Of a stretch of DNA of 64,000 nt, positions 1 to 64,000 are shown piece by piece. This DNA is from an uncultured bacterium (GTDB lineage: Bacteria > Bipolaricaulota > Bipolaricaulia > UBA7950 > UBA9294), in NCBI GenBank assembly GCA_903857865.1, contig CAIOGO010000010.1, positions 62,001 to 126,000 of the forward strand, given 5' to 3'. The translations under genes were made by a program, and so were the position numbers. Numbering within the stretch: position 1 is the first letter of the stretch; each line of letters begins with the position of its first letter. The notes below the pieces were generated by a model. That model ran no database searches and had not been told where the DNA came from. It saw only the letters and a list, made by a program, of their open reading frames with translations.

Positions 1-1
1 G

Positions 2-265
2 ATCGTGCCCTTCCTCGCACTTGCGGCCCTCTCCTCGAATCTCCTCATCGTGAGACGCGCGTGGGTCTATGCCGCGCTATTGGCCGTGCAGGCGTTGGTC
101 TACCTTGGCGCTCTGCTCGGCTGCGCGGAGGATCGTCTCTCTTCTCGCCGCAACGTGTTTGCCCCCTTCTACTACCTTGTTGCGATGAACCTCGCCCTTC
201 TCCTGGGCTTCTTCCGCAGCCTCACTCGAACGCAGAGGGCTGCGTGGGAACGTGTCCCGCACTAG
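2..265 (+). CDS. C-terminal part of a membrane-anchored family 2 glycosyltransferase (partial)
   Basis: The frame is open to the left edge, so only the last ~87 residues are present. They contain two hydrophobic segments (LLIVRRAWVYAALLAVQALV and FYYLVAMNLALLLGFF) followed by a basic tail ending RAAWERVPH. That layout, with two C-terminal membrane helices and a WER-type ending, is common in processive GT2 enzymes of surface-polysaccharide loci. The catalytic domain lies outside the window, so the family call rests on the tail and on the neighbouring glycan genes. It converges on the wzy-like gene downstream. Confidence 0.5.
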   Translation: MVPFLALAALSSNLLIVRRAWVYAALLAVQALVYLGALLGCAEDRLSSRRNVFAPFYYLVAMNLALLLGFFRSLTRTQRAAWERVPH

Positions 266-334
266 ATGTGCCGAGATGAGCTCCTCACGCCGCGCTCGCG
301 GGCACCCGCGCGGCCTTCCGGCAGAGAGCGGCCG

Positions 335-1687
335 TCAGTCGTTGGTCCCCTGCTCTCGCGGTGAGTTCGGATTCGCCACCAGGATGACGCCGCAGAGGAA
401 GTAGAAGTAGAACTGCAGCGGGAACTTCGTCAGGTAGGACGTGATGTGGAAGGAGATGGCGCTCGCCACAAGAACGAACGTCGCGCTCCCCAGCATGATC
501 CATGCCATCTCATCGTTCTCCTGCTTCCGGAAGGCTCGATACTTGCGGAAGCCAACCCCCGCAATGGCAAGGAAGAGAAGAATGAACAACAGGACGACAA
601 GAAGCCCGTCGTTCCGCGCCAGCGTCCACCAGAAGCTGTCGTAGTCCTTGCGGACGGTCAGGCTGTAGTCGCCGAAGAGAAGGTCGGGGACGCTCGCCTG
701 CTTCATGTAGGCGAGCACGTCCTGCGTTGCGGCAAGACGTCCGCTAACCGTGGTGGATCCTGCTGCGGCAGCAATCGAAGGCTGCGCTGCCGAGGCAATG
801 GCAAGCTCCGTCTTCTCGTATGCCGGCTGGAGCAGGCCCCCCGCAGCCATGGATGCGGCCGTCAGCCCCATGATCAGCAGAACCCACCCCAGCCTCTCAA
901 GCTTTCTACTTGCGACAGCCAGAACGGCCAAACCCGCGCCCAGGGTGACGAAAGCACCGAGCGAATACGTGAGGAGCGTGGCGGCAAGACAGCTAGCGAT
1001 TCCCACGTACCAGAGAGCTCTTCCGCGCCGCTGAGACAGAAGAAGCTTGCTGGTCATCAGCAGGAGGATCATCGCCAGGAAGAAGCCAAGGTGGTTTGGG
1101 TGTTCGAGTGTGCCAATCACCCTTCCACCCAGAGTGTATGCGGGGAGGAGGGCTCGGTTGAGCCACCCACAGACACTCTCTGCCACGCCCAAAGCAAGGA
1201 GCAGACTGACATAGCCTCGTACGTCGCCCTCCTCTCTGATCCAGAGAGGAAGGAGAAAGGCGACCGACGCGTACAGGGCAAGGTTCTTCCAGTCCTCGAG
1301 GAGCAAGAGGGTCGGTTCCTGGTGTGTTAGGTGGGAGAAGGAGACCGCCAGAAAGAAGAGGAAGCAGGCAGCGAGCAGCATCGCCGTCCTGTTGTTGCCG
1401 CGGGAGACGTACACAGGCCCTGGAGTCGCTCGTGCCCCAGCGTAGAGCGCCCGCACGACCATGAGGAAGCAGATCCCGATCCAGAGGATGTCCTTGAGAA
1501 GAAAGATCCAGGTTGGGGCCGAGACTCGCGTATGCATGTCAGGCCGCGAGTAGGCCAGAGCGTAGAGGTAGTTCACGATCGTGAACACCATGTACAAGGA
1601 GAGGAGGGTGATGCCGATGCGCTTACGTCTCCCGAGTTCGATGCCCTGCGAACTGCCCAGGACAGTCACCCCCGCTGCTTTAGCCAT
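335..1687 (-). CDS. O-antigen ligase/polymerase-like membrane protein (Wzy/WaaL superfamily)
   Basis: The 450-residue product has about ten to twelve hydrophobic segments. A periplasmic-type loop carries the HPNHLGFF motif (GTLEHPNHLG), typical of the O-antigen ligase (Wzy_C) superfamily. These inner-membrane enzymes polymerise or transfer undecaprenyl-linked glycan repeats on the outer face. A polar loop near residues 320-350 (DYSLTVRKDYDSFWW) precedes the last helices. Start: the ATG at 1687 is the first in frame, and no strong Shine-Dalgarno (SD) sequence precedes it. Polymerase and ligase cannot be told apart from sequence alone. A second member lies at 5051-6361, so the locus may have one of each. 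Confidence 0.75.
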   Translation of the reverse strand: MAKAAGVTVLGSSQGIELGRRKRIGITLLSLYMVFTIVNYLYALAYSRPDMHTRVSAPTWIFLLKDILWIGICFLMVVRALYAGARATPGPVYVSRGNNRTAMLLAACFLFFLAVSFSHLTHQEPTLLLLEDWKNLALYASVAFLLPLWIREEGDVRGYVSLLLALGVAESVCGWLNRALLPAYTLGGRVIGTLEHPNHLGFFLAMILLLMTSKLLLSQRRGRALWYVGIASCLAATLLTYSLGAFVTLGAGLAVLAVASRKLERLGWVLLIMGLTAASMAAGGLLQPAYEKTELAIASAAQPSIAAAAGSTTVSGRLAATQDVLAYMKQASVPDLLFGDYSLTVRKDYDSFWWTLARNDGLLVVLLFILLFLAIAGVGFRKYRAFRKQENDEMAWIMLGSATFVLVASAISFHITSYLTKFPLQFYFYFLCGVILVANPNSPREQGTND

Positions 1688-1849
1688 CCGGAGCCGCCCC
1701 GCCGCGCCTCATTGCATTCAGGGAGACGACGGCAGAGCATCCGCCGTCGGCGGCCCCGACCGGCAGGACGACCCTCGCAGCGAAGATGTCTGCCACAAGC
1801 AGGATGCTGGCACATGAGCCCGTCCTGCTCAGCTCAGGAGCGAGCTGCT

Positions 1850-3286
1850 TCACGTCCTGTCCGTTTCGGTTTCTGGCATGCATGAGATCAAGCTACGGAT
1901 GCTCCTCTTCCATCGTCTGACATCCGAGAACGAAGCCACGCGGTCGACATGTCCGAGCGCGTCTCTCCTCCTACCCTTCGGATTCCTCACCGAACGCTGA
2001 AGGATAGCGCGTGCCTGACCTCCGAAGAACCGATTGATGCCGCTTCGCACGAGGAGGCCCGCCCTCTGTCGGCTGAGCTGCGGCCTCTTCACTCGTCCGT
2101 CCTCACGTACGAGGAGGCCCAGCGCCTGCGCATGAACCGCGCACCGCGCTCCATCGATCCTGTGGAACCACCGCTCGATGTAGGCTTCTCGCGCCTGGAT
2201 CTGTCCCGCCGACGGTCGGCCGCCTCGCAGGTAGTGATCCACCCGATCAATGAGCGCATTCGCGTCGTGCGCGGTGTCATCGCATTCGGCAGCCTCAGAA
2301 GCAGCACCCGGTATCTGCGTGGACCACGCATAGTAATCCCTCAGATGCAAGTCAATCGACGGCACTCCGCACAACCACGCCTCTACGCCTGTGGTGCACA
2401 TCCGGTGCACGTGTACGTCGGCTGCACTCAGAAGGTCCCATATGTAGTGCGAATGAACCAGGGTGACGCGGGGCCCGACTTCCCTGCGGCAGTCTTGGAC
2501 GAACTGTTCGTAGTAATCGTGCTCCTCAGCAGGGTGCGGCTTGACTGCGAGCTGCAGCTCGGGACGAGCCCGCATGAGGTGGCGCATTGCTTCGCTGGCC
2601 TGCTCACGCGTTTCCCAGTCCAGGCGCGCGAATTCCTGCGGATTGGAGTAGGCTGAGTACTTCGTCAAGCCAAGATCTGTCCAGTTGCGAACTAGGAAGT
2701 CCTGATTCCTGGTGTGGAATTTGGCAGTCGTGAAGTTCGTGGCCCAGCTCACGATCGGTCGTCCAGCGTCGAACCCGACCTCTTCCGCAAACGCTTCTCG
2801 CGACTGGATGAGCTGATTCAGAGGGGAACGATAGAAGTCGAAACGGGGCCCACCAGCCACGATCACCTTCTCCGGCGGTAGGACTTCTCTCTCCAACATG
2901 TACGCGCGGACGACCTCGCTCCAGGTAAACCAGAGGTCCGCGCCAGATGCTCCCGACTCAGTTCCTGTGCTGTAGTCCATCGTGTGATTGTTGTTGGGCC
3001 GTCCTTCCACCATGATCACGGCCACTTGTGTTCCCATCTCGTGGGCAACATCGACGATCTGGCACCCTCGGCGTCCATACAGCGTTGTAGCCACAAGAAC
3101 CTGCGGGCGGTACCTCCACAGAGCATACGCCCAGAGACTATACGGGACCACGGCGGTCTTCAGTCCCAGAAGGTCCTCAAGCTGAACAGCTAGCGCCGCC
3201 AGGCCGGGCAAATCGCGCCACTTGTGGTCACAGATCAGCACGACATCCACGAGTGTCTTCCTGCTCCGCCTAGTGATGCTAGACAT
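1850..3286 (-). CDS. Surface carbohydrate biosynthesis protein, GT-B-like
   Basis: This is a 478-residue soluble protein. The open frame extends upstream, but the ATG at 3286 is preceded by AGGAGGAAG at proper spacing and is the likely start. The C-terminal half has VKPHPAEEHDYYEQF, then a DLLSAADVHVHR segment and TTGVEAWLCGVPSIDL. These match the nucleotide/polyprenol-binding half of GT-B proteins annotated as surface carbohydrate biosynthesis proteins, distantly like CDP-glycerol:glycerophosphotransferases. An N-terminal Rossmann-like part (VDVVLICDHKWRDL) is consistent. It probably builds or modifies the surface glycan, but donor and acceptor are unknown. The last ~80 residues are Arg-rich and have no recognised domain. 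Confidence 0.6.
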   Translation of the reverse strand: MSSITRRSRKTLVDVVLICDHKWRDLPGLAALAVQLEDLLGLKTAVVPYSLWAYALWRYRPQVLVATTLYGRRGCQIVDVAHEMGTQVAVIMVEGRPNNNHTMDYSTGTESGASGADLWFTWSEVVRAYMLEREVLPPEKVIVAGGPRFDFYRSPLNQLIQSREAFAEEVGFDAGRPIVSWATNFTTAKFHTRNQDFLVRNWTDLGLTKYSAYSNPQEFARLDWETREQASEAMRHLMRARPELQLAVKPHPAEEHDYYEQFVQDCRREVGPRVTLVHSHYIWDLLSAADVHVHRMCTTGVEAWLCGVPSIDLHLRDYYAWSTQIPGAASEAAECDDTAHDANALIDRVDHYLRGGRPSAGQIQAREAYIERWFHRIDGARCAVHAQALGLLVREDGRVKRPQLSRQRAGLLVRSGINRFFGGQARAILQRSVRNPKGRRRDALGHVDRVASFSDVRRWKRSIRSLISCMPETETDRT

Positions 3287-3341
3287 GAGATCCGCTTCCT
3301 CCTCTGCAATATATCCGAAAACTGCGGCCACTTGACTGGCC

Positions 3342-3994
3342 GTGGCTAGACTCGCTACGATCCATGACGGAGTGGATCCATCTCCATTGTTCAGCGTGCA
3401 TCGGGGCAGCCTAGGCAAGGACCTCGGGCTGGAAGAAAACCCGACTCTTGCGTTTGTAGGGCGATTGTCTCCTGGAAGGATCCGCTCGCGCTGTCGTGTC
3501 CATTCAAGGACTCGTTGGGATGTGCGCACCTTATGGAGGACAGAGCGATGCACGGTGAGGCAGCGCCATACATCAGGGTGCACATCCTCGGCGGCTCGGC
3601 CGGGCTTGTCGTCAAGAAGACGGTGATTCCTGATCTCCTTGCCACGTCAGGCTGCTCTTGTGCTCTCGCCGCTTCTTGGGAATTGCCGTGTACGACCCTC
3701 GAGGCGATGATGAGTTCGCGGCCAGTTGTTGCATCCAGCGTGGGAGGCATCGCAGAACCTGTTGGTGGTAGAGCCACTGGATGCCGCGTTTCGCCCAACG
3801 GTGAAGAGGCACTGGCGGTGGCAATCCAGAAGCTCCTGGACGGCGAAGCTCTCCGCCTGGCGATAGCGCAAACAGGAAGGGAAACGGCTGTGGAGGGTTG
3901 CTCTCTGGTCAGGATACCGGCGGGGACACGGCAAGTGTTCGAGTCTCCTGGGGTGGAATCACGGGGGGCCATCTACTCGGGGGGGACCCAGTGA
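3342..3994 (+). pseudogene. Decayed family 4 glycosyltransferase
   Basis: Two reading frames carry successive pieces of a GT4 C-terminal domain. Around 3357-3465 one frame reads TIHDGVDPSPLF...NPTLAFVGRLSP, matching the inter-domain linker (nGVDp..F, vGRL). From about 3515 a different frame reads LEAMMSSRPVVASSVGGIAE, the C-terminal nucleotide-sugar-binding motif, and runs to the TGA at 3992-3994. The middle of the domain and the whole N-terminal domain are missing, so this is a remnant with at least one frameshift and deletions. Its stop overlaps the GTG start of the next gene (GTGA), a trace of former translational coupling. Confidence 0.65.
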
Positions 3995-4974
3995 CGCTTG
4001 TTCCGGCGTGCATCGTTCTTCTTGTGTCCCTTGTCACGTCATTTCTGAGTACGCGCCTGTTCATTCCACGTTTGCGCCGTGCTGGGCTTTACGGCCGGGA
4101 TCTCCACAAGCCGGGCCGGCCGGAGATTGCCGAGATGGGTGGCCTGGCACTCCTGCTGGGATTCTCCGGGGCCGTGCTGGTCGCTGTTGCCATGGTCAGC
4201 TTCTTTCACGTTCTCCCTGGAATGGACTTGGTTGTGCTTCTTGCCGGACTCACGACGGTCCTCTTGTCCGGTCTGATCGGCTCGGTCGACGATCTCTTGG
4301 GGCTGAGGCAGGAGGTCAAGGCGTTCCTGCCGGCCCTGGCGGCGATCCCGTTGATGGCCATTCGCGCTGGACAGACATCGATGATGATCCCCTGTGTGGG
4401 AGCAGTAGATTTCTGGATCTTCTACCCGCTGCTCCTCGTCCCTGTGGGCGTAACCGTGGCTGCCAATGCAACGAACATGCTGGCGGGCTACAACGGCCTT
4501 GAACTCGGGTTAGGCATCATCGAGATGATCGCCCTTTCGGTCGTTGCGGTCATTTTGGGGCAAACGACGTCGCTGGTCATTCTCTTGTCAGGCCTGGGGG
4601 CTCTTCTGGGTCTACTCTATTTCAACTGGCACCCAGCGAGAGTCTTCGTGGGAGATGTCGGGACACTATCGATTGGCGCCATTGTCGCCACAGCGGTCAT
4701 TGTCGGGGGCTTCGAGGTTGCGGGTGTGATCATCTTCATTCCCCACGCGGTCGACTTCCTGCTGAAAGCCGCCCATCGGTTTCCCACGTCTGGGTGGAGT
4801 GGGGAGATCCACGACGACGGGAGGCTGTACTGCCCTCCCCATGGTCCTGTCAGTCTCCCACAGCTGATGATGAAGCTGGCTGGCGGGATTCACGAGCGGT
4901 CGCTTGTTCTTCTTCTGATGGGGATCGAGGCGCTGTTCGGAATTCTCGCGATCACGTCGTACGTGTGGTGGTAA
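3991..4974 (+). CDS. Polyprenyl-phosphate GlcNAc-1-phosphate transferase (WecA/DPAGT1-like)
   Basis: This 327-residue integral membrane protein belongs to the MraY/WecA/DPAGT1 superfamily. It transfers HexNAc-1-phosphate from UDP-sugar to a polyprenyl phosphate. Visible motifs are the catalytic-type Asp pair in GSVDDLLGLR, NATNMLAGYNGLE, and FVGDVGTLSIGA, with HRFPTSGW in the last cytoplasmic loop. The wording NATNMLAGYNGLE resembles archaeal/eukaryotic GPT enzymes more than MraY. Start: GTG 3991, overlapping the upstream stop; the ORF extends further upstream but has no better start. It is a possible initiator for one glycan made here, alternative to the PglC-like transferases at 12201 and 22410. 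Confidence 0.85.
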   Translation: MTLVPACIVLLVSLVTSFLSTRLFIPRLRRAGLYGRDLHKPGRPEIAEMGGLALLLGFSGAVLVAVAMVSFFHVLPGMDLVVLLAGLTTVLLSGLIGSVDDLLGLRQEVKAFLPALAAIPLMAIRAGQTSMMIPCVGAVDFWIFYPLLLVPVGVTVAANATNMLAGYNGLELGLGIIEMIALSVVAVILGQTTSLVILLSGLGALLGLLYFNWHPARVFVGDVGTLSIGAIVATAVIVGGFEVAGVIIFIPHAVDFLLKAAHRFPTSGWSGEIHDDGRLYCPPHGPVSLPQLMMKLAGGIHERSLVLLLMGIEALFGILAITSYVWW

Positions 4975-5035
4975 GGAAGCGTGGCGGGCTCTTGTGCGCG
5001 GTTGCGGGCGGCCGTTGGTCAGTGGACGGGACCAC

Positions 5036-5047
5036 GGGGGGGGGGGG
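5036..5047 (+). repeat. G12 homopolymer ahead of a wzy-like gene
   Basis: Twelve consecutive G residues are followed by AAG and then the ATG at 5051. The tract therefore occupies the ribosome-binding-site position of the downstream membrane protein. It is the longest mononucleotide run I noticed in the window. Confidence 0.85.
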
Positions 5048-5050
5048 AAG

Positions 5051-6361
5051 ATGAGGGCGATTCGTTGGTTGCGGACACACATCAGCCCACGGCTGCACTG
5101 GGGGCTCTACTTGTGGGTTGCGCTACTCCCCTTTCAGCTCCCCTTGGAGCGCGTGCTGGGCCTGCGGTTGGCGTTGTCGGACGTGGCGCTCGCGGGGACG
5201 TTGTTCGTTGGCCTGGCCTGCCGAGTTCTTGGAGCCTGTCAAAGGCCGGAGCGGCGGCTGCGGAGGACGAGCCTCGACAGCTACTTGGCGGCGCTTGTCG
5301 GGGTCTTCGCAATGGGTCTCGTGGTCGCGTGCGCGAGAACCGGCACGTTGACATCCTACGCGCTCATCAACAAGAGCGTCGGTATCATCGTGCTGATTGC
5401 ATCGTTCTACATGGTCGTCGCGCTGGCAGGTCCAACAGGCCGGCTGCGCACTATTCTGGTGACCCTGCTTGGATCGGTGGCTGCCGCCAATGTGGTGAGC
5501 CTGGTGTTATTCGGAGTGTGGCTGCATTGGGGAGGGCAGAGCGCGGTCGTATTTGGGCAGGAACGTCTAGCGGGCTTCCTGATCGATCCGAACGCGTGCG
5601 GCGCGCTCCTGACTGTCGCGCTTCTGGTCCAGCTGGCAATACTCATCGGTGGTCAGTCGAAGTCGCGATGGATCAAGGTAGCCGGGATGGGAAATGCGCT
5701 CACGCTTGGCGCTGGGTTGGTGCTGACGCGATCTCGTAGCGCCTGGCTCGCGCTCATCGTCGGGGGAGCGGCACTCCTGTGGCTGTTTCGTCGCCAGATG
5801 ACATGGAGGCGAGCGCTTTTCTCGGGAGTTGTCATCACGTGCGCAGGTGGGCTTCTGTGGCTGCTCGCTGGAGATACCATTGCATCCCTCTTCCGGGAGG
5901 CACTCCGGCCGAGCGCGATCATGCAGAGATGGGACCAGGTGGCGGGCGGCCTGCGATGCTTTGCCGCGTCGCCGCTCTGGGGAATTGGGCTTGGCACGTA
6001 CCGCGAGTATGGGGCCCCCTCCATCATCCACAACACTTATGTCTGGCTTCTGGCGGAGATGGGCCTCATCGGTCTCGTTGTCCTCCTGTTGTTGCTGGTT
6101 CGAGTCGGCCGTAACTGGGCAGCCGCATTGCGCGGAACAGGCTGGAACCTGGGATTGGCAGTAGGAGGCACAGCAGCCTTCGCTGCAATGCTGGGGTTCG
6201 CTGTGGGGATCGAAGCGCTGTATCAGCGGCCCTTGTGGTTACTGTTCGCTCTTGCGGAGCTGTTGCGGCAAAGGACTTCACAGGGCCGACTGGCCTTGTC
6301 TGCAGAACTCGCGAAGGAGCCTCCTGAAGGCCCCTCCTCCGACACTCCCGCTGCGTCATGA
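5051..6361 (+). CDS. O-antigen ligase/polymerase-like membrane protein (second copy)
   Basis: This 436-residue protein has about eleven hydrophobic segments. A central GFLIDPNACGALL motif (equivalent to the E.P..G motif of Wzy_C proteins), the TRSRSAWLALIVGG segment and the IIHNTYVWLLAEMG segment are all characteristic of the O-antigen ligase family. It would act on undecaprenyl-PP-linked oligosaccharide at the periplasmic face. Start: the ATG at 5051 is placed directly after the G12 tract. The frame continues upstream to 4994 without a better site. Length variation in the G tract would change SD strength and spacing rather than the reading frame. It ends overlapping the convergent GT2 gene by 6 bp. 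Confidence 0.75.
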   Translation: MRAIRWLRTHISPRLHWGLYLWVALLPFQLPLERVLGLRLALSDVALAGTLFVGLACRVLGACQRPERRLRRTSLDSYLAALVGVFAMGLVVACARTGTLTSYALINKSVGIIVLIASFYMVVALAGPTGRLRTILVTLLGSVAAANVVSLVLFGVWLHWGGQSAVVFGQERLAGFLIDPNACGALLTVALLVQLAILIGGQSKSRWIKVAGMGNALTLGAGLVLTRSRSAWLALIVGGAALLWLFRRQMTWRRALFSGVVITCAGGLLWLLAGDTIASLFREALRPSAIMQRWDQVAGGLRCFAASPLWGIGLGTYREYGAPSIIHNTYVWLLAEMGLIGLVVLLLLLVRVGRNWAAALRGTGWNLGLAVGGTAAFAAMLGFAVGIEALYQRPLWLLFALAELLRQRTSQGRLALSAELAKEPPEGPSSDTPAAS

Positions 6362-7303
6362 TTCGCCGCGATGGTGCAATCTCCTGAGCCAAACGATGAG
6401 AAAGCGACGAGCGTGCTTTCCCAGTGAGTACACGGACACGATAAGCCACGTCGCTCGTGTGATGTGTCCGCTCTTTCGAAGCGCGAGGTAGTTCCCTAGC
6501 TCTCCCTGCTCCATCTTCCAGAGCGCTCCAGAAAGCCCCAAGGCTCCGAAAGGAGCCTTGTAGATGTATGCGAGCCGCGTGTCGAGCAGAGCGATCCTGA
6601 TGCCGTTGGACACGGCCTCAAGCCACAGCCCGTAGTCCTCGCTGTGGCGTTTCCTGGGATCGAAGCGTAGAGAGAGATCTCGCCTGAGGATGACTGAGGG
6701 TGTAGACATTGGGTTACCCAGGAGCAAGTTCCGCTTCGTGAGATCCTTCGCCCTAACGCCATCAGAGAAATCCTGCATTGGGATGCCGTTCTCGGCACAA
6801 TGCACGCGATGGCCACAGATTCGCACGCCGGGGTGCTCCAGCATGAAGCGAAGCTGGATCTCGATCTTCCGCGGGTGCCACGCGTCGTCGGCATCAAGGA
6901 ATGCCACGTAGGGCTGGGTCGCAGCATCCCAACCTGCGTTGCGCGCGGCCGCAGCACCCTGATTCTGGGGGAGGCTGATGATATGCAGGAAGGCGCTGCC
7001 CAGGCGTCGCTCCTGCATGCGGAGGGCATTCAAGGTGTCCTCTGCGTTGCCATCATCCACGAGAATGAGCTCCGCGGGGCGCCAGCTCTGTCGAGCGACG
7101 GAGTCCACCGCGCGGTCGATGGTTGCAGCGCACTTGTAGCAGGGGACAATCACCGAGACGGGGGCCACGCCGGGGACATCGCCCAGTCCGGTTGCAGGAA
7201 CCGGATTCGGGGCAGTCGACGTGGTGAGTCCGCGAACACCTCTTTTCACTGAGCGGCCGTGTATCCGTCCCAATCCGTCGCAGTCCTTCGGCAGGTCTTC
7301 CAC
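6356..7303 (-). CDS. Family 2 glycosyltransferase
   Basis: A canonical GT-A nucleotide-binding start, VSVIVPCYKCAATIDRAVDS, is followed by AELILVDDGN and by YVAFLDADDAWHP, which carries the DXD metal/nucleotide site. It is a cytoplasmic transferase that adds a sugar to the lipid-linked repeat. I place the start at GTG 7303 because AGGGGG lies just upstream; an in-frame GTG at 7354 would add 17 residues but lacks an SD. The C-terminal part has an Arg-rich amphipathic end (KHARRFLIVWLRRLHH), likely membrane-associated. The sugar donor is unknown. Confidence 0.8.
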   Translation of the reverse strand: MEDLPKDCDGLGRIHGRSVKRGVRGLTTSTAPNPVPATGLGDVPGVAPVSVIVPCYKCAATIDRAVDSVARQSWRPAELILVDDGNAEDTLNALRMQERRLGSAFLHIISLPQNQGAAAARNAGWDAATQPYVAFLDADDAWHPRKIEIQLRFMLEHPGVRICGHRVHCAENGIPMQDFSDGVRAKDLTKRNLLLGNPMSTPSVILRRDLSLRFDPRKRHSEDYGLWLEAVSNGIRIALLDTRLAYIYKAPFGALGLSGALWKMEQGELGNYLALRKSGHITRATWLIVSVYSLGKHARRFLIVWLRRLHHRGES

Positions 7304-7366
7304 GGTTGACCCCCTAGAGCACGCCTCTTCGAACCGGCTGGCTCTTCGCCGCACCGGCAGACGATC

Positions 7367-8887
7367 TTACCCGAGTAGCCACTTCGAGTGAGTTACTCCT
7401 TTCGTCAGCCAGGCGCTGACCGCGACGGCGGCGAACGCTAGGAGGGGACCTATCGCAGGATGGACTCCTCGGAACAGCAGACTTCCTGCAACCACGAGAG
7501 CACACCCGAGCGGAGCCGCCCACAGCCTACCATGGACGACCGTGCGCAGCGCACCGCCACCGAGGACCCGCCGACGGACCCCGCGAAGATACCCTGTGAG
7601 GACCGCCGCCTCGCTGGCGATGAGAGCGATGGCGGCACCCCAGACACCCATTCGCGGAACGAACAAGAAGCCGCCAATGACAGCGACCGCTGCGCCGACA
7701 CATTGGCAGCCTACGCGATAGCGCATGTCGCTCTCGGTCAGCAGGGTGGCCTCGGCGGCAGAAGCGAGAAAACGAATGGGAAAGCAGAGCGCCAGGACAG
7801 CCAACACGGGGCCTGATGTCTTGAATTGCGCCCCGAACAGGAAGGGCATCGCCCAGGGGCCCAGTCCGGCTGCGACGCCCGTAAAGGCAAGCGATGTCGC
7901 GAGCATCAGGTCGACGCCGGCAGGGTACGCCGCCACAAACCGGCCGCGATCGTGCTCCAGCCAGCGATTGAGATGCGGAAGGAGATACTGCTGAAAGACC
8001 ACGGCAGGGAGTAGATACCCCAGGCTGAGAATCGACAGGGCGGCACCGAAGATGCCGGCCTCCGCCTCTCCGCCGAGGATCCCTAAGAGAGCCGTCGACC
8101 CCTGGAAGTACGTGGCGTAGAAGAAGCCCGATAGGGCAAAGGGCCACACTTGGCCAAGCGTCCTTCTCAGGGAGGGGACGGGTTCGCTGGCAGCTGGATT
8201 CGTAGGAGGCTTCCCTCCTTCGTCGGCCCCGCCAGAGTGCTGCTTTGCCAGGAAGCGCAGCTCCCGCGCGTAGAGAACGGCCATTCCTGTCGCCGTGGCA
8301 GAGTACCCGGCGGCGACGGCAAAGGGTGAACCCTGTAACAGAACGGCCACCGCGGCGACGAGGAACCGGGCGAAGTAGGGAAGCGCGTAGCATATCGCCA
8401 GCGCGACGTAGCGCGATCCCAGCTGGAGAACCGATCCAGCGGCGCTGACCACCGCCTGAGCGGGAATCACGATCGACAGAACCAACACTAGTGTTCTCGA
8501 TGTGCTGGGTAGGTCGACGACAAAGGCCAGCAGAATGGCAACAGCGGCGACGACGACCGAGGACCCTGCAACGAGAATCAGCGTGGGGCGGAGCCAGCGT
8601 CTTGCGCTCTGCCCCTCCTTTCCGAAGACCCGAAGCCAGAACACCGGGACTCCGAAGCCGGCAAGAGGCAAGAGGAAGCCGACGAGAGCAAGAGACATGG
8701 CAAGGGCGCCATAGCCTTCCAACCCCAATCCCCGACCCAGGAGGACTTGGGTCAGGAAGGCGGCCCCTGCCGCTCCGATTCGAGCCACCCAGAGAAAGCC
8801 GATCGTCTTCGGCCCGAGGCGTGGGAGGAACGAGGGTCTCGCGGGTCCATCGGCCGAGCGCATCTTCACGTTCCCCCCGTCAGCCAT
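7367..8887 (-). CDS. Wzx-type polysaccharide flippase
   Basis: This 506-residue polytopic protein has 12-14 hydrophobic segments. Its start, LGPKTIGFLWVARIGAAGAA, continues into LLGRGLGLEGYGALAMSLAL, the hallmark N-terminal repeat of Wzx/MATE-like exporters (lgp.eyG.~~~~~). It would flip undecaprenyl-PP-oligosaccharides across the inner membrane, partnering the Wzy-like proteins at 335-1687 and 5051-6361. Alternative starts exist: the ATG at 8887 lacks a clear SD, whereas a GTG six codons downstream follows a GGGGG run. The 292 bp to the divergent epimerase gene hold no other gene that I can support. Confidence 0.8.
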   Translation of the reverse strand: MADGGNVKMRSADGPARPSFLPRLGPKTIGFLWVARIGAAGAAFLTQVLLGRGLGLEGYGALAMSLALVGFLLPLAGFGVPVFWLRVFGKEGQSARRWLRPTLILVAGSSVVVAAVAILLAFVVDLPSTSRTLVLVLSIVIPAQAVVSAAGSVLQLGSRYVALAICYALPYFARFLVAAVAVLLQGSPFAVAAGYSATATGMAVLYARELRFLAKQHSGGADEGGKPPTNPAASEPVPSLRRTLGQVWPFALSGFFYATYFQGSTALLGILGGEAEAGIFGAALSILSLGYLLPAVVFQQYLLPHLNRWLEHDRGRFVAAYPAGVDLMLATSLAFTGVAAGLGPWAMPFLFGAQFKTSGPVLAVLALCFPIRFLASAAEATLLTESDMRYRVGCQCVGAAVAVIGGFLFVPRMGVWGAAIALIASEAAVLTGYLRGVRRRVLGGGALRTVVHGRLWAAPLGCALVVAGSLLFRGVHPAIGPLLAFAAVAVSAWLTKGVTHSKWLLG

Positions 8888-9179
8888 GTCGGAAGTCCAT
8901 GCAGCTCGCTTCTTGTCAAACGGGGCCGGCGGTTCGGCGCGGGATGCCGGTGCATCTGCGTCGCGCTACCTGTTTCGATGTGCCGCGACCGACCTCGAAG
9001 TTGTCTCATGCCCGTTCTGACGATAGCTCGCTCCCGAACGACGGTCCGCCCTTTCCACTAGTCTAGTCGATCTCCGCAGAGCTGAGTAGGGTCTTTCGAC
9101 GTTCGCTCTCGACAAGCGGGCTTTCGCGACGGCTTCGCCGATGTGGTAACGTCATGTAGCGAGTGAGACAAGAGGAGCC

Positions 9180-10139
9180 ATGGCACACAGCGAGAAGGTT
9201 CTGGTCACTGGCGGAGCAGGGTTCATCGGGTCCCACCTCGTGGAAGCTCTGGTCGCCGACGGATCGCGCGTCGTCGTGTTCGACGATTTCTCGACCGGCC
9301 TCGCGCGGAACCTGGAAAGGTCTCAGGGCTCGGTCGACATCGTGGAGGGCGACGTGCGGGATCTCGCTGCTCTCCGCGGTGTGACGAAGGGGGTGGGCAT
9401 CGTCTTCCACCTCGCAGCCATGCCGGCCGTCGCCCCCTCGATTGCCGACCCGCTGGCCTGCGGTGCCATCAACGTGGGCGGGACTCTGCATGTGCTTCTC
9501 GCGGCACGCGAGGCCGGGGTGCGACGTGTCGTGTTCACCTCATCCGCCGCCGTCTATGGCGCCGACCCTACCTCGCCCAAGGCGGAAACACTGCCCACGT
9601 TGCCGCTTTCGCCGTACGCGGCGAGCAAGCTGGCTGGAGAGGAATTCGCACACGCCTTCTCGCACGTCTACGGCATAGAGACCGCGATCCTGCGGTTGTT
9701 CAACGTCTACGGACCGCGCCAGAACCCGGAATCCGAAGACTCGGGGGTCATCACCCGCTTTCTTTCAAGGCTCGCGGCCGGCGAGGCTCCTCTCGTCGAT
9801 GGGGACGGCCAGCAATCGCGGGACTTCATCTTCGTGAGCGACATTGTCGCGGCATTCCTCCGCGCAGCAAAGGCGCCCGAAGCGAGCGGCGAGGTCTTCA
9901 ACATCGGCTCCGGCCGCTCCACGACAATCAACGAACTGGCCACCACACTGACGTCCACCATGCTTCCAGGCTCCTCCTTGCGGCCGATGCACCGAGCGGC
10001 GCGTGTGGGCGATGTTCGGCACTCCTGCGCCGACATCACCAAAGCGAAATCTGTCTTGGAGTTCGAGCCGATGGTGAATCTCAGAGACGGCCTTGCCAAG
10101 ACGGTTGAGTGGTGGCGAGAAGAGTGGATCGGCCGGTGA
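9180..10139 (+). CDS. NAD-dependent sugar epimerase/dehydratase
   Basis: This is an extended-SDR protein of 319 residues. The NAD-binding glycine motif VTGGAGFIGSHL lies at residues ~7-18. An FTSSAAVYG catalytic Ser segment follows, and YAASKLAGE supplies the YXXXK pair. The C-terminal region has FNVYGPRQNP and the RDFIFVSDIV substrate-site motif typical of UDP-glucose/UDP-GlcNAc 4-epimerases and related GDP/dTDP-sugar enzymes. It makes an activated sugar for the locus; exact specificity is not readable. Start: ATG after AGAGGAGCC. Its TGA overlaps the GTG of the next gene, so the two are probably co-translated. Confidence 0.8.
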   Translation: MAHSEKVLVTGGAGFIGSHLVEALVADGSRVVVFDDFSTGLARNLERSQGSVDIVEGDVRDLAALRGVTKGVGIVFHLAAMPAVAPSIADPLACGAINVGGTLHVLLAAREAGVRRVVFTSSAAVYGADPTSPKAETLPTLPLSPYAASKLAGEEFAHAFSHVYGIETAILRLFNVYGPRQNPESEDSGVITRFLSRLAAGEAPLVDGDGQQSRDFIFVSDIVAAFLRAAKAPEASGEVFNIGSGRSTTINELATTLTSTMLPGSSLRPMHRAARVGDVRHSCADITKAKSVLEFEPMVNLRDGLAKTVEWWREEWIGR

Positions 10140-11371
10140 GTCGCCCGAAGGTCCTCCAGGTCTGCGCGGTCGACGTGTCCGTCGGCCCGCTGCTTCGACC
10201 TCTGGTCCTCGCGTTGCGGGAGGCGGGGGCCGAGGTGCACGTCGCATGCACGCCCGGCGGCGTATCCGAGCGGCTGGCTGCAGAGGGCGTCCCGGTGAAG
10301 CCCGTGCGGATCGCGCGAAAGATCCTGTCGCCACGGCATCTGGTTTCACTCGTCCAGCTAGCGCGGCTCATTCGCCGGGAGCGCTACGACTTTGTCCACG
10401 TTCACACGCCGATTGCCGCGGCAATCGGCCGCGCGGCAGCCAGGTTGTCGGGAACACGGCCCGTGGTCCTCTACACCACGCACGGCTTCTACTTCCACGA
10501 CCGCATGCGGCCGTGCCTGCGCCGAATCCTCATCTGGCAGGAAAGGCTGTTCGGTCGGCTGTGCACGGACTTCCTGTTCACGGTCAGCCCGGAGGACCAT
10601 GCAACCGCCCTGCGCGAGCGGATCATCGACGCCGACCGGACGCACTGTCTGTCCAGCCTGGGGGTGGATCTGGAGCGATTCGATCTGTCCTCGCCGCAGA
10701 GTCTGAGGCGAACTGACCTCGGCATCTCCGACGCGGATTCCGTGGTCGCCTACGTCGGCCGACTGGTGCGCGAGAAGGGCGTGCTCGACCTGCTTGAAGC
10801 CATCGGGCTCGTCCGAGAGCGCGTGCCGGGCATTCGCCTCGTCGTGATCGGTGACACGCTGGCATCGGATCGCGGGCGGGGAGTCCAGAGCGAGATCCGC
10901 AACCTCATCGCCGCGCACGGGCTCGAGAAGAACGTGGTCTTCCTCGGCTTCCGCGGGGATGTCCCGTCCTTGCTTCGGCTCGTGGACATCTTCGCCCTGC
11001 CGTCCTATCGAGAGGGCATGCCGCTCACGATTCTGGAGGCGATGGCGGCCGGCAAACCCGTGGTAACCACCAACGTTCGGGGCTGCAGAGAGGAAGTCGT
11101 GAACGGGTTGACTGGGATCATCGTTGCGCCGCGGGATCCTCGCAGCCTCTCCGAAGCGATTCTGTCGCTGCTCGTGGCGCCGGAGAGAGCCAAAGCGATG
11201 GGGCTCGCTGGAAGAGCTCACGTGGAGAAAGCTTTCGACCAGCGGAGGGTTTTGGATGAGGAGGTTGAGGCGTACCGCCGTCTCGCCAAAAGACACGGCA
11301 AGCCGTGGGGAGACGGACCGTTGGCCATGCAGGCCGGCTCTCGCCAAGCGAATTCGCAGGAGGTCTCGTGA
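10136..11371 (+). CDS. Family 4 glycosyltransferase
   Basis: This 411-residue GT-B enzyme starts at GTG 10136, overlapping the epimerase stop (GTGA). The N-domain reads KVLQVCAVDVSVGPLLRPL and later YDFVHVHTPIAAAIGRAAA. The C-domain has VAYVGRLVREKGVLDLLEA and YREGMPLTILEAMAAGKPVV, including the EX7E-type segment that binds the nucleotide sugar. This matches retaining GT4 enzymes of capsule and O-antigen loci. Context suggests it uses the product of the adjacent epimerase. Confidence 0.88.
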   Translation: MSRPKVLQVCAVDVSVGPLLRPLVLALREAGAEVHVACTPGGVSERLAAEGVPVKPVRIARKILSPRHLVSLVQLARLIRRERYDFVHVHTPIAAAIGRAAARLSGTRPVVLYTTHGFYFHDRMRPCLRRILIWQERLFGRLCTDFLFTVSPEDHATALRERIIDADRTHCLSSLGVDLERFDLSSPQSLRRTDLGISDADSVVAYVGRLVREKGVLDLLEAIGLVRERVPGIRLVVIGDTLASDRGRGVQSEIRNLIAAHGLEKNVVFLGFRGDVPSLLRLVDIFALPSYREGMPLTILEAMAAGKPVVTTNVRGCREEVVNGLTGIIVAPRDPRSLSEAILSLLVAPERAKAMGLAGRAHVEKAFDQRRVLDEEVEAYRRLAKRHGKPWGDGPLAMQAGSRQANSQEVS

Positions 11372-11508
11372 AGAGTCGCGCGGGCTCGCACTTCGGGAGA
11401 GGGCCGCGGTTCGGACGCGCCTACGCGGAAGCGCACGCCGATTGGGCTCTCCTCACTGAGCATTATTGCGGCGTGCTCGACCGGGTCGCCAGGTCGAAGA
11501 GACCCTGA
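11368..11508 (+). CDS. Possible small ORF of unknown function
   Basis: A 46-codon ORF begins at a GTG that overlaps the GT4 stop (GTGA), the same junction type used repeatedly in this operon, and ends at the TGA within the following hairpin. The middle reads RFGRAYAEAHADWALL, faintly like the C-terminal end of DUF2252 proteins, but that is a weak resemblance. Expression is unproven. It may be the relic of a longer gene. Confidence 0.25.
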   Translation: MKSRAGSHFGRGPRFGRAYAEAHADWALLTEHYCGVLDRVARSKRP

Positions 11509-11528
11509 GAGAAGAGCCGCTCAGGGTC
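11501..11528 (+). terminator. Hairpin ending the epimerase-GT4 transcript
   Basis: A perfect 9-bp stem GACCCTGAG/CTCAGGGTC encloses a 10-nt loop. There is no U-tract, so if it terminates it does so weakly or with Rho. It lies between the glycan genes and the hicBA promoter. Confidence 0.45.
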
Positions 11529-11635
11529 CAAGCGACCTCTCTACCCGCTGGCCATCGGATGGAAGGCCAGGCACACTGCTGGACCCGCACGGAAGAGGCA
11601 CGCCGTTCGCTCTGCCTCTGAGTGTTGCGCTTGTC

Positions 11636-11665
11636 TTGTCGTTGCGGGAACGGACGTGCGATAAT
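11636..11665 (+). promoter_or_regulatory. Likely promoter of hicBA
   Basis: TTGTCG and GATAAT are separated by 18 bp, giving a sigma-70-like promoter about 40 bp ahead of the hicB start. It separates the toxin-antitoxin module transcriptionally from the glycan operon. Confidence 0.5.
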
Positions 11666-11704
11666 GGCTAGACATGCTGCGGAAGAGGCTGAGGTGACCT
11701 AGAG

Positions 11705-11932
11705 ATGCCGAGGAGGCTGTCCTATAAGGTAGTTCTCGAACCATCCAAGGACGGAGGCTACTCCGTCTACGTTCCGTCGTTGCCCGGCTGTGTCAGTGAG
11801 GGCGATTCGTATCAAGAAGCCTTGGACAACATCCGAGAGGCGATTCGAGGGTGGCTCGAGGTCGCCCAGGAGTTCGGCGATGACATCCCGACAAGCGACG
11901 TTCTCACCGAAGCCGTCGAGGTGTCCCTCTAG
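11705..11932 (+). CDS. hicB: HicB-family antitoxin
   Basis: The 75-residue protein has the degenerate RNase H-like HicB fold: an opening strand SYKVVLEPSKDGGYSVYVPS, then LPGCVSEGDSYQEALDNIRE and a helix with WLEVAQEFGDDIP. It neutralises HicA and normally represses its own operon. There is no C-terminal DNA-binding extension, so repression may need another mode or the complex. hicB precedes hicA, the reverse of the more common hicA-hicB order. Only 3 bp separate the hicB stop from the hicA start. The module interrupts the polysaccharide genes. Confidence 0.9.
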   Translation: MPRRLSYKVVLEPSKDGGYSVYVPSLPGCVSEGDSYQEALDNIREAIRGWLEVAQEFGDDIPTSDVLTEAVEVSL

Positions 11933-11935
11933 AAA

Positions 11936-12160
11936 ATGCCGAGACCGCACCCGATCTCCGGCCGCGAGCTCGTCAGGAAGCTGGAGCGGGTTGGCTTTCG
12001 CATCGTACGCCAGAAGGGAAGTCACATGATTCTGCGGCGTGATTTGGAGCCAACATTGACTGTCTGCGTCCCCGACCACAGAGAGCTCAAGAGAGAGACA
12101 CTCCAGAATATCCTTCGCCACGTTCGTCTGACGCGAGACGAGCTGGATAGGCTTGGCTAA
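11936..12160 (+). CDS. hicA: HicA-family mRNA interferase toxin
   Basis: This 74-residue dsRBD-like toxin carries the catalytic-His motif RQKGSHMIL, preceded by ISGRELVRKLERVGF and followed by VPDHRELKRETLQNILRH. HicA cleaves mRNA independently of ribosomes when not bound by HicB. Length and motif order are normal and the His is present, so the toxin looks active. An alternative upstream start of the sugar transferase (TTG 12153) would overlap its 3' end. Confidence 0.9.
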   Translation: MPRPHPISGRELVRKLERVGFRIVRQKGSHMILRRDLEPTLTVCVPDHRELKRETLQNILRHVRLTRDELDRLG

Positions 12161-12200
12161 CCACGGGCGGGAATCGCATCCGGGGCACCTCCACAAGAGC

Positions 12201-12869
12201 ATGACAGGAGAGATGGCGAAGATAGGATCCACCACGAAAAGGGCACTCGACCTCGTCACGAGTGCGCTGGCGTTCATCCTCCTCTCGCTTCCCTTCACCG
12301 CGATCGCGCTTGCCATCAAGCTCGACGGCCGCGGTCCCGTTTTCTTTCGGCAGATCCGGATCGGGCGTGGTGGCAAGCCGTTTCGAGTGTGGAAGTTCCG
12401 GACAATGAGCGTGATGGAGGTCTCACCCGAGGGGCCAGACTTGCTGAGTCGCGGCGATCCCAGGATCACGCGGGTTGGCCGACTGCTCCGCAACCTCGGA
12501 CTCGACGAGCTTCCGCAGCTCCTGAACGTGCTCGCCGGCGACATGAGTCTCGTCGGCCCACGCCCGACGCTCGCCTACCAGGTGGACCGCTACGACGCAT
12601 TCCAGCGTCGTCGTCTCGAGTTGAGGCCCGGGATCACGAGCCTGGCCGTCGTGTCGGGGCGAAACGCGATCTCGTGGGAGGAACGCATCCGGCTCGACGT
12701 GTGGTACGTCGACCATCGATCACTCGGCCTTGACCTCCGCATCCTGGTCAAGACTCTCTGGAAGGTCCTCGTCACGCGCGAGGGTCTCTACGGACCCGAC
12801 GGCTCGAACGATCCATTTGTCGGCGCAGACGGCACGTCCACGCAGCGTCAAGAGAAGGGGAGCGCGTGA
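12201..12869 (+). CDS. PglC/WcaJ-type initiating sugar transferase
   Basis: This 222-residue bacterial sugar transferase (polyprenyl phosphate phosphoglycosyl transferase, small monotopic type) has an N-terminal re-entrant membrane segment (LVTSALAFILLSLPFTAIAL). It then has RGPVFFRQIRIGRGGKPF, WKFRTM and LDELPQLLNVLAGDMSLVG, with the catalytic Asp-Glu pair in the LDELPQ segment. It loads a sugar-1-phosphate onto undecaprenyl phosphate. Start is uncertain (ATG 12201 or 12213; an upstream TTG at 12153 overlaps hicA). It is a close paralogue of the gene stopped at 22410-23048 and could substitute for it. The stop overlaps the next start. Confidence 0.88.
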   Translation: MTGEMAKIGSTTKRALDLVTSALAFILLSLPFTAIALAIKLDGRGPVFFRQIRIGRGGKPFRVWKFRTMSVMEVSPEGPDLLSRGDPRITRVGRLLRNLGLDELPQLLNVLAGDMSLVGPRPTLAYQVDRYDAFQRRRLELRPGITSLAVVSGRNAISWEERIRLDVWYVDHRSLGLDLRILVKTLWKVLVTREGLYGPDGSNDPFVGADGTSTQRQEKGSA

Positions 12870-14086
12870 GTTCCGAGAGCGCAAGAGAGGGGATCCTCGC
12901 GGGAGTGCGCGTCCTCGACCTGACGCGGGTCCTCAGCGGGCCGTTCTGCACGATGCTTCTCGCCGACCAGGGAGCCGACGTCGTGAAGGTGGAAGCGCCG
13001 GGGCGAGGAGACGACGCGCGACACCTCGGACCGCCCTTCCGAGGCGATGTCAGCGGGTTCTTCGTCAGCGTCAACCGCAACAAGAAGAGCCTGACGCTCA
13101 ACCTGAAGGCGGAACGCGGAGTCGATCTTCTGAAGCAGCTGGTCCGCAGAGCCGACGTCTTCGTCGAGAACTTTCGGCCCGGGGTTGCCAAGCGCCTGGG
13201 CATCGACTACCACGCGCTATCCGCGATTCGGCCGAAGCTCGTCTATGCCTCCGTGTCCGGCTTCGGGCAGACGGGGCCGTATCGTGAGCGTCCGGGCTAC
13301 AACATCATCGTGCAGGCGCTGAGCGGCGTGATGTCGACCAGTGGACCGACGGGCGCCGAGCCGGGCGGCAAGCCGTATCCCATCGGCGTCTCGCTCGGCG
13401 ACATCCCGGCCGGGATGTTTGCCGCGTTCGCGATCACGACGGCGCTATACGCCCGAGAGCGGACGGGACGCGGCCAGTACATCGATGTCAGCATGCTCGA
13501 CTCGCTGGTCGCGATGATGGAGAACCCCATCGTGCGCCACGGGATGACGGGCGCGCCGCCGGAGCCGTTCGGCCGCCGCCATCCGTCGATCACGCCGTAC
13601 GGGATCTTCGACGCGGCCGACGGTCCGATCGCCCTAGCCGTGGGCAACGACCGGCTCTGGCTGCGGTTCTGCGAGGTCCTCGATCGCCCCAATTTGGCGC
13701 AAGACGCGCGCTTCGAGACGAACGCGTCGCGCACGGAGAACGCCGAGGCCCTGTACGCGCTGTTGGGCGATCTCCTCGCGCAGCGACCTGCCTCGTCGTG
13801 GCTCCAGCTCTTGCTCGCAGCCGGCATCCCTGCCGCGCCGGTAAACACGGTCGCGGACCTGTTCGAGGATCCCCAGATCGAGGCGCGCGGCATGCTGCCC
13901 CGCGTCGAGCAGCCGGGCGCGGGCTCGATCCCCGTGTGTGGCACGCCCCTGCGGTTCGCCGGCCAACCAGAGCCCACCTACGGTCCCGCGCCGAGGCTTG
14001 GCGAACACACGCACGAAGTCCTGGCCGGCTGGCTCGGAACAAGCGACGCCGACCTGGATTCTCTCAGGAGAGACGGCGTCATCTAG
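12866..14086 (+). CDS. Class III CoA-transferase (CaiB/BaiF family)
   Basis: This 406-residue protein begins GVRVLDLTRVLSGPFCTMLL and continues ADVVKVEAPGRGDDAR and NRNKKSLTLNLK, the signature order of family III CoA-transferases such as formyl-CoA and crotonobetainyl-CoA transferases. The catalytic Asp is expected in the QYIDVSMLDSL segment. Reaction type: CoA moves between carboxylic acids; the acids are unknown. It overlaps the sugar transferase by 4 bp (GTGA), so it is expressed with glycan genes, which is unusual for this family. The gene ends on a CTAG shared with the convergent PaaK-like gene. Confidence 0.88.
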   Translation: MSSESAREGILAGVRVLDLTRVLSGPFCTMLLADQGADVVKVEAPGRGDDARHLGPPFRGDVSGFFVSVNRNKKSLTLNLKAERGVDLLKQLVRRADVFVENFRPGVAKRLGIDYHALSAIRPKLVYASVSGFGQTGPYRERPGYNIIVQALSGVMSTSGPTGAEPGGKPYPIGVSLGDIPAGMFAAFAITTALYARERTGRGQYIDVSMLDSLVAMMENPIVRHGMTGAPPEPFGRRHPSITPYGIFDAADGPIALAVGNDRLWLRFCEVLDRPNLAQDARFETNASRTENAEALYALLGDLLAQRPASSWLQLLLAAGIPAAPVNTVADLFEDPQIEARGMLPRVEQPGAGSIPVCGTPLRFAGQPEPTYGPAPRLGEHTHEVLAGWLGTSDADLDSLRRDGVI

Positions 14087-15408
14087 GCCGAGGCCGCGCG
14101 ATCGCTCCCGGACGGGTGCCAGGAGCTTCTGACCCGGCTCGTGACTTGACGGAACTTGCCCCCGGACTCGGACTCGAGCGCGTCGACGCGGGTGACCTCG
14201 ACGCGCACCGCGGGATGAAGCGCTCGGATACTGTCGGGCAGCTTGCGCCAGAGGTCGTCCGAGTACTGCGGCCCGGGCACCACGCGGACGACGATGCGGT
14301 CGCACTCCTCTTGAACAATCTGGAACGTCCGGATGGCCTGAGCGAGCACGTCGCCGATCCCGCCAGAGGGAAGCGCGGTATTGACCACGTCGTAGATCAC
14401 GCGCGGGGAGATCTCTCGGCCGTCCGGCATGACGAAGAAGTCCTCGTCGCGACCGCCGACGAGGCGCATCGCGGCGCCGCGAAAGCCGCACGAGCAATGG
14501 TCGGGCTCGACGAGCATCGCCCGGTCACCCATGGCGTAGCGCACGAAGGGCATGGTGGCGTTGAACAGATTGGTGATCACGACCGATCCTTCGACTCCGC
14601 ATCGGGCCGCCCGCCCGTCGGGGCCGACGACCTCGAGGCAGACAGTGGCTGGGTTCGGGTGCATGATCCCGGGCCGGTCCGGGCATTCCCACGCGAGGTT
14701 CCCGGCTTCCTCGCAGTTGTAGTAGTCCACAACGCGGCAGGAAAAGACCCGTTCGAGCAACTCCCGAACGTGAGGGTAGAGCACCTCAGCGTACGAGATG
14801 ACGAGGCAAGGACGGATGGCCGTCACCCCTTCCGCCTCCAGCGCGCGCGCGACTTGCCACAGCATGCTCGGCCGGCCCTCGATGAGGGTGGGTCGTGTGC
14901 GCCGCAGGAGCGCGACGTGCTCCGCCACGGGGAGGGAGCGAAAAAGCCGCACGATGCGGACCGGTCCGACGCGCTGCGTGCTGCGCGTCGCGTGGTCCTT
15001 CCGCTCGGGCCCCACGTCGACCAGTGTGAACGCAGGAGGGATGCGAACGTTGCGTCGGTAAGCGTCGAGGAGAGACAGCGTCCGGAACAGGGCCTCGGTC
15101 CGCGTCATGTAGACACTGACAGGCGTTCCCGTGGTCCCCGTGGTGTGCTTGCACACGAGCGCTCGCACGTCGGCACCGGCACGGAGAAAACCCTGGGTGC
15201 CGGCCGTCAGGAGATCATCGCGGCGGACGACGGGAAGCCCGGGAAGATCGGCGGCGCCGCGAATCGCGTCGATCTGGACTCCGGCCCGCGCGAAGGTCCT
15301 GGCGTAGAAGGGGATGTGGTCGTTGGCGTGGCGCACGATCCAGCGCACGGCGCGATCGACGTCGCCCGCGCGCTTACGCAGCTTGAACCGAACCCATCCG
15401 CCGCTCAC
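14083..15408 (-). CDS. PaaK/CapK-like adenylate-forming enzyme (1)
   Basis: This 441-residue member of the phenylacetate-CoA ligase/coenzyme F390 synthetase/CapK branch of the ANL superfamily starts at GTG 15408 after GGAGGGGG. Visible motifs: P-loop-like HTTGTTGTPVSVYMTR near residue 100, VVDYYNCEEAGNLAWECP, the ATP-site LFNATMPFVRYAMGDRA, CSCG, and a C-terminal ESGGKFRQVTS lysine segment. CapK-type proteins occur in capsule loci and probably activate an acyl group for transfer to a glycan. Two related copies lie at 16273 and 17669. A NeuD-like acetyltransferase lies 40 bp upstream on the same strand. Confidence 0.78.
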   Translation of the reverse strand: MSGGWVRFKLRKRAGDVDRAVRWIVRHANDHIPFYARTFARAGVQIDAIRGAADLPGLPVVRRDDLLTAGTQGFLRAGADVRALVCKHTTGTTGTPVSVYMTRTEALFRTLSLLDAYRRNVRIPPAFTLVDVGPERKDHATRSTQRVGPVRIVRLFRSLPVAEHVALLRRTRPTLIEGRPSMLWQVARALEAEGVTAIRPCLVISYAEVLYPHVRELLERVFSCRVVDYYNCEEAGNLAWECPDRPGIMHPNPATVCLEVVGPDGRAARCGVEGSVVITNLFNATMPFVRYAMGDRAMLVEPDHCSCGFRGAAMRLVGGRDEDFFVMPDGREISPRVIYDVVNTALPSGGIGDVLAQAIRTFQIVQEECDRIVVRVVPGPQYSDDLWRKLPDSIRALHPAVRVEVTRVDALESESGGKFRQVTSRVRSSWHPSGSDRAASA

Positions 15409-15448
15409 GTTGCTCCCCCTCCATCCGTTGGGCCGTTCGGCCGCGCCC

Positions 15449-16105
15449 TCACACCGCATCCGCCGGAACCTCCTCGAGGGTCAGGGGACGCACGGCGCGC
15501 GCCGGGGTCCCATAGCAGAAGGAACGCGCGGGAAGGTCGCCGAGGACCACGGATCCTGCGCCGACCACGCTCCACGCACCGATGCGCGCGAGCGGGACGA
15601 CCTTGGCTCCGATGCCGAGGAACGCACCGCGCTCGATCACGGCGCCTCCGCCGAGGTTCACTCCGGGCGCAATCTGCACGAAATCCTCGACGACGCAGTC
15701 ATGGCCGACCGAGGACAGCGTGTTGAGGATGACGCAACGTCCGACGAGTGCCCCCGCGTTGACGACGCTGCCGTCCACGGCGATGGTCCCTTCGCCGATT
15801 GTCGATCGAGGCGAAATGGCCGTGTGCGGGTGGAGGATGGTCACGAGCCGGCGCCCACGTCGAACGAGATCCTCGGCGATCCGCCGGCGCGCTGCGTTGT
15901 CGCCGACAGCCACGAAAACCAGATCCCATTCGGGCACCGCGTACAACGCTTCCACCGGGCCTAACACCGCGACGCCGTCGACCTCACGAACCTCCGCCCA
16001 GCGGTCGTCGAAGAAGGCAAGGTCGAGATCGTCTCCGCTCCGAACGCGAAGGCAGTCCAGGGCAACGCGTCCATGCCCGCCAGCGCCTACGACTGCAATT
16101 CGCAT
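15449..16105 (-). CDS. NeuD/PglD-type sugar O/N-acetyltransferase
   Basis: The 218-residue protein starts with a Rossmann-like nucleotide-sugar domain (MRIAVVGAGGHGRVALDCLR) followed by a left-handed beta helix of hexapeptide repeats (from ISPRSTIGEGTIAVDGS). The catalytic-type His is in LSSVGHDCVVEDF, then IAPGVNLGGGAVIERGAFLG. The end YGTPARAVRPL is typical. It transfers acetyl from acetyl-CoA to an amino or hydroxyl group of a sugar. A strong GGGAGAAGGGG precedes the ATG. It is paralogous to 24003-24650 but less close to PglD, so a different sugar is likely. Confidence 0.85.
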   Translation of the reverse strand: MRIAVVGAGGHGRVALDCLRVRSGDDLDLAFFDDRWAEVREVDGVAVLGPVEALYAVPEWDLVFVAVGDNAARRRIAEDLVRRGRRLVTILHPHTAISPRSTIGEGTIAVDGSVVNAGALVGRCVILNTLSSVGHDCVVEDFVQIAPGVNLGGGAVIERGAFLGIGAKVVPLARIGAWSVVGAGSVVLGDLPARSFCYGTPARAVRPLTLEEVPADAV

Positions 16106-16272
16106 CGCCCCTTCTCCCTTCGGGCAGCATCCCGCAGACGCCGTCCACTTGTGTCCCCTCCCAGCCTACGTCGTCAGGACTCCGACGGCAATCAATCATC
16201 GAAGCCGCCGCCTGCGGCACACGTCTTTGGCGGTCGCTCGGCAAGAGGCTATGCTCTCCGCGATCCGAAGAG

Positions 16273-17626
16273 ATGACGAAGCCTGCGGTCTTCCGCCTGT
16301 GGAACTCGGCGTGTGTCGTTCTGCGCGGCCGCATCGAGCGGAGGTTGCCGTTTCTACCCACCCCGTGGATTGAGCAGCTTCAGCGGCGTCGCCTGCGAGC
16401 GATCGTCGCCCACGCCTACCGAACCGTGCCCTTCTATCGCGATGCCATGCGGCACGCCGGCTTGAGCCCCGCCGACTTCCGGACCGCCGACGACTTGTCA
16501 CGGCTCCCGTTGATCGACGGCCCCTTCCTGTACCGCCACGCAGATGCCTTCCTGTCGACGGCCTACCGACCGCGGGACAACTACGCTCTGTTCTCGACAG
16601 GTACATCGGCCACGGGACAGAAGCGAATCTCATGGGACACACGGGCGCTGTTCCGCCAGCTCGCCTACGGCGAGCGGGACCGAGTCGTGCTCTACCATCT
16701 GCTCGGAAAGACGTGGGGACAGCGACGCCTGTCCCTCTTCCCCGCGGAGTCCTCCACGGCCGAGGTGACGAGGTTTCATCGCGCCCGGCTGTTCGTGCCC
16801 GCGGCCTTCGCGCGGACCGAGTCGCTGTCGTCCCAAGCCACGTACGAGGAAATCGCTCAGCGAATCAACGAACTTCGGCCAGACATCGTGTACTCATACG
16901 GCTCGATCGCGGAGGCCTTCTTCCGCCATGTAGCCGCCCACGGAATCCACGTGACTCCGCCGCGCGTCTGGGTTTACGGCGGCGACGGCCTCTCCGAGGG
17001 GGGGTCGCGCGCTCATCGAGGAACGCTACGGCTGCTGGGTCCACTCGACCTACCAGGCGGTGGAGGTCGGGCGGATCGGTTTCCAGTGCGAAGAGCGACG
17101 CGGATTCCACCTCAACATCGACCTTTGCCCAGTCCGCATTGTGGACGCGGAAGGCAACGACCTGCCTCCGGGGCAGGTTGGGGAGGTTGTCATCTCAAAC
17201 CTCTACAACCGCGGCATGGTTCTGCTGAACTACCGCATCGGCGACTACGGGGCCATGTCGTTGAGGCCTTGTCCGTGCGGCCGATCGTTGCCCGTCCTCG
17301 AACAGCTGGAGGGAAGATCGAGTTCCACGCTCCGGCTCGCCGACGGCCGCGAGATCCTCGACCACGTTCTGACCCACGCCTACAAGGATGTGCTCAAGGA
17401 GGCGCTGGCATTCCAGATCGTCCACAGCCGACCGGGCGACTTCAGGTGGCGCGTCGTCGCCGCTCTCGACGCGGATCGCAACGCGCTCCAACGCGGCATC
17501 CTCGATGCCGCTCGGCGTGTGCTCGGAGAGGGGAATGTTCTTGCGGTGGAGTTCGTCGACCGCATCGAGCCCGGCCAAGGGGGCAAGCTGGAACGCATCG
17601 TGCGATCGAGTCAGCTAAAGGGCTAG
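16273..17626 (+). pseudogene. PaaK/CapK-like adenylate-forming enzyme (2), frameshifted in a G7 tract
   Basis: The first frame (from ATG 16273) encodes YRTVPFYRDAMRHAGLSP, the FSTGTSATGQKRISW nucleotide loop and VYGGDGLSEG. At the seven Gs at 16998-17004 the frame is lost. With six Gs the text continues RALIEERYGCWVHSTYQAVE and joins the second frame ending at 17626. That frame contains GEVVISNLYNRGMVLLNYRIGDY, CPCGRSLPVL and GQGGKLERIVRSS. Both halves are otherwise undamaged. One extra G therefore separates this from a ~450-residue enzyme; the cause may be recent mutation, slippage-based switching or a sequencing error. It lacks the YNCEE motif of the other two copies (HSTYQAVE instead), so its substrate probably differs. 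Confidence 0.8.
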
Positions 17627-17668
17627 CTCTCGGCTCCGCCTCCGTGGTCTCTCATCACGGCCCGTTCC

Positions 17669-18982
17669 CTAGGACGGGCTCCCTGCTGCCCGACCGGGAA
17701 TAGCTTGGATCACTTTCTTGAACTTGCCCGACGGCTCGTAGGAGAGTGCGTCGACCAGATTGACCGTACACCGCAGTCCCGGATCTAGCCCGCGCAGTGC
17801 GGGGCCGAGGATCTCGTCGAACGCGAGGCCATGATCGACGTCAGGAACGATGCGGATCGTCAGATGGTCGATCGCGTCTTGCACGACCTGGAACTTCCAG
17901 AAGAAGCGCTCGACGCCTCGTTCTTGAGCAAGTGGGTCAAACGCGCGAGTCACGGCCGTCGCGACGAGACGCGGCGAGACCCTGCGGCCGCTCGGTAAGT
18001 GAACGTAGTCGTCGTCGCGCCCGCTCAGAACGGCCATCCGTGGACTGCGACTCCCGCAGGCGCAGCGGCCTTTCGAGGGCGGATAAAGGATCCCGCGGTC
18101 GTGCAGCGCATAGCGGACGAACGGCATGGTGCGGTTATAGAGATTCGTTACGAGGACTTGGCCCTCGGCGCCGGAAGGGAGAGGATTCCCCTCCCGGTCG
18201 ACGATCTCGACAAGGCAGGCGTCGGTATGGACGTGAAGGATCGTCGGATCTCGCGGGCACTCCCAGGCCACGTTTCCGATCTCCTCGCAGTTGTAGAAGT
18301 CAGCCACGCGGCTGCCGAACGCACCTTCGATGGTCCGCCGGGTTGTCTCATGTAGGAGCTCGCCTCGGGCGGCGACGAGCCGCGGAGACAGCGCCGCTGA
18401 GAAGTCACGAAGTCCCTCAGCGAGGATCTCGAGCGCCGTAGGATAGCCCGAGACGACGTGGGGCCTGTGCTGGGCAAGGAGGTCGATCTGGCGTTCCACG
18501 GGAAGCGCGATGGATATCCTGACGATCGAGGCGGCCGTTCGTCGCTTTATGTCGACGCCGGACGTGCCTTGAACCCACGAGCCGACGTCGACAACCCGAA
18601 GAGGAAGCGGAAGAGGGCCATAGCGTCGCCACGCGGAGAGGAGCAGCGCCCTGCGGTAGATTGCCTCGCCCCGGCTCATGTAGATGTCGAGGGGAAAACC
18701 TGTCGAGCCGCTCGTCGCGGCCCGCACGCAGTGGGGAATGCTCGCGTGAGCATGGATCCGGTCCCGGATCGGGGCGTCGCGGAAGAGTTTCTCCCTCTCA
18801 ACGATCGGTAGGCGAGGGAGGTCGGCGACGGACCGAATCTCGTTGGGTTGCACTCGCCGCTCATCGAGTAGACGGCGGTAGACCGGGATGTTCCGATAGC
18901 AGGAGCGGACGAGGAAGCCGAGAACACGGTCCACATCACGGGAACTCTTGCCCCGCTTGAACCTCAAGAAGCGATCTGCCAT
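17669..18982 (-). CDS. PaaK/CapK-like adenylate-forming enzyme (3)
   Basis: This 437-residue protein starts at ATG 18982 (GAGAGGGG just upstream); the longer open frame has no support. Motifs parallel copy 1: RAATSGSTGFPLDIYMSR, DFYNCEEIGNVAWECPRDP, LYNRTMPFVRYALHDRG, CACGSRSPRMAVLSGRDDD and a C-terminal PSGKFKKVIQ containing the adenylation-domain lysine. It resembles copy 1 more than copy 2 and probably activates a related acid. It is divergently arranged with the Mur-ligase-like gene, and the two share a ~100-bp promoter region. Confidence 0.78.
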   Translation of the reverse strand: MADRFLRFKRGKSSRDVDRVLGFLVRSCYRNIPVYRRLLDERRVQPNEIRSVADLPRLPIVEREKLFRDAPIRDRIHAHASIPHCVRAATSGSTGFPLDIYMSRGEAIYRRALLLSAWRRYGPLPLPLRVVDVGSWVQGTSGVDIKRRTAASIVRISIALPVERQIDLLAQHRPHVVSGYPTALEILAEGLRDFSAALSPRLVAARGELLHETTRRTIEGAFGSRVADFYNCEEIGNVAWECPRDPTILHVHTDACLVEIVDREGNPLPSGAEGQVLVTNLYNRTMPFVRYALHDRGILYPPSKGRCACGSRSPRMAVLSGRDDDYVHLPSGRRVSPRLVATAVTRAFDPLAQERGVERFFWKFQVVQDAIDHLTIRIVPDVDHGLAFDEILGPALRGLDPGLRCTVNLVDALSYEPSGKFKKVIQAIPGRAAGSPS

Positions 18983-19070
18983 CCCCTCTCTCACGCGCCT
19001 ATCTTCCACGTCCGGCCGGGGCCTGACAAAGCAGCGTGGACGATCGGCTTCGGCTCGCCTCCACATTGTG

Positions 19071-19082
19071 TAGGATCGAGAC
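19071..19082 (+). promoter_or_regulatory. -10 box of a leaderless start for the Mur-ligase-like gene
   Basis: TAGGAT lies at -12 to -7 of the ATG at 19083, the position expected when transcription begins at the A of the start codon. No SD precedes the ATG. A -35 box is not obvious. Confidence 0.4.
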
Positions 19083-20420
19083 ATGCCTGCCAGGCTGATC
19101 GAGATCGTCGGCCGTTTGAGAACCGCGCCGGGCCGCAAGAGGCTCCTCCTCGGCGCGTTCTTTCGGACGTGGCGAGTCTTGTTCCCGATCGCGAGGGCGT
19201 ACCGGCGCACGTTGATCCGCCGCACCCGCGTCGTCGCCGTGGTGGGTTCCTTCGGAAAGACAACGGCCACGCGGGCCGTCTACGCCGCTCTGGGCCTGCC
19301 GATACGGTTTCCCAGCGGATGGAACTCCGGCGGCTTCCTCGCGGTCGGCCTGCTTCGCATCCGCCCCGGTGCGCGCCACGCCGCGCTCGAGGTGGGCATC
19401 TCCCGCAAGGGAATGATGGCTCGCTGCGCCCGGTTGATCGGGCCCGACATCGCCGTCGTCACGTCGATCGGGAGCGAACATCACCCATCGCTTGGAACGC
19501 TCGAAGAGACGAGAAACGAGAAGGTCGAGATGGTTCGCGCGCTGCCGTTATCCGGCCTCGCCGTGCTCAACGGTGACGATCCGAATGTCGTCTGGATGAG
19601 AAACGCCACGCTCGCCCGCGTCATCACCTTCGGCCTTGGCGACGCGTGCGACGTGCGGGCAAGCTCGGTCGTCCTCGATATCCGGACGGGAATGCGATTT
19701 ACGCTGCACGCCAACGGCACGACGTACGAGATGACCAGCCGTCTGATCGGGCCTCACATGGTGCACTCGATCCTCGCGGCGGTCGCCGTGGTCGTCGGCG
19801 AGGGCTTGCCCCTTGAAGACGCGCTCCCACGGCTCCGGAGCGTCACCGCGGCTCCGGAGCGGCTCGAGGTGGTGCCCGCCGAGGGCGGGGCGTTCCTGTT
19901 GGTCGACACGTACAAGTCCGTGCTGGAAACGATCGTGACGAGCTTCGAGACTCTCGCTGCACTTCAGGCGGATCGGAAGATCGTCGTCCTGGGGGACATC
20001 GAGGAGCCGAAGGGAAGCCAGGGGCTTCTCTACAAAGACCTCGGCGCGCGCCTCGCCTGCATCGCGACGCGGGTCGTGTTCGTCGGCGGCGAAAAGGCCT
20101 ACAAGAGCCTGGCGAGTGGAGCTCGTGGCACTGGAATGCCTAAGGAGAGGGTCGCCTATGCGGGCAGGAGCTCGCGGCGCGCCGCCGAGTTGGTGCGGGA
20201 GGATCTCCGCGCGGGCGACATCGTTCTGATCAAGGGGCGATCGATGCAGCAACTGGAGCGAGTGGCCTTCCATCTCACGGGCCGCCCGATGCCTTGCGAC
20301 ATCGGGGCCTGCGGGCTGAAGTCAGGGTGCGCCGAGTGTCCCCTCATCGTACGCGCGGTGCGCAGGGCGCAAGCGAAAGCGCGAAGCAGCGCGGGCCGAC
20401 TCCCGGCGGCTGACGGGTGA
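19083..20420 (+). CDS. MurF-like ATP-dependent ligase with a four-cysteine C-terminal tail
   Basis: This 445-residue protein has a Mur-ligase central domain. P-loop VVGSFGKTTATRA is near residues 53-65, then GWNSGGFLAVGLL, HAALEVGISRKGMM, an SIGSEHHPSLGTLEETRNEK segment (the MurF-like acceptor/Mg site) and AVLNGDDPNV. A C-terminal domain with LLVDTYKSVLETIVTSF and VVLGDIEEPKG follows. It lacks the N-terminal UDP-MurNAc-recognition domain and instead opens with an Arg-rich hydrophobic stretch. The end carries Cys405, 410, 416 and 419 (CDIGACGLKSGCAEC), a possible metal site not usual in MurF. Likely reaction: ATP-driven amide bond formation between an amino acid or amine and a carboxylate on a glycan or carrier. 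Confidence 0.75.
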   Translation: MPARLIEIVGRLRTAPGRKRLLLGAFFRTWRVLFPIARAYRRTLIRRTRVVAVVGSFGKTTATRAVYAALGLPIRFPSGWNSGGFLAVGLLRIRPGARHAALEVGISRKGMMARCARLIGPDIAVVTSIGSEHHPSLGTLEETRNEKVEMVRALPLSGLAVLNGDDPNVVWMRNATLARVITFGLGDACDVRASSVVLDIRTGMRFTLHANGTTYEMTSRLIGPHMVHSILAAVAVVVGEGLPLEDALPRLRSVTAAPERLEVVPAEGGAFLLVDTYKSVLETIVTSFETLAALQADRKIVVLGDIEEPKGSQGLLYKDLGARLACIATRVVFVGGEKAYKSLASGARGTGMPKERVAYAGRSSRRAAELVREDLRAGDIVLIKGRSMQQLERVAFHLTGRPMPCDIGACGLKSGCAECPLIVRAVRRAQAKARSSAGRLPAADG

Positions 20421-20424
20421 GACC

Positions 20425-22314
20425 ATGTGCGGAATAGCGGGAATCGCGCTCAAGGAGGGGTCCAGGCCGGTTGACGCCGCGCTCCTCCAGGCGATGACGG
20501 ACCGGCTGCGCCACCGCGGCCCCGATGCCGAGGGGACGTTCTCCGCTCCAGGCATCGGCCTCGGCTCGCGGCGGTTGAGCATCATCGACCTCGAAACCGG
20601 CGATCAGCCGATCGCGAACGAGGATGGATCCATCGTCGTCGTCTGCAACGGGGAGATCTACAACTACGTCGAGCTGCGCGCCGAGCTCTTGGCGGCGGGG
20701 CACGAGTTCCGCACACAGTCGGACACGGAGGTCATCGTGCACCTCTATGAGGAGCACGGCGTCGGCTGCGTCGAGCGTTTGCGCGGCATGTTCGCCCTCG
20801 CCCTGTGGGACTCGAGCCGGCGGCGCTTGTTCTTGGCACGGGATCGGTTGGGCATCAAGCCGCTCTACTATGCGGAGACGGCGCAGGCCCTCTACTTCGC
20901 CTCCGAGCAGAAGGCCCTCTTGGAAGCGGACGATGTGCCGCGCGAGATCTCGCCTCGCGGTGTGAACGATCTCTTGACCCTCGGGTTCGTCGCCGCGCCC
21001 GCCACGATGTTCGCGGGTATCCGCCAGTTGATGCCAGGCACGTGGCTCCGGTACGAGGGCGGCTCAGCATCCATCCACCGATACTGGGATGCGAGCTTTC
21101 CCCCGCGAGACGAGCGGGCCCCGCGGGTCCGCGAGGACACCTGGGTGGAGGCGCTCGGAGAGAAGCTGGAAGAGGTCGTGCGCCTGCATCTTCGAAGCGA
21201 CGTGGTGGTGGGAGCGTGGCTGAGCGGTGGACTCGACTCGAGCGCTATCGTCAGCCTCATGTTGCGCCAGCTCGGCCGACCCGTGCACGTCGCGTCGCTC
21301 AGCTTCGACAGCCCCGGAATCGACGAGATTCACACGCAGCGCACGCTGCTCGATTTTCCAGAGTACGACCTGATCTCGCGCGTCCGCGTGTGCACTGCGA
21401 AGGACTTCGCCCGACTCCCGGAGGCGTTGTGGTTCTCGGAGGATCCCAGCACCTCGGGCATTGAGATCCTGCGTCTACTGGCCGCCGAGGAGAGCGCGCA
21501 AGACGTCAAGGTCATTCTGACCGGTGAAGGAGCCGACGAGATCTTCGGCGGGTACCCGTGGTTCCAGTTCGACAAGCTCCTACGCCCGCTGGCTAAGCTC
21601 CCGCAGCCGATGAAACGCGCCATGATGCTCGGATCGTTCCTTCCGAACCGCTACCCGCGCATCGGCGGCATGTTCCTCGCCACGCCGGAAATGAACGCGG
21701 AGCGCTATCGCGTGACCGTCGGATGGGGGCGCCCCACGGTGACCCGCCGACTCCTCTCGGCGGACCTGGCGTCGCGCGCCGCGGACGTCGAAGGCTGCGC
21801 GTGGGAACTCGATCTCCCCAAGGGATTCTCGCGCTGGCATCCTTTCGCGCAACTGCAGTACTACGAGCTCAACGTCCGCCTCCCGTCGTTCGTCAACCAC
21901 ACGCTCGACCGGTGCTCGATGGCGCGGTCGGTCGAGGCGCGCGTTCCGTTCCTCGACCACGAACTGGTGGAGTTCGCCGCACATATTCCTCCCTCGCTCA
22001 AGATGAAGGGCTTGCGCGAGAAGCACGTTCTCCGGGGGGCCGTCGCCGACTGCCTTCCTCACGAGATCGCGAGCCGCAAGAAGCGCGGGCTGCAAGCTCC
22101 CACGACCGCGTGGTTACGCCAACCTTTGCCCGAGTTCGCGGCCGACCTGCTTTCCGAGTCCTCGCTGCGACGCAAGGGGTACTTCGACGCCGCCGGCGTG
22201 CGTAGGCTTCTGGCCGAGCATCAGTCGAGCCGAGGCACGTGGACGTACGAGCTGTTCGCGGCGCTTTCCCTGCAGTTGTGGGATGAGATCTTTCTCCAGG
22301 GGAATCGGCCGTAG
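20425..22314 (+). CDS. asnB: Asparagine synthase (glutamine-hydrolysing)-type amidotransferase
   Basis: This is full length at 629 residues. The class II glutaminase domain begins MCGIAGIALKEG with the nucleophile Cys2, and RLRHRGPDAEG, YNGEIYNY-type and RDRLGIKPLYY segments follow. The synthetase domain has the PP-loop LSGGLDSSAIVS at ~residue 266 and LTGEGADEIFGGYPW. It transfers glutamine-derived ammonia to an acyl-adenylate. Paralogues in polysaccharide loci amidate uronic acids or sugar-linked carboxylates rather than aspartate. It starts 4 bp after the Mur-ligase-like gene, suggesting that the ligase and amidase act on the same product. Confidence 0.88.
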   Translation: MCGIAGIALKEGSRPVDAALLQAMTDRLRHRGPDAEGTFSAPGIGLGSRRLSIIDLETGDQPIANEDGSIVVVCNGEIYNYVELRAELLAAGHEFRTQSDTEVIVHLYEEHGVGCVERLRGMFALALWDSSRRRLFLARDRLGIKPLYYAETAQALYFASEQKALLEADDVPREISPRGVNDLLTLGFVAAPATMFAGIRQLMPGTWLRYEGGSASIHRYWDASFPPRDERAPRVREDTWVEALGEKLEEVVRLHLRSDVVVGAWLSGGLDSSAIVSLMLRQLGRPVHVASLSFDSPGIDEIHTQRTLLDFPEYDLISRVRVCTAKDFARLPEALWFSEDPSTSGIEILRLLAAEESAQDVKVILTGEGADEIFGGYPWFQFDKLLRPLAKLPQPMKRAMMLGSFLPNRYPRIGGMFLATPEMNAERYRVTVGWGRPTVTRRLLSADLASRAADVEGCAWELDLPKGFSRWHPFAQLQYYELNVRLPSFVNHTLDRCSMARSVEARVPFLDHELVEFAAHIPPSLKMKGLREKHVLRGAVADCLPHEIASRKKRGLQAPTTAWLRQPLPEFAADLLSESSLRRKGYFDAAGVRRLLAEHQSSRGTWTYELFAALSLQLWDEIFLQGNRP

Positions 22315-22409
22315 GTGGCGGCGCAAACGGCAAGAACCTTCTGCGGATCGGCTATCCTTGAGTGCCAAAGGCAAGGACCCTGGGAGGCTTCGAGACGGGA
22401 GGAGAAGGC

Positions 22410-23048
22410 GTGACGACCATCGGGCGAGGGACGAAGAGAGCCTTAGACATCTTGGCGAGCGGCGTGGCACTCCTCGTTCTCGCGTGCCCCTTCGCGGCCA
22501 TCGCCGTCGCCATCAAGCTTGACAACCGGGGTCCCGTCTTCTTTCGCTAGGAACGCGCCGGAAAGGGCGGTCGGCCCTTCCGCGTGTGGAAGTTCCGCAC
22601 GATGGTCGTCGATGCCATCTCCAAGGGCTTTGGAGTCACTGTGGCCGAGGGCGACGAGCGGATCACGCGCGTGGGGAGGATTCTCCGAACCTGGGGGCTC
22701 GACGAACTGCCTCAAGTGCTGAACGTCCTCGCGGGGGAGATGAGTTTCGTCGGGCCGCGGCCGACGCTCTCGTACCAGGTTGAGCACTACGACGAGTTCC
22801 AGCGACGACGGCTCAATGTTCACCCGGGAATCACGAGCCTTGCCGTGGTGTCCGGCCGCAACGCGCTCCCCTGGCGGGAACGAATCGAACTCGACGTCTG
22901 GTACATCGATCACTGGTCACTCAAATCGGATCTCAAGATCCTCTTCCGTACCCTTTGGTGCGTGCTCGTGACGCGCGAGGGTCTGTACGGAAAGGACGGG
23001 GTGAACGACTCGTTCGTCGATCCGCCGGGCGGCACTGCGCGCACGTAG
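22410..23048 (+). pseudogene. PglC-type sugar transferase with an internal TAG
   Basis: The GTG at 22410 follows GGAGGAGAAGG. The product reads GRGTKRALDILASGVALLVL and continues to GPVFFR, then a TAG at 22548-22550. The same frame continues ERAGKGGRPFRVWKFRTM, LDELPQVLNVLAGEMSFVG and VREGLYGKDG to 23048. The intact paralogue at 12201 has Gln at the stop position (FFRQIRIGRGG), so a single C-to-T change of CAG explains it. No other damage is visible, so the lesion is recent, suppressible or a sequence error. Unless read through, only the N-terminal membrane segment is made. Confidence 0.85.
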
Positions 23049-23277
23049 TGACACGTAGTGAACGTCGCACGCAACGCGTGACGCTACAGTGACCCTGTCA
23101 TTCTTTGCGCCTTCTGCACTCTTGGCGTGAGACGGCCCGTGCCTCACGCGAAGCGCGCCAAGATCGCCAAGAGAGCCAGAAACTCATTGCCTCTCAGCGC
23201 GGCCGCGATCCCGCGGTGCGGCGGCACAACCCGCCCTGCGCGCTCGCTCGACTCTGCGATTCCACTACAATGGCGCC

Positions 23278-23604
23278 ATGGGCAAGACCACGGCGAGAAG
23301 AGATCCGAGGACCATGGTGCTCGATGAGGTGCTTCACATGCTTCGAGCAGAACTGCCCAACCTGGAGCAGAGCCACGGTGTCCGGTCCCTGGGTGTTTTC
23401 GGCTCCATCGTGCGGGGCGAGCAACGCTCGCGAAGCGACGTTGACATTCTCGTGGTTTTCGAGCGCACCCCGACGTTCTTCGAGTTCATCGAGCTGGAGG
23501 ACCGGCTGGCGGAACTGCTGGGAGCGAAAGTCGACCTAGTCATGCGAAGCGCCCTGAAGCCCCGTATTGGGGATCGGATCCTCGCGGAGGTCGTCAACGT
23601 ATGA
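23278..23604 (+). CDS. MNT-domain nucleotidyltransferase antitoxin (MntA-like)
   Basis: This 108-residue minimal nucleotidyltransferase contains GVFGSIVRGEQRSRSDVDIL, which matches the GSX10DXD motif exactly. In characterised HepT/MntA pairs the antitoxin AMPylates a tyrosine of the HEPN toxin. The partner lies immediately downstream. The ATG at 23278 has TACAAT at -12 to -7 and no SD, so translation is probably leaderless. The module sits between the broken sugar transferase and the PglD/E/F genes. Confidence 0.88.
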   Translation: MGKTTARRDPRTMVLDEVLHMLRAELPNLEQSHGVRSLGVFGSIVRGEQRSRSDVDILVVFERTPTFFEFIELEDRLAELLGAKVDLVMRSALKPRIGDRILAEVVNV

Positions 23605-23950
23605 AGCCCCATCCGAGCGAACGTCCGAGGACTACTTGAGGGACATCCTAGAATACGCGGAGAAGGCCGAGCTGTTCCTCGCGTCGGTTCCCAGTGCCGA
23701 GGAACTGGCCGGAGACGAGAAGACCCTTCTCGCCGTGATTCGGGCTCTAGAGGTGATCGGCGAAGCGTCGAAGCGCGTCGCTCCCGCCCTTCGGAAGGCG
23801 CGGCCGGAGATCCCGTGGCGTGGAATGGCGGGGATGCGAGACAAGGTCATCCATGGGTACTTCGGTGTAGACGCCACTCTTGTATGGCGAACGGTAAAAG
23901 AGGATTTGCCCCGCGTCCGTGAAGCGGTGCGGTCGCTCCTCCCTCAGTGA
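23567..23950 (+). CDS. HEPN (DUF86) RNase toxin, HepT-like
   Basis: The helical DUF86 protein runs from TSEDYLRDILEYAEKAELFL through VIGEASKRVAPALRKARPEI to MRDKVIHGYFGVDATLVW. It carries RDKVIHGY, an exact RX4HXY motif: Arg and His are the RNase site, and Tyr is the residue AMPylated by MntA partners. The start is unclear. The ATG at 23601 overlaps the antitoxin stop (ATGA) in the usual way but is in another frame and stops after 12 codons. The HepT frame itself offers only a TTG at 23567. A one-base slip in the CCCC after ATGAAG would join the ATG to the toxin frame. Confidence 0.82.
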   Translation: MGIGSSRRSSTYEAPSERTSEDYLRDILEYAEKAELFLASVPSAEELAGDEKTLLAVIRALEVIGEASKRVAPALRKARPEIPWRGMAGMRDKVIHGYFGVDATLVWRTVKEDLPRVREAVRSLLPQ

Positions 23951-24002
23951 CGGACCGACGAGAGTCGAGAACGCGAAGGACAGCGCGACACAGGGAGTAG
24001 GT

Positions 24003-24650
24003 GTGACAGAGCCTGAAGGTGTTCTGATCTACGGAGCCGGCGGCCACGGGCTCGTGGTGCTGGACGCGGCGTTGCGGCAGTCGGGCCTGCGCGTGGTCGG
24101 CATCGTTGACGACGATCTCGCCCGACGCGGCGAGCGGATCCTCGGCGTCGAGGTCCTTGGCGACGGCTCGATCCTGCCGGACCCTCGATTCCATTCGTGT
24201 CGCGTTGTGGTCGCGATCGGCGATGCAGCCGCTCGCGAGAGAGCGGCCGGTCACGTCGAGGCGGCCGGCTTGGGGTTCGCCGCAATTGTGCACCCCACGG
24301 CCTTTCTGGCGCACGGCGTCTCGGTGGGCGACGGAGCGATGATCCTGCCGATGGCCGTCGTCCACACCGCCGCTTCGATCGGCCGCCACGCCATCGTCAA
24401 CACCGGCGCCATCGTGGAGCATGAGTGCCACGTCGGGGACTTCAGCCACATTGCGCCGGGCGCCTGTCTCGCTGGAAATGTGACCGTAGGAAGGAGCGCT
24501 CATGTGGGGATCGGAGCTTCCGTCGCGCCGGGGGTCCGGATCGGCGACCATGCGGTGGTCGCCGCCGGAGCCGCAGTGATCAACGACGTCCCGGCGGGCT
24601 CGGTCGTCGGCGGAGTTCCGGCACGTCCGCTGCGGAAGGAGTCAGTGTGA
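24003..24650 (+). CDS. pglD: PglD-like UDP-4-amino-sugar N-acetyltransferase
   Basis: The 215-residue protein starts at GTG 24003 after GGGAGTAGG. The N-domain begins VLIYGAGGHGLVVLDAALRQ and the hexapeptide beta-helix contains HPTAFLAHGVSVGDGAMILP. The catalytic-base His is in AIVEHECHVGDFSHIAPGA, and the end VVGGVPARPLRK is typical of PglD. In the bacillosamine pathway PglD acetylates UDP-4-amino-4,6-dideoxy-GlcNAc. It overlaps the aminotransferase by 4 bp and precedes the PglF-like dehydratase, completing the three-enzyme set. The symbol is assigned by family and context. Confidence 0.78.
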   Translation: MTEPEGVLIYGAGGHGLVVLDAALRQSGLRVVGIVDDDLARRGERILGVEVLGDGSILPDPRFHSCRVVVAIGDAAARERAAGHVEAAGLGFAAIVHPTAFLAHGVSVGDGAMILPMAVVHTAASIGRHAIVNTGAIVEHECHVGDFSHIAPGACLAGNVTVGRSAHVGIGASVAPGVRIGDHAVVAAGAAVINDVPAGSVVGGVPARPLRKESV

Positions 24651-25798
24651 GCGACGTAAGAGAACGGTCCATCCCTCTCGCACGGCACGACGTCCGGCCG
24701 GAAGATGTCGCAGCCGTCGTCGATGTGTTGAAGAGCGACCGCTTGTCGCTCGGGCCTAGGACACAGGCGTTCGAGCGCGCGCTTGCTGAGACTATCGGCG
24801 TCCAGCACGCGGTTGCCGTGAACAGCGGCACGAGCGCCCTGCACCTTCTCGTCCGCGCGTTTGAGATCGGACCGGGCGACGAGGTCATCACGACGCCGTT
24901 TAGCTTCATCGCGTCGACGAACTGCATTCTGTTCGAACGCGCGACGCCCGTCTTCGTCGACATCGAACCGGAGACCCTGTGCATCGATCCGGCGCTCGTC
25001 GAACGCGCGATCACGCCACGCACGAAAGCCATCCTTGCCGTCGATGTGTTCGGGCATCCGGCGCAGCTCCCCGCCCTGGAGAAGATCGCCAGGGATCACG
25101 ACTTGCGGTTCATCGAAGACTCCGCGGAGTCTCTCGGCTCGTCGCTCGACGGACGGAAATGCGGGTCGTTTGGTGACGCAGGAATCTTCGGCTTCTACCC
25201 CAATAAACAGATCACCACTGGCGAGGGCGGCGCAATCGTCACGGACGACGCTCGCATCGCCGAGCTGTGCCGCAGCATGGCCGACCAGGGAAGGGGCGCC
25301 GAGGAAGCCTGGCTGCACCACGTGCGTCTCGGCTATAACTACCGTCTCGACGAGATGTCGGCAGCACTCGGGTTGTCGCAGCTCGCTCGCCTGCGCGAGA
25401 TCGTCGCGGCCCGGGCGCGCGTCGCCGACTTGTATCTCGGCGCGCTCTCCGATGCGGAGGAGATCGTGCTGCCAAAGGTCGCACCCGGTGTGGGCATGAG
25501 TTGGTTCGTGTTCGTTGTCAGGCTTGCGGATCGTTTCTCGCGCGCGGACCGCGATCGCGTCTTGGCGGCGCTAGCGCGGGCCGGAATCGGCTGCCGCAAC
25601 TACTTCGAGCCCATTCATCTCCAGCCGTTCATCCGCAAGGCACTCGGAACGGGACCGGGCCAGTTCCCGGTCGCCGAACACGTCGGAGATCGAACGATCG
25701 CGCTCCCGTTCTACCCACAGATGACGCAGCAAGAAGTGAGCCGAGTCGCCGACGCGCTGCGCTCGTCGCTGGGAAGAGGGGCACGGTGTGACCGGTAA
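24647..25798 (+). CDS. pglE: DegT/DnrJ/EryC1-family sugar aminotransferase (PglE-like)
   Basis: This 383-residue PLP enzyme has VNSGTSALHLLVRAFEIGPG, FSFIASTNCILFERATPVFV, FIEDSAESLGSSL and GFYPNKQITTGEGG, where Lys187 is the Schiff-base lysine. The C-terminal YNYRLDEMSAALGLSQL is typical. It should transaminate the UDP-4-keto sugar made by the downstream dehydratase. Start: GTG 24647 overlapping the pglD stop, with AAGGAG upstream. PglE versus other DegT enzymes is inferred from its flanking genes. Confidence 0.85.
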   Translation: MSDVRERSIPLARHDVRPEDVAAVVDVLKSDRLSLGPRTQAFERALAETIGVQHAVAVNSGTSALHLLVRAFEIGPGDEVITTPFSFIASTNCILFERATPVFVDIEPETLCIDPALVERAITPRTKAILAVDVFGHPAQLPALEKIARDHDLRFIEDSAESLGSSLDGRKCGSFGDAGIFGFYPNKQITTGEGGAIVTDDARIAELCRSMADQGRGAEEAWLHHVRLGYNYRLDEMSAALGLSQLARLREIVAARARVADLYLGALSDAEEIVLPKVAPGVGMSWFVFVVRLADRFSRADRDRVLAALARAGIGCRNYFEPIHLQPFIRKALGTGPGQFPVAEHVGDRTIALPFYPQMTQQEVSRVADALRSSLGRGARCDR

Positions 25799-27713
25799 GC
25801 AAGGACGAGTCATGTGGAACCCGCCGTTGTGGGCGCGCCATGCAGCCTTGGCCGGGGCCGATCTGCTCCTCATCGCGGTCGCGCTCTTCCTCGCGTTCCT
25901 TCTGCGCTTCGAGGGTGCGATCCCGGCTCCCATGGTAGACGTCCTGTGGCGGACGCTCGTCCTATCGATCGGGCTCAAGATCCCCGTATTCGTCGTCTTC
26001 CAAATGTACCGCTTCAGTTGGCGGCACGTCGGCGTCTCGGAGCTACTCAAGACTTCTCTCGCATGTGCCGTGGGCTCGTCGCTGGTTGCTACGGCCGTGC
26101 TGCTCTTGAGACACGAAAGCGCGTGGGGCGCCGCGCCGCGATCCGCACTCGGGATTGACTTCGCACTGACGCTATTGCTCGTGACGTGGGGTCGGATCAC
26201 TCCTCGCCTTGTGGCGCATCTCGCAGGTCGTGGGAAGCTAGGCAGACAGGCGACACGTGCGATCATCGTCGGCGCTGGGGACGCTGGAGCGCAGCTTGCC
26301 CGCGCGTTGCAGCAGGATCCTGCGTTGACGTACCACGTCGTCGGATTCGTCGACGATGACCGACGAAAGCGGGGCATGCTGCTCCAAGGAGTGAGGGTCC
26401 TTGGCTCGCGCAAGCAGCTCGGCGCGATCGTCAAGAGCCGCTCTGTTAGGGCAGTTCTGATTGCGATGCCCTCGGCGCAGCCGGGAGTGATCCAAGAGAC
26501 GGTCACCTTGGCTCGCACGGCGGCGGTGCCCGATGTAAAGATCCTCCCGTTCCTGAGTGAGCTCTACGCCGGCCGCGTTTCGGCGGCCGACCTCCGCACG
26601 CTCGAGCCGGCCGACGTGCTTCACCGAGAAGAGGTGCGTGTCGATGCGGCTCCGATCCGTGCGTTTCTCGAGGGGGAATGTGTGTTGGTGACTGGCGCTG
26701 CCGGGTCGATCGGGTCGGAGCTGTGCCGTCAGATCTTGCGCTTCGGAGTCAAGCGCCTTGTGGCCCTCGACTTCGACGAGACGGGGTTGTTCTACCTTGA
26801 GTCCGAGCTGCGTCATCGGTTCCCCGAACAAGAGGTCGACGTTGTCATCGACGATGTGCGCGACGCGGCCGAAATCGACGCGCTCGTCGAGCGCGTTCAT
26901 CCCGACGTCGTCTACCACGCCGCCGCCTACAAACACGTGCCGATGATGGAGCGCTTCCCGACCCAAGCGATCAAGACGAACGTCGAGGGGACTCGAAACG
27001 TGCTCGAATCCTCTTGCCGAGCCGGGAGCAAGGCGTTCGTGCTCATTTCCACGGACAAGGCGGTTAACCCCACCTCGGTGATGGGCGCCTCGAAGCGGGT
27101 CGCCGAGATCCTGGTGCGTTCGTGTCAGTCCACATCGACACGGTGCTTGGCGGTCCGGTTCGGCAACGTGCTCGGCAGCCGCGGAAGCGTGTTGAGGACG
27201 TTCCAGGGTCAGGTCGAGCGGCGCCAGGCGGTGACGGTGACGCACCCGGACATGGTGCGCTACTTCATGCTCACGTCCGAGGCCGTTCAGCTCGTGCTTC
27301 AGGCGAGTGCCGTCGGCGCGGGAGGCCAGGTCTTCGTACTCGACATGGGTAGACCCGTCAAGATCTTGGACCTGGCACGCGATGTGATCCGCTTCTACGG
27401 CCTCGAACCGGACGTCGACATTCCCATCCTCTACACGGGCGTCCGCCCGGGTGAGAAGCTGTTCGAGGAGTTGCTGACGGCGGAAGAAGGAACCGAGAGG
27501 ACCGAGTACGAGCGACTGCTCGTCGCCCGCTTGCAGGAACCTCCTGCCGGATGGCGCGACCAATTGGATACGCTCGTGCGCGCCGCACACGCCGAGAACG
27601 AAGGGCAGGTTCGTGCAGCGCTCGGCGATCTGGTCCCGACGCACAACCTGAATGGCCCCCGGTCGGGCCCGCCCGACGCCGCGTTCGACACGTCGACGTC
27701 GCATCCACAATGA
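25788..27713 (+). CDS. pglF: Membrane-anchored nucleotide-sugar 4,6-dehydratase (PglF/CapD-like)
   Basis: The 641-residue protein has four N-terminal hydrophobic segments (AGADLLLIAVALFLAFLLRF onward). A CoA-binding-like Rossmann unit (IIVGAGDAGAQLARAL, ~residue 160) is followed by the SDR domain with VTGAAGSIGSELCRQ at ~300 and ISTDKAVNPTSVMGASKR at ~420. The usual catalytic Tyr is replaced by Met, as in the PglF/FlaA1 class. Such enzymes convert UDP-GlcNAc to the 4-keto-6-deoxy sugar, the first step to bacillosamine. The start (GTG 25788) overlaps pglE; an ATG at 25812 is an alternative. Confidence 0.88.
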   Translation: MTGKQGRVMWNPPLWARHAALAGADLLLIAVALFLAFLLRFEGAIPAPMVDVLWRTLVLSIGLKIPVFVVFQMYRFSWRHVGVSELLKTSLACAVGSSLVATAVLLLRHESAWGAAPRSALGIDFALTLLLVTWGRITPRLVAHLAGRGKLGRQATRAIIVGAGDAGAQLARALQQDPALTYHVVGFVDDDRRKRGMLLQGVRVLGSRKQLGAIVKSRSVRAVLIAMPSAQPGVIQETVTLARTAAVPDVKILPFLSELYAGRVSAADLRTLEPADVLHREEVRVDAAPIRAFLEGECVLVTGAAGSIGSELCRQILRFGVKRLVALDFDETGLFYLESELRHRFPEQEVDVVIDDVRDAAEIDALVERVHPDVVYHAAAYKHVPMMERFPTQAIKTNVEGTRNVLESSCRAGSKAFVLISTDKAVNPTSVMGASKRVAEILVRSCQSTSTRCLAVRFGNVLGSRGSVLRTFQGQVERRQAVTVTHPDMVRYFMLTSEAVQLVLQASAVGAGGQVFVLDMGRPVKILDLARDVIRFYGLEPDVDIPILYTGVRPGEKLFEELLTAEEGTERTEYERLLVARLQEPPAGWRDQLDTLVRAAHAENEGQVRAALGDLVPTHNLNGPRSGPPDAAFDTSTSHPQ

Positions 27714-28079
27714 CGTCGCACACAAGGTGCGACGCTACAGTGATTTGCGACGATGACAGCGTTCTCCTGTAGCGTCGGAGCTTGTCTCCGACGTCATTGT
27801 CTCCGACGTCGTTGTCTCCGACGTCGTTGTCTCCGACCCCTACGATAGGAACCCGGTCAGGAGAAGCCGGCACTCACCACGGCTTCTCCCTAGCGGCTCG
27901 ACAAGCGAGACCGTCGAGCCGCCTCGCACACACATGCGGTGCGCTCTTTCGGCAGAACCGAGCGTGCGCGCCTTCATAGAGGAGCGTGTGCGCCTTCACA
28001 GAGTAGCGCATTGGCACTCTCTTCTTAAGCCCGAGTGCGACGCTACATCCACAACGACATCGCACGCAAGGGGCGACGG
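27714..28079. repeat. Intergenic repeat block with 15-bp tandem repeat and dispersed hairpins
   Basis: There is no gene between pglF and vapB. At 27716-27734 an imperfect dispersed repeat begins with a GTCGCAC...GTGCGAC stem. Related text including GACGCTACA recurs near 28031 and at 23085. At 27784-27837 the 15-mer GTCTCCGACGTCRTT is repeated 3.6 times in tandem. At 27861-27888 and 27893-27922 are perfect 8-bp (GAGAAGCC) and 10-bp (GCGGCTCGAC) hairpins. At about 27960-28005 a ~22-bp unit (GCGTGYGCGCCTTCAYAGAG) is duplicated. The function is unknown; the hairpins could end the pglDEF transcript. Confidence 0.7.
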
Positions 28080-28108
28080 TTGGCCTGCGGCGACATAGAC
28101 ATTATGAT
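28080..28108 (+). promoter_or_regulatory. Leaderless promoter of vapBC
   Basis: TTGGCC, a 17-bp spacer and TATGAT end exactly 6 bp before the ATG at 28115. Transcription should start at or next to the A of the start codon, and there is no SD. Confidence 0.6.
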
Positions 28109-28114
28109 GTCGGC

Positions 28115-28375
28115 ATGAGTGCGAAGGAGGCGGCCGTGTCCCTCAAGCGAACGCAGATCTACTTGGAACCCGAGCAACATCGGTTGCTGAAGCGAGAGGC
28201 CGCCGCCAAGGGCGTCTCGCTCGCTGAACTCTTGCGGCAACTAGCGAAGGACCACCTGTACAAGGAGCCGCACCGCGAGGACTTCGCGCGGATCGTTGCC
28301 CTTGGCAAGAGCGGCGCCGCCGACGCATCCGAAGACCATGATCGCCACATCGGCGAGGCGGTCTCGCGAGGATGA
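28115..28375 (+). CDS. vapB: Ribbon-helix-helix antitoxin (VapB-like)
   Basis: This 86-residue protein has a short ribbon-helix-helix domain: KRTQIYLEPEQHRLLKREA supplies the strand and first helix, and GVSLAELLRQLAKDHL the second. An acidic flexible tail (SEDHDRHIGEAVSRG) would wrap the PIN toxin. It would repress its own leaderless promoter with the toxin as co-repressor. Its stop overlaps the toxin start (ATGA). Confidence 0.85.
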   Translation: MSAKEAAVSLKRTQIYLEPEQHRLLKREAAAKGVSLAELLRQLAKDHLYKEPHREDFARIVALGKSGAADASEDHDRHIGEAVSRG

Positions 28376-28791
28376 GCGTCTTCGTCGACACCTCCGCGTT
28401 CTACGCCCTCGCGGACGAGAGCGACCGGAATCACCGGCAGGCGAAGGCTGCGTACGAAGTGCTCATCGGCGAGCGCCTGTCGACGAGCGATCATATCCTT
28501 GTGGAGTGCTGGTTCCTTCTCGGCAGCCGCCTGGGCCGCGACGCGGCCATCCGGTTCTGGGACGCTCTTCGTGCGGGCATCGTTGCCGTGCTGGACGTCA
28601 GGCACGACGACTTGGAGCGTGCGCGGGAAGTCCTCGTGCGATTCCCCGATCAAACGTTCTCCCTCGTCGATGCCACGAGCTTTGCCGTCATGGAGCGCGA
28701 AGAGATCGTGCGGGCGTTTGCGTTCGACGCCCACTTCCGGGTCTACCGGTTCGGCGAGGGGAGTCGGCACCGCTTCGACGTCGTACCCTAG
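28372..28791 (+). CDS. vapC: PIN-domain RNase toxin (VapC-like)
   Basis: This 139-residue PIN domain has the acidic metal-site residues VDTSAFYAL (Asp6), ILVE (Glu in TSDHILVECW), FSLVDATSFAV (Asp) and FAFDAHF (Asp). The quartet needed for Mg-dependent RNA cleavage is complete, so it is probably active. It is coupled to VapB by a 4-bp overlap. The final base of its TAG stop is the first base of the 8-bp target duplication of the IS element that follows. Confidence 0.88.
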   Translation: MSVFVDTSAFYALADESDRNHRQAKAAYEVLIGERLSTSDHILVECWFLLGSRLGRDAAIRFWDALRAGIVAVLDVRHDDLERAREVLVRFPDQTFSLVDATSFAVMEREEIVRAFAFDAHFRVYRFGEGSRHRFDVVP

Positions 28792-28798
28792 CCTAGAG
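28791..28798. repeat. Left copy of the 8-bp target-site duplication
   Basis: GCCTAGAG immediately left of the IS end; the identical right copy is at 29942-29949. Before insertion the two genes' stop codons lay about 1 bp apart here. Confidence 0.85.
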
Positions 28799-29941
28799 TG
28801 TCCAGTTTCGCAGTAGTGTTTACAGTTGGCGACCGCTGAACGCGGGAAGAAAGGCGAGGTCACCAAGGCAACATTCTCAGGAATCGCTCAAGAGACCTGG
28901 GAGGTAGCCCGATGACCGTCGAAGACAAAGTACACGCTTCTCGTCTCCACGTCCTGCGTCGCGCAGAGGAACTGGGCAATGTCAGCGCCGCGTGCCGCGA
29001 AGCGGGGATCTCGCGCACGGTCTTCTACCGCTGGAAAGAGCGGTTCACGCTGTACGGCCCCGACGGCCTACACCCACGCCACACCGAGGCACGGCCAGGG
29101 CGTCCGCCGCAGCTGATCCCCACGGACGAGCGGAAGATCATCGCCGCGGCGTTGTCGTGGCCGACGTGGGGGCCGCAGCGGGTGTCACTGCAGCTGGCAC
29201 GAGACGGCGTTGTCGTTTCGTCGACCACCGTGTGGCGAGCGTTGCGCCGTGTGGGTCTCGGAACTCGCGTGGAGCGACTGTTGGCGCTCGAGGGGCACAG
29301 CGTGGCAAGCGCCGGACTGCTCACCGAACGAACTCGGCGCAGCCTGTCGCGAACGCGTACTCGTCACGTTCAGGCGGAGGAGCCCGGCGAGCTCGTGTGC
29401 ATCGACACGTTCTACATCGGAAAGCTGAAGGGAGTCGGCAAGATGTGGCAGATCACGGCCTGTGATGCCGCGAGTTCGTACGCGCTGGCGAAGGTTGTCC
29501 CGGCCTGCAACGCTGAACAGGCTGGCGCCTTCCTGAAGCAGGTTGTCGCAACGAGTCTGGCCGAGGCGGGGTAGAGACTCCAGCGGGTACTCACCGACGG
29601 TGGAAGCGAGTTCAAAGGCGAGTTCGACAGGGTCTGCAGCGAGCTGAACGTTCGGCACACGCGAACCAAGCCGCGTCATGCGTGGACGAACGGATTCGTC
29701 GAGCGGTTGCAGGGGACGATTCTGCACGAGCACTGGCGAATCGCATTCCGGCGGCGCTACTTCCGCAAGCGGTTCCAGCTGCAGGCGTCGCTCGACGGCT
29801 TCCTCCGGTTCTACAACTTCGAGCGGCCCCATCAAGGCTACCGCACCAAAGGGCGCGTCCCTGCTGAGATCTTCTGGGGCGCGATCAACACCGAGGTCCG
29901 TCAGGAGGTCTGAAGTGTCAACACCATTCCGGTACTGGACA
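28799..29941. mobile_element. IS481-type insertion sequence, 1,143 bp, with intact ends
   Basis: The terminal inverted repeats are 26 bp with 20 matches. The left end (28799-28824) begins TGTCCAGT and ends ACA; the right end (29916-29941) is its near-complement. Directly outside, GCCTAGAG occurs at 28791-28798 and 29942-29949 as an 8-bp target-site duplication. The TGT...ACA ends and the single DDE transposase fit IS481. The element sits exactly between two convergent genes (vapC and the isochorismatase-like gene) and damages neither. Confidence 0.9.
28912..29913 (+). pseudogene. IS481-family DDE transposase with an in-frame TAG
   Basis: The ATG follows GGGAGGTAG. N-terminal helix-turn-helix segments (NVSAACREAGISRTVFYRWK) lead to the integrase core: first catalytic Asp in VCIDTFYIG. 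A TAG at 29572-29574 interrupts, then in the same frame RVLTDGGSEF (second Asp), WTNGFVERLQG (Glu) and FYNFERPHQGYRTKG. All DDE residues are present across the stop. Readthrough or reversion would restore a ~333-residue transposase. As it stands, only the first 220 residues are made, lacking two catalytic acids, so the copy is probably immobile on its own. Confidence 0.85.
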
Positions 29942-29943
29942 GC

Positions 29944-30483
29944 CTAGAGGGCGCCGAGCACTTCGCTCGTCGGAACGACCTTCACCGGCCGGGCCGGGAG
30001 GATGAGACTCGCCCACATCCAGTTGTGGTGCGCGATGATCGCTTCGGCCTTGAGGTGCGGGCGATCCTTCGTCGTGTGGCCGTCGGCGACGACGACGACC
30101 TCGTAGTCCTTGCTGGCCGCCGAGCGGATGGTCGTGTCGACGCAGAAATCGGTGGCGCATCCGGTCACGAGCAAGCGGTCGATCCCGCGTTCGCGCAGCA
30201 CCTTGTCGAGGTCGGAACGGTAGAACGAGTCGCAAGCGGTCTTGCGAACCTTCAAGTCCTCGGGGCATCGGTCGAGCGTCGGCAGGAGTTGCCACTCGCG
30301 CGATCCATGGGCGTACGCCTCGTCGTCCTCATGCTGAACGAGGACGACGCTGCCGCCCTTGGCGCGCACCGCACGGGCGAGCACGTTGATCCTGCTGACG
30401 ACGTCGTCCGCGTCGTGACGCGGCGACTCTCCCTCGAAGAGCCCAACCTGCATGTCGATCACGAGAAGCCCGATCATCCCCAC
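29944..30483 (-). CDS. Isochorismatase-family cysteine hydrolase
   Basis: This 179-residue protein begins MIGLLVIDMQVGLF with the catalytic Asp. VRKTACDSFYRSDL carries the Lys, and LLVTGCATDFCVDTTIRSA holds the nucleophilic Cys after a cis-peptide GCATDFCV turn. The triad is complete. Members hydrolyse amides or N-carbamoyl groups (nicotinamidase, ureidoacrylate, pyrazinamide). The substrate cannot be read here. GAGGTGGGG lies just before the start. Its stop codon is within the IS target duplication but intact. Confidence 0.85.
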   Translation of the reverse strand: MGMIGLLVIDMQVGLFEGESPRHDADDVVSRINVLARAVRAKGGSVVLVQHEDDEAYAHGSREWQLLPTLDRCPEDLKVRKTACDSFYRSDLDKVLRERGIDRLLVTGCATDFCVDTTIRSAASKDYEVVVVADGHTTKDRPHLKAEAIIAHHNWMWASLILPARPVKVVPTSEVLGAL

Positions 30484-30608
30484 CTCTCAGTTGTCAACTC
30501 GCTGGCACACGGCGCGAGCCCGATCTCGTCAAACCCAACGCGAAGCTGCTCCGACCGTCGTCCCTAGGCTGTCCCTCGGACCGCGCAGCCAGCCTCGCCG
30601 ACCGCGGC

Positions 30609-30878
30609 CTAGTTCTCCGTCTTCTTCTTCGGGAAGGCCACCTTGTACACCGCGACGATGACGAAGACGTATCCAACGGCGCCGAAGATGATGAGCAGCC
30701 CCTCGAGGGACTCGTTCCACCGGAGAACCGTCGCAAGGTGCGAGAGGGCGAACAACCCGAACGCTAGCCCGATGAACAACGCGAGAGCGTTCTTCACCCT
30801 CGCCCAGCCGATGATGGCCAGCACGAAGATCGCCGCGCTCAGCACCAAGTTGAATGTCGTGACAGGATCCCAGTTCAT
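30609..30878 (-). CDS. Small three-helix membrane protein, unknown function
   Basis: An 89-residue product begins MNWDPVTTFNLVLSAAIFVL and has three predicted membrane spans (FNLVLSAAIFVLAIIGW, ALALFIGLAFGLFALSHL, GLLIIFGAVGYVFVIVAVY) and a basic end FPKKKTEN. An AAAGGAG lies 12 bp before the ATG. The open frame extends farther upstream, but that part has no coding character. No recognised domain; function unknown. Confidence 0.6.
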   Translation of the reverse strand: MNWDPVTTFNLVLSAAIFVLAIIGWARVKNALALFIGLAFGLFALSHLATVLRWNESLEGLLIIFGAVGYVFVIVAVYKVAFPKKKTEN

Positions 30879-30979
30879 GCCGATCTCGTCTCCTTTGAAA
30901 CGGACCCAGCATAGCGAAGGGCGCGTCTTCGTGGAAGATCCGCCGGCCGTGGGAATCGCGTGGCCCCCGGTGCCAGCCT

Positions 30980-31873
30980 TCACGCGATGAGCCGCGGGTC
31001 GCCGCGAGCGAGCTCCACGGCGCGCAGCGCGCTCAGTTCCTTGTCCTTGATCTCGAGCATCACGTCCACGTCGACCTCGCGGCTCGCTGCGAGGAACGCG
31101 CCGAAGTCGTCGTCGTCGAGCGTCTCGGCGTGCTGGCCGAACCGGCCGCCGGGCAAGGGCGAGCTGTAGTCGACGATCGGGACCCCATCCGCGGCGGACC
31201 ACGTCTCGGCCGCGGCGGCGAGGGTGTCCTCCAGGGACTCGCCCGCGTTCTTGAGACGATGGTGGTAGACGTCGAGCAGGACGGGGAGGTGCGCGCCGTC
31301 CGCGGCGCGTAAGCAGTCGGCGAGCCCGAACGAGCGCTCGTCGTTCTCGATCACGAGGCGGCGGCGAATGGTCTCCGGCAGGAGCTTGGCGCGCGCGATG
31401 AAGCGCGCAAGGCTCGCCTCGCGGTCGCCGTAGACGCCGCCAAGGTGAATCTGCACCTTGGCCGTCCGGTCAAGACCCATCTCGTCGAGCACGCCGACGT
31501 GGTAGACAAGGTCGCGCATCGTGTTCTTCAGGACCTTCTCGTCAGGCGAATTGAGCACCGTGTACTGGGCGGGGTGCATGTCGATGCGGATGCCCTCTTG
31601 CTGGATGAGCGGTCCTAGCTCGGCGATCGCCCGCGCGTAGAGGTGGCGCCACGGCGGCTCGATTTCGGAGTGACTGGCGAAGGGGATGAGGTCCGAGCTG
31701 ATACGGAAGAAGCGGATCCCATGCTCGACGTTGAAGTGAAGCATCGTCTCGAGACAGCGGAGGTTGCCCGACACGACCTCGTCGAGGCGTTCGAGGGAAA
31801 ACGACGCGAGCCGCAACGCGCGGCCGCCGCGGCATCCAAGCGTCCGATTCGTGCACGGGTACCCAATGCGCAT
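30980..31873 (-). CDS. uvsE: UV damage endonuclease
   Basis: This 297-residue TIM-barrel endonuclease IV-like enzyme begins MRIGYPCTNRTLGCRG. Metal-binding segments include RIDMHPAQYTVLNSPD, KVQIHLGGVYGDRE, LVIENDERSFGL and PVLLDVYHHRLKNAGE, with EIKDKELSALRA near the end. It nicks DNA 5' of UV photoproducts and abasic lesions, independently of UvrABC. The first Met with the conserved GYPC context is used; the frame is open upstream. Confidence 0.92.
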   Translation of the reverse strand: MRIGYPCTNRTLGCRGGRALRLASFSLERLDEVVSGNLRCLETMLHFNVEHGIRFFRISSDLIPFASHSEIEPPWRHLYARAIAELGPLIQQEGIRIDMHPAQYTVLNSPDEKVLKNTMRDLVYHVGVLDEMGLDRTAKVQIHLGGVYGDREASLARFIARAKLLPETIRRRLVIENDERSFGLADCLRAADGAHLPVLLDVYHHRLKNAGESLEDTLAAAAETWSAADGVPIVDYSSPLPGGRFGQHAETLDDDDFGAFLAASREVDVDVMLEIKDKELSALRAVELARGDPRLIA

Positions 31874-31980
31874 GGCGGGCGAGTGTACCCGCTCGCGGGG
31901 CATCGCCCCGATGACTGCGAAATCCTGCAAGGTCGAAGCCTCGGGAGCCCCTGTCTCAGAGCCAGGCTGTGCAAGCTAGC

Positions 31981-32065
31981 CGGGAGCCTATGCTCCCCGA
32001 AGCCTATGCGCGAGGCCTATGCCGGGAGCCTAGGCTCCCCCGAAGCCTATGCGCGAGGCCTATGC
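31981..32065. repeat. Two tandem ~42-bp palindromic repeats
   Basis: Units at 31981-32022 and 32023-32065 share CGAAGCCTATGCGCGAGGCC and each starts with a palindrome. The second is perfect (GGGAGCCTAGGCTCCC, 32024-32039). The array follows the stop side of the GNAT gene and reaches into its last codons, resembling a REP/BIME-type unit. It lies upstream of uvsE and could affect mRNA ends. Confidence 0.75.
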
Positions 32066-32611
32066 CTCGCGAAGCTCGCCGGGGAGAAGGCTGTAGAGGA
32101 CAACGTCCGACGGGCCGCTTGGGAGGACAAGCTCCTGCCGCAGGATACCCTCGCGGACGGCGCCGAGTTTCGCGGCCACGCGGTGGCTGGCTGCGTTCGC
32201 GACCGGCACGCCGATCGACACGCGCAGAAGGCTGAGGTCGGCGAACGCGGCCGCCGCGACGAGGCGCGCCGCCGTCGTCGCCACGCCCTTCCCCGTCTCG
32301 GATGTGCGCACCCAGTACCCGAGCATCGCGTGCCGATGTTCGCTCGTGACGTCGCTCACGCCGCAGACCCCGAGGAGGCGCGACGAGCCGGTATCCTCGA
32401 CCGCATAGTAGAAGGCGCTGCGCCTCTCGCGCGCTTTGATCCACCACTCGACGTACTCCCTCGCCTCGTCGAGCGCGTAGCCGGGATGGCACCATGTTTC
32501 GAACGGCGCGACCTCGGCGATCGACTTGCAGGCCGCTTCGTAGAGCGGCTGGACGTCCCCCTCGCGGAACGCGCGAACGCGGATCCGGCCGCTCGTCATC
32601 TCGTCTCTCAC
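32060..32611 (-). CDS. GNAT-family N-acetyltransferase (RimJ/RimL type)
   Basis: The 183-residue protein has RIRVRAFREGDVQPLYEA at the start. YAVEDTGSSRLLGVCGVSD, MLGYWVRTSETGKGVATTAA (acetyl-CoA pyrophosphate loop) and VANAASHRVAAKLGAVREG follow. This is the RimJ/RimL layout, known for N-terminal acetylation of proteins or of small amines. Substrate unknown. The last codons lie within the repeat pair at 31981-32065, so the C-terminus ELREA may be repeat-derived. Confidence 0.88.
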   Translation of the reverse strand: MRDEMTSGRIRVRAFREGDVQPLYEAACKSIAEVAPFETWCHPGYALDEAREYVEWWIKARERRSAFYYAVEDTGSSRLLGVCGVSDVTSEHRHAMLGYWVRTSETGKGVATTAARLVAAAAFADLSLLRVSIGVPVANAASHRVAAKLGAVREGILRQELVLPSGPSDVVLYSLLPGELREA

Positions 32612-32748
32612 CGGTCCGAACCTCCTCCACTCCGCGCAGTGTACGATGCGCGGGGCCGTACGCCGCGTCGCCGGCGTGTGGATCGCAGCTACTGGGCGCG
32701 TCGCTTCGTCAAGGTGTACATCGAGCCGCGCCTTCGTACCATCGTGCC

Positions 32749-33216
32749 ATGAACCGCCTCGAATCCGTGCGCCAGGGAGTGGACGCCATCCTCCTCGCTC
32801 TCGCGTCAGATGAGGACCGCCGCTGTGGCTTCATCCATCTGTACGGCGTGTCGCTCGCCGCGACTTGGCTCGCGGAGCGACGAGGGCTCAACGTCGAGCT
32901 CGCCGCGGTCGCCGGGATGCTTCATGACCTCTCGACCTACGCCACGGGCCAATCCACAAAGCACGCCGCCGCGAGCGCCCGGCTCGCTTCCCGACTCCTT
33001 GAGCGGCCCGGGACCTTCACGCCGCAAGAGATCGCAACGATCTCGCACGCCATCGCCAAGCACAGCGACAAGGCATCCATCGATGGGCCGATGGACGAGC
33101 TCCTGAAGGACGCCGACGTCCTTCAGCATTGGCTCTACAACCCCGCTCTCCCTTTCCAAGCCTCGCACACCGAGCGCCGCGTGCGCCTCGTGAAGGAACT
33201 CGGGCAGGGAGCCTAG
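32749..33216 (+). CDS. HD-domain phosphohydrolase-like protein
   Basis: The 155-residue protein has FIHLYGVSLAATWLAERRGL, then VAGMLHDLSTYATG with the HD pair, HAIAKHSDK and LLKDADVLQHWLYN, matching the H...HD...D metal-site order of small HD phosphohydrolases. Substrate unknown. TACCAT occupies -12 to -7 of the ATG and no SD is seen, so translation may be leaderless. Its TAG overlaps the stop of the convergent AlaX-like gene (shared CTAG). Confidence 0.75.
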   Translation: MNRLESVRQGVDAILLALASDEDRRCGFIHLYGVSLAATWLAERRGLNVELAAVAGMLHDLSTYATGQSTKHAAASARLASRLLERPGTFTPQEIATISHAIAKHSDKASIDGPMDELLKDADVLQHWLYNPALPFQASHTERRVRLVKELGQGA

Positions 33217-33647
33217 CTCGAGTCAAGTCCGAAGCGAATGCGGACGACTGTCGGCGAGCGCATCTCATGGCTCCGCAAGACGAACCGGCCGATCTCGCCG
33301 GTTCGCGCGACGTGCTCGCCAGAGCACGGGGTCGCGTCGACATCGCCGATCGACACGACGCGAATCGTCTCGGCGTCGGGTGGCACCTTCCATAGGTCGA
33401 ACCTCGCCTCCGCCTCGGCCCGCGTGATGTGTATCACACTCACGCCCTGATCGCGCGCGATCTCGGCGTTCACCACGGCCTCGATCGCGCGCGCGTCGTC
33501 GTCCCCAAGCGGCCGCCCCACCTCGTAGTCGCACTTCGTCTTCGCTTCGCCCAAGTGCATCTCGAGGTTGCGCGGCGAGCCGTAGAGTCGCCGCATCACG
33601 GCAGTCAGAAGGTGTTCGGCCGTGTGCATGCGGACGACGCCACTCAT
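33213..33647 (-). CDS. AlaX-like tRNA-editing domain protein (alanyl/threonyl-tRNA synthetase SAD)
   Basis: This 144-residue stand-alone second additional domain starts at ATG 33647 with GGAGGTG upstream. Zn-ligand motifs are HTAEHLLTAVMRRL and TPCSGEHVARTGEIG (CXXXH), with VEAVVNAEIA-type helix text between. AlaX proteins hydrolyse mischarged Ser- or Gly-tRNA(Ala). The domain is shorter than class II AlaX and lacks the N-terminal beta barrel. It might instead be a variant editing or sensing domain. Confidence 0.8.
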   Translation of the reverse strand: MSGVVRMHTAEHLLTAVMRRLYGSPRNLEMHLGEAKTKCDYEVGRPLGDDDARAIEAVVNAEIARDQGVSVIHITRAEAEARFDLWKVPPDAETIRVVSIGDVDATPCSGEHVARTGEIGRFVLRSHEMRSPTVVRIRFGLDSS

Positions 33648-33724
33648 CGACACCTCCAGAGAGAGACGCGAGCTCCAGAGAGCCCGCGTCGACGATTCTA
33701 CGCCCAAACTCACCGCCGTACGCT

Positions 33725-34999
33725 CTAAGGGAAGATCCCGCGCCTCGTGTACACCGTGTGCAGGCGACGCAATGCGACGACGTACGCCGCCGTTCGCCAG
33801 TCGGTGTCGAACTCGCTCGCGGCGGCCTTCACGCGCTCGTAGCCGCCCAGGATGCGCCGCTCGAGCTTCGCGTCGACCTCCTCGAGATCCCATGACTCGC
33901 TGCGCTTGTTCTGCAGCCATTCGAAGTAGCTGACGATGACTCCTCCTGAGTTACAGAGGACGTCAGGGACTAGATCGATCTTCTTCTCCGTGAGAATGCG
34001 GTCCCCGTCAAGATCCGTCGGGCCGTTGGCGCCCTCGGCCACGAGGCGCACGTTGAGCAGGGGAGCGGTCCCCTTTGTGATCTGACTCTCCAGCGCGGCT
34101 GGGACGAAGATGTCGGCCTGGGTGGCCATGAACGTCTTATGGTCCACCGCCTTCGCTCCGGGGAATCCGGCAACGCCGCCACGAGCCGCGACGTGGGTGC
34201 TCAGCGCTTCGGGGTCGATTCCGGCGGCGTTGGCGATCGCGCCGGTGTGGTCCTCTGCCGCGACGAGCGTTGCTCCAAGGGGTTTCAGAAGCTTCGCCGT
34301 CCACGATCCGACGTTCCCGAATCCCTGCACGAAGTACGTGGCCTTTGACAGGTCGAACCGCCGGTCCTTCGCCCACTGCTCGATGCAGTAGACGACACCC
34401 TGGCCCGTCGCCTTGTCGCGGCCGAGGCTGCCTCCGGCCTCGACCGGCTTCCCTGTGACGACGTGCACGCAGCGATTTCGCTCCTGTGGAGACATCATGG
34501 ACAGGTAGGTGTCGAGAATCCACGCCATGGTTTGCGCGTTCGTGTTCACGTCGGGAGCAGGGATGTCGTACTCGGGACCGATGTTGCTGCCCAGAGCGAA
34601 GGCGAACCGCCGCGTCAGCCGCTCGAGTTCGCTTCGCGAGTACTTCGAGGGATCGCACTGAATGCCACCCTTGGCTCCACCAAACGGAATGTCGGCGATG
34701 GCGGACTTCCACGTCATCCACGTCGCCAGCGCGCGCACTTCGTCGATGTCCACCGCCGGGTGATAGCGCAGTCCGCCCTTGAACGGACCGAGCACGTTGT
34801 TGTGCTGTACGCGGTACCCCGTGAACATCTCCACCCGGCCGTCGTCCATCTTGACCGGGAAGTGGACGACGATTTCGTTGGTCGTCGTCGCCAGGATCTT
34901 GCGGATGGACGGATCCAGCCGCATGAGATCGGCGGCCTTGTCGAACTGCGCCTCCACGTTGTCGTAAATCGTTCGCACCTGAGGTCGATCTGCTGTCAT
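33725..34999 (-). CDS. gdhA: Glutamate dehydrogenase-family enzyme (1)
   Basis: The 424-residue Glu/Leu/Phe/Val dehydrogenase has GPFKGGLRYHPAVDIDEV, the catalytic-Lys segment IPFGGAKGGIQCDP and DIPAPDVNTNAQTMAW. The NAD(P)-binding VQGFGNVGSWTAKLL and SGGVIVSYFEW follow. It interconverts glutamate and 2-oxoglutarate/ammonia. The start (ATG 34999) has AGGA upstream. It is the most diverged of the three local copies (charged loop MSPQERNRCVHVV). The promoter region is shared with the divergent phosphoesterase. Confidence 0.92.
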   Translation of the reverse strand: MTADRPQVRTIYDNVEAQFDKAADLMRLDPSIRKILATTTNEIVVHFPVKMDDGRVEMFTGYRVQHNNVLGPFKGGLRYHPAVDIDEVRALATWMTWKSAIADIPFGGAKGGIQCDPSKYSRSELERLTRRFAFALGSNIGPEYDIPAPDVNTNAQTMAWILDTYLSMMSPQERNRCVHVVTGKPVEAGGSLGRDKATGQGVVYCIEQWAKDRRFDLSKATYFVQGFGNVGSWTAKLLKPLGATLVAAEDHTGAIANAAGIDPEALSTHVAARGGVAGFPGAKAVDHKTFMATQADIFVPAALESQITKGTAPLLNVRLVAEGANGPTDLDGDRILTEKKIDLVPDVLCNSGGVIVSYFEWLQNKRSESWDLEEVDAKLERRILGGYERVKAAASEFDTDWRTAAYVVALRRLHTVYTRRGIFP

Positions 35000-35071
35000 G
35001 TTCCTGTCCTTTCGCACGTTGCGAGACTGTTTTGTAGCACATCACACAACGTCCCGCCAGGAGGTTTCCGC

Positions 35072-35099
35072 TTGACAACTGGCAGCCTCTCTGTACTCT
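35072..35099 (+). promoter_or_regulatory. Promoter of the metallophosphoesterase gene
   Basis: TTGACA, 16 bp, TACTCT. The GTG start is only 9 bp farther on, implying a leaderless or nearly leaderless mRNA. Confidence 0.55.
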
Positions 35100-35108
35100 T
35101 GGCCCATT

Positions 35109-36074
35109 GTGCACGCGGTGGCCGTAGCAGACCTGCATGGAAACGTCCGCTTGTATGAGCTCCTGCTGCGGATCGCCGACGCGTGGCGGATCTCGTCCGT
35201 GTTCATCACCGGCGACCTGCTTCCAGGAGGGGAGTTCTCTTCTGTTTCCGAAGCGGAGGTGGGCACGGGCCTCGTCGACCTGCAACGTCGTTTCATCGAG
35301 CGAACGTTGGCCCCGCTGCTGCAGAGTTTCCTCGCTGCGCACCGGCACACGAACATCTACGCCATCATGGGGAACGACGACTGCAGAGCCAACGAGGCGT
35401 TGCTGCGCCAGTTGGATGAGGCGACGCCGGGATTCCACTTGGTGAACGAAAGACTGGTCGAGCTTCGCGATGCGAAGCAGATGCACGCGTTCTTCACGGA
35501 TGAGATCCCGCTCCTGGCGGTGACGGGGTATCCGTACGTTCCCCCCGGAGCCGGGTTGCTGGTCGATTGGGTCAAGTACGAGAACTGCGTTCGCCTCAGC
35601 CCGCCTGGCATGGACCCCTGCGCCGACATCTACGACGTGGGGATCCAGACCGTGCCAGCGCGAACGCGCACAACGATCGCCGACGATTTGGCGGACTACG
35701 GCAGCTACCTGCAACGCTCAGGCAAGAATGGACATCTCTCCTACGAGGCTGGTCGGACGATTCACCTCTTCCATTCGCCTCCGTACAACACCCCGCTCGA
35801 CTCGATGCCGCCCCAGGGACGTCACGACCACGTGCGGCTTCCCGACCACGTTGGCAGCTCGGAGATCGGGAAGTTCATCGAGCGCGTGCAGCCATTTCTC
35901 GTTCTATGCGGCCACTGCCACGAGGCCGTGGTCCTGGGAAGCTACAAGACGCAGATCGGTGACACGTGGTGCGTCAACCCGGGGAGTCAGACGCACATCG
36001 ATGTCCTGAGCGTGGTGCAGTTCAACGTCTACGATCCGTCGGAGATGAAACAGCTGTTCATCAGCGCTCGCTAG
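35109..36074 (+). CDS. Calcineurin-like metallophosphoesterase
   Basis: The 321-residue protein begins HAVAVADLHGNVRLYELLL (Asp8, His10). FITGDLLPGG, IYAIMGNDDCRAN, LFHSPPYNTPLD and VLCGHCHEAVV follow, so the full five-motif bimetal site is present. NPGSQTHIDVLSVVQFN near the end is typical of YfcE/MPP-like phosphodiesterases. Substrate unknown. Start: GTG 35109, the first codon after a TTGACA promoter, with no SD. Confidence 0.88.
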   Translation: MHAVAVADLHGNVRLYELLLRIADAWRISSVFITGDLLPGGEFSSVSEAEVGTGLVDLQRRFIERTLAPLLQSFLAAHRHTNIYAIMGNDDCRANEALLRQLDEATPGFHLVNERLVELRDAKQMHAFFTDEIPLLAVTGYPYVPPGAGLLVDWVKYENCVRLSPPGMDPCADIYDVGIQTVPARTRTTIADDLADYGSYLQRSGKNGHLSYEAGRTIHLFHSPPYNTPLDSMPPQGRHDHVRLPDHVGSSEIGKFIERVQPFLVLCGHCHEAVVLGSYKTQIGDTWCVNPGSQTHIDVLSVVQFNVYDPSEMKQLFISAR

Positions 36075-36103
36075 CGTGGCGGACACGCCGACTTCGGCGC
36101 GGC

Positions 36104-36637
36104 CTAGGAGGGAGTCCCCACGACGGCCTGGCGAGAAGAACGCCACAGGCACACCGGGCAGGTACCCAGCCCGGTCAGGAGCGCCCCGTACCCTCGCCCT
36201 TCGCGCTCTTCGCTCGCGTCCACGACGTGGATGTCGAGGAGAGATGCTGGAGCCGGCGCTCCTTGCAGGAGTTCGCGATAGCAGGTGGACAACGCAAGGT
36301 CAATCCGCAATAGGAGCCGCACCACCTCGTCCCGACGCCGCTCGACGACCGCAAGGATGTCGATGTCGGAACACAGCGAGGCGGTGTTTCCCATCGCGCT
36401 TCCGTACACGTACAACGCGCGGAAGGAGACCCCGAGGCCTCCCAGGTACTCCCCAAGCTCCTTCGCAAGGGCGTAGCGGAACGAACTGTGGGTCTCGGGG
36501 TCTCCCCGTCGCAGCCGCTACAGCGCCGACTCCGAAGGCTCGCCGCGCCGCCGCGCGCATCGATCGATCGCTCGTTCGATGAGCGCGACGGCCGGAGCTT
36601 CGGAAGGAAGAAGACCGCTGGGTGTCTCGACGTTCAT
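36104..36637 (-). pseudogene. Nucleotidyltransferase split by an in-frame TAG
   Basis: From ATG 36637 the frame reads SEAPAVALIERAIDRCARRR and then reaches TAG at 36518-36520. The same frame continues RLRRGDPETHSSFRYALAKE and YVYGSAMGNTASLCSDIDIL, an exact GSX10DXD nucleotidyltransferase motif, to 36104. The part after the stop has no ATG or GTG before the motif, only a TTG at 36415. One intact ~177-residue gene disabled by a CAG-to-TAG change is therefore the simplest reading. It begins 15 bp after the stop of the GDH gene upstream. No HEPN partner is adjacent. GCPV-type cysteines (LGTCPVCLW) near the end could bind metal. Confidence 0.65.
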
Positions 36638-36651
36638 CGTGGCCCGAGCAC

Positions 36652-37956
36652 CTAGGGGAAGATCCCCCGCAGCTGGATGGCGGATGCGACGCGCTCAACG
36701 CCGAGAACGAACGCGGCAAGGCGGAGGGAGATCCCTCGCTTCTCAGCCAGCGTCCATACTTCGTTCAGCGAACGCTGCAGGATCTGCGCCAGGCGCTGGT
36801 TGGTCTCTTCCTCTTCCCACGGGAAGCACTGGATGTTCTGGACCCACTCGAAGTACGAGCAGACGACGCCGCCGGCGTTCGCTAGGATGTCCGGCACAAT
36901 GATGACGTCGCGCTCGCCGAGGATCAGGTCCGCCTCGGGCGTCGTCGGGCCGTTCGCGCCCTCCACGATGATCTTGGCCCGGATGTCCTGTGCGTTCCTG
37001 GCCGTAATCTGCGCCTCGAGAGCCGCGGGAATGAGCATGTCGACGTCCAGCGTGAGGACTTCGTCGCTCTTGATCTCTTCGACGCCGCGCCCGTTGTACC
37101 CGGCGAGCAGGTGCCCCGGCGACGTCGCGACGTAGCGAAGCACGTCGTCGATCTCAAATCCGCGCGGGCAATGGAACGCGCCCGACACATCGCTGATTCC
37201 CGTGATCCTCGCTCCACACTGCGCCAGGAGCTGCGCGCTGATGGAGCCCACGTTTCCGAAGCCCTGGACAGCAACGCGCGTCTTCGTGACGTCCATGCCA
37301 AGGCGCTGCAAGACCCCCAACGCTGCAACCATGACTCCGCGTCCCGTCGCTTCTCGTCGACCGAGTGCGCCGCCCAGCTCGAGCGACTTGCCCGTCACGA
37401 TTCCGGGAACGGCCTCGCCGCTGAGGAGCCCCGCCGTGTCGACAATCCAGTTCATGGTCTGGGAGTTGGTGTTGACATCCGGAGCCGGAACGTCACGTCG
37501 CATTCCGATGAGCGGGAAGATGGCCACAGTGTACCTTCGCGTGAGGCGCTCCAGCTCGCCGCGCGACAGGCGGGTCGGATCGCAGATCACGCCGCCCTTT
37601 CCGCCGCCATACGGAATGTTGACGACGGCGCACTTCCACGTCATCCACCCGGCGAGCGCTTTGACTTCATCGGCCGTCACGCCAGGATGGAAGCGGATTC
37701 CGCCTTTGCAGGGTCCGCGAGCGCTGCTGTACTGCACGCGGTAGCCCGTGAAGACCTCGATGGTCCCATCGTCTCGTGTGACCGGAACGCTCACCTCAAG
37801 GGCTCTCTCGGGGCGGCGAAGGATCTCCCAAATCCCAGCTGGGATGTCCGTTTGCTCTCGGACCATGTCCAGCTGCTGCAACATCATCGCATACGGGTTG
37901 ATCTGGGTTTCGGCAATGCCCCCCGGGATCGTCCTCGTCTTATCTTGAATCGCCAT
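36652..37956 (-). CDS. gdhA: Glutamate dehydrogenase-family enzyme (2)
   Basis: The 434-residue protein starts at ATG 37956 with GGAGGTGAA upstream. It has [32 protein letters not shown] (catalytic Lys), DVPAPDVNTNSQTMNW, VQGFGNVGSISAQLL and [14 protein letters not shown]. An extended N-terminus (INPYAMMLQQLDMVREQ) resembles copy 3. It has probably the same reaction type as its neighbours but may differ in cofactor or substrate (Glu, Leu, Phe or Val). It faces a Crp/Fnr-type gene across a 278-bp region that contains a 12-bp perfect palindrome. Confidence 0.92.
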   Translation of the reverse strand: MAIQDKTRTIPGGIAETQINPYAMMLQQLDMVREQTDIPAGIWEILRRPERALEVSVPVTRDDGTIEVFTGYRVQYSSARGPCKGGIRFHPGVTADEVKALAGWMTWKCAVVNIPYGGGKGGVICDPTRLSRGELERLTRRYTVAIFPLIGMRRDVPAPDVNTNSQTMNWIVDTAGLLSGEAVPGIVTGKSLELGGALGRREATGRGVMVAALGVLQRLGMDVTKTRVAVQGFGNVGSISAQLLAQCGARITGISDVSGAFHCPRGFEIDDVLRYVATSPGHLLAGYNGRGVEEIKSDEVLTLDVDMLIPAALEAQITARNAQDIRAKIIVEGANGPTTPEADLILGERDVIIVPDILANAGGVVCSYFEWVQNIQCFPWEEEETNQRLAQILQRSLNEVWTLAEKRGISLRLAAFVLGVERVASAIQLRGIFP

Positions 37957-38119
37957 ACGGCGTTCACCTCCACCCAGGAAGCGTATCGAACCCTCCGCAG
38001 CGTCTACACCGAAGGCGCCATGCAAACTCCTTCATTCTTGCATTCGGAGGCGCTTCATCTCGCACCCCACGCACGGCGCTGAGAGCACAGCACGGCGAGC
38101 CGTCCCGGTCATCGGGACC

Positions 38120-38131
38120 TGTCAATTGACA
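38120..38131. promoter_or_regulatory. Perfect palindrome TGTCAATTGACA, candidate Crp/Fnr-type operator
   Basis: A 12-bp perfect dyad lies between the divergent GDH copy 2 and the Crp/Fnr-type gene. Half-sites of this kind are typical for Crp/Fnr regulators, two of which are encoded next door. Binding is inferred only. Confidence 0.4.
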
Positions 38132-38234
38132 TATCGCTCGCTGTCCCTCGTGCTGGCGTCCGGCTGCGAAAGGACTCCGCAAACCCCGTACGACAGCATG
38201 GCGGCGATCTCCTCGTCTCGCGTATCGTTTCAGA

Positions 38235-38954
38235 ATGGTCATGCGCATGCTGAGTCAAGAATCGTTTCCGTGCCCCGATGGACTCACGGACCTCCTCGGA
38301 GCCTATCGGCCTCTGCACGTCCGCTATGCTGCAGAAGAGTTGATCTGCCGAGAGGGCGCGTTCGCCGCGGGGCTGCAGTGGATCACGCAGGGGCTGGTGC
38401 TGGAGACTGAGGGCGGGAGCGCCCGGGGCCAGTCGGACGCGCCGCCGGACCTCTTGAGCCAGGGGGACCTCATGGGGATCGAAATTTTGCTCCCTGCATT
38501 GGAGGAGCGTCACCGCACGTCGTGCCGCGCGCTCACGGAGGTCAGCCTCTTGTTCCTCGACCGAGCCTCGTTGGAGCGGGCGTTGGCCGAGGACTCCCGC
38601 TTCTCCGCATCGCTCGTAGGGCATCTGGCAACGCGCTGCTTCCGGCTCCGCCGCGCCAGAGCGCGGCAGGTTCTGGATCCTGTCGCTCGGCTCGCGGCCA
38701 CCCTCCTCGATGTGACTCCCACTTGCCAACCTGTCGAAGGGGAGGAATCGCTCGCGCTGCCCGAGGCGATCGACGCTCGGGTGCTCGGCGAGCTGTCGGG
38801 GCTCTCGTCGGTTCAGATGAGGCGCGCTCTTCGTGAGTTGCCCGGCCTACGAACGGCTAGCGGGCAGATGGTGTTCAACCCGCGCGATCTTTCGCAGGAC
38901 GCGCTTCTCCTTCGCGAAGGCGAGGCGTCAGAGCGTCTCCTGGATGATCGATAG
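38235..38954 (+). CDS. Crp/Fnr-family transcriptional regulator (1)
   Basis: The 239-residue protein has a cyclic-nucleotide-binding-like beta roll (AEELICREGAFAAGLQWITQ, LLSQGDLMGIEILL) and a winged-helix end containing ARVLGELSGLSSVQMRRALR. No Fe-S-type N-terminal cysteine cluster is visible. The beta-roll Arg/Glu of true cAMP binders is not evident, so the ligand is unknown. TATCGT lies at -12 to -7 of the ATG, a weak leaderless signal. Its 3' end overlaps the convergent second regulator by 27 bp. Confidence 0.75.
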   Translation: MVMRMLSQESFPCPDGLTDLLGAYRPLHVRYAAEELICREGAFAAGLQWITQGLVLETEGGSARGQSDAPPDLLSQGDLMGIEILLPALEERHRTSCRALTEVSLLFLDRASLERALAEDSRFSASLVGHLATRCFRLRRARARQVLDPVARLAATLLDVTPTCQPVEGEESLALPEAIDARVLGELSGLSSVQMRRALRELPGLRTASGQMVFNPRDLSQDALLLREGEASERLLDDR

Positions 38955-39680
38955 GTAGAACTGGTTGACGCGCGCTCGTGCGACAAGGGCGTCGAGATCC
39001 CTGATACAGATCTCGCCACGATCGGTCGAGAGAAGACCCAGTTCACGGAATCGCTTCAGCCCACGCATGAGCGTCTCCAGCGAGACGCCAAGCATCTCGG
39101 CCATCGTCTGCCGCGGGATCACGAGACTGAGGACGGTGCCGCCGTCGCGCGGTGTCCCGTACTTGTTCCCGAGGGCGATGAGCAGGAGCGCAAGGTTCCG
39201 GTCCATGGATTCCACCGCCGCCCGCGTCAGCTTGAACTCCAGCATGATGACTTCCCGAGCGAGCCAGCGGCAGAGATCGGCGAACAGCCGTGGGTGCTGT
39301 TTGCCGAAGGCGAGGAAGTTCGATCGCTCGAAGAAGACAAGCGTCGACTCGACCAGCGCCTTGGCATACTCGATGTTGATCGGCTCGCGTTCGAGGAACG
39401 CAGCCTCCAGCCCGAACATCTCCCCCACGGCGAGGAACCGGAGGCAACGCTTCTCCCAGCCGCGACTCGCGTACTTGCCGATGCTCACCAGCCCTGTCTG
39501 GACGATGAACACACCCGCGGCATATGCGCCCTCCTGGGCGATCAGGTCGCCCTCCTCGTGATGGACGAGAAGCGAAATCTCCTCGAGCTCCATGACCTCC
39601 TTGTCGGTCAGAGCGGGGAGGACTTGCTTGAGGAACGCCTTGCGTTCGGCTGTCTCACTGTGCCGCGTAGCGACGGTCAT
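38928..39680 (-). CDS. Crp/Fnr-family transcriptional regulator (2)
   Basis: This 250-residue protein has a clear effector domain (EEGDLIAQEGAYAAGVFIVQ, LRFLAVGEMFGLEAAFL) and DNA-binding helix-turn-helix IPRQTMAEMLGVSLETLMRG, followed by the wing GLLSTDRGEICIRD. It is encoded downstream of GDH copy 3 on the same strand and separated from it by a hairpin. Likely role: control of the GDH genes by a metabolic or redox signal, inferred from proximity only. Confidence 0.85.
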   Translation of the reverse strand: MTVATRHSETAERKAFLKQVLPALTDKEVMELEEISLLVHHEEGDLIAQEGAYAAGVFIVQTGLVSIGKYASRGWEKRCLRFLAVGEMFGLEAAFLEREPINIEYAKALVESTLVFFERSNFLAFGKQHPRLFADLCRWLAREVIMLEFKLTRAAVESMDRNLALLLIALGNKYGTPRDGGTVLSLVIPRQTMAEMLGVSLETLMRGLKRFRELGLLSTDRGEICIRDLDALVARARVNQFYLSIIQETL

Positions 39681-39732
39681 GGTACGAGCATTCTAAGCGA
39701 ATCGGGATGGGGTTCTCCAGGCCGAACAAGTC

Positions 39733-39759
39733 GGAGGGGGTCGTCTCGCGACCCCCTCC
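39733..39759 (-). terminator. Hairpin after GDH copy 3
   Basis: A perfect 11-bp stem GGAGGGGGTCG/CGACCCCCTCC with a 5-nt loop lies between the GDH stop and the downstream crp-like start. It has no U-tract on the leftward side, so it may be a partial terminator or an mRNA stabiliser. Confidence 0.5.
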
Positions 39760-39794
39760 CGGCGACCTCAGGGTCTTCCCGTTGTGTGCCTTGC

Positions 39795-41051
39795 CTATAC
39801 CCAACCTCGTAGCTTCATGGCCTCCGCGACGCGCGCAATGGACACCATGTAGGCTCCGATGCGGTTGTCGACGTGATGCTTCTTGGCCATGTCGTGCACG
39901 TCGTGGAATGCACGGACCATCTTCTCTTCGAGGCGACTGTAGACCTCGTCGATCGTCCAGTAATAGCCACCGATGTTCTGGACCCACTCAAAGTAGGACA
40001 CCGTCACGCCGCCCGCATTGCACAGGAAGTCCGGGATGAGATACTTCCCGTTCTTGTACAGAATCGCGTCGGCCTCGGGCGTCGTCGGGCCGTTCGCGGC
40101 CTCGGCGATGATCTTCGCCTTGACCTTCGCCGCGTTCTTGTCCGTGATCACGTTCTCAATGGCCGCCGGGATCAAGATGTCGACGTCCAACTCGAGGATC
40201 TCGGCGTTCGTGATCGCCTTGAGCCCCTTGTAGCCGCTGACGGAGCCGGTCTTCTGCTTGTGGTCGTTCGCGCCATCGGGATCAATCCCGTTGGGATCGT
40301 AGACGCCGGCACGAGAGTCTGTCACGGCCACGACCTTACTGCCGGCCATCTCCTTCATCAGCTTGGCCGCGTAGTACCCGGCGTTTCCGTATCCCTGGAC
40401 TGCGACCGTGGCGCCCTTGAGGTTGATCCCCAATTCCTTGGCCGCTTCCACGATGCAGTGCACGGCCCCGCGGGCGGTCGCATCACCGCGACCGAGAGAT
40501 CCCCCCAGTGCGATCGGCTTGCCCGTGATCACGCCCGGAGCGTTGTACCCGACGATGGTCGAGTACTCGTCCATCATCCAGGCCATGATCTGCGGGGTTG
40601 TGTACACGTCGGGCGCCGGAATGTCCCGCTCGGGGCCGATGAACCGTCCGATCGCTCGGATGAACCCACGCGAGATTCGCTCCAGTTCTCCGGTGGAGAG
40701 CTCCTTCGGGTTGCAGATGACGCCACCCTTGCCGCCGCCGTACGGAATGTCGACCACGGCACACTTCCACGTCATCCATGCGGCAAGAGCCTTGACGGTG
40801 TCGATCGTCTCCTCGGGGTGGAAACGGATTCCGCCCTTCGTAGGACCGCGCGCGTCGTTGTACTGGACGCGGAACCCGGTGAACGTCTTCACCTTGCCGT
40901 CGTCCATGCGTACGGGGAAGTGGACCTGTAGGACTCGCATAGGCTCGCGGAGCATCGCGTGAACTTGCGGATCCAGGTCGAGCTTCTTCGCCGCCATGTC
41001 GAGCTGCCGCTGAGAGATCTCAAACGGGTTCAGCGTGGGAGCACTTGCCAT
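39795..41051 (-). CDS. gdhA: Glutamate dehydrogenase-family enzyme (3)
   Basis: The 418-residue protein has AGGAGG 8 bp before ATG 41051. Motifs: [32 protein letters not shown] with the catalytic Lys, [35 protein letters not shown] and [14 protein letters not shown]. The glycine motif GYGNAG differs from the GFGNVG of copies 1 and 2, which may alter coenzyme preference. It has its own strong promoter, so this copy is the best candidate for the highly expressed catabolic enzyme. Confidence 0.93.
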
Positions 41052-41130
41052 GTAACAGACCTCCTAGGGTTTCTCTGCGATCTGCCATTCGACAGCGACG
41101 CACTCACTTCGCGGAACGAACGGCGGGGTC

Positions 41131-41158
41131 ATTATACAGAGGCCCACCGTGGCTTCAA
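41131..41158 (-). promoter_or_regulatory. Promoter of GDH copy 3
   Basis: On the minus strand TTGAAG and a consensus TATAAT are 16 bp apart, about 80 bp ahead of the start codon. It is the best sigma-70-like match found in the window. Confidence 0.65.
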
Positions 41159-41184
41159 CTGCAGCAGCTTGGAGGCCTCGACAC

Positions 41185-42012
41185 CTAAAGCCGGGAGAGG
41201 ATGGCGAGGAGGAGGCGCTTCAACTCGGCGCCCTTCCTCCGCGTCGTCTCGATGACTTCGTCGTGCGTAAGCATGGCGTCAGGATTGACCCCGGCCGCAA
41301 GGTTGGTGGCGATCGAGATTCCGAGGACCTCCAGCCCAGCGTGCGCCGCGGCGATCACCTCGGGCACGGTGGACATGCCGACGAGGTCGGCGCCCATGGC
41401 GCGGAAGGCGCGGATCTCGGCCGGCGTCTCGTACGACGGGCCGAGCGCCGCCACGTAGACGCCTTCCTTGAGCTCGACCTTCTCCGCACTTGCGGCCGCC
41501 CGCGCGATCTCCCGCAAGCGGGGCGTGTAGGCCGCCGACATGTCGGGGAACCTCGGGCCGAGCTCGTCCAGATTCGGCCCGCGCAGGGGGTTCGCGCCGA
41601 GCATGTTGATGTGGTCGGTGATCAGGACGAGGTCTCCGGCGGAGAGATCGGGGCGGATCGCACCCGAGGCGTTCGTTACGATGAGCGTCTTGACGCCGAG
41701 CACGGCGAACAGGCGCGTCGCGAACGCGACATCGTCCATCGACCGGCCCTCGTAGTAGTGCGCCCGCCCACGCTGCAGGAGAACGGGCACTCGCCCGATT
41801 CGGCCCGCCCAGAACTCGCCCGCGTGCCCGGCGACGGTCGGCGCGGGGAAGCCCGGAATCTCCGAGCAGGGAATCCTCGTGCCGCCGTCGGGGACACCGA
41901 ACGCGTCCGACAACCCCGAACCTAGGGTGACGGCCACCGCCGGCGTCTCCGCCAAGCGGGCGCGGACCGCGTCCGCCGCCTTGGCCAGCTTGTCCCACCG
42001 TTCGTCACGCAT
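41185..42012 (-). CDS. punA: Purine-nucleoside phosphorylase
   Basis: The 275-residue trimeric-type PNP has VTLGSGLSDAFG (phosphate site), GHAGEFWAGRIG, LLQRGRAHYYEGRSMDDVAF, TNASGAIRPDLSAGDLV, GPSYETPAEIRAFR and GADLVGMSTVPEVIAA. Tandem ATGs follow AGGAGGG; the second (42012) has better spacing. It splits purine nucleosides to base and ribose-1-phosphate. It is the last gene of the leftward housekeeping run, 82 bp after radA. Confidence 0.93.
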   Translation of the reverse strand: MRDERWDKLAKAADAVRARLAETPAVAVTLGSGLSDAFGVPDGGTRIPCSEIPGFPAPTVAGHAGEFWAGRIGRVPVLLQRGRAHYYEGRSMDDVAFATRLFAVLGVKTLIVTNASGAIRPDLSAGDLVLITDHINMLGANPLRGPNLDELGPRFPDMSAAYTPRLREIARAAASAEKVELKEGVYVAALGPSYETPAEIRAFRAMGADLVGMSTVPEVIAAAHAGLEVLGISIATNLAAGVNPDAMLTHDEVIETTRRKGAELKRLLLAILSRL

Positions 42013-42094
42013 CATCCCTCCTACCCGAGTCCCAATTCGGAGATCGCGCGGTCCATGGACTCCACCGGGACTACATCGATCGTCGTCTTCTCTT

Positions 42095-43366
42095 TCAGCT
42101 TTTCCCGGCGGGAACGAGAATGCGTTCGTAGCCCATCTTCTCGGCCTCACGAACTCGCTCGGCGACGCGCCGCACGGCGCGCACCTCGCCGGACAGCCCG
42201 ACCTCGCCCACCACGCACGTTCGCGCGGGGATCGGGCGATTCCGTAGACTCGACACGATCGCGGCCACCGCGCCGAGATCGCTCGCCCGCTCCTTCGCCT
42301 CGAGTCCCCCCGCAACGCTCAGATACACGTCGGCGCCGCCGATGTGGACGGCCAGCTCCTTCTCGATCACGGCGAGAAGAAGGAGCACTCGATTGATGTC
42401 GAGGCCCGTGCAGCGTCGCTGCGGCACGCCGTACCCGCCTGTCGGTGACACCAGAGCTTGAAGCTCCACGAGAATGGGCCGCGTGCCCTCGAGGACGGGG
42501 ACGACGACCGAGCCCGGCCGCTGGCTGTCGCTGTGCCCCTCGAGGAAGAAGGCGGACGGGTTGGTGATTTCCTCGAGTCCCTCGGCCGCCATGCGGAACA
42601 CGGCGACCTCGTCAGTCGATCCAAAGCGGTTCTTCACGGATCGCAGGAATCGCACGTCCTCCCCGCGGCCGCCCTCGAGGTACAGCGCGACGTCGACAAG
42701 GTGCTCGACGGACTTCGGGCCGGCGAACGCGCCGTCCTTCGTGATGTGGCCAACGAGGAAGGAGACGAGCCGGCGCGACTTCGTGATTCGAATCAGCTCG
42801 CTCGACACCTCGCGCAGCTGGCGGATGCTTCCTGCCTCGCCGTCCACGGCGCTCGAACACGCGGTTTGGATCGAGTCGACGATCAGGGCGCAGGGGGCGG
42901 TCTTCTCGATGGCGGCTGCGATCCGGTCGAGGTTCTGCTCCGAGAGGACGTACAGGCGGCGGCTGTTCACGCCGATGCGGCTGGCGCGTAGCTTGACCTG
43001 ACTCTCCGACTCCTCGCCCGAGACGTAGAGAACGTTTCCGACCCGTTCGGCCAAGGCCTGAGCCACTTGAAGGAGAAGCGTCGACTTCCCGATTCCCGGC
43101 TCCCCGCCGAACAGGATCACGCCTCCCGGCACGAAGCCCCCGCCCAGCAGGCGGTCGAGCTCGCTCATTCCAGACGGGATTCTCGCCACGTCGGCCAGGC
43201 TGATGTCGGCAATCGGCCGCAGCTCCTCGCCAAGCCACGAGCTGTCGCGCCGTTCGGACGAACGGCTCTCCTGGATCTCGGAGAACGAGTCCCATGCGCC
43301 GCAATGTGGGCATCGGCCGAACGGTTTCACCGATTGCTGGCCGCAGCCCGAGCAGATGAACGGCAT
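42095..43366 (-). CDS. radA: DNA repair protein RadA/Sms
   Basis: The 423-residue protein opens with a zinc finger (Cys5, 8, 19, 22). A RecA-like core has Walker A GGEPGIGKST near residue 87, LYVSGEESESQVKLRA and the diagnostic KNRFGSTDEVAVF near 245. A Lon-like C-terminal domain ends REAEKMGYERILVPAG. It promotes branch migration in recombination. Only 1 bp separates it from clpC upstream, a frequent pairing. Confidence 0.96.
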   Translation of the reverse strand: MPFICSGCGQQSVKPFGRCPHCGAWDSFSEIQESRSSERRDSSWLGEELRPIADISLADVARIPSGMSELDRLLGGGFVPGGVILFGGEPGIGKSTLLLQVAQALAERVGNVLYVSGEESESQVKLRASRIGVNSRRLYVLSEQNLDRIAAAIEKTAPCALIVDSIQTACSSAVDGEAGSIRQLREVSSELIRITKSRRLVSFLVGHITKDGAFAGPKSVEHLVDVALYLEGGRGEDVRFLRSVKNRFGSTDEVAVFRMAAEGLEEITNPSAFFLEGHSDSQRPGSVVVPVLEGTRPILVELQALVSPTGGYGVPQRRCTGLDINRVLLLLAVIEKELAVHIGGADVYLSVAGGLEAKERASDLGAVAAIVSSLRNRPIPARTCVVGEVGLSGEVRAVRRVAERVREAEKMGYERILVPAGKS

Positions 43367-43367
43367 G

Positions 43368-45791
43368 CTATCCGTCTTGCTTGAACCGGAGCTCGTCCCC
43401 GTCCGCCGTGCCGACGACGGGCACCCCCGCGGCGAAACGGCCGAGAAGGATCTCTTCCGAGATCGGGTTCTCGATCAGGCGTTCGATGGTGCGCCTCATG
43501 GGGCGGGCGCCGTACTTCGGGTCGTATCCCAGGCGGATGAGGAGCTCCCACGCCGAATCGTCGAGCTGGAAGTGGATCTTGCGCTCGGCCAGGAGCCGTG
43601 CTTTGAGTTCGTCCACCATCAGCGTGGCGATCTGGCGCACCTGGGGACGACTCAGTTGGTGGAAGACAATGATGTCGTCGAGTCGGTTCAGGAACTCGGG
43701 GCGGAAGACGTTGCGCGCCTCGCCGATCACGCGGCCCTTCATCTCTTGGTACGAGTCGTCGGAGCCCTCCCGCTGGTCGCTGAACCCGAGCGTGTCGCGG
43801 TCGGTGATGAGCTCGCTGCCGACGTTCGACGTCATGATCAGGACTGTGTTACGGAAGTCGACGCGCCGCCCCTGCGAGTCGGTCAGGATCCCATCCTCCA
43901 TCACCTGGAGGAGGATGTTGAACACGTCGCGGTGCGCCTTCTCGATCTCGTCGAACAGGACGACGGAGTACGGCCGATGGCGAACCTTCTCCGTCAGTTC
44001 GCCGGCCTCCTCGTAACCAACGTAGCCCGGAGGCGCGCCGGTAAGGCGCGACACGGAGAACCGCTCCATGTACTCCGACATGTCGACGCGGATGAGCGCT
44101 TCCTCGTCGCCAAACAGGAACTCGGCCAGCGTCTTCGACAGCTCGGTCTTCCCGACGCCCGTCGGGCCGAGGAACATGAACACGCCGACCGGCCGCTTCG
44201 GGTTCTTGATCCCGGCGCGGGCTCTGCGAATCGATCTCGACACGGCACGCACGGCTTCCTCTTGTGCGATAAGCCGATCGTGGATCTTCGCCTCCATGTT
44301 GACGAGGCGGGCGGTCTCCTCTTCCTGGACGTGGCCGATCGGAATGCCCGTCGACATCGCCACCATCTTCGCGATGTCCCGCCCGGTCACCTGCAACTCC
44401 TTGCCTTCGAGATCCAACTGGCTCTTGGCGCGCGCCTGGGCCTCGAGTTCGGCCTTCTCGTCGCGGAGGCGCGCCGCCGTCTCGTAGTCCTGAGCGGCAA
44501 CCGCCTTCTGCTCTTCCTTGTCGAGCGCGTCCGCCTGGTCGAGCAACTCGCGGACGTCCTCGGGAACCTGCGAACTCTGCAGCTTCATGCGAGCGGCCGC
44601 TTCGTCGATGACGTCGATGGCCTTGTCGGGGAGGAACTGGTCGGTCACGTAGCGGTCGGTAAGGCGGGCCGCCTCGACCAGCGCGTCGTCGGTGATCTTC
44701 ACCCCGTGGTGCTTCTCATAGTGCGGCCGTAGGCCGCGTAGAATCTCCACGGTCATCTCGATCGAGGGCTCCTCGACGACGATGGTCTTGAAGCGACGCT
44801 TGAGCGCCGGATCCTTCTCAACCGACTTTCGGTACTCGTCCGGCGTCGCGGTGCCAATGCACTGGATCGCGCCGGACGCAAGCGGCGGTTTGAGGATGGA
44901 CGAGGCGTCGATCGCTCCCTCCGCACCCCCGGCGCCGACAACCGTCTGCAGCTCGTCGATGAACAGAATGACGTTGTCGTTCTCCATGACCTGATTGATG
45001 AGCGCCTTCAGCCGCTGCTCGAACTCGCCGCGGTACTTCGTTCCGGCGACGACCGACGCCATGTCAAGCTCGAGGATCTCCTTCGATCGAAGGATCGCGG
45101 GCACGTCACCCGAGGCGATCCGCTGGGCCAGCCCCTCGACGATGGCCGTCTTGCCCACACCGGATTCGCCGATCAGCGCGGGGTTGTTCTTCTTGCGCCG
45201 CGTTAGGGTCTGGATGATGCGCTCCATCTCCGCGTCGCGGCCGATGACCGGGTCGAGGTTTCCAGCCATCGCCTCTTCGACGAGGTTGCGGCCGAACTCG
45301 GCCAGATCGCCCTTTCGCTGCGGCTGCCGCCGTGCCGCACGGATGGTCATCCCGATCCCGGAAGACGGCGGAAGGAAGTAGGCACGCGTCTTCGCGAGAT
45401 CGATGCCGAGCTGCTGCAACAGCATCGCCCCCGTGCCCTCGCCCTCGCGCAGCATGCCCATGAGGAGGTGCTCCGGCCGAATCGTGTTGCCCCCCGACCG
45501 CCGAGCCTCCTCGAAGCTGATCTTCATGACGCGCTTCAGGCGCGGCGTTGGCTCGAGGTCATCGGCGGAGAGTCGAACGTCGCCGCGTCCCTTCTCCCCC
45601 TCGAGGAGAGCGGCCACCTTCTCGTAGGTCACGGCGTGCGTGGAGAGAAACCGGTACACGTCGCTGCCCGTCATCTTGACGAACGCCAGAAGGAGGTGCT
45701 CCGTGCCGACGTAGCTGTGGCGCCACGCCTCGGCCTCTTCCTGCGACACGGCGATGATCTCCATCGACTCGCGCGAGAAACGGTCGTACAT
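43368..45791 (-). CDS. clpC: ClpC-type AAA+ unfoldase
   Basis: The 807-residue protein starts at ATG 45791 (GGAGGAGG upstream). The Clp N-domain repeat (HSYVGTEHLLLAFVKM and RPEHLLMGMLREGEG) is followed by AAA-1 Walker A IGESGVGKTA at ~204. A UVR-like coiled segment DYETAARLRDEKAELEAQ lies between the AAA modules, with AAA-2 LGPTGVGKTELSK at ~541 and sensor EKAHRDVFNILLQVMEDG. The UVR motif and layout distinguish ClpC from ClpA and ClpB. It works with ClpP, which is not in this window, in protein quality control. Confidence 0.95.
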   Translation of the reverse strand: MYDRFSRESMEIIAVSQEEAEAWRHSYVGTEHLLLAFVKMTGSDVYRFLSTHAVTYEKVAALLEGEKGRGDVRLSADDLEPTPRLKRVMKISFEEARRSGGNTIRPEHLLMGMLREGEGTGAMLLQQLGIDLAKTRAYFLPPSSGIGMTIRAARRQPQRKGDLAEFGRNLVEEAMAGNLDPVIGRDAEMERIIQTLTRRKKNNPALIGESGVGKTAIVEGLAQRIASGDVPAILRSKEILELDMASVVAGTKYRGEFEQRLKALINQVMENDNVILFIDELQTVVGAGGAEGAIDASSILKPPLASGAIQCIGTATPDEYRKSVEKDPALKRRFKTIVVEEPSIEMTVEILRGLRPHYEKHHGVKITDDALVEAARLTDRYVTDQFLPDKAIDVIDEAAARMKLQSSQVPEDVRELLDQADALDKEEQKAVAAQDYETAARLRDEKAELEAQARAKSQLDLEGKELQVTGRDIAKMVAMSTGIPIGHVQEEETARLVNMEAKIHDRLIAQEEAVRAVSRSIRRARAGIKNPKRPVGVFMFLGPTGVGKTELSKTLAEFLFGDEEALIRVDMSEYMERFSVSRLTGAPPGYVGYEEAGELTEKVRHRPYSVVLFDEIEKAHRDVFNILLQVMEDGILTDSQGRRVDFRNTVLIMTSNVGSELITDRDTLGFSDQREGSDDSYQEMKGRVIGEARNVFRPEFLNRLDDIIVFHQLSRPQVRQIATLMVDELKARLLAERKIHFQLDDSAWELLIRLGYDPKYGARPMRRTIERLIENPISEEILLGRFAAGVPVVGTADGDELRFKQDG

Positions 45792-45849
45792 CCGGCCTCC
45801 TCCCATCCGGCTTTTCAAGCCCGACGAAGTATATCCGCTCGGCCGAGAG

Positions 45850-46416
45850 CTACAACAGATCCAGCTTTCGGTTGATGCGCGTCATCGCCGCGTCGATCCC
45901 GACTGCACGGAAGAGATCGATCGCCTCGACGGCGCGCTCGAGCGCGGGAACGACGGCCTGCCACTCCTCGGGACGGAACCGATCGAGGACGTAGTCTCGG
46001 CCGGCTGCGTCTCGACCCTCCACCTCAATGCCAACGCGCAGCCGCGGGACCTCCTCCGTGCCGAGGAACTGCACGACGGAGCCCATCCCTTTGTGGCTCC
46101 CTGGCCCACCCGCGGCAAGCACGCGCAACCGGCCGAGTGGCAGGTCCAGATCGTCAAAGATGACGAGCGCATTGCGCGCTGGGATTCCGTGCTTCGCAAG
46201 CACGCCCCTCACCGCGCGGCCGCTGTCGTTCATGCACGTCATCGGCTTCACCAAGAGGAGGTCGTCCCAGGAATAGACAAGGGCGGAGTGCTCGATCCGC
46301 CCTCGTGCCCGAAGTCGATGGACCTTCCGATAGAGGTCGACGACCTCGAAACCGACGTTGTGTCGCGTCAGCGCGTAGGCCAAACCCGGGTTCCCAAGCC
46401 CGAACACGGCCTTCAC
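45850..46416 (-). CDS. pth: Peptidyl-tRNA hydrolase
   Basis: The 188-residue protein has GLGNPGLAYALTRHNVGFEV (catalytic His19, Asn), LLLVKPMTCMNDSGRAV, IFDDLDLPLGRLRV (catalytic Asp) and GGPGSHKGMGSVVQFLGT. It recycles peptidyl-tRNA. It follows rplY by 8 bp, the widespread rplY-pth pairing. Confidence 0.96.
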   Translation of the reverse strand: MKAVFGLGNPGLAYALTRHNVGFEVVDLYRKVHRLRARGRIEHSALVYSWDDLLLVKPMTCMNDSGRAVRGVLAKHGIPARNALVIFDDLDLPLGRLRVLAAGGPGSHKGMGSVVQFLGTEEVPRLRVGIEVEGRDAAGRDYVLDRFRPEEWQAVVPALERAVEAIDLFRAVGIDAAMTRINRKLDLL

Positions 46417-46424
46417 TGCGTCTC

Positions 46425-47072
46425 CTACGACTCTGCCTCTTCGGCGCCCTCAGCCGCGGCCTCTTCGGCGCCCTCGGCTTCGCCTTCCTCACCGGCAACC
46501 GCCGCCTCGGCCTCCGCGGCCACGAGGCTGCGCGGAGCAATGACGGTGACGATGACGCGCTCGGGCGGCAACAGGGGCTCGACCTTCCCGAAGTCCAGAT
46601 CGCTGACGTGGAGGGAATCCCCGACGTCAAGATCGGTGACATCAAGCATGATGAGATGCGGGATGTCCTTCGGCATGCCATGGACGGGGATCGTGCGGAA
46701 CTGGATGTTCAGAATTCCGCCCGACTTGGCGCCCTTGGCCTCGCCGGTGATCTTCGTCGGGACACTCAGCTTGAGCGGGCGGTTCGCCTCAGGATGGTAG
46801 AAGTCGACGTGCACGGGCTCGTCGGTGATGGCATCGTAGTCGATGACCTTGAGGAAAACGTCCATCTCGCGCAACCCACTCTCGCCTTGGATCTTCAGAT
46901 TGATCCGAGAGCTCCTCGTAATATGGGAGAAGAGGGCAAGCAGGTCTCTGCGCGCGACGGCAATGGCCGTGCTGTCCATGGCCGGCCCGTACACGATCCC
47001 AGGGACAATCCCCTGCCGTCGCAAGGCGCCCGCTTTGCCTGACGCTCTCGTCTTCGCTTCTAGCGTGTGCAT
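46425..47072 (-). CDS. rplY: 50S ribosomal protein L25 (CTC-type)
   Basis: The 215-residue long form begins LEAKTRASGKAGALRRQGIV with VPGIVYG, then DYDAITDEPVHVDFY and a second beta domain VPTKITGEAKGAKSGGIL. It ends in an Ala/Glu-rich acidic tail (EEGEAEGAEEAAAEGAEE). It binds 5S rRNA; the long CTC form is also stress-linked. It sits between prs and pth. Confidence 0.95.
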   Translation of the reverse strand: MHTLEAKTRASGKAGALRRQGIVPGIVYGPAMDSTAIAVARRDLLALFSHITRSSRINLKIQGESGLREMDVFLKVIDYDAITDEPVHVDFYHPEANRPLKLSVPTKITGEAKGAKSGGILNIQFRTIPVHGMPKDIPHLIMLDVTDLDVGDSLHVSDLDFGKVEPLLPPERVIVTVIAPRSLVAAEAEAAVAGEEGEAEGAEEAAAEGAEEAES

Positions 47073-47088
47073 GGTGACTCCTACGCCC

Positions 47089-48045
47089 CTAGTAGTGCGG
47101 GAAGAGATGACTCACCGACTTGTACTCGAAGATTCGGTGGATGGTCTTGGCGAGATGCTCGCCAACGGAGATGTAATCAACAATTCCACTCTTCTCCGCT
47201 TGTTCGCGAGAGATGGTATTGGTTACGACGACGCGTTTCAAGGGAGACTCGGACAGCATCCTCAGCGCATCGCCGGAGAAGAGCCCGTGCGTTGCGTACG
47301 CGCGCACGTCGTGCGCCCCGCTCTCGAGGAGGAGCTCGGCGGCCTTCACCAGGGTCCCGCCGGACGAGAGGATGTCGTCGACGAGGATCGCTCGCTTCTT
47401 CTTGACGTCTCCGATCACGTTCATGACGTCGACCACCGAGCCGTCGTGGCTTCGACGCTTCTCGAGAATCGCCAGGGGAAGGTCGAGCTGCTCGGCCACC
47501 ATGCGGGCGCGCACCGCTCCGCCGGCGTCCGGCGAGACGATGACGGCATTCTCGAGTCCTTCGACATGCGTACGGATGTGCTCGGCGAAGATCCAGTCCG
47601 CGCGAAGGTTATCGACCGGAATGTTGAAGAATCCCTGGATCTGCCCGGCGTGGAGGTCCATCGTGAGCATACGGTCGGCTCCGGCCGTTTCGATGAGGTT
47701 GGCGACGAGGCGCGCGGAGATGGGAACGCGCCCGGTGTGCTTTCGGTCCTGACGAGCGTACCCGTAGTACGGGACGACGGCGATCACGGACCGCGCCGAG
47801 GCCCGTCGCGCGGCGTCGATGATCAGGAGGAGCTCCATGAGGTGGTCGTTCACCGGGGGACACGTCGGCTGGATCACGAAGATGTCAGCTCCGCGGACGG
47901 TCTCGCGAATGCGAACGCCAATCTCGCCGTCGCTGAAGCGGTCGACGGCGGTGTCGCACAACTCGATGCCAAGCGACGACGAGATCTCCTGCGCCAGGGC
48001 GCGATTCGCGTTTCCCGCCACCAGCTTGAGTTCCCGGTCGATCAT
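47089..48045 (-). CDS. prs: Ribose-phosphate pyrophosphokinase
   Basis: This 318-residue class I PRPP synthetase has [77 protein letters not shown] and the PRPP loop [18 protein letters not shown]. It makes PRPP for nucleotide, His and Trp synthesis. It overlaps the glmU stop by 4 bp (ATGA), the common glmU-prs arrangement. Confidence 0.97.
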
Positions 48046-49247
48046 GTCTCCTCCCTGGATGGTTTCTCTTCGCGCTCCTTGATCACCTGGCGGGCGCGGG
48101 CGATGGCCAGCGCTTGCGGCGGAACGTCCTCAGTGATCGTCGACCCAGCACCGATCACCGCTCCCCTGCCGATGGTCACCGGCGCGACGAGGGACACGTT
48201 GCTGCCGATGAAGACGCCGTCTTCCACCACCGTGCGATGCTTGGCCGCGCCGTCGTAGTTGCAGGTGATCGTCCCGGCTCCCACGTTCGTGCCGTCGCCG
48301 ATGTCGGCATCGCCGAGATACGAGAGATGCCCCGCCTTCACGCCGCGTCCGAGGCGTGAGGCCTTGACCTCGACGAAGTTGCCGACCTTCGCGTCCGGTC
48401 CGACATCGCTGCCAGCACGAAGGTGGGCGAATGGGCCGATCGTGGACCGCTCGCGCACGCGAGCCCCTTCGAGGACCGAATACCGGATGACGACGCCGTC
48501 TTCCACGACGCTCGACTCAATCCAGGAGTCCGGCCCGATGAAGCAGCCGGCCCCGACCGCCGAATCGCCCCGCAGGTGGGTCCCCGGCAGGAGTGTTGTT
48601 CCGGACCCGACCGTTGCCGTGTCGTCGACGTAGGTTCGCGCGGCGTCGACGATGAGGACTCCGGCCGCGGCAAGGGACGCCAGCTTCCGGAAGCGGGCCA
48701 CCTCGCTGATGGCGGAGTAGGCGTCGGGGGCATCGAGGCGTCGCACGTCGTCGGCGTCGCCGGCAAGCCACGTCCCTTCTGCACATTGCCCGAACGGATG
48801 GCCGCCAAGGCTGCGCACGGCACCCGCAAGGAATCTCTCCCCGTCTGCGCCGGCGCGAAATGCGGCCATCGCGCCCGACGATTCGATGAGCTGACTCGCC
48901 CGCCCGCTCCCGAACGCTTCGAGGAACGAGCGAACCGTTCCGGCCGTGAGCAGAGGGAGGTCGCCGCAGAGTACGAAGACAGAACGGCCGGCGGAGAACG
49001 CGGCCAGGGCGGCCGACGTCTGCGTCTCGTCCGCACGAACACTCAGAGCCCATGAAGCGATTGCCGCCACGTCCGACGTCCCGTCATGGACGACGCAGAG
49101 GTCTCGCAGGCCGGCCGCGGCCAGAGCCCGGCGAACGCGGACAAGCACGGGGACACCGCACACCGGCACCGCGAATCGCTCCGCCCCCCAGGTCGAGCGC
49201 GCTCCGGGTGCGGCCAGGACGACGGCAACCATCTCGTTTGCGTTCAT
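48042..49247 (-). CDS. glmU: GlmU-like protein: intact acetyltransferase, degenerate uridylyltransferase
   Basis: The 401-residue protein is about 50 shorter than usual GlmU. The C-terminal left-handed beta-helix domain is well kept: [40 protein letters not shown] (catalytic-type His), [20 protein letters not shown] and NYDG. The N-terminal domain keeps only part of the fold ([16 protein letters not shown]). The nucleotide loop normally LAAGXGTRM with a following PK reads [18 protein letters not shown]. The Q-LGTGHA and TGYGR motifs are also absent. Expected activity is glucosamine-1-phosphate acetylation, with uridylylation done by another enzyme. Start: ATG 49247 after GGGAG. Confidence 0.85.
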
Positions 49248-49375
49248 CTCGCTCCCGCTTGGATGATACGCGAGCGACGAAGTCAGCATCAACTCGCATC
49301 CCGCTTGCGAACGGACGGTTCCCGCGCTGTCCCGAGCTTGTAGGCGTGCCGCAGGTCGCCCTTGCGGCGCTCCGC

Positions 49376-49405
49376 TTGCGGAAATGCAGACACGCAGGCT
49401 ACACT
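49376..49405 (+). promoter_or_regulatory. Promoter of trpS
   Basis: TTGCGG, 18 bp, TACACT, followed by a ~30-nt leader with the strong SD GAAGGAGG ahead of ATG 49441. Confidence 0.5.
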
Positions 49406-49440
49406 CCCTGCCCGACTCACGCGCGAAGGAGGTCGCCGGA

Positions 49441-50445
49441 ATGGCGAAGCGGATCTTCTCAGGAATCCAGCCCACAGGAACGCTCCACATCGGCAACTAT
49501 CTCGGAGCGATCCGCAACTGGGTCGACCTCCAACGTCAAGCCGAGTGCATCTACTGCGTCGTCGACTACCACGCCATCACGATCGACGTGGACCCGAAAA
49601 CGCTGCGGAGCGCATCCCACTCGATGGCGCTCGATCTCCTCGCCTGCGGCGTCGATCCCGCGCGGTCGATTCTGTTCGTCCAGGCCGACGTCCCGCAGCA
49701 CACGGAGCTCGCGTGGATCCTCAGCTGCGTGACCTCGTACGGGGACGTGGCACGCATGACGCAGTTCAAGGACAAGTCGGAGAAGCAAGAGTTCGTGACC
49801 GCCGGCCTCTTTACCTATCCGATCCTCCAGGCGGCCGACATCCTCATGTATCGCGCGGACGGCGTTCCCGTCGGCGAAGATCAAGTCCAGCACCTTGAGC
49901 TGTCTCGGCGAATCGCACGCCGATTCAATTCTCGCTTCGGAGAGGTCTTCCCGGAGCCGGAGCCGATCGTGACCAAGGGGGCACGCATCATGTCCCTCGC
50001 CGATCCGACGTCGAAAATGTCGAAGAGCGCTGGAGAGGCGCACTACGTCGGGGTGATGGAGAGGGAGGCGTCGATCCGGAGGAAGGTTCGCTCCGCGGTC
50101 ACCGACGTCGGCCTCGCGCCGGGCGAGACGATGTCCCCGGGGGTTGCCAACCTGTTCCTCATTCTCGACATTGCCTGCGAGCTCGTCGGCGACGCGACGA
50201 CGGTGGCGGAGCTGCGAGCGGACTTCGTCGAAGGGAAGCTCCTCTACTCGCGTCTCAAGGACACGGTATTCGAGCGGCTCATGGACGTCCTGCGTCCGAT
50301 CCAGGAGAGGCGGGCAAAGCTCGCCGCATCCGGGGAGGTTCTTGACATCCTGGGCGACGGCGCCCGCCGCGCTACCGCAATCGCCGAAGAGACGATGTCC
50401 GACGTCCGACGACGCGTCGGCCTCGGCTCATCGGACGTAGGCTAG
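49441..50445 (+). CDS. trpS: Tryptophan-tRNA ligase
   Basis: This 334-residue class I synthetase has [20 protein letters not shown] with the HIGN signature, [45 protein letters not shown] and the KMSKS loop (SKMSKSAGE, ~residue 193). GAAGGAGG precedes the ATG, and an upstream in-frame ATG at 49384 lies on the promoter and is rejected. The 3' end overlaps the convergent nrdG by 74 bp. Confidence 0.97.
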
Positions 50446-51163
50446 GTCCAGCCCAGGTGGGCGCGCGCACTCCGCCCCCACCTACGAGGGGAGCGACCAA
50501 GTCCCAGATGCCCCGCAACGCATGAGGTGACAGGGCCTCTCGATCGGACCATGTCGGGTCGAGCAGCCCCTTCTCGGGCGGGACGCGAAACGGCTGGAGC
50601 ACGTATCGCTTGGCTCCAAGAATCCAGTCGGCGATCGTCCGCAGATCTTCGGCCGCGAGCCCGGGAGCGACCGTCGTCCGGAACTCGTAGTCCGGGGCCG
50701 TGGACCGGATGAGACGAATGGATTCCTCGATCCGGACGAGATCGACGGGAACCCCGGCGAATTCGGAGTAACGCGCCGGGGGCGCCTTGATGTCCATCGC
50801 CACGTAGTCCACGAGCTTCCCCTCGAACAGATCCCTCAAGACATCGGGGCGTGAGCCGTTCGTGTCGAGCTTGACGCGCAGTCCCATGACTCGGACGGCG
50901 GCGAGGAACTCCTGCAGGCCGGGCTGCAGCGTCGGCTCCCCGCCCGAGACGACGACGCTGTCGAGGAAGTCCCGGCGATCGCAGAGTTGATCGAGAACCT
51001 CGTCAACGGGAACGCGCAGCCCGCCAGCTGCGCGCTCCGGCAGGACGAGATCGGGGTTGTGGCAGAACGGGCAGCGAAAGTTGCAGCCAGGGACGAAGAC
51101 AACGGCCGCGACGTGGCCCTCGTGATCGGAAAGCGACAACGGAACGAAGGCTGCAACGTCCAC
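50372..51163 (-). CDS. nrdG: Anaerobic ribonucleoside-triphosphate reductase activating protein
   Basis: This radical SAM enzyme has the CX3CX2C cluster motif in VPGCNFRCPFCHNPDLVLPE, SGGEPTLQPGL and VKLDTNGSRPDVLRDL. It generates the glycyl radical of NrdD, encoded 21 bp upstream on the same strand. Start: GTG 51163 after AGAGGAGGAA. The ~35-residue Arg-rich C-terminus ([20 protein letters not shown]) lies over the 3' end of trpS and looks like an extension created by reading into the convergent gene. Confidence 0.92.
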   Translation of the reverse strand: MDVAAFVPLSLSDHEGHVAAVVFVPGCNFRCPFCHNPDLVLPERAAGGLRVPVDEVLDQLCDRRDFLDSVVVSGGEPTLQPGLQEFLAAVRVMGLRVKLDTNGSRPDVLRDLFEGKLVDYVAMDIKAPPARYSEFAGVPVDLVRIEESIRLIRSTAPDYEFRTTVAPGLAAEDLRTIADWILGAKRYVLQPFRVPPEKGLLDPTWSDREALSPHALRGIWDLVAPLVGGGGVRAPTWAGPSLRPMSRGRRVVGRRTSSLRRLR

Positions 51164-51184
51164 GGTTCCTCCTCTCGCCGCCAG

Positions 51185-53287
51185 CTACGTCGAGGTCACG
51201 GCGCGCGTCGCGAACGTCTTTCGGTTGGCGAACTCGGCCCGCTTGCCGTCGTTCCACTGCTCGACCGGCCGCAGGTAGCCGACGATGCGCGAGTAGACTT
51301 CCGCGGGAGACCCACACTCAGGACACGTGCGGTGCTCGCCGACGATGTACCCGTGATCGGGGCAAACGGAGAAGGTCGGCGTCAGCGTGTAGTACGGGAG
51401 GTGGAACGAGTGCGCGATCTTCTTCACCAGGCGTTTCGTGGCTTCGGCACTCGGGAGTCGCTCGCCGATGAACCCGTGGAAGACCGTCCCTCCTGTGTAC
51501 TTCACCTGAAGGGGATCCTGCAGGCGCAGAGCGGCCAGGAGGTCGTCGGTATAGCCGACGGGGAGCTGGGTCGAATTCGTGTAGTACGGGACCTTGCCCC
51601 CGTGAGCCTCGAGGTTGTGGATGCGCACGTCGGGGAAGCGGTCGAGGTCCTTTTTCGCCAGGCGGTAGCTCGCCCCTTCGGCTGGCGTCGCCTCGAGGTT
51701 GTAGATCTCGCCGGACTCCTCTTGGTAGGACCCAAGGCGGTCGCGCATCCAATCGAGGGTCTCGAGTGCAAAGGCGTGTCCCTCCGGGTCGGCGATCGTG
51801 CACCCTTTGAGATTCAAGAGCGCTTCGTTCATGCCGATGATGCCGATCGTCGAGAAGTGATTGCGCCAGTAGCCGCCTTCCGCTTCCTTGATCCGCGCCA
51901 GGTAGTACCGCGAGTACGGGTACAGCCTCTGATCGGTGAGCTGTTCGAGCGTCTTGCGCTTGATCTCGAGCGCCTTCCGCGACAGGTCCATCAGCTCGCC
52001 GAGACGCCGGAAGAAGTCGGCGTCGTTCTCGGCGAGGTAGCCGAGCCGCGGGAGATTCAGCGTGACGACGCCAATCGAGCCGGTGAGCGGATGAGCTCCG
52101 AACAGTCCGCCGCCGCGGCTGCGCAACTCGCGATTGTCGATGCGCAAGCGGCAGCACATGCTCCTCGCGTCTTCCGGCCTCATGTCGCTGCCGATGAAGT
52201 TCGAGAAGTAAGGAATCCCGTACTTCGCCGTCATCTCCCAGATCGGCTCGAGAATGGGATTGTCCCAATCGAAATCCTCGGTGATGTTGTAGGTCGGAAT
52301 CGGGAACGTGAACGGCCGCCCCTGCATGTCCCCCTCAAGCATGACTTCGGCGAACGCACGATTGAAGAGGTCCATCTCCGGTTGGTAGTCCCCATAGCAC
52401 GTCTTGTGCAGCGCGCCGCCCAGAACAACCGGCTCTCCAACCATGAATCGCGGCACCTTGAGGTCCAGGGTGATGTTCGTGAACGGCGTCTGGAAGCCCA
52501 CGCGCGTGGGGACGTTCATGTTGTAGACGAATTCCTGGACGTTCTGCTTGACCTCGTCGTACGAGAGCCCGTCAGCCCGGATGAACGGCGCGAGGTAGGT
52601 ATCCACGTTCGAGAAGGCCTGCGCGCCCGCGGACTCCCCTTGCAGGGTGTACATGAAGTTCACGATCTGCAACAGGGCGACACGGAAGTGCTTGGCCGGC
52701 CGCGACTCGATCTTGCCGCGCACGCCTCGAAACCCGCGCAGGAGGACGTCGCGCAGGTCCCAGCCAACGCAGTACGCACCGAGAGTTCCCAAGTCGTGCA
52801 GGTGAAAGTCGCCGCTCTCGTGCGCGGGTCGGATCTGCAGCGGGTAGATCTTGTTCAGCCAGTACTGGGAGATGATCTTGTCGGTGATGTGCGTGTTCAG
52901 GCCCTGAAGGGAGAAGGTCATGTTGCTGTTCTCGCGGACGCGCCAGTCGCGGTCGTTCAGGTAGTCCTCCACGAGGGGCATCTCACGGAGCAGGCCGCGC
53001 ATTTCACGGAGATCCTCGTGTTGCTTACGGTACAGGATGTAGGCCTTCGCCGTGCGCGCCTGCCCTCTCTCGATGAGGGCCTCCTCGACGGCGTCTTGGA
53101 TCTCCTCGACCGTCGGCGGCTCCTGCTCGAATCGAGATTCGAGCGAACGTAGGACGCGGTCCGCGACGCCTTGCGCAAGATACTCGTCGCCCTCCCCAAC
53201 CTCCTTCATCGCCTTCCAGATGGCGGTGGTGATCTTCGTTGGGTTGAACGGAACGACGCGACCATCGCGCTTGACGATGTACTCCAT
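51185..53287 (-). CDS. nrdD: Anaerobic (class III) ribonucleoside-triphosphate reductase
   Basis: This full-length 700-residue protein has an N-terminal ATP cone (VKRDGRVVPFNPTKITTAIW), then SNMTFSLQGLNTHITDKIIS, DFHLHDLGTLGAYCVGWDLR and QEFVYNMNVPTRVGFQTPF. A C-terminal four-Cys zinc site (VCPDHGY...CPECG) precedes the glycyl-radical loop IVGYLRPVEQWNDGKRAEF (Gly near residue 676). It reduces NTPs to dNTPs under anoxia using NrdG. It shows the organism can make DNA anaerobically. Confidence 0.96.
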   Translation of the reverse strand: MEYIVKRDGRVVPFNPTKITTAIWKAMKEVGEGDEYLAQGVADRVLRSLESRFEQEPPTVEEIQDAVEEALIERGQARTAKAYILYRKQHEDLREMRGLLREMPLVEDYLNDRDWRVRENSNMTFSLQGLNTHITDKIISQYWLNKIYPLQIRPAHESGDFHLHDLGTLGAYCVGWDLRDVLLRGFRGVRGKIESRPAKHFRVALLQIVNFMYTLQGESAGAQAFSNVDTYLAPFIRADGLSYDEVKQNVQEFVYNMNVPTRVGFQTPFTNITLDLKVPRFMVGEPVVLGGALHKTCYGDYQPEMDLFNRAFAEVMLEGDMQGRPFTFPIPTYNITEDFDWDNPILEPIWEMTAKYGIPYFSNFIGSDMRPEDARSMCCRLRIDNRELRSRGGGLFGAHPLTGSIGVVTLNLPRLGYLAENDADFFRRLGELMDLSRKALEIKRKTLEQLTDQRLYPYSRYYLARIKEAEGGYWRNHFSTIGIIGMNEALLNLKGCTIADPEGHAFALETLDWMRDRLGSYQEESGEIYNLEATPAEGASYRLAKKDLDRFPDVRIHNLEAHGGKVPYYTNSTQLPVGYTDDLLAALRLQDPLQVKYTGGTVFHGFIGERLPSAEATKRLVKKIAHSFHLPYYTLTPTFSVCPDHGYIVGEHRTCPECGSPAEVYSRIVGYLRPVEQWNDGKRAEFANRKTFATRAVTST

Positions 53288-53518
53288 GAACCCCCCTCAC
53301 ACCTCGATGGAAAACCCCAGAGACCCGGTCATCCTAGCTTCGAGGCGGAAGCGAGGCAATCCTCCCCGTGCTCGCCCGGGAGGCGAGAATGAGCATGGCG
53401 ACGATCTCTCCTTGCCCAGGGACGCCAAGGGTGGACAGGTGTCACCGGTCACGCCGCAGGAACGCTCCCAAGACGGGATAGTGACATCGCGCGGGATTCG
53501 TCTCCCGCCTCGAGGTTC

Positions 53519-53547
53519 TTGATTCACGGAAAGCGTCTCGTTACCAT
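53519..53547 (+). promoter_or_regulatory. Probable promoter of rpsT-secF-recJ
   Basis: TTGATT, 17 bp, TACCAT, giving a start near 53554 and a ~50-nt leader for S20. The rest of the 312-bp gap back to nrdD (53288-53518) shows no gene. Confidence 0.45.
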
Positions 53548-53599
53548 CAGGCTGAATCCTGCCCTAGTTGATCGGTCACGATCACGCTGCAGTAGTGAG

Positions 53600-53869
53600 G
53601 TGAGTGAGATACCGAACATTGCTTCCGCAAGCAAACGTTTGCGACAGAGCGAGAAGAGGAGAGGTCTGAACCGGTTCCGAAAGGCCGCTCTCAAGCACGT
53701 CGTAAAGCAGATCCGACTGCACATCGACGCCGGCGAAAAGACCGAGGCCGTTTCCCTTCTGCCGCAACTGGCCAAGGCCGCCGACAAGGCCGCGAAAAGA
53801 AACACGATCCACAAGAACCGCGCATCGCGGATCAAGTCTCGTTGGGTGAAGAAGGTCCAAGCCCTGTAG
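53600..53869 (+). CDS. rpsT: 30S ribosomal protein S20
   Basis: The conserved start PNIASASKRLRQSEKRR and later LNRFRKAALKHVVKQI and AAKRNTIHKNRASRIKSR identify S20. The family's usual first residues are M-(P)-N-I-x-S-A. Here the codon aligned with Met is ATA at 53609. GAGGTGA, a 7-base match to the anti-SD, sits 5 bp before that ATA. The only standard in-frame start nearby is GTG 53600, which lies inside this SD and lacks its own. The span given uses GTG; initiation at AUA (86 residues, the normal length) is more likely. secF follows 11 bp later. Confidence 0.88.
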   Translation: MSEIPNIASASKRLRQSEKRRGLNRFRKAALKHVVKQIRLHIDAGEKTEAVSLLPQLAKAADKAAKRNTIHKNRASRIKSRWVKKVQAL

Positions 53870-53880
53870 GAGGATCTGGC

Positions 53881-54789
53881 ATGCGTCACATCGACTTCCT
53901 CGGCAAAGCGAAGTTCCTCGTCCCGTTGTCCCTGTGTCTCGTTCTCATCAGCGCCGTATTGCTCGTCCCAGGCGTGCGGGGACTCAAGATGGGGATCGAC
54001 TTCACCGGCGGCACGGAATTCACGGTGAAGTTCGCTGAGCGCGTCGATTCGGCGGCCATCCGCAACGTTCTGGGAACGGTCGACGCCGGCCGACTGGACC
54101 TTCGAACGAGCAAGGTCCAGAGTGCGGGGCCGAACACGTTCACCATCACGACCCAGCTCCTGAACGTGGAAACGGACCAGGAAGCCATCAACAAGATCGA
54201 GGCGGCGCTGAAGGCGACGTTCCCGAAAGCCGAAGTCAACCGAGAGCTGATCGGTCAGCAGATCAGCAAGGAACTCGCGCAGAAGGGGCTCCTCGCCATT
54301 CTCATCGCGATGGCCGCGATGCTCGTCTACATCTCGTGGCGCTTCCGCTTCCGCTACGCGGTCGCCGCGATTCTCGAGCTGGTCCACGACGTGACGATCG
54401 CGCTGGGCGTCTTTGCGCTCTTCGGGCTTGAGTTCAACCTCGAAACGATCGCCGCGTTCCTGACGTTGGTCGGATACTCGCTCAACGACACGATCGTCGT
54501 CTTCGATCGAATCCGCGAGAACCTGAGGCTCGACCAGAAGCGCACGCTGTTCGACACGATCAACCTGAGCATCAACCAGTCGCTCACGCGGACGATCAAC
54601 ACATCGGCGACGACGCTGCTGCCGATCGTCGTCCTCCTCTTCCTCGGGGGAAGCGTACTGCGCGGCTTCTCGGTCGCCATGCTGGTTGGAATCATCGCAG
54701 GAACCTACTCGTCGTGGTACATCGGGACTCCGATCTTGTACTGGTGGGCGAGGAAGGCCGACAAGACCCGAGCCGGCCAAAAGACCTAG
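53881..54789 (+). CDS. secF: Protein translocase subunit SecF
   Basis: The 302-residue protein has six membrane spans. The first periplasmic domain follows MGIDFTGGTEFTVKF; later ELVHDVTIALGVFALFGLEF, GYSLNDTIVVFDRIREN and INTSATTLLPIVVLLFLGGS are the SecF family motifs. It assists Sec-dependent export using the proton-motive force. TAGGAGGATCTGGC precedes the ATG. SecD, normally fused or directly upstream, is absent from this window; rpsT takes its place. recJ begins at the very next base. Confidence 0.95.
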   Translation: MRHIDFLGKAKFLVPLSLCLVLISAVLLVPGVRGLKMGIDFTGGTEFTVKFAERVDSAAIRNVLGTVDAGRLDLRTSKVQSAGPNTFTITTQLLNVETDQEAINKIEAALKATFPKAEVNRELIGQQISKELAQKGLLAILIAMAAMLVYISWRFRFRYAVAAILELVHDVTIALGVFALFGLEFNLETIAAFLTLVGYSLNDTIVVFDRIRENLRLDQKRTLFDTINLSINQSLTRTINTSATTLLPIVVLLFLGGSVLRGFSVAMLVGIIAGTYSSWYIGTPILYWWARKADKTRAGQKT

Positions 54790-56523
54790 ATGCGATCGCT
54801 GCTCCGCGACAGGAGAGAGTGGCGGCTTGCTCCTCCTCCCGACGCGAACCTCATAGACGTCATCCGGACCTCTCTAGGGTGTTCGCGCGCGATCGCCGTC
54901 CTCCTTGCCCAGCGCGGCGGGGCAGCGTGGGATGCACTCCTCGATCCCGTGGGCAAGCGCTTTCATCCGCCATCGGGTCTCCCCGACATGGATCGCGCAG
55001 TGTCGCGGTTGATCGAGGCGATCCAAAAGGGCGAGCGGATCTTTGTCCATGGCGACTTCGACGTTGACGGTTTGACCGGCGCCGCCGTCCTCTATCGCGC
55101 CTTGCGCCCTCTCTTGCCGCCGAATTCCGTCAAGGTCGAGGTCAGCGACCGCGCGGCCGGGCACGGCTTGTCGCGGCCGTTCGTTCTGCGCGCCATCGAT
55201 GAGGGGTTCACTCTGGTCGTGACCGCAGACTGCGGGGTCGCAAGCCACGCGGAGATTGCCGAGCTGCACGCCGCGGGAATCGACACCCTAGTGACCGACC
55301 ACCACCTTCCGGTGGGCGACCTTCCCGCCGCCGTCGCCGTTGTGGACCCTCATCGCAGCGATCATGGGTACCCAAACGCCCACCTCGCGGGCGTCGGCGT
55401 CGCGTACAAGCTGGCCTGCGCGCTCTACGAACGGTTGGAGAGGCCAACCCCGTCCGCGCTGCTCGACCTCGTCGCGCTCGGCACCATCGCAGACCTCGTG
55501 CCGCTTTGCGCGGACGGCGACAACGAGAACCAGCGGCTGATTCGCGAAGGATTCCGCCTCTTGTCCGCCGGACAAGGATCGTGCCTCGGACTGCGTACGT
55601 TGATGGCCAAGCTGTCGATCAACCCGAAGAAGCTCACGACGACCGACTTCGGATACCTCGTCGCGCCCAAGCTGAACGCGGCCAACCGCGCCGGAGACCC
55701 GAAGGTGGCCTTCCTCCTCTTGATCACCGAGGTCGCCGATCAGGCGGAGTACTTGGCGGAGATTCTTCTCGACTACAACCGAGACCGCGAGATTGCCCAG
55801 AACGACCTCATCGCCCAAGCCGAGACGATGATTCGCGACGAGGGCATGGATCCCCAAGAGGACGGCTTCCTGTTCCTGGTGGGCAAGTACTGGAACGAGG
55901 GGATCCTCGGCCTCGTTGCCTCCAACCTCGCTGAACGCTACCGGGTGCCGACGCTCGTCTTGTCGCGAGGAGATCGCATCTCGCGCGGGTCATGCCGCAG
56001 CGTCGGCAATTTCGACATGAGCGCGGCTCTAGAAGCCGTCGGAGGTCTTCTCCTGCAGTACGGCGGGCACAAGATGGCTGCCGGGTTCTCGGTATCGAAC
56101 GAATCGCTGCCGGAGCTTGAGGAGCGCCTGACGGAGCACGTGGCGGAGCACCGCGGCTCGATCGCTGCGTCCCATCCCGAGGAGATCGACACCGAGGTCG
56201 AGCTCTCCGACGTCGATCTCCGGTTCTACACGAACCTGACGTCCCTCGCGCCCTACGGGCCCGGAAACCCGCCGCCAAGGTTCCTCCTGCGCGACTGCCT
56301 GTTCGACGGCCTGAGCCTCGTGGGCAACCGCCGCCAGCACCTGAAGGGCCGCGTCGTGCAGAACGGAGTAGCTCTCCCGTTTATCGCGTTTCGCCTGGGG
56401 AAACACCTCGAGACGTTCGAGGACGCAGGGAAGTTCGATCTCGTCTGCCAGATTGGCTTCGACGACTGGCGAAACGACATCCAGGTGCAAGGCGTCGACC
56501 TTGTCCACAGCGTAACTGACTAG
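54790..56523 (+). CDS. recJ: Single-stranded-DNA exonuclease RecJ
   Basis: This 577-residue DHH-family nuclease has motif I VHGDFDVDGLTGAAVLYRAL, VTADCGVASHAEI, VTDHHLPVGDLP (DHH) and VDPHRSDHGYPNAHLAGVGV. DHHA1 segments are SVGNFDMSAALEAVGGLLLQ and GGHKMAAGFSVS, then an OB-like C-domain follows. Motif I has Phe for the usual Tyr of DYDVDG. The ATG abuts the secF stop with no gap. The last codons (QGVDLVHSVTD) form the first unit of the repeat array that follows. Confidence 0.95.
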   Translation: MRSLLRDRREWRLAPPPDANLIDVIRTSLGCSRAIAVLLAQRGGAAWDALLDPVGKRFHPPSGLPDMDRAVSRLIEAIQKGERIFVHGDFDVDGLTGAAVLYRALRPLLPPNSVKVEVSDRAAGHGLSRPFVLRAIDEGFTLVVTADCGVASHAEIAELHAAGIDTLVTDHHLPVGDLPAAVAVVDPHRSDHGYPNAHLAGVGVAYKLACALYERLERPTPSALLDLVALGTIADLVPLCADGDNENQRLIREGFRLLSAGQGSCLGLRTLMAKLSINPKKLTTTDFGYLVAPKLNAANRAGDPKVAFLLLITEVADQAEYLAEILLDYNRDREIAQNDLIAQAETMIRDEGMDPQEDGFLFLVGKYWNEGILGLVASNLAERYRVPTLVLSRGDRISRGSCRSVGNFDMSAALEAVGGLLLQYGGHKMAAGFSVSNESLPELEERLTEHVAEHRGSIAASHPEEIDTEVELSDVDLRFYTNLTSLAPYGPGNPPPRFLLRDCLFDGLSLVGNRRQHLKGRVVQNGVALPFIAFRLGKHLETFEDAGKFDLVCQIGFDDWRNDIQVQGVDLVHSVTD

Positions 56524-56735
56524 ACTAGGAACGGGTCGATCATGGGCGCAAGGCGTCGACCTTGTCCGCGCGATGTGACAAGGTCGATCGTGGAACAAGG
56601 CGTCGACCTCGTCCATAGCGTAGCGGATAGCGCATCGGATTAGGAACGGGTCGATCACGGTCGACCTCGTTCGCGCGGTCTAAAGGTTGACCGACGAGGT
56701 CGATCGAGAAACATGGCGTCGACCTCGTCCAGGCA
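56488..56735. repeat. Degenerate array repeating the 3' end of recJ
   Basis: AAGGCGTCGACCTTGTCC recurs with few changes at 56489 (recJ's own last codons), 56550, 56597 and 56714 (TGGCGTCGACCTCGTCC), with a partial copy at 56658. Inverted pieces of the type GACRAGGTCGATC lie between. Read in register, the copies encode QGVDLVHSVTD-stop, QGVDLVRAM-stop and QGVDLVHSVADSASD-stop. The spacing is uneven (61, 47 and 117 bp). Similar text occurs at 62604 and 63302. Confidence 0.75.
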
Positions 56736-57378
56736 GTGCAGCGCGGTTGCCTCAGGTCGTCGGAGCCCCTCTCCCATCGTCTGCGAAGTCTTGCGGTGCC
56801 AAGCCCGCGCGCCTGCTTCCTTCTGTAGACGCGTTCAGACTCGAGAGCGGCTGCAATCTAGTACCCCGTAGTGGACCACTTCCGAACTGGGCGCCTTGTT
56901 CCGAGGGTAGTCCCATCCGGTTCCCCGTATTGGACAGACTTCGAACTTTCTCAGAGCTCGACGCTGAGACCGTGCAGGTTCTGGCTCTCTAGGCTGGCAG
57001 AGGAGGACGATCAGAGGACACTGCCGTCTCGGCTGATGGAGGAGATCGAGCCGTACGATCGAGATCAAAAGGTCGGGGTCGAGGTGGCCGGACTCAAGTA
57101 ATCCACCCACCAGAGAACCCGGGGCGGTTTACCACTCCTTCAGCATCCTCGCCGGTCCAGCCCACGTGAGCCAGTCGTTCACTGTGCTGGTGGGAAACGA
57201 GCCGATCATGACTCCAGTTATCCAGTCGTGTCCGTGCAGGTCACCTGGAACCATGCCATGGATTGAGCTGGAGTTGGCCGCACGACTGCTATGGACGCTG
57301 TCACGCCACCAGGGAATTGACCTTGTCACTGGCTGTTCGTGTATCTTCGAGCAGTTGCCCTGCACCCACGGAGGAATC
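56736..57378. other. Gene-free stretch with a diverged 28-bp direct repeat
   Basis: There is no supportable gene. Copies at 56861-56888 and 56920-56947 both contain CCCCGTAKTGGAC and end CGAACT (21 of 28 positions match). The reverse complement of the second starts TGTCC within AAGTCTGTCCAATACGG, like an IS end, so these may be relics of transposon termini. Short ORFs here show no recognisable protein. Confidence 0.5.
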
Positions 57379-58107
57379 ATGCCACAGCCGAAACCGTACC
57401 CCAACATCTATCGCGACGGACCCGGCAATGTGACCGAGGCCTACCGCGACGCCTGCAAGTCCCCTGAGGCGATTCGTTGCTTTGCTTCATACGAGCTGCT
57501 GAAGAAGGACTTGCGCGCTGCATTCGAGTACATCGAGCCGGACAAACCGAACATGGATACGTACTCGCATCGTACGTACGAGCTCCTCCTACGTGCTTGC
57601 ACAGAAGTCGAGGCCTTGTGCAAGCAGGTATTCGACAAGAACGGCGTTGACATGCGCGGGAAGACCGACATCAGACGATACAGCGACCTTGAGCACCCAA
57701 TGCAGCTCTCGACCTACGAGATCGCCTGCTATGGGTTCACCTGTCAGGACTTCCAGCCCTTTGCAGCGTTCGCCAACGCAATCAGAGACCAGCGCAGCCC
57801 TGAGTGGTACAGAGCTTATAACGACGCAAAGCATAATCGCATGAGCAAGTTCGACCGCGCGAGTCTGTGGAATGCCATCCAGGCAATCGGGGCGGTGTAC
57901 ACCCTCTTGGTGGCACAGTATGGCCCGCGGTTTGACCGTGCGGTCCATGGAACCGTGGTCGGAGTACCGTTCATGGATCCCCCGGACATGTTCAGCACTC
58001 GGGCGCTCCCGCACTGGCCCAACGATGAACGGTATGAGTTCGACTGGAACTCCCTCAAGGGGACCGCAGACGCATACCAGTATCACCCGCTGCCTGAGAT
58101 CCCGTAG
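57379..58107 (+). CDS. Uncharacterised HEPN-like protein
   Basis: The 242-residue, mostly helical protein starts at ATG 57379, which has GGAGGAATC directly upstream. The longer frame to 57166 is not supported. Helix text HRTYELLLRACTEVEALCKQ is followed by SPEWYRAYNDAKHNRMSKFD and ASLWNAIQAIGAVYTLLVAQ. The RAYNDAKH stretch fits the RX4-6H motif of HEPN ribonucleases. A YND.KH-N-R motif followed by an alanine-rich helix is also seen in uncharacterised proteins of accessory regions. No antitoxin-like gene is adjacent, so it may be a stand-alone defence or stress protein. Function unproven. Confidence 0.55.
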   Translation: MPQPKPYPNIYRDGPGNVTEAYRDACKSPEAIRCFASYELLKKDLRAAFEYIEPDKPNMDTYSHRTYELLLRACTEVEALCKQVFDKNGVDMRGKTDIRRYSDLEHPMQLSTYEIACYGFTCQDFQPFAAFANAIRDQRSPEWYRAYNDAKHNRMSKFDRASLWNAIQAIGAVYTLLVAQYGPRFDRAVHGTVVGVPFMDPPDMFSTRALPHWPNDERYEFDWNSLKGTADAYQYHPLPEIP

Positions 58108-58550
58108 GCCTCTGCTCGGATGCGTCAACTCGAACGACGGGCCTCGCTGAGGCCACGGCAGTCGAGTGAACCGCCCCGGCCTTTCTGGAGACCCCAGTAC
58201 CTGAGCCCCCGGACGAGCCAGGTCCGTTCACGTCACACCATCTCACGTCACCGTGTTGCCTCACCCCCTAGCGGATGAATCTGGAACCTTTCCATGGATC
58301 AAGTCCGACCTGATCGCGAGCCTGCTATGAGAGTCAACTGGATCGCCCCCATCGCTGGTTTCGCCGCAATTTCCCAGGCGATCCTGGTATTCGCTGTTGA
58401 CCGACTCGCGGCGGGTAGGTCAGGCGTGGTTCGCGATCACGGACTGGAAGTCGAGGCGCTGGGAGCATATCGGCGCCTGCCTGCAAGGAAGAGCGCATCG
58501 ACAGGAGCCCGTCTGTTGTACCGAAGGCCTCAGCGTCGGGCTCAACACCC
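58108..58550. other. Intergenic stretch; at most one small membrane ORF
   Basis: The only candidate is an ORF from ATG 58327 to 58554 beginning MRVNWIAPIAGFAAISQAIL, with one hydrophobic segment and no SD. Its C-terminal half is Arg-rich and unconvincing. Otherwise there is nothing I can identify; it may hold the 3' flank of both converging genes. Confidence 0.4.
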
Positions 58551-59477
58551 CTAGGTGCCTCCACTCTGTTGCCTTCCTTTCTCACTCACATCCCTTTCCA
58601 TGTGAACTTCGTACTGGGCTGTCTCACCGTCACCAAGATTCCAAAGCCTCCAGGTCACAAGCTGCCGTCCGTCTGCAAGACGGTCAGAGCTGATGACTCC
58701 CCGCAGCGGACCCACTGCCGAGATGCTGCCGTGGTACCCTGGCGGGAACGTAAACATGAGTGAGGCGCTCCGCGTGCCATGCCCAAAACCGTAGCTCCCG
58801 AAGTCCGCACCTTCCTTGAAGAGCGGGTCCCACAGGCCCTTCCATCGGTACGCAACTGACATCTCCAGCGAACTCATCGGTGGGACAGGCGGCATGAACA
58901 CTGCATAGACGGTATGCTGGTGCGCCTCCATCTCAGGAAACACTTGGATGATGTTGATCTGCTGCGATGAGTTCGGCGGTGTGCCGGTCATATGGAGTTC
59001 CTCGAACCTGGCTTCTGGAACCTGCCCGAGGGCTCCAACACTGAACGGAAACGCAACTAGCGGTCGGTCCGTCGCGTTCCGGAGCACGAAGGTTCGCCAG
59101 ACCCGCCCATCTGCGATGTCGTACCGAACGGTGGACTCGACGACTTCCCATGACTCAGCGGCACCTGTGTCCAGGTATCTCAGTAGCAGAACGGCTTTCG
59201 CAAGGCTGCTCTGCGCGTACAGCGCCTGGGCTCTGGAAACGAATGTCATGCCAAGCGTGCTGAGCGCGAAGGCCCCGGCAACGCCCACTGCCGCGGCGCG
59301 ACTTGGGAAAACATACGCCATGGCGCCGGCCGCCACCAGTGTAGCTGGGAGAGAAAGCAAGGCACCGCGCCAGACATCCCGCAATCTGATCCCTGACGTG
59401 TATCTCAGGACGCGCCACAGGGCTGCTCTCACTTTCATCATTGCACGCCTCTTCCGACCACCGCTTCTCTTCCTCAT
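58551..59477 (-). CDS. Membrane protein of unknown function, second gene of a coupled pair
   Basis: The 308-residue protein has a very basic N-terminus (MRKRSGGRKRRAMMKVRAAL). Two hydrophobic segments (LLSLPATLVAAGAMAYVFPS, AAAVGVAGAFALSTLGMTFV) are followed by a soluble, beta-rich domain with VWRTFVLRNATDRPLVAFPF, MSVAYRWKGLWDPL and LVTWRLWNLGDGETAQYEVH. ATG 59477 overlaps the upstream stop (ATGA). The layout mirrors the upstream partner (two helices then beta domain), so the pair looks like diverged paralogues. No family recognised; a sensor or effector pair is possible. Confidence 0.6.
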   Translation of the reverse strand: MRKRSGGRKRRAMMKVRAALWRVLRYTSGIRLRDVWRGALLSLPATLVAAGAMAYVFPSRAAAVGVAGAFALSTLGMTFVSRAQALYAQSSLAKAVLLLRYLDTGAAESWEVVESTVRYDIADGRVWRTFVLRNATDRPLVAFPFSVGALGQVPEARFEELHMTGTPPNSSQQINIIQVFPEMEAHQHTVYAVFMPPVPPMSSLEMSVAYRWKGLWDPLFKEGADFGSYGFGHGTRSASLMFTFPPGYHGSISAVGPLRGVISSDRLADGRQLVTWRLWNLGDGETAQYEVHMERDVSEKGRQQSGGT

Positions 59478-60367
59478 GGCTTTGCCAGCTTCACGCTCAA
59501 TCTCCGGCATTGGGGGCGGAAGGGGATGTCACCTGCGACTTTCCACCTGTAGGCCATAGTGTCCGAGTCCAGATCCTCGATAGCAGAGTCCTCGACAACG
59601 GTCTCTCCCGCGACCCCCTGGACGAGTTCTAGACTTGGCGCTTGCCTCCATCTTTTCGGTACCGTGACCACAATCCCGAGCTCTCGTGACGGACGGTCGG
59701 TCTGCAAGTCCAGTTGCATGCTCTTCCCATCCCTGATGGACTCAAACCGGTCCTTCGCATCGACAAGCACCTTGTACTGAAGCACACAACCCGCCTTCAG
59801 TTCAGGCGTGAACAGCACGGGAACTTGGTAAGTCTCGTGCGCCTGGAAGGCCACTCTGGGGACGATTTGCACGGCCCCGGCTGCTGTAGCGCCATGGGCT
59901 TCACACCGGCTGATATCGGCCGGCTCGCAGCCCGCGAGATGGAAGAGCAACACATCGCCGAGAACAGGGCGACCGTCAGCACGCGCGTCGAGCGTCCGGA
60001 TTTCTCTTCCTGCGTGCAGCACGTAGCAGGCTGTGACCTTGTCGTACGTGAGTGCGTCCACTGTTGATTGAATGCGAGACACAGCCAATTGCGAAGACGC
60101 ATCCTGTACGCGCTCTCTGGTAATCCCGTCCTTCTTCCGCAGTTCAATCGAGAACACGAGGAACACGCTACTGGCGGCAATCATGACGTAGCCGCCCGCC
60201 ACCACGCCACCAAGAGCCCCGAATAGCCAATCGAAGAGGAAGCCGGCCGCAGTCGATGGGACTACCGAGTAGGCCCCGGTCCAGAGTAGATAGAGGCGCC
60301 CGGTGAGTGATGCTTTGAACACGTCTCGGGCTCTATGCTGCAGCCTCCGAGTGAATCGCAATGCCAT
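59474..60367 (-). CDS. Membrane protein of unknown function, first gene of a coupled pair
   Basis: The 297-residue protein has a basic amphipathic start (RFTRRLQHRARDVFKASLTG) and hydrophobic segments LYLLWTGAYSVVPSTAAGFL and ALGGVVAGGYVMIAASSVFL. An ELRKKDGITRERVQD linker leads to a beta-rich domain containing ETYQVPVLFTPELKAG, SRELGIVVTVPKRW and MAYRWKVAGDI. No recognised family. It has a leaderless-type promoter and is co-translated with the next gene. It lies in an accessory stretch between a HEPN-like protein and a transposase element, a typical position for uncharacterised defence or stress genes. Confidence 0.6.
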   Translation of the reverse strand: MALRFTRRLQHRARDVFKASLTGRLYLLWTGAYSVVPSTAAGFLFDWLFGALGGVVAGGYVMIAASSVFLVFSIELRKKDGITRERVQDASSQLAVSRIQSTVDALTYDKVTACYVLHAGREIRTLDARADGRPVLGDVLLFHLAGCEPADISRCEAHGATAAGAVQIVPRVAFQAHETYQVPVLFTPELKAGCVLQYKVLVDAKDRFESIRDGKSMQLDLQTDRPSRELGIVVTVPKRWRQAPSLELVQGVAGETVVEDSAIEDLDSDTMAYRWKVAGDIPFRPQCRRLSVKLAKP

Positions 60368-60373
60368 GGCTCC

Positions 60374-60402
60374 AGTCTAGGACCTCTGCATTCGCGCGCC
60401 AA
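60374..60402 (-). promoter_or_regulatory. Leaderless promoter of the membrane-protein pair
   Basis: On the minus strand TTGGCG, 17 bp and TAGACT end exactly 6 bp before the ATG at 60367, the same geometry as the vapB promoter. Confidence 0.55.
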
Positions 60403-60514
60403 GTACTCAGCAGACTGTCTGCGAATCAGTCCGTACCCAACTGACGCCCCCAGTCGAGAGTCCACCGTCCGGGCTAGTCTGCGCCCGGCGTTGGCGATGC
60501 CAGCCAACGGCGCC

Positions 60515-61436
60515 GGGGTCAGATCTTCACTTTTGGTGTTTCTCATTCTCAGCAATGCGCTTCGCGATCATGCTGATGGTCGAGTAGTGGAGACCGAGGA
60601 AGTCAGCGACTGCTTGAAGCGTGTACTCATGGACGCGGGTGGCTGCGTGGATCTGCCGGTCACGTGCCTTCTTGTCTCGCACCTTGGAGAAGAGCTCGTC
60701 AAGGCTCGGTCGGGTGGCGAGCCGCTCGCGGCGCGGGACCTCTTTCAGCGCCTCGTAGTCCGAGAGCAGTGGCTTGAGCTTGTCCACGAACTCGTCGCTG
60801 CCCAGCAGGATGCCACCCCGCAGCTCGGCCCACGCGTCGACGCCACGGCCCTGCTTCACGAACTTGCGGTAGAGCTCGATCGCGCGGCGAGGGCTCCGAT
60901 GAAACTGCGTGAGGATCCAGCTCGTCGTGAGGAAATCGGGCGCGTCCACCATGCCCGCCGTCGCACGGTAGCTTGACCACGACCAGTCGCGGGCGCTCCG
61001 AACAGCTCGTGCCCGTACGGGGTTCAACACCACGTACCGCGCGAGCTCGAGCAGATGAGATTCCTTCTCGACGAGGATCGCTTTGAATCGACCTTGCAGC
61101 ACATGGCCTGTTCGCATGTGCCGGCGGTTGAATGCCTGGGTGTAGACGCCGTTCAAGTGACGCATTCCGCGCGATAGGTTGGCCTCCGGCGTCTCGACGA
61201 GAAGGTGGTAGTGGTTCGTCATCAGACAGTAGGCGTGACAGACCCAACCGAAGCGCCTGACCGTGTCGCCGAGCGTCTCGAGGAACAGCTTGCGGTCTGG
61301 GTCGACGAGGAAGATGCCCTGCCTGGCGTTGCCGCGGCTCGTGACGTGGTACAACGCGCCTTCGTACTCCACACGCAGGGGTCGTGCCATGGGAGCAGTC
61401 TACCCGATTCGACACGTGAAATGAAGATCTGACCCC
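60515..61436. mobile_element. REP-associated tyrosine transposase element, 922 bp
   Basis: The element is bounded by perfect 15-bp inverted repeats: GGGGTCAGATCTTCA at 60515-60529 and its complement at 61422-61436. It contains one Y1 transposase gene whose stop lies inside the left repeat. A second, truncated copy of its left 210 bp is at 63090-63299, indicating past mobility. Confidence 0.75.
60527..61390 (-). CDS. REP-associated tyrosine transposase (Y1/HUH)
   Basis: The 287-residue protein begins RPLRVEYEGALYHVTSRGNA. The HUH pair is in YCLMTNHYHLLVETPEANLS, GRFKAILVEKESHLLELARY provides the catalytic-Tyr helix, and VVLNPVRARAV follows. A C-terminal DnaA-like helix-turn-helix (AVADFLGLHYSTISMIAKRI) resembles domains on TnpA_REP proteins. 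It cuts and joins single-stranded DNA at hairpins. It appears intact. The terminal repeats of the element are likely recognition sites. Confidence 0.9.
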   Translation of the reverse strand: MARPLRVEYEGALYHVTSRGNARQGIFLVDPDRKLFLETLGDTVRRFGWVCHAYCLMTNHYHLLVETPEANLSRGMRHLNGVYTQAFNRRHMRTGHVLQGRFKAILVEKESHLLELARYVVLNPVRARAVRSARDWSWSSYRATAGMVDAPDFLTTSWILTQFHRSPRRAIELYRKFVKQGRGVDAWAELRGGILLGSDEFVDKLKPLLSDYEALKEVPRRERLATRPSLDELFSKVRDKKARDRQIHAATRVHEYTLQAVADFLGLHYSTISMIAKRIAENEKHQK

Positions 61437-61701
61437 CTGGCGTCTCACGGCAGTTCGAGTCCCCTCAGGTCTCGGCTCGCGGAAGCTACTTGGGAAAGGC
61501 ACTCTGGATCTGGTACGCCTGACGTCACCGTACCTAGAACCTTCGTGCGACGGTTCGCGGAGTCGCTGCACTGAGTTCGAATCCCTTAAGCTCAGTCGTG
61601 AGAGGTCTACGAGACACGATGAGTGCGGCTCAGCATCCGCGGATGCGTGACCGGAACGGACGCTGCGACCGTGGTACCCTACCACAGCAGAAGGGGGCGG
61701 C

Positions 61702-62595
61702 GTGAAGGGCGACATCCATGAAGTCAGATACGATGACTGTCAGAGCGACCGCTCTTTGACAGACGTTATCGCCCGGCTTGAGAGCGCGCTGAACGCAGTC
61801 GGCACGCGTGTCCACGTGAATCCGAGTTCGCGGGTACGCCGGTGGCTAGATCCGCTTCGTCGTCTTCAGGCCGCCGACCGACGGTCGGCTCTTGAGATGA
61901 TGGTTCCTAGTCTCCAGCAAGGAAGATTCGAACACCCATACCAGGATTCGTTTCGCGCTCTAGTCGATGCAAGGATGTTCATCGAGATCATTGAGCAACT
62001 TCTCGGCGACTTAGGGGAATCCGAGATACGAGATCTTGTTTCCGGAAACCTGTATCCGGGAGACGACAGCCTAGACAGCCGAGCAAGGGACAGGGAGTTT
62101 GAGCTCTTCATTGCCGCATTAGGGCGGCGTTCAGGGTTGACCACTCGATTGGCAGAGCCAGACGTCCTCTTCGACACGGGTCAGCTGACCTTCTCTGTCG
62201 CCGCAAAGCGGCTGAGTGGCTCGGGGGGAGTCGAGAAGAACCTGTCGAAGGCGGCAAAGCAGATTGCGGGTGCGAATGTCCCTGGCCTGGTTCTCATGGA
62301 CGTATCGCGGATTCTGGATCCTACGGGGACCCTTGTTGTGCATTGGAGGAATGCCCAGCATGTCGTTGGCGGTCATTTGGCGGCCTTCATCCATAGCGAG
62401 CACAACCAGGCGCTTCAGAGACCCAGGAGCGATCTTGCGTGTGGCGTCATTCTTCGGGCAGTGTTCCCTCTCATCTCAGAGGGCTTCAGGTACGGAACGT
62501 TCGAGACGTGGCATGCAGTCGTCACAGCCTGGGGAGACGCTAACCTGACGAATTGCCTGCTAGAGCGGTTGCTGAGAGGGGCAGAAGGAACCTAG
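61702..62595 (+). CDS. Uncharacterised protein with a PD-(D/E)XK-like region
   Basis: The 297-residue protein starts at GTG 61702 after AGAAGGGGGC. A helical first half (DVIARLESALNAVGTRVHV, SFRALVDARMFIEIIEQLLG) is followed by RDREFELFIAALGRRSG (Glu132/134), EPDVLFDTG (Asp154) and FSVAAKRLSG (Lys169). It continues KNLSKAAKQIAGANVPGLVL and LVVHWRNAQHV. Spacing and order resemble a PD-(D/E)XK nuclease fold of the R..EF / PDv / ECKR type, but the Glu before Lys is replaced by Ala (AAKR), so it may be inactive or use another acid. Role unknown; it sits in an accessory, defence-like stretch. Confidence 0.55.
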   Translation: MKGDIHEVRYDDCQSDRSLTDVIARLESALNAVGTRVHVNPSSRVRRWLDPLRRLQAADRRSALEMMVPSLQQGRFEHPYQDSFRALVDARMFIEIIEQLLGDLGESEIRDLVSGNLYPGDDSLDSRARDREFELFIAALGRRSGLTTRLAEPDVLFDTGQLTFSVAAKRLSGSGGVEKNLSKAAKQIAGANVPGLVLMDVSRILDPTGTLVVHWRNAQHVVGGHLAAFIHSEHNQALQRPRSDLACGVILRAVFPLISEGFRYGTFETWHAVVTAWGDANLTNCLLERLLRGAEGT

Positions 62596-62789
62596 GGCCT
62601 TGACCTCGCCTACAGACGCTCTTCGCGCGGTGAGTGCAGATGCGTGGCCGGTGGGGGAGCACGCTTTTCGGTCGCCCAGGCTCGGTGTATACTTGGTCCA
62701 GCAGAGGGTTGCGGGCATTACGCAATGCGGAGCAGGGTAGCCCTAGCGACATCACTGGGACTCGGAAAGCGAGATCAGAGGTGGTAGCT

Positions 62790-62954
62790 ATGGTGAAACA
62801 AATGCTCAGTTGGGCCAGGAGACTGGCACCTGCTGCCCTAGTTGTGGCTGGCTGGATTGCGTTCGTAGGCGGCATCTGCACGCAGATGGCATGGCTGAAG
62901 GTCGCTCTGCTGTCGGTCGCTAGGGTCCTGCCCACAGCCCTCTGTATCTGCTGA
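62790..62954 (+). CDS. Possible 54-residue hydrophobic peptide
   Basis: ATG 62790 follows AGGTGG at good spacing. The product starts MVKQMLSWARRLAPAALVVA and is one basic amphipathic helix followed by two hydrophobic stretches, ending in Cys-Ile-Cys. It could be a small membrane peptide such as a type I toxin or a stress protein. No homologue recognised, and expression is unproven. Confidence 0.35.
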   Translation: MVKQMLSWARRLAPAALVVAGWIAFVGGICTQMAWLKVALLSVARVLPTALCIC

Positions 62955-63089
62955 GCGTGTGGTAGCGCGCGGACTCAGGGTTGATACCTGCGGACACGAC
63001 ATGCCCGAGTACTCGCCGTGCGCTGCGTAGCTCGCCGTGACCCTACTGTGGATCAGCGGTCGAGCGATGTGACAGCCACTCCAGGCAAC

Positions 63090-63299
63090 GGGGTCAGATC
63101 TTCACTCTTGGTGTTTCTCGTTCTCAGCAATGCGCTTCTCGATCATGCTGATGGTCGAGTAATGGAGACCGAGGAAATCAGCTACTGCCTGAAGCGTGTA
63201 CTCGTGGGCGCGGGTGGCTGCGTGGATCTGCCGGTCACGTGCCTTCTTGTCTCGTCCCTTGGAGAAGAGCTTTTCAAGACTCGGCCGGGTGGCGAGCCG
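63090..63299. mobile_element. Truncated second copy of the tyrosine transposase element
   Basis: The segment repeats 60515-60724 with few substitutions: the terminal GGGGTCAGATCTTCA plus the last ~65 codons of the transposase on the minus strand. Similarity stops abruptly after GGTGGCGAGCCGT at 63299. The next bases (GACCTCGTCCACAGCG) resemble the recJ-tail repeat, so the breakpoint lies in or beside another repeat. Only the element end remains; it cannot encode a transposase. Confidence 0.85.
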
Positions 63300-63404
63300 T
63301 GACCTCGTCCACAGCGCAACGCCCCCACCGGCGCTGGCCCTGGCCGCTTGCGCAATGGAAACGTCATGGTCACGCCTGCGTATCGCCCTGCCGAGCAGGC
63401 GCTA

Positions 63405-63438
63405 GCTGTCCGCGCAGCGGGCCATCGGCGCGGACAGC
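63405..63438 (-). terminator. Strong hairpin downstream of mnmE
   Basis: A perfect 11-bp stem GCTGTCCGCGC/GCGCGGACAGC with a 12-nt loop lies 75 bp past the mnmE stop. No U-tract is seen. Short TGCGCAG repeats (63456-63495) lie between it and the gene. The remaining gap 62955-63512 holds only the truncated transposon and these structures. Confidence 0.45.
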
Positions 63439-63512
63439 CGCAGTCTGCGCAGACCGAGCGAACTTGCGCAGACCCTAGCCGCTTGCGCAGCCGCCCATAG
63501 AGTGCAAGCGGC

Positions 63513-64000
63513 CTATTTCCCAACGCAGAACCGCGAGAAGATCTGCTCGAGAATCGACTCCGAGAGATCGATCCCCTGGAGTTCCCCGGCCGCATGGAGC
63601 GCTGCGCGGAGCTCTTCGGCCGCGATGTCGGCCGTCACCCCAGACTCGAACGCAGCGGCGGCTCGGTCGAGGGCCTCGGCCAACCTCCGCAGGAGATCGC
63701 GCTCCCAGGTGTCGAGAAGCAGCACCGTGTTGCGAGATGGGACACCGCCGGAGACGAGGAGCCCGAGAATCCTCTCCCGCAACTCCAGAAGACCTTGTCC
63801 GTCACGCGCCGAGACGTCGAGCGTGTCGATCGCCGTCCCGGGCAAGGCCGAGCTGCCCAGGTCGTCGCGCAGGTCGCTCTTGTTGCGAACGACAATCGTC
63901 GGCACGCCCCAATCGCGCAGGAGAAGCTCCCGATCGTCGTCCTCTAGGGCGACGCTGCGATCGAGGAGGAGAAGGACGAGGTCGGCGCGCTTCGTCGCGG
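63513..64000 (-). CDS. mnmE: tRNA uridine-5-carboxymethylaminomethyl GTPase MnmE (C-terminal part)
   Basis: The gene runs off the right edge. The visible part reads ATKRADLVLLLLDRS at the edge, VPTIVVRNKSDLRDD (G4 motif NKSD of the GTPase domain), SARDGQGLLELRERIL, and the helical C-terminal domain ending ESILEQIFSRFCVGK. The terminal C(V/I)GK with its Cys is diagnostic for MnmE and is needed for wobble-uridine modification with MnmG. mnmG is not in view. Confidence 0.93.
   Translation of the reverse strand, partial: ATKRADLVLLLLDRSVALEDDDRELLLRDWGVPTIVVRNKSDLRDDLGSSALPGTAIDTLDVSARDGQGLLELRERILGLLVSGGVPSRNTVLLLDTWERDLLRRLAEALDRAAAAFESGVTADIAAEELRAALHAAGELQGIDLSESILEQIFSRFCVGK

Follow-up and report, generated by a model that had tools for sequence, protein, structure and literature searches.

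Between two genes for PglC-like phosphoglycosyl transferases (Bac_transf) lies a block of seven genes encoding a class III CoA-transferase (CoAT3), three PaaK/CapK-like adenylate-forming enzymes (PaaK1 to PaaK3), a NeuD-type acyltransferase (NeuD1), a Mur ligase with a four-Cys C-terminal tail (MurF*) and an AsnB-type amidotransferase (Table 1). Profile searches bore out the gene families named in an earlier note on this DNA and the PglC-like gene on either side of the block; of the three PaaK/CapK-like enzymes listed there, PaaK1 and PaaK3 were recovered in this way, while PaaK2 turned out to be split by a frameshift. Wzy, Wzx-like, glycosyltransferase, WecA-like and bacillosamine genes were also found in the window (the whole 64,000-nucleotide stretch analysed), and two NeuB-like genes and one NeuA/KdsC-like gene, as judged by eye from their sequences, lie directly upstream.

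Table 1 Features of the block and of the adjoining bacillosamine-type genes.
Feature	Position	Strand	Evidence
PglC1, phosphoglycosyl transferase (Bac_transf)	12213..12869	+	PF02397, 213 bits; ORF start possibly 12153
CoAT3, class III (CaiB/BaiF) CoA-transferase	12866..14086	+	PF02515, 456 bits
PaaK1, CapK/PaaK-like adenylate-forming enzyme	14083..15459	-	NF045666/PaaK-type profiles, below cut-offs; 11-bp overlap with NeuD1
NeuD1, left-handed beta-helix sugar N-acyl/acetyltransferase	15449..16105	-	TIGR03570, 202.7 bits, above the cut-off of 160.8
PaaK2, PaaK-like, frameshifted in this assembly	16273..17626	+	two-frame match to intact relative
PaaK3, CapK/PaaK-like adenylate-forming enzyme	17669..18982	-	profile search, active-site alignment
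MurF*, Mur ligase with four-Cys C-terminal tail	19083..20420	+	PF08245 80.3 bits, PF02875 38.3 bits, above cut-offs; tail ~20295-20339
AsnB, glutamine-dependent amidotransferase	20425..22314	+	PF00733, GATase_7; TIGR01536, 463 bits, above the cut-off of 267
PglC2, second phosphoglycosyl transferase	22398..23048	+	Bac_transf profile; TAG in frame at 22548-22550
NeuD2, PglD-like acetyltransferase	24003..24650	+	TIGR03570, 213 bits
PglE-like aminotransferase (DegT family)	24647..25798	+	PF01041, 408 bits; PseC/LegC-type profiles below cut-offs
PglF-like membrane-anchored UDP-GlcNAc 4,6-dehydratase	25812..27713	+	PF02719, 355 bits, plus N-terminal PF13727

From the CoA-transferase to AsnB the strands run + - - + - + +, with PaaK1 and NeuD1 on the strand opposite to PglC1 and AsnB; since the strands alternate, a one-operon layout was rejected. 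Of the 4-bp overlaps described earlier, only that between the PglC1 stop and the CoAT3 start (GTGA) is a tandem one; the overlap of the CoA-transferase with PaaK1 is convergent, and MurF* and AsnB are separated by a 4-bp gap. The bacillosamine (PglC/D/E/F) set at 22398-27713, named for its predicted product, is complete with dehydratase, aminotransferase, NeuD-type acetyltransferase and PglC, the caveat being that PglC2 is interrupted and PglC1 lies close by. TAG ends 35 of 59 genes here, more than any other stop codon, so that its recoding was rejected as an explanation for the stop within PglC2.

CoAT3 is specific to the island within its own family, f1: no match at E<=1e-80 was found among the 32 other f1 genomes searched. 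No counterpart was found in the other MurF* loci either. Its score against the succinate-glutarate CoA-transferase model NF052585 is 357 bits, below the cut-off of 750, and the only assignment established for it is the PF02515 family.

A Mur ligase with a cysteine tail and its neighbours

The tail of MurF* reads exactly C-x4-C-x5-C-x2-C (residues 405, 410, 416 and 419), as noted before. In the form C-x4-C-x5..7-C-x2-C it is present in all 11 MurF* sequences and in none of 46 MurFs, and in the tree MurF* forms a clade of its own outside the housekeeping MurF (100% SH-aLRT). The protein has the middle and C-terminal domains and the Walker A motif of the Mur ligase superfamily (GSFGKTT, with GS-x-GKTT invariant), and scores 168.1 bits against the MurF model TIGR01143, whose cut-off is 288.6. 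Its AF2 model is nearest to MurF (Z 31.9, 373 residues, 3.1 Å, 23% identity). Compared with MurF (TIGR01143; PDB 4qf5, 3zl8), MurF* keeps the same central ATPase and C-terminal Mur domains, the conserved E-K region and N-x-D-D, but has about 55 fewer N-terminal residues and sits among glycan-locus neighbours. A protein from Planctomycetaceae is 48% identical to MurF*. The full N-terminal UDP-binding domain is absent: profile position 36 aligns with residue 92 of PaMurF 4cvk, and in the model just a short helical segment, partly of low confidence, precedes the Walker A strand. Cyanophycin synthetase, FPGS, MurT and pseudomurein ligases are likewise Mur-type ligases outside the classical MurC-F steps; no match to the Cys tail was seen in them, and the zinc site of MurT lies elsewhere in the protein.

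The co-occurrence of MurF* and PaaK that the earlier note had proposed to check is indeed found: in several phyla, independent loci have the two genes close together. A PaaK-like gene lies less than 4 kb from MurF* in four other loci, from Planctomycetota, Verrucomicrobiota and the own family, with gaps of 0.4-3.6 kb and a joint chance of ~1e-10 under uniform placement; the respective genomes carry just 1-6 PaaK-like genes. Glycosyltransferase, Wzy, pyruvyl-transferase or bacillosamine genes surround most MurF* loci. One MurF* locus (G017:C21) lies on a contig without PaaK, and no strict PaaK is close to the divergent member in G244. MurF* and AsnB are adjacent in three genomes (G000, which is the present one, G061 and G100), whose AsnBs score >1140 bits; all other AsnBs reach at most 465. 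Both the Cys2 nucleophile (start MCGIAG) and the SGGxDS loop are present in AsnB.

PaaK-like enzymes and NeuD1

The three PaaK genes are old paralogues rather than local copies, a local triplication being rejected by the tree, in which PaaK1 has orthologues in G031 and G061; those of PaaK3 are found in G031, G021, G015 and G027. The reading frame of PaaK2 shifts at seven consecutive G (16998-17004), and the halves of the gene match a single intact relative (L026:13217-14557) at 41% and 42%. The PaaK-like catalytic residues are intact, with K420 (the C-terminal Lys), C242, H250, and C307 and C309 (CxC) invariant in eight sequences. The enzymes share with the PaaK/CapK-like CoA ligases (PDB 4r1l, 2y4o, 6siw) the sequence family, the C-terminal Lys, the CxC and the upstream Cys/His, but score under every NCBIfam PaaK cut-off; for TIGR02155 (PaaK phenylacetate-CoA ligase, cut-off 646 bits), PaaK1 and PaaK3 reach 57 and 82 bits.

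NeuD1 orthologues occur in 6 of 100 genomes, exactly those with PaaK3-type genes. PaaK and NeuD1 are adjacent in this genome, G031, G015 and G027, and ~4 kb or less apart in G017. The cassette of G031 (PglC-PaaK3-NeuD1-PaaK1-PaaK-PglC) mirrors the layout described here.

Two proposed sugar-decorating modules and the alternatives

We give roughly even odds to the reading that the block consists of sugar-decorating modules A (PaaK-NeuD) and B (MurF*-AsnB) in a bacillosamine/nonulosonate surface-glycan island. In module A, PaaK1 and PaaK3 (and PaaK2, if intact) would spend ATP to turn free carboxylic acids into acyl-AMP and then into acyl-CoA. NeuD1, in tandem with PaaK1, would move the acyl group onto an amino group carried by a nucleotide sugar, the probable acceptor being the 4-amino group of the PglF/PglE bacillosamine-type sugar or of a related diamino sugar; PglC1 would then load the sugar onto undecaprenyl phosphate. 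In module B, MurF* would use ATP to join a carboxylate and an amine as an amide on a substrate other than UDP-MurNAc-peptide; it might, for instance, couple an amino acid to the carboxyl of a uronic or nonulosonic acid, or attach an acyl group to an amino sugar. AsnB would convert a carboxylate to a carboxamide with nitrogen from glutamine, and the CoA-transferase may provide extra acyl-CoA from a dicarboxylic acid; the genes annotated here include no recognised UDP-sugar 6-dehydrogenase, which would supply AsnB with a uronic acid. We infer all substrates, the order of the steps and the action of both modules on one glycan, on which the acyl groups would presumably end amidated. In short, the enzymes of the block probably activate small acids and attach them by amide bonds to unusual surface sugars. 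The single pathway proposed earlier is supported in so far as MurF*-PaaK and MurF*-AsnB recur as neighbours; the mixed strands, the PaaK-NeuD pair without MurF* in G031 and the missing CoA-transferase in other MurF* loci speak against one pathway of all seven genes. Somewhat more tentatively, at a little under even chance, MurF* may represent a new class of Mur ligase outside peptidoglycan synthesis, one whose Cys tail binds metal and which forms amide bonds on surface-glycan precursors with AsnB and PaaK-like acid activators and is sparse in Planctomycetota, Verrucomicrobiota, Alphaproteobacteria and the host phylum.

An unlikely alternative is that PaaK-NeuD1 and the CoA-transferase serve acyl-CoA metabolism in general, or a pathway for a small molecule, their location in a glycan island being incidental. 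In three genomes of one genus of the same family, NeuD1 lies next to genes for an aldehyde:ferredoxin oxidoreductase and two ThiS-like proteins, with a PaaK neighbour in two and a contig end in the third, and the PaaK3 gene (with PaaK2 in two) lies beside a VIT/VWA protein; where PaaK2 and PaaK3 are together, CoA-biosynthesis genes, as judged by eye, are also close by. No glycan genes were found beside NeuD1 or PaaK3 in these three genomes, which speaks against a glycan-only role, and CoA-transferase homologues (~43%) are widespread in family f4. On the other hand, the PaaKs of G031, G061 and G021:C159 sit in glycan loci, NeuD1 passes the curated cut-off for NeuD/PglB/VioB sugar acetyltransferases, and the CoA-transferase start overlaps PglC1. 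Rather less probable still is a mosaic insertion hotspot with unrelated, partly decayed cargo from mobile elements and no shared pathway. HicBA, MNT/HepT and VapC-type toxin-antitoxin genes and a transposase-like HTH gene border or break up the island, the strands alternate, PaaK2 and PglC2 are broken in this assembly, and distribution is patchy, with MurF* in 3 genomes out of 100 from the phylum; the same gene pairs nevertheless recur in distant genomes far above the uniform-placement chance.

We consider it improbable that the product of the block is a uronamide linking sugar, modified with an amino acid or acyl group and used in protein anchoring of the (exo)sortase type, comparable to the Wbp/Vim pathway, in which a uronamide sugar is acted on by the AsnB-type WbpS and the Ser/Gly transferase VimA (PMC7468200). 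The two are alike in having an AsnB-type amidotransferase beside enzymes that add an amino acid or acyl group to a sugar, but the block additionally has PaaK and a MurF-like ligase. We recognised nothing like VimA or VimE in the window, and no uronic-acid (Wbp) genes among those annotated at the locus. The same study (PMC7468200) names the XrtA/PEP-CTERM amidotransferase family (TIGR03108), to which AsnB comes closest, yet AsnB scores 515 bits against a cut-off of 816.9. Exosortases occur in G100, G101, G102 and G244, whereas no match was found in G017, G061 and G157, and the present genome has only a partial one on a different contig. Two MurF* loci encode a protein whose weak model (pLDDT 44) has a FemX-resembling core, which may at most be taken as a hint. 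That MurF* is a spare peptidoglycan MurF without any link to glycans would fit its MurF fold and active-site motifs, but is highly improbable: a separate MurF-like gene is kept on contig C3 of this genome, and MurF* has its own clade, the Cys tail and no full UDP domain.

All enzymes of the block belong to known kinds; the most novel part is the rare and separate Cys-tailed MurF branch, whose neighbours are kept in distant bacteria. In the literature searched, we found no description of this clade or of the enzyme combination, and nothing direct on MurF/PaaK/AsnB glycan loci. Amino-acid and acyl amides are frequent on bacterial surface sugars in glycan structures, and to our knowledge the bond-forming enzyme has not been assigned for many of them; a Mur-type clade with AsnB and PaaK-like partners in multi-phylum glycan loci is a concrete candidate. 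If this is true, a gene annotated as 'MurF' can encode a glycan enzyme when it lies outside the division cluster. Precedents for non-acetyl N-acyl groups are an N4-(3-hydroxybutanoyl) bacillosamine-type sugar and N7-(3-hydroxybutanoyl) legionaminic acid (PMC9676051). NeuD1 resembles the NeuD/PglD/VioB N-acyltransferases and the A. baumannii qhbC/lgaHI modules (PMC9676051) in its TIGR03570 match and in the bacillosamine genes close by, but is here paired with dedicated PaaK-like ligases. At three PaaK loci on plasmids, no Mur ligase neighbours were present in the annotation; the single Cys-tailed Mur ligase recognised in the plasmid searches is carried by a Gemmobacter plasmid.

The Cys-tailed Mur ligase

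Mur ligases carrying a four-cysteine C-terminal tail (C-x4-C-x5..7-C-x2-C; hereafter MurF*) form a clade that is the most novel element of a new variant of glycan-decoration loci. We compared 11 Cys-tailed sequences with 46 tail-less MurF-like sequences from the same and other phyla, the latter taken as housekeeping MurF, after removal of the tail columns. In the resulting quick tree (SH-aLRT support, no bootstrap), the Cys-tailed sequences were split from all others by a branch with an SH-aLRT support of 100. The motif was present in 11/11 members of this clade and 0/46 tail-less sequences, and its four cysteines were invariant in an alignment of seven sequences. A second MurF-like gene is located separately on contig C3 of the studied genome. 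An AF2 model of MurF* built with five sequences (pLDDT 82) has MurF as best structural match (Z 31.9, 3.1 A, 373 residues, 23% identity), but in place of the UDP-binding domain of MurF it has no more than a short stretch of helix. Since the tail was modelled with low confidence, we can only infer that its cysteines may bind zinc.

MurF* was found in 3/100 genomes of its own phylum. Among genomes sampled from the phyla to which the Planctomycetaceae and Prosthecobacter matches belong, at least 3/392 (one divergent) and at least 1/387, respectively, carried it; both are lower bounds because few candidates were scored at first look. A divergent Cys-tailed Mur ligase in genome G244 has a weakly PaaK-like protein and genes of thiazole/tetrapyrrole type in its vicinity.

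Gene neighbourhoods

The earlier note had placed MurF-like and PaaK-like genes in one glycan-modifying pathway, and their co-occurrence was confirmed: one PaaK each lies 0.4-3.6 kb from MurF* in four other genomes, G100, G101, G102 and G017, which hold 1, 5, 1 and 6 PaaK-like genes genome-wide. Uniform placement gives a per-genome chance of 0.001-0.007 (product ~1e-10), the true chance being higher because glycan genes cluster. The PaaK profile was built partly from PaaKs of MurF* loci; the MurF* match list is independent of them. Within the own phylum, all 3/3 MurF* genomes are among the ten holding PaaK (hypergeometric 7e-4, not corrected for kinship). AsnB adjoins MurF* in the studied genome (G000), G061 and G100, and the scores of these three AsnBs are set apart from others, the same three having built the profile. 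The Planctomycetaceae and Prosthecobacter loci both have BKACE and GNAT genes after MurF*, which is a second hint of acyl-CoA chemistry.

PaaK1, PaaK2 and PaaK3 represent three separate groups. PaaK2 adjoins a PaaK3-like gene in 4/4 genomes holding it, the neighbour in G017 being a sister of the PaaK3 group. Orthologues of NeuD1, at 55-64% identity against 45% for the next best match, occur in G000, G031, G021, G015, G027 and G017, the same six genomes with PaaK3-type genes, a coincidence of 1e-5 when counted by genus (4/39 for both). NeuD1 is next to a PaaK in G000, G031, G015 and G027; its G017 copy lies close to PaaK2 and MurF*, and the G021 copy sits at the end of a contig. In G031 the PaaK/NeuD1 cassette is flanked by two PglC genes. 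At loci L122, L124 and L125, the PaaK3 gene adjoins a VIT/VWA-type protein (712-714 aa), with a divergent PaaK2 alongside in L122 and L125. A natural PaaK-PaaK fusion of 875 aa in G061 sits between PglC and PglE and is accompanied by an ATP-grasp and a PLP enzyme.

Coordinates of features in the window and in other loci
Feature	Position	Strand or remark
Surface-glycan island	~3.9-27.7 kb	profile search
Island, left part	before studied block	WecA-like GT4 transferase, Wzy, GT2, Wzx-like flippase, epimerase, GT4
PglC1	12213-12869	+
CoA-transferase, class III	12866-14086	+
PaaK1	14083-15459	-
NeuD1	15449-16105	-
PaaK2	16273-17626	+
Seven-G run in PaaK2	16998-17004	frame change
PaaK3	17669-18982	-
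MurF*	19083-20420	+
AsnB	20425-22314	+
PglC2	22398-23048	+
TAG in PglC2	22548-22550
Island, right part	after studied block	NeuD2, PglE-like aminotransferase, PglF-like dehydratase
Three toxin-antitoxin-type pairs	11705-12160, 23314-23950, 28115-28791	Pfam
Three glutamate-dehydrogenase family genes	33725-41051	within 8 kb
Y1/IS200-type transposase-like protein	60527-61390	G021 copy: L122 9678-10562
Aldehyde:ferredoxin oxidoreductase, two ThiS-like proteins, NeuD1 orthologue in row	L143 8454-12838; L144 8073-12451; L145 204-3209
PaaK-PaaK fusion	G061 L078 3157-5784
Divergent Cys-tailed Mur ligase	G244 L069 10261-11250
Weakly PaaK-like protein	G244 L069 4885-6354

Organisation and possible function of the block

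The block is real and above chance, and was partly misdescribed in the earlier note. All families named there were recovered by profile search, and the 4-bp overlap held for the PglC1/CoA-transferase tandem but for no other tandem pair. A single operon is excluded because the strands run + - - + - + +. Also overlooked were the TAG in the right-hand PglC and the frame change in PaaK2, whose halves, in two frames, each match the same intact relative (41-42%); the change is either an assembly error or a phase-variable switch. PaaK2 carries no other visible damage.

Most likely, the genes constitute a decoration scheme in which PaaK-like enzymes would form acyl-AMP and then acyl-CoA, NeuD1 would N-acylate an amino sugar, PglC1 would transfer this sugar to a lipid carrier, and MurF* with AsnB would equip a carboxylate with amide and carboxamide groups. 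Bacillosamine-type sugar and legionaminic acid are known in 3-hydroxybutanoyl forms (PMC9676051), and the WbpS/VimA linking sugar is a known comparator (PMC7468200). Exosortase is no constant companion, which weakens a strict Vim analogy. A glycan-only single unit has to be weighed against G015 and G027, in which aldehyde:ferredoxin oxidoreductase and two ThiS-like proteins precede the NeuD1-PaaK pair, and G021, the visible part of which matches this arrangement. In these three genomes the NeuD1-PaaK unit may act on a different target from a surface glycan, or on a common precursor of the two. For the CoA-transferase, no match at E<=1e-80 came from the 32 other genomes of the family that were searched, and none stands beside MurF* in the other MurF* loci. 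The oxidoreductase clusters (L143-L145, one genus) lie outside glycan loci; PaaK follows the NeuD1 orthologue in L143 and L144, and the contig ends there in L145.

Genomic setting

The window covers bases 62001-126000 of contig C10 in a genome that comprises 2.24 Mb in 22 contigs (91% complete), with 64% G+C. Immediately upstream of the window, gene calls of locus L028, assigned by eye, include two NeuB-like proteins, a NeuA/KdsC-like fusion, a PIG-L-like protein and GNAT-like proteins. The toxin-antitoxin-type pairs within the glycan island are HicB/HicA, MNT nucleotidyltransferase/HepT, and a PIN-domain (VapC-type) gene preceded by a small one. The transposase-like protein further along the window is 80% identical to its copy in G021.
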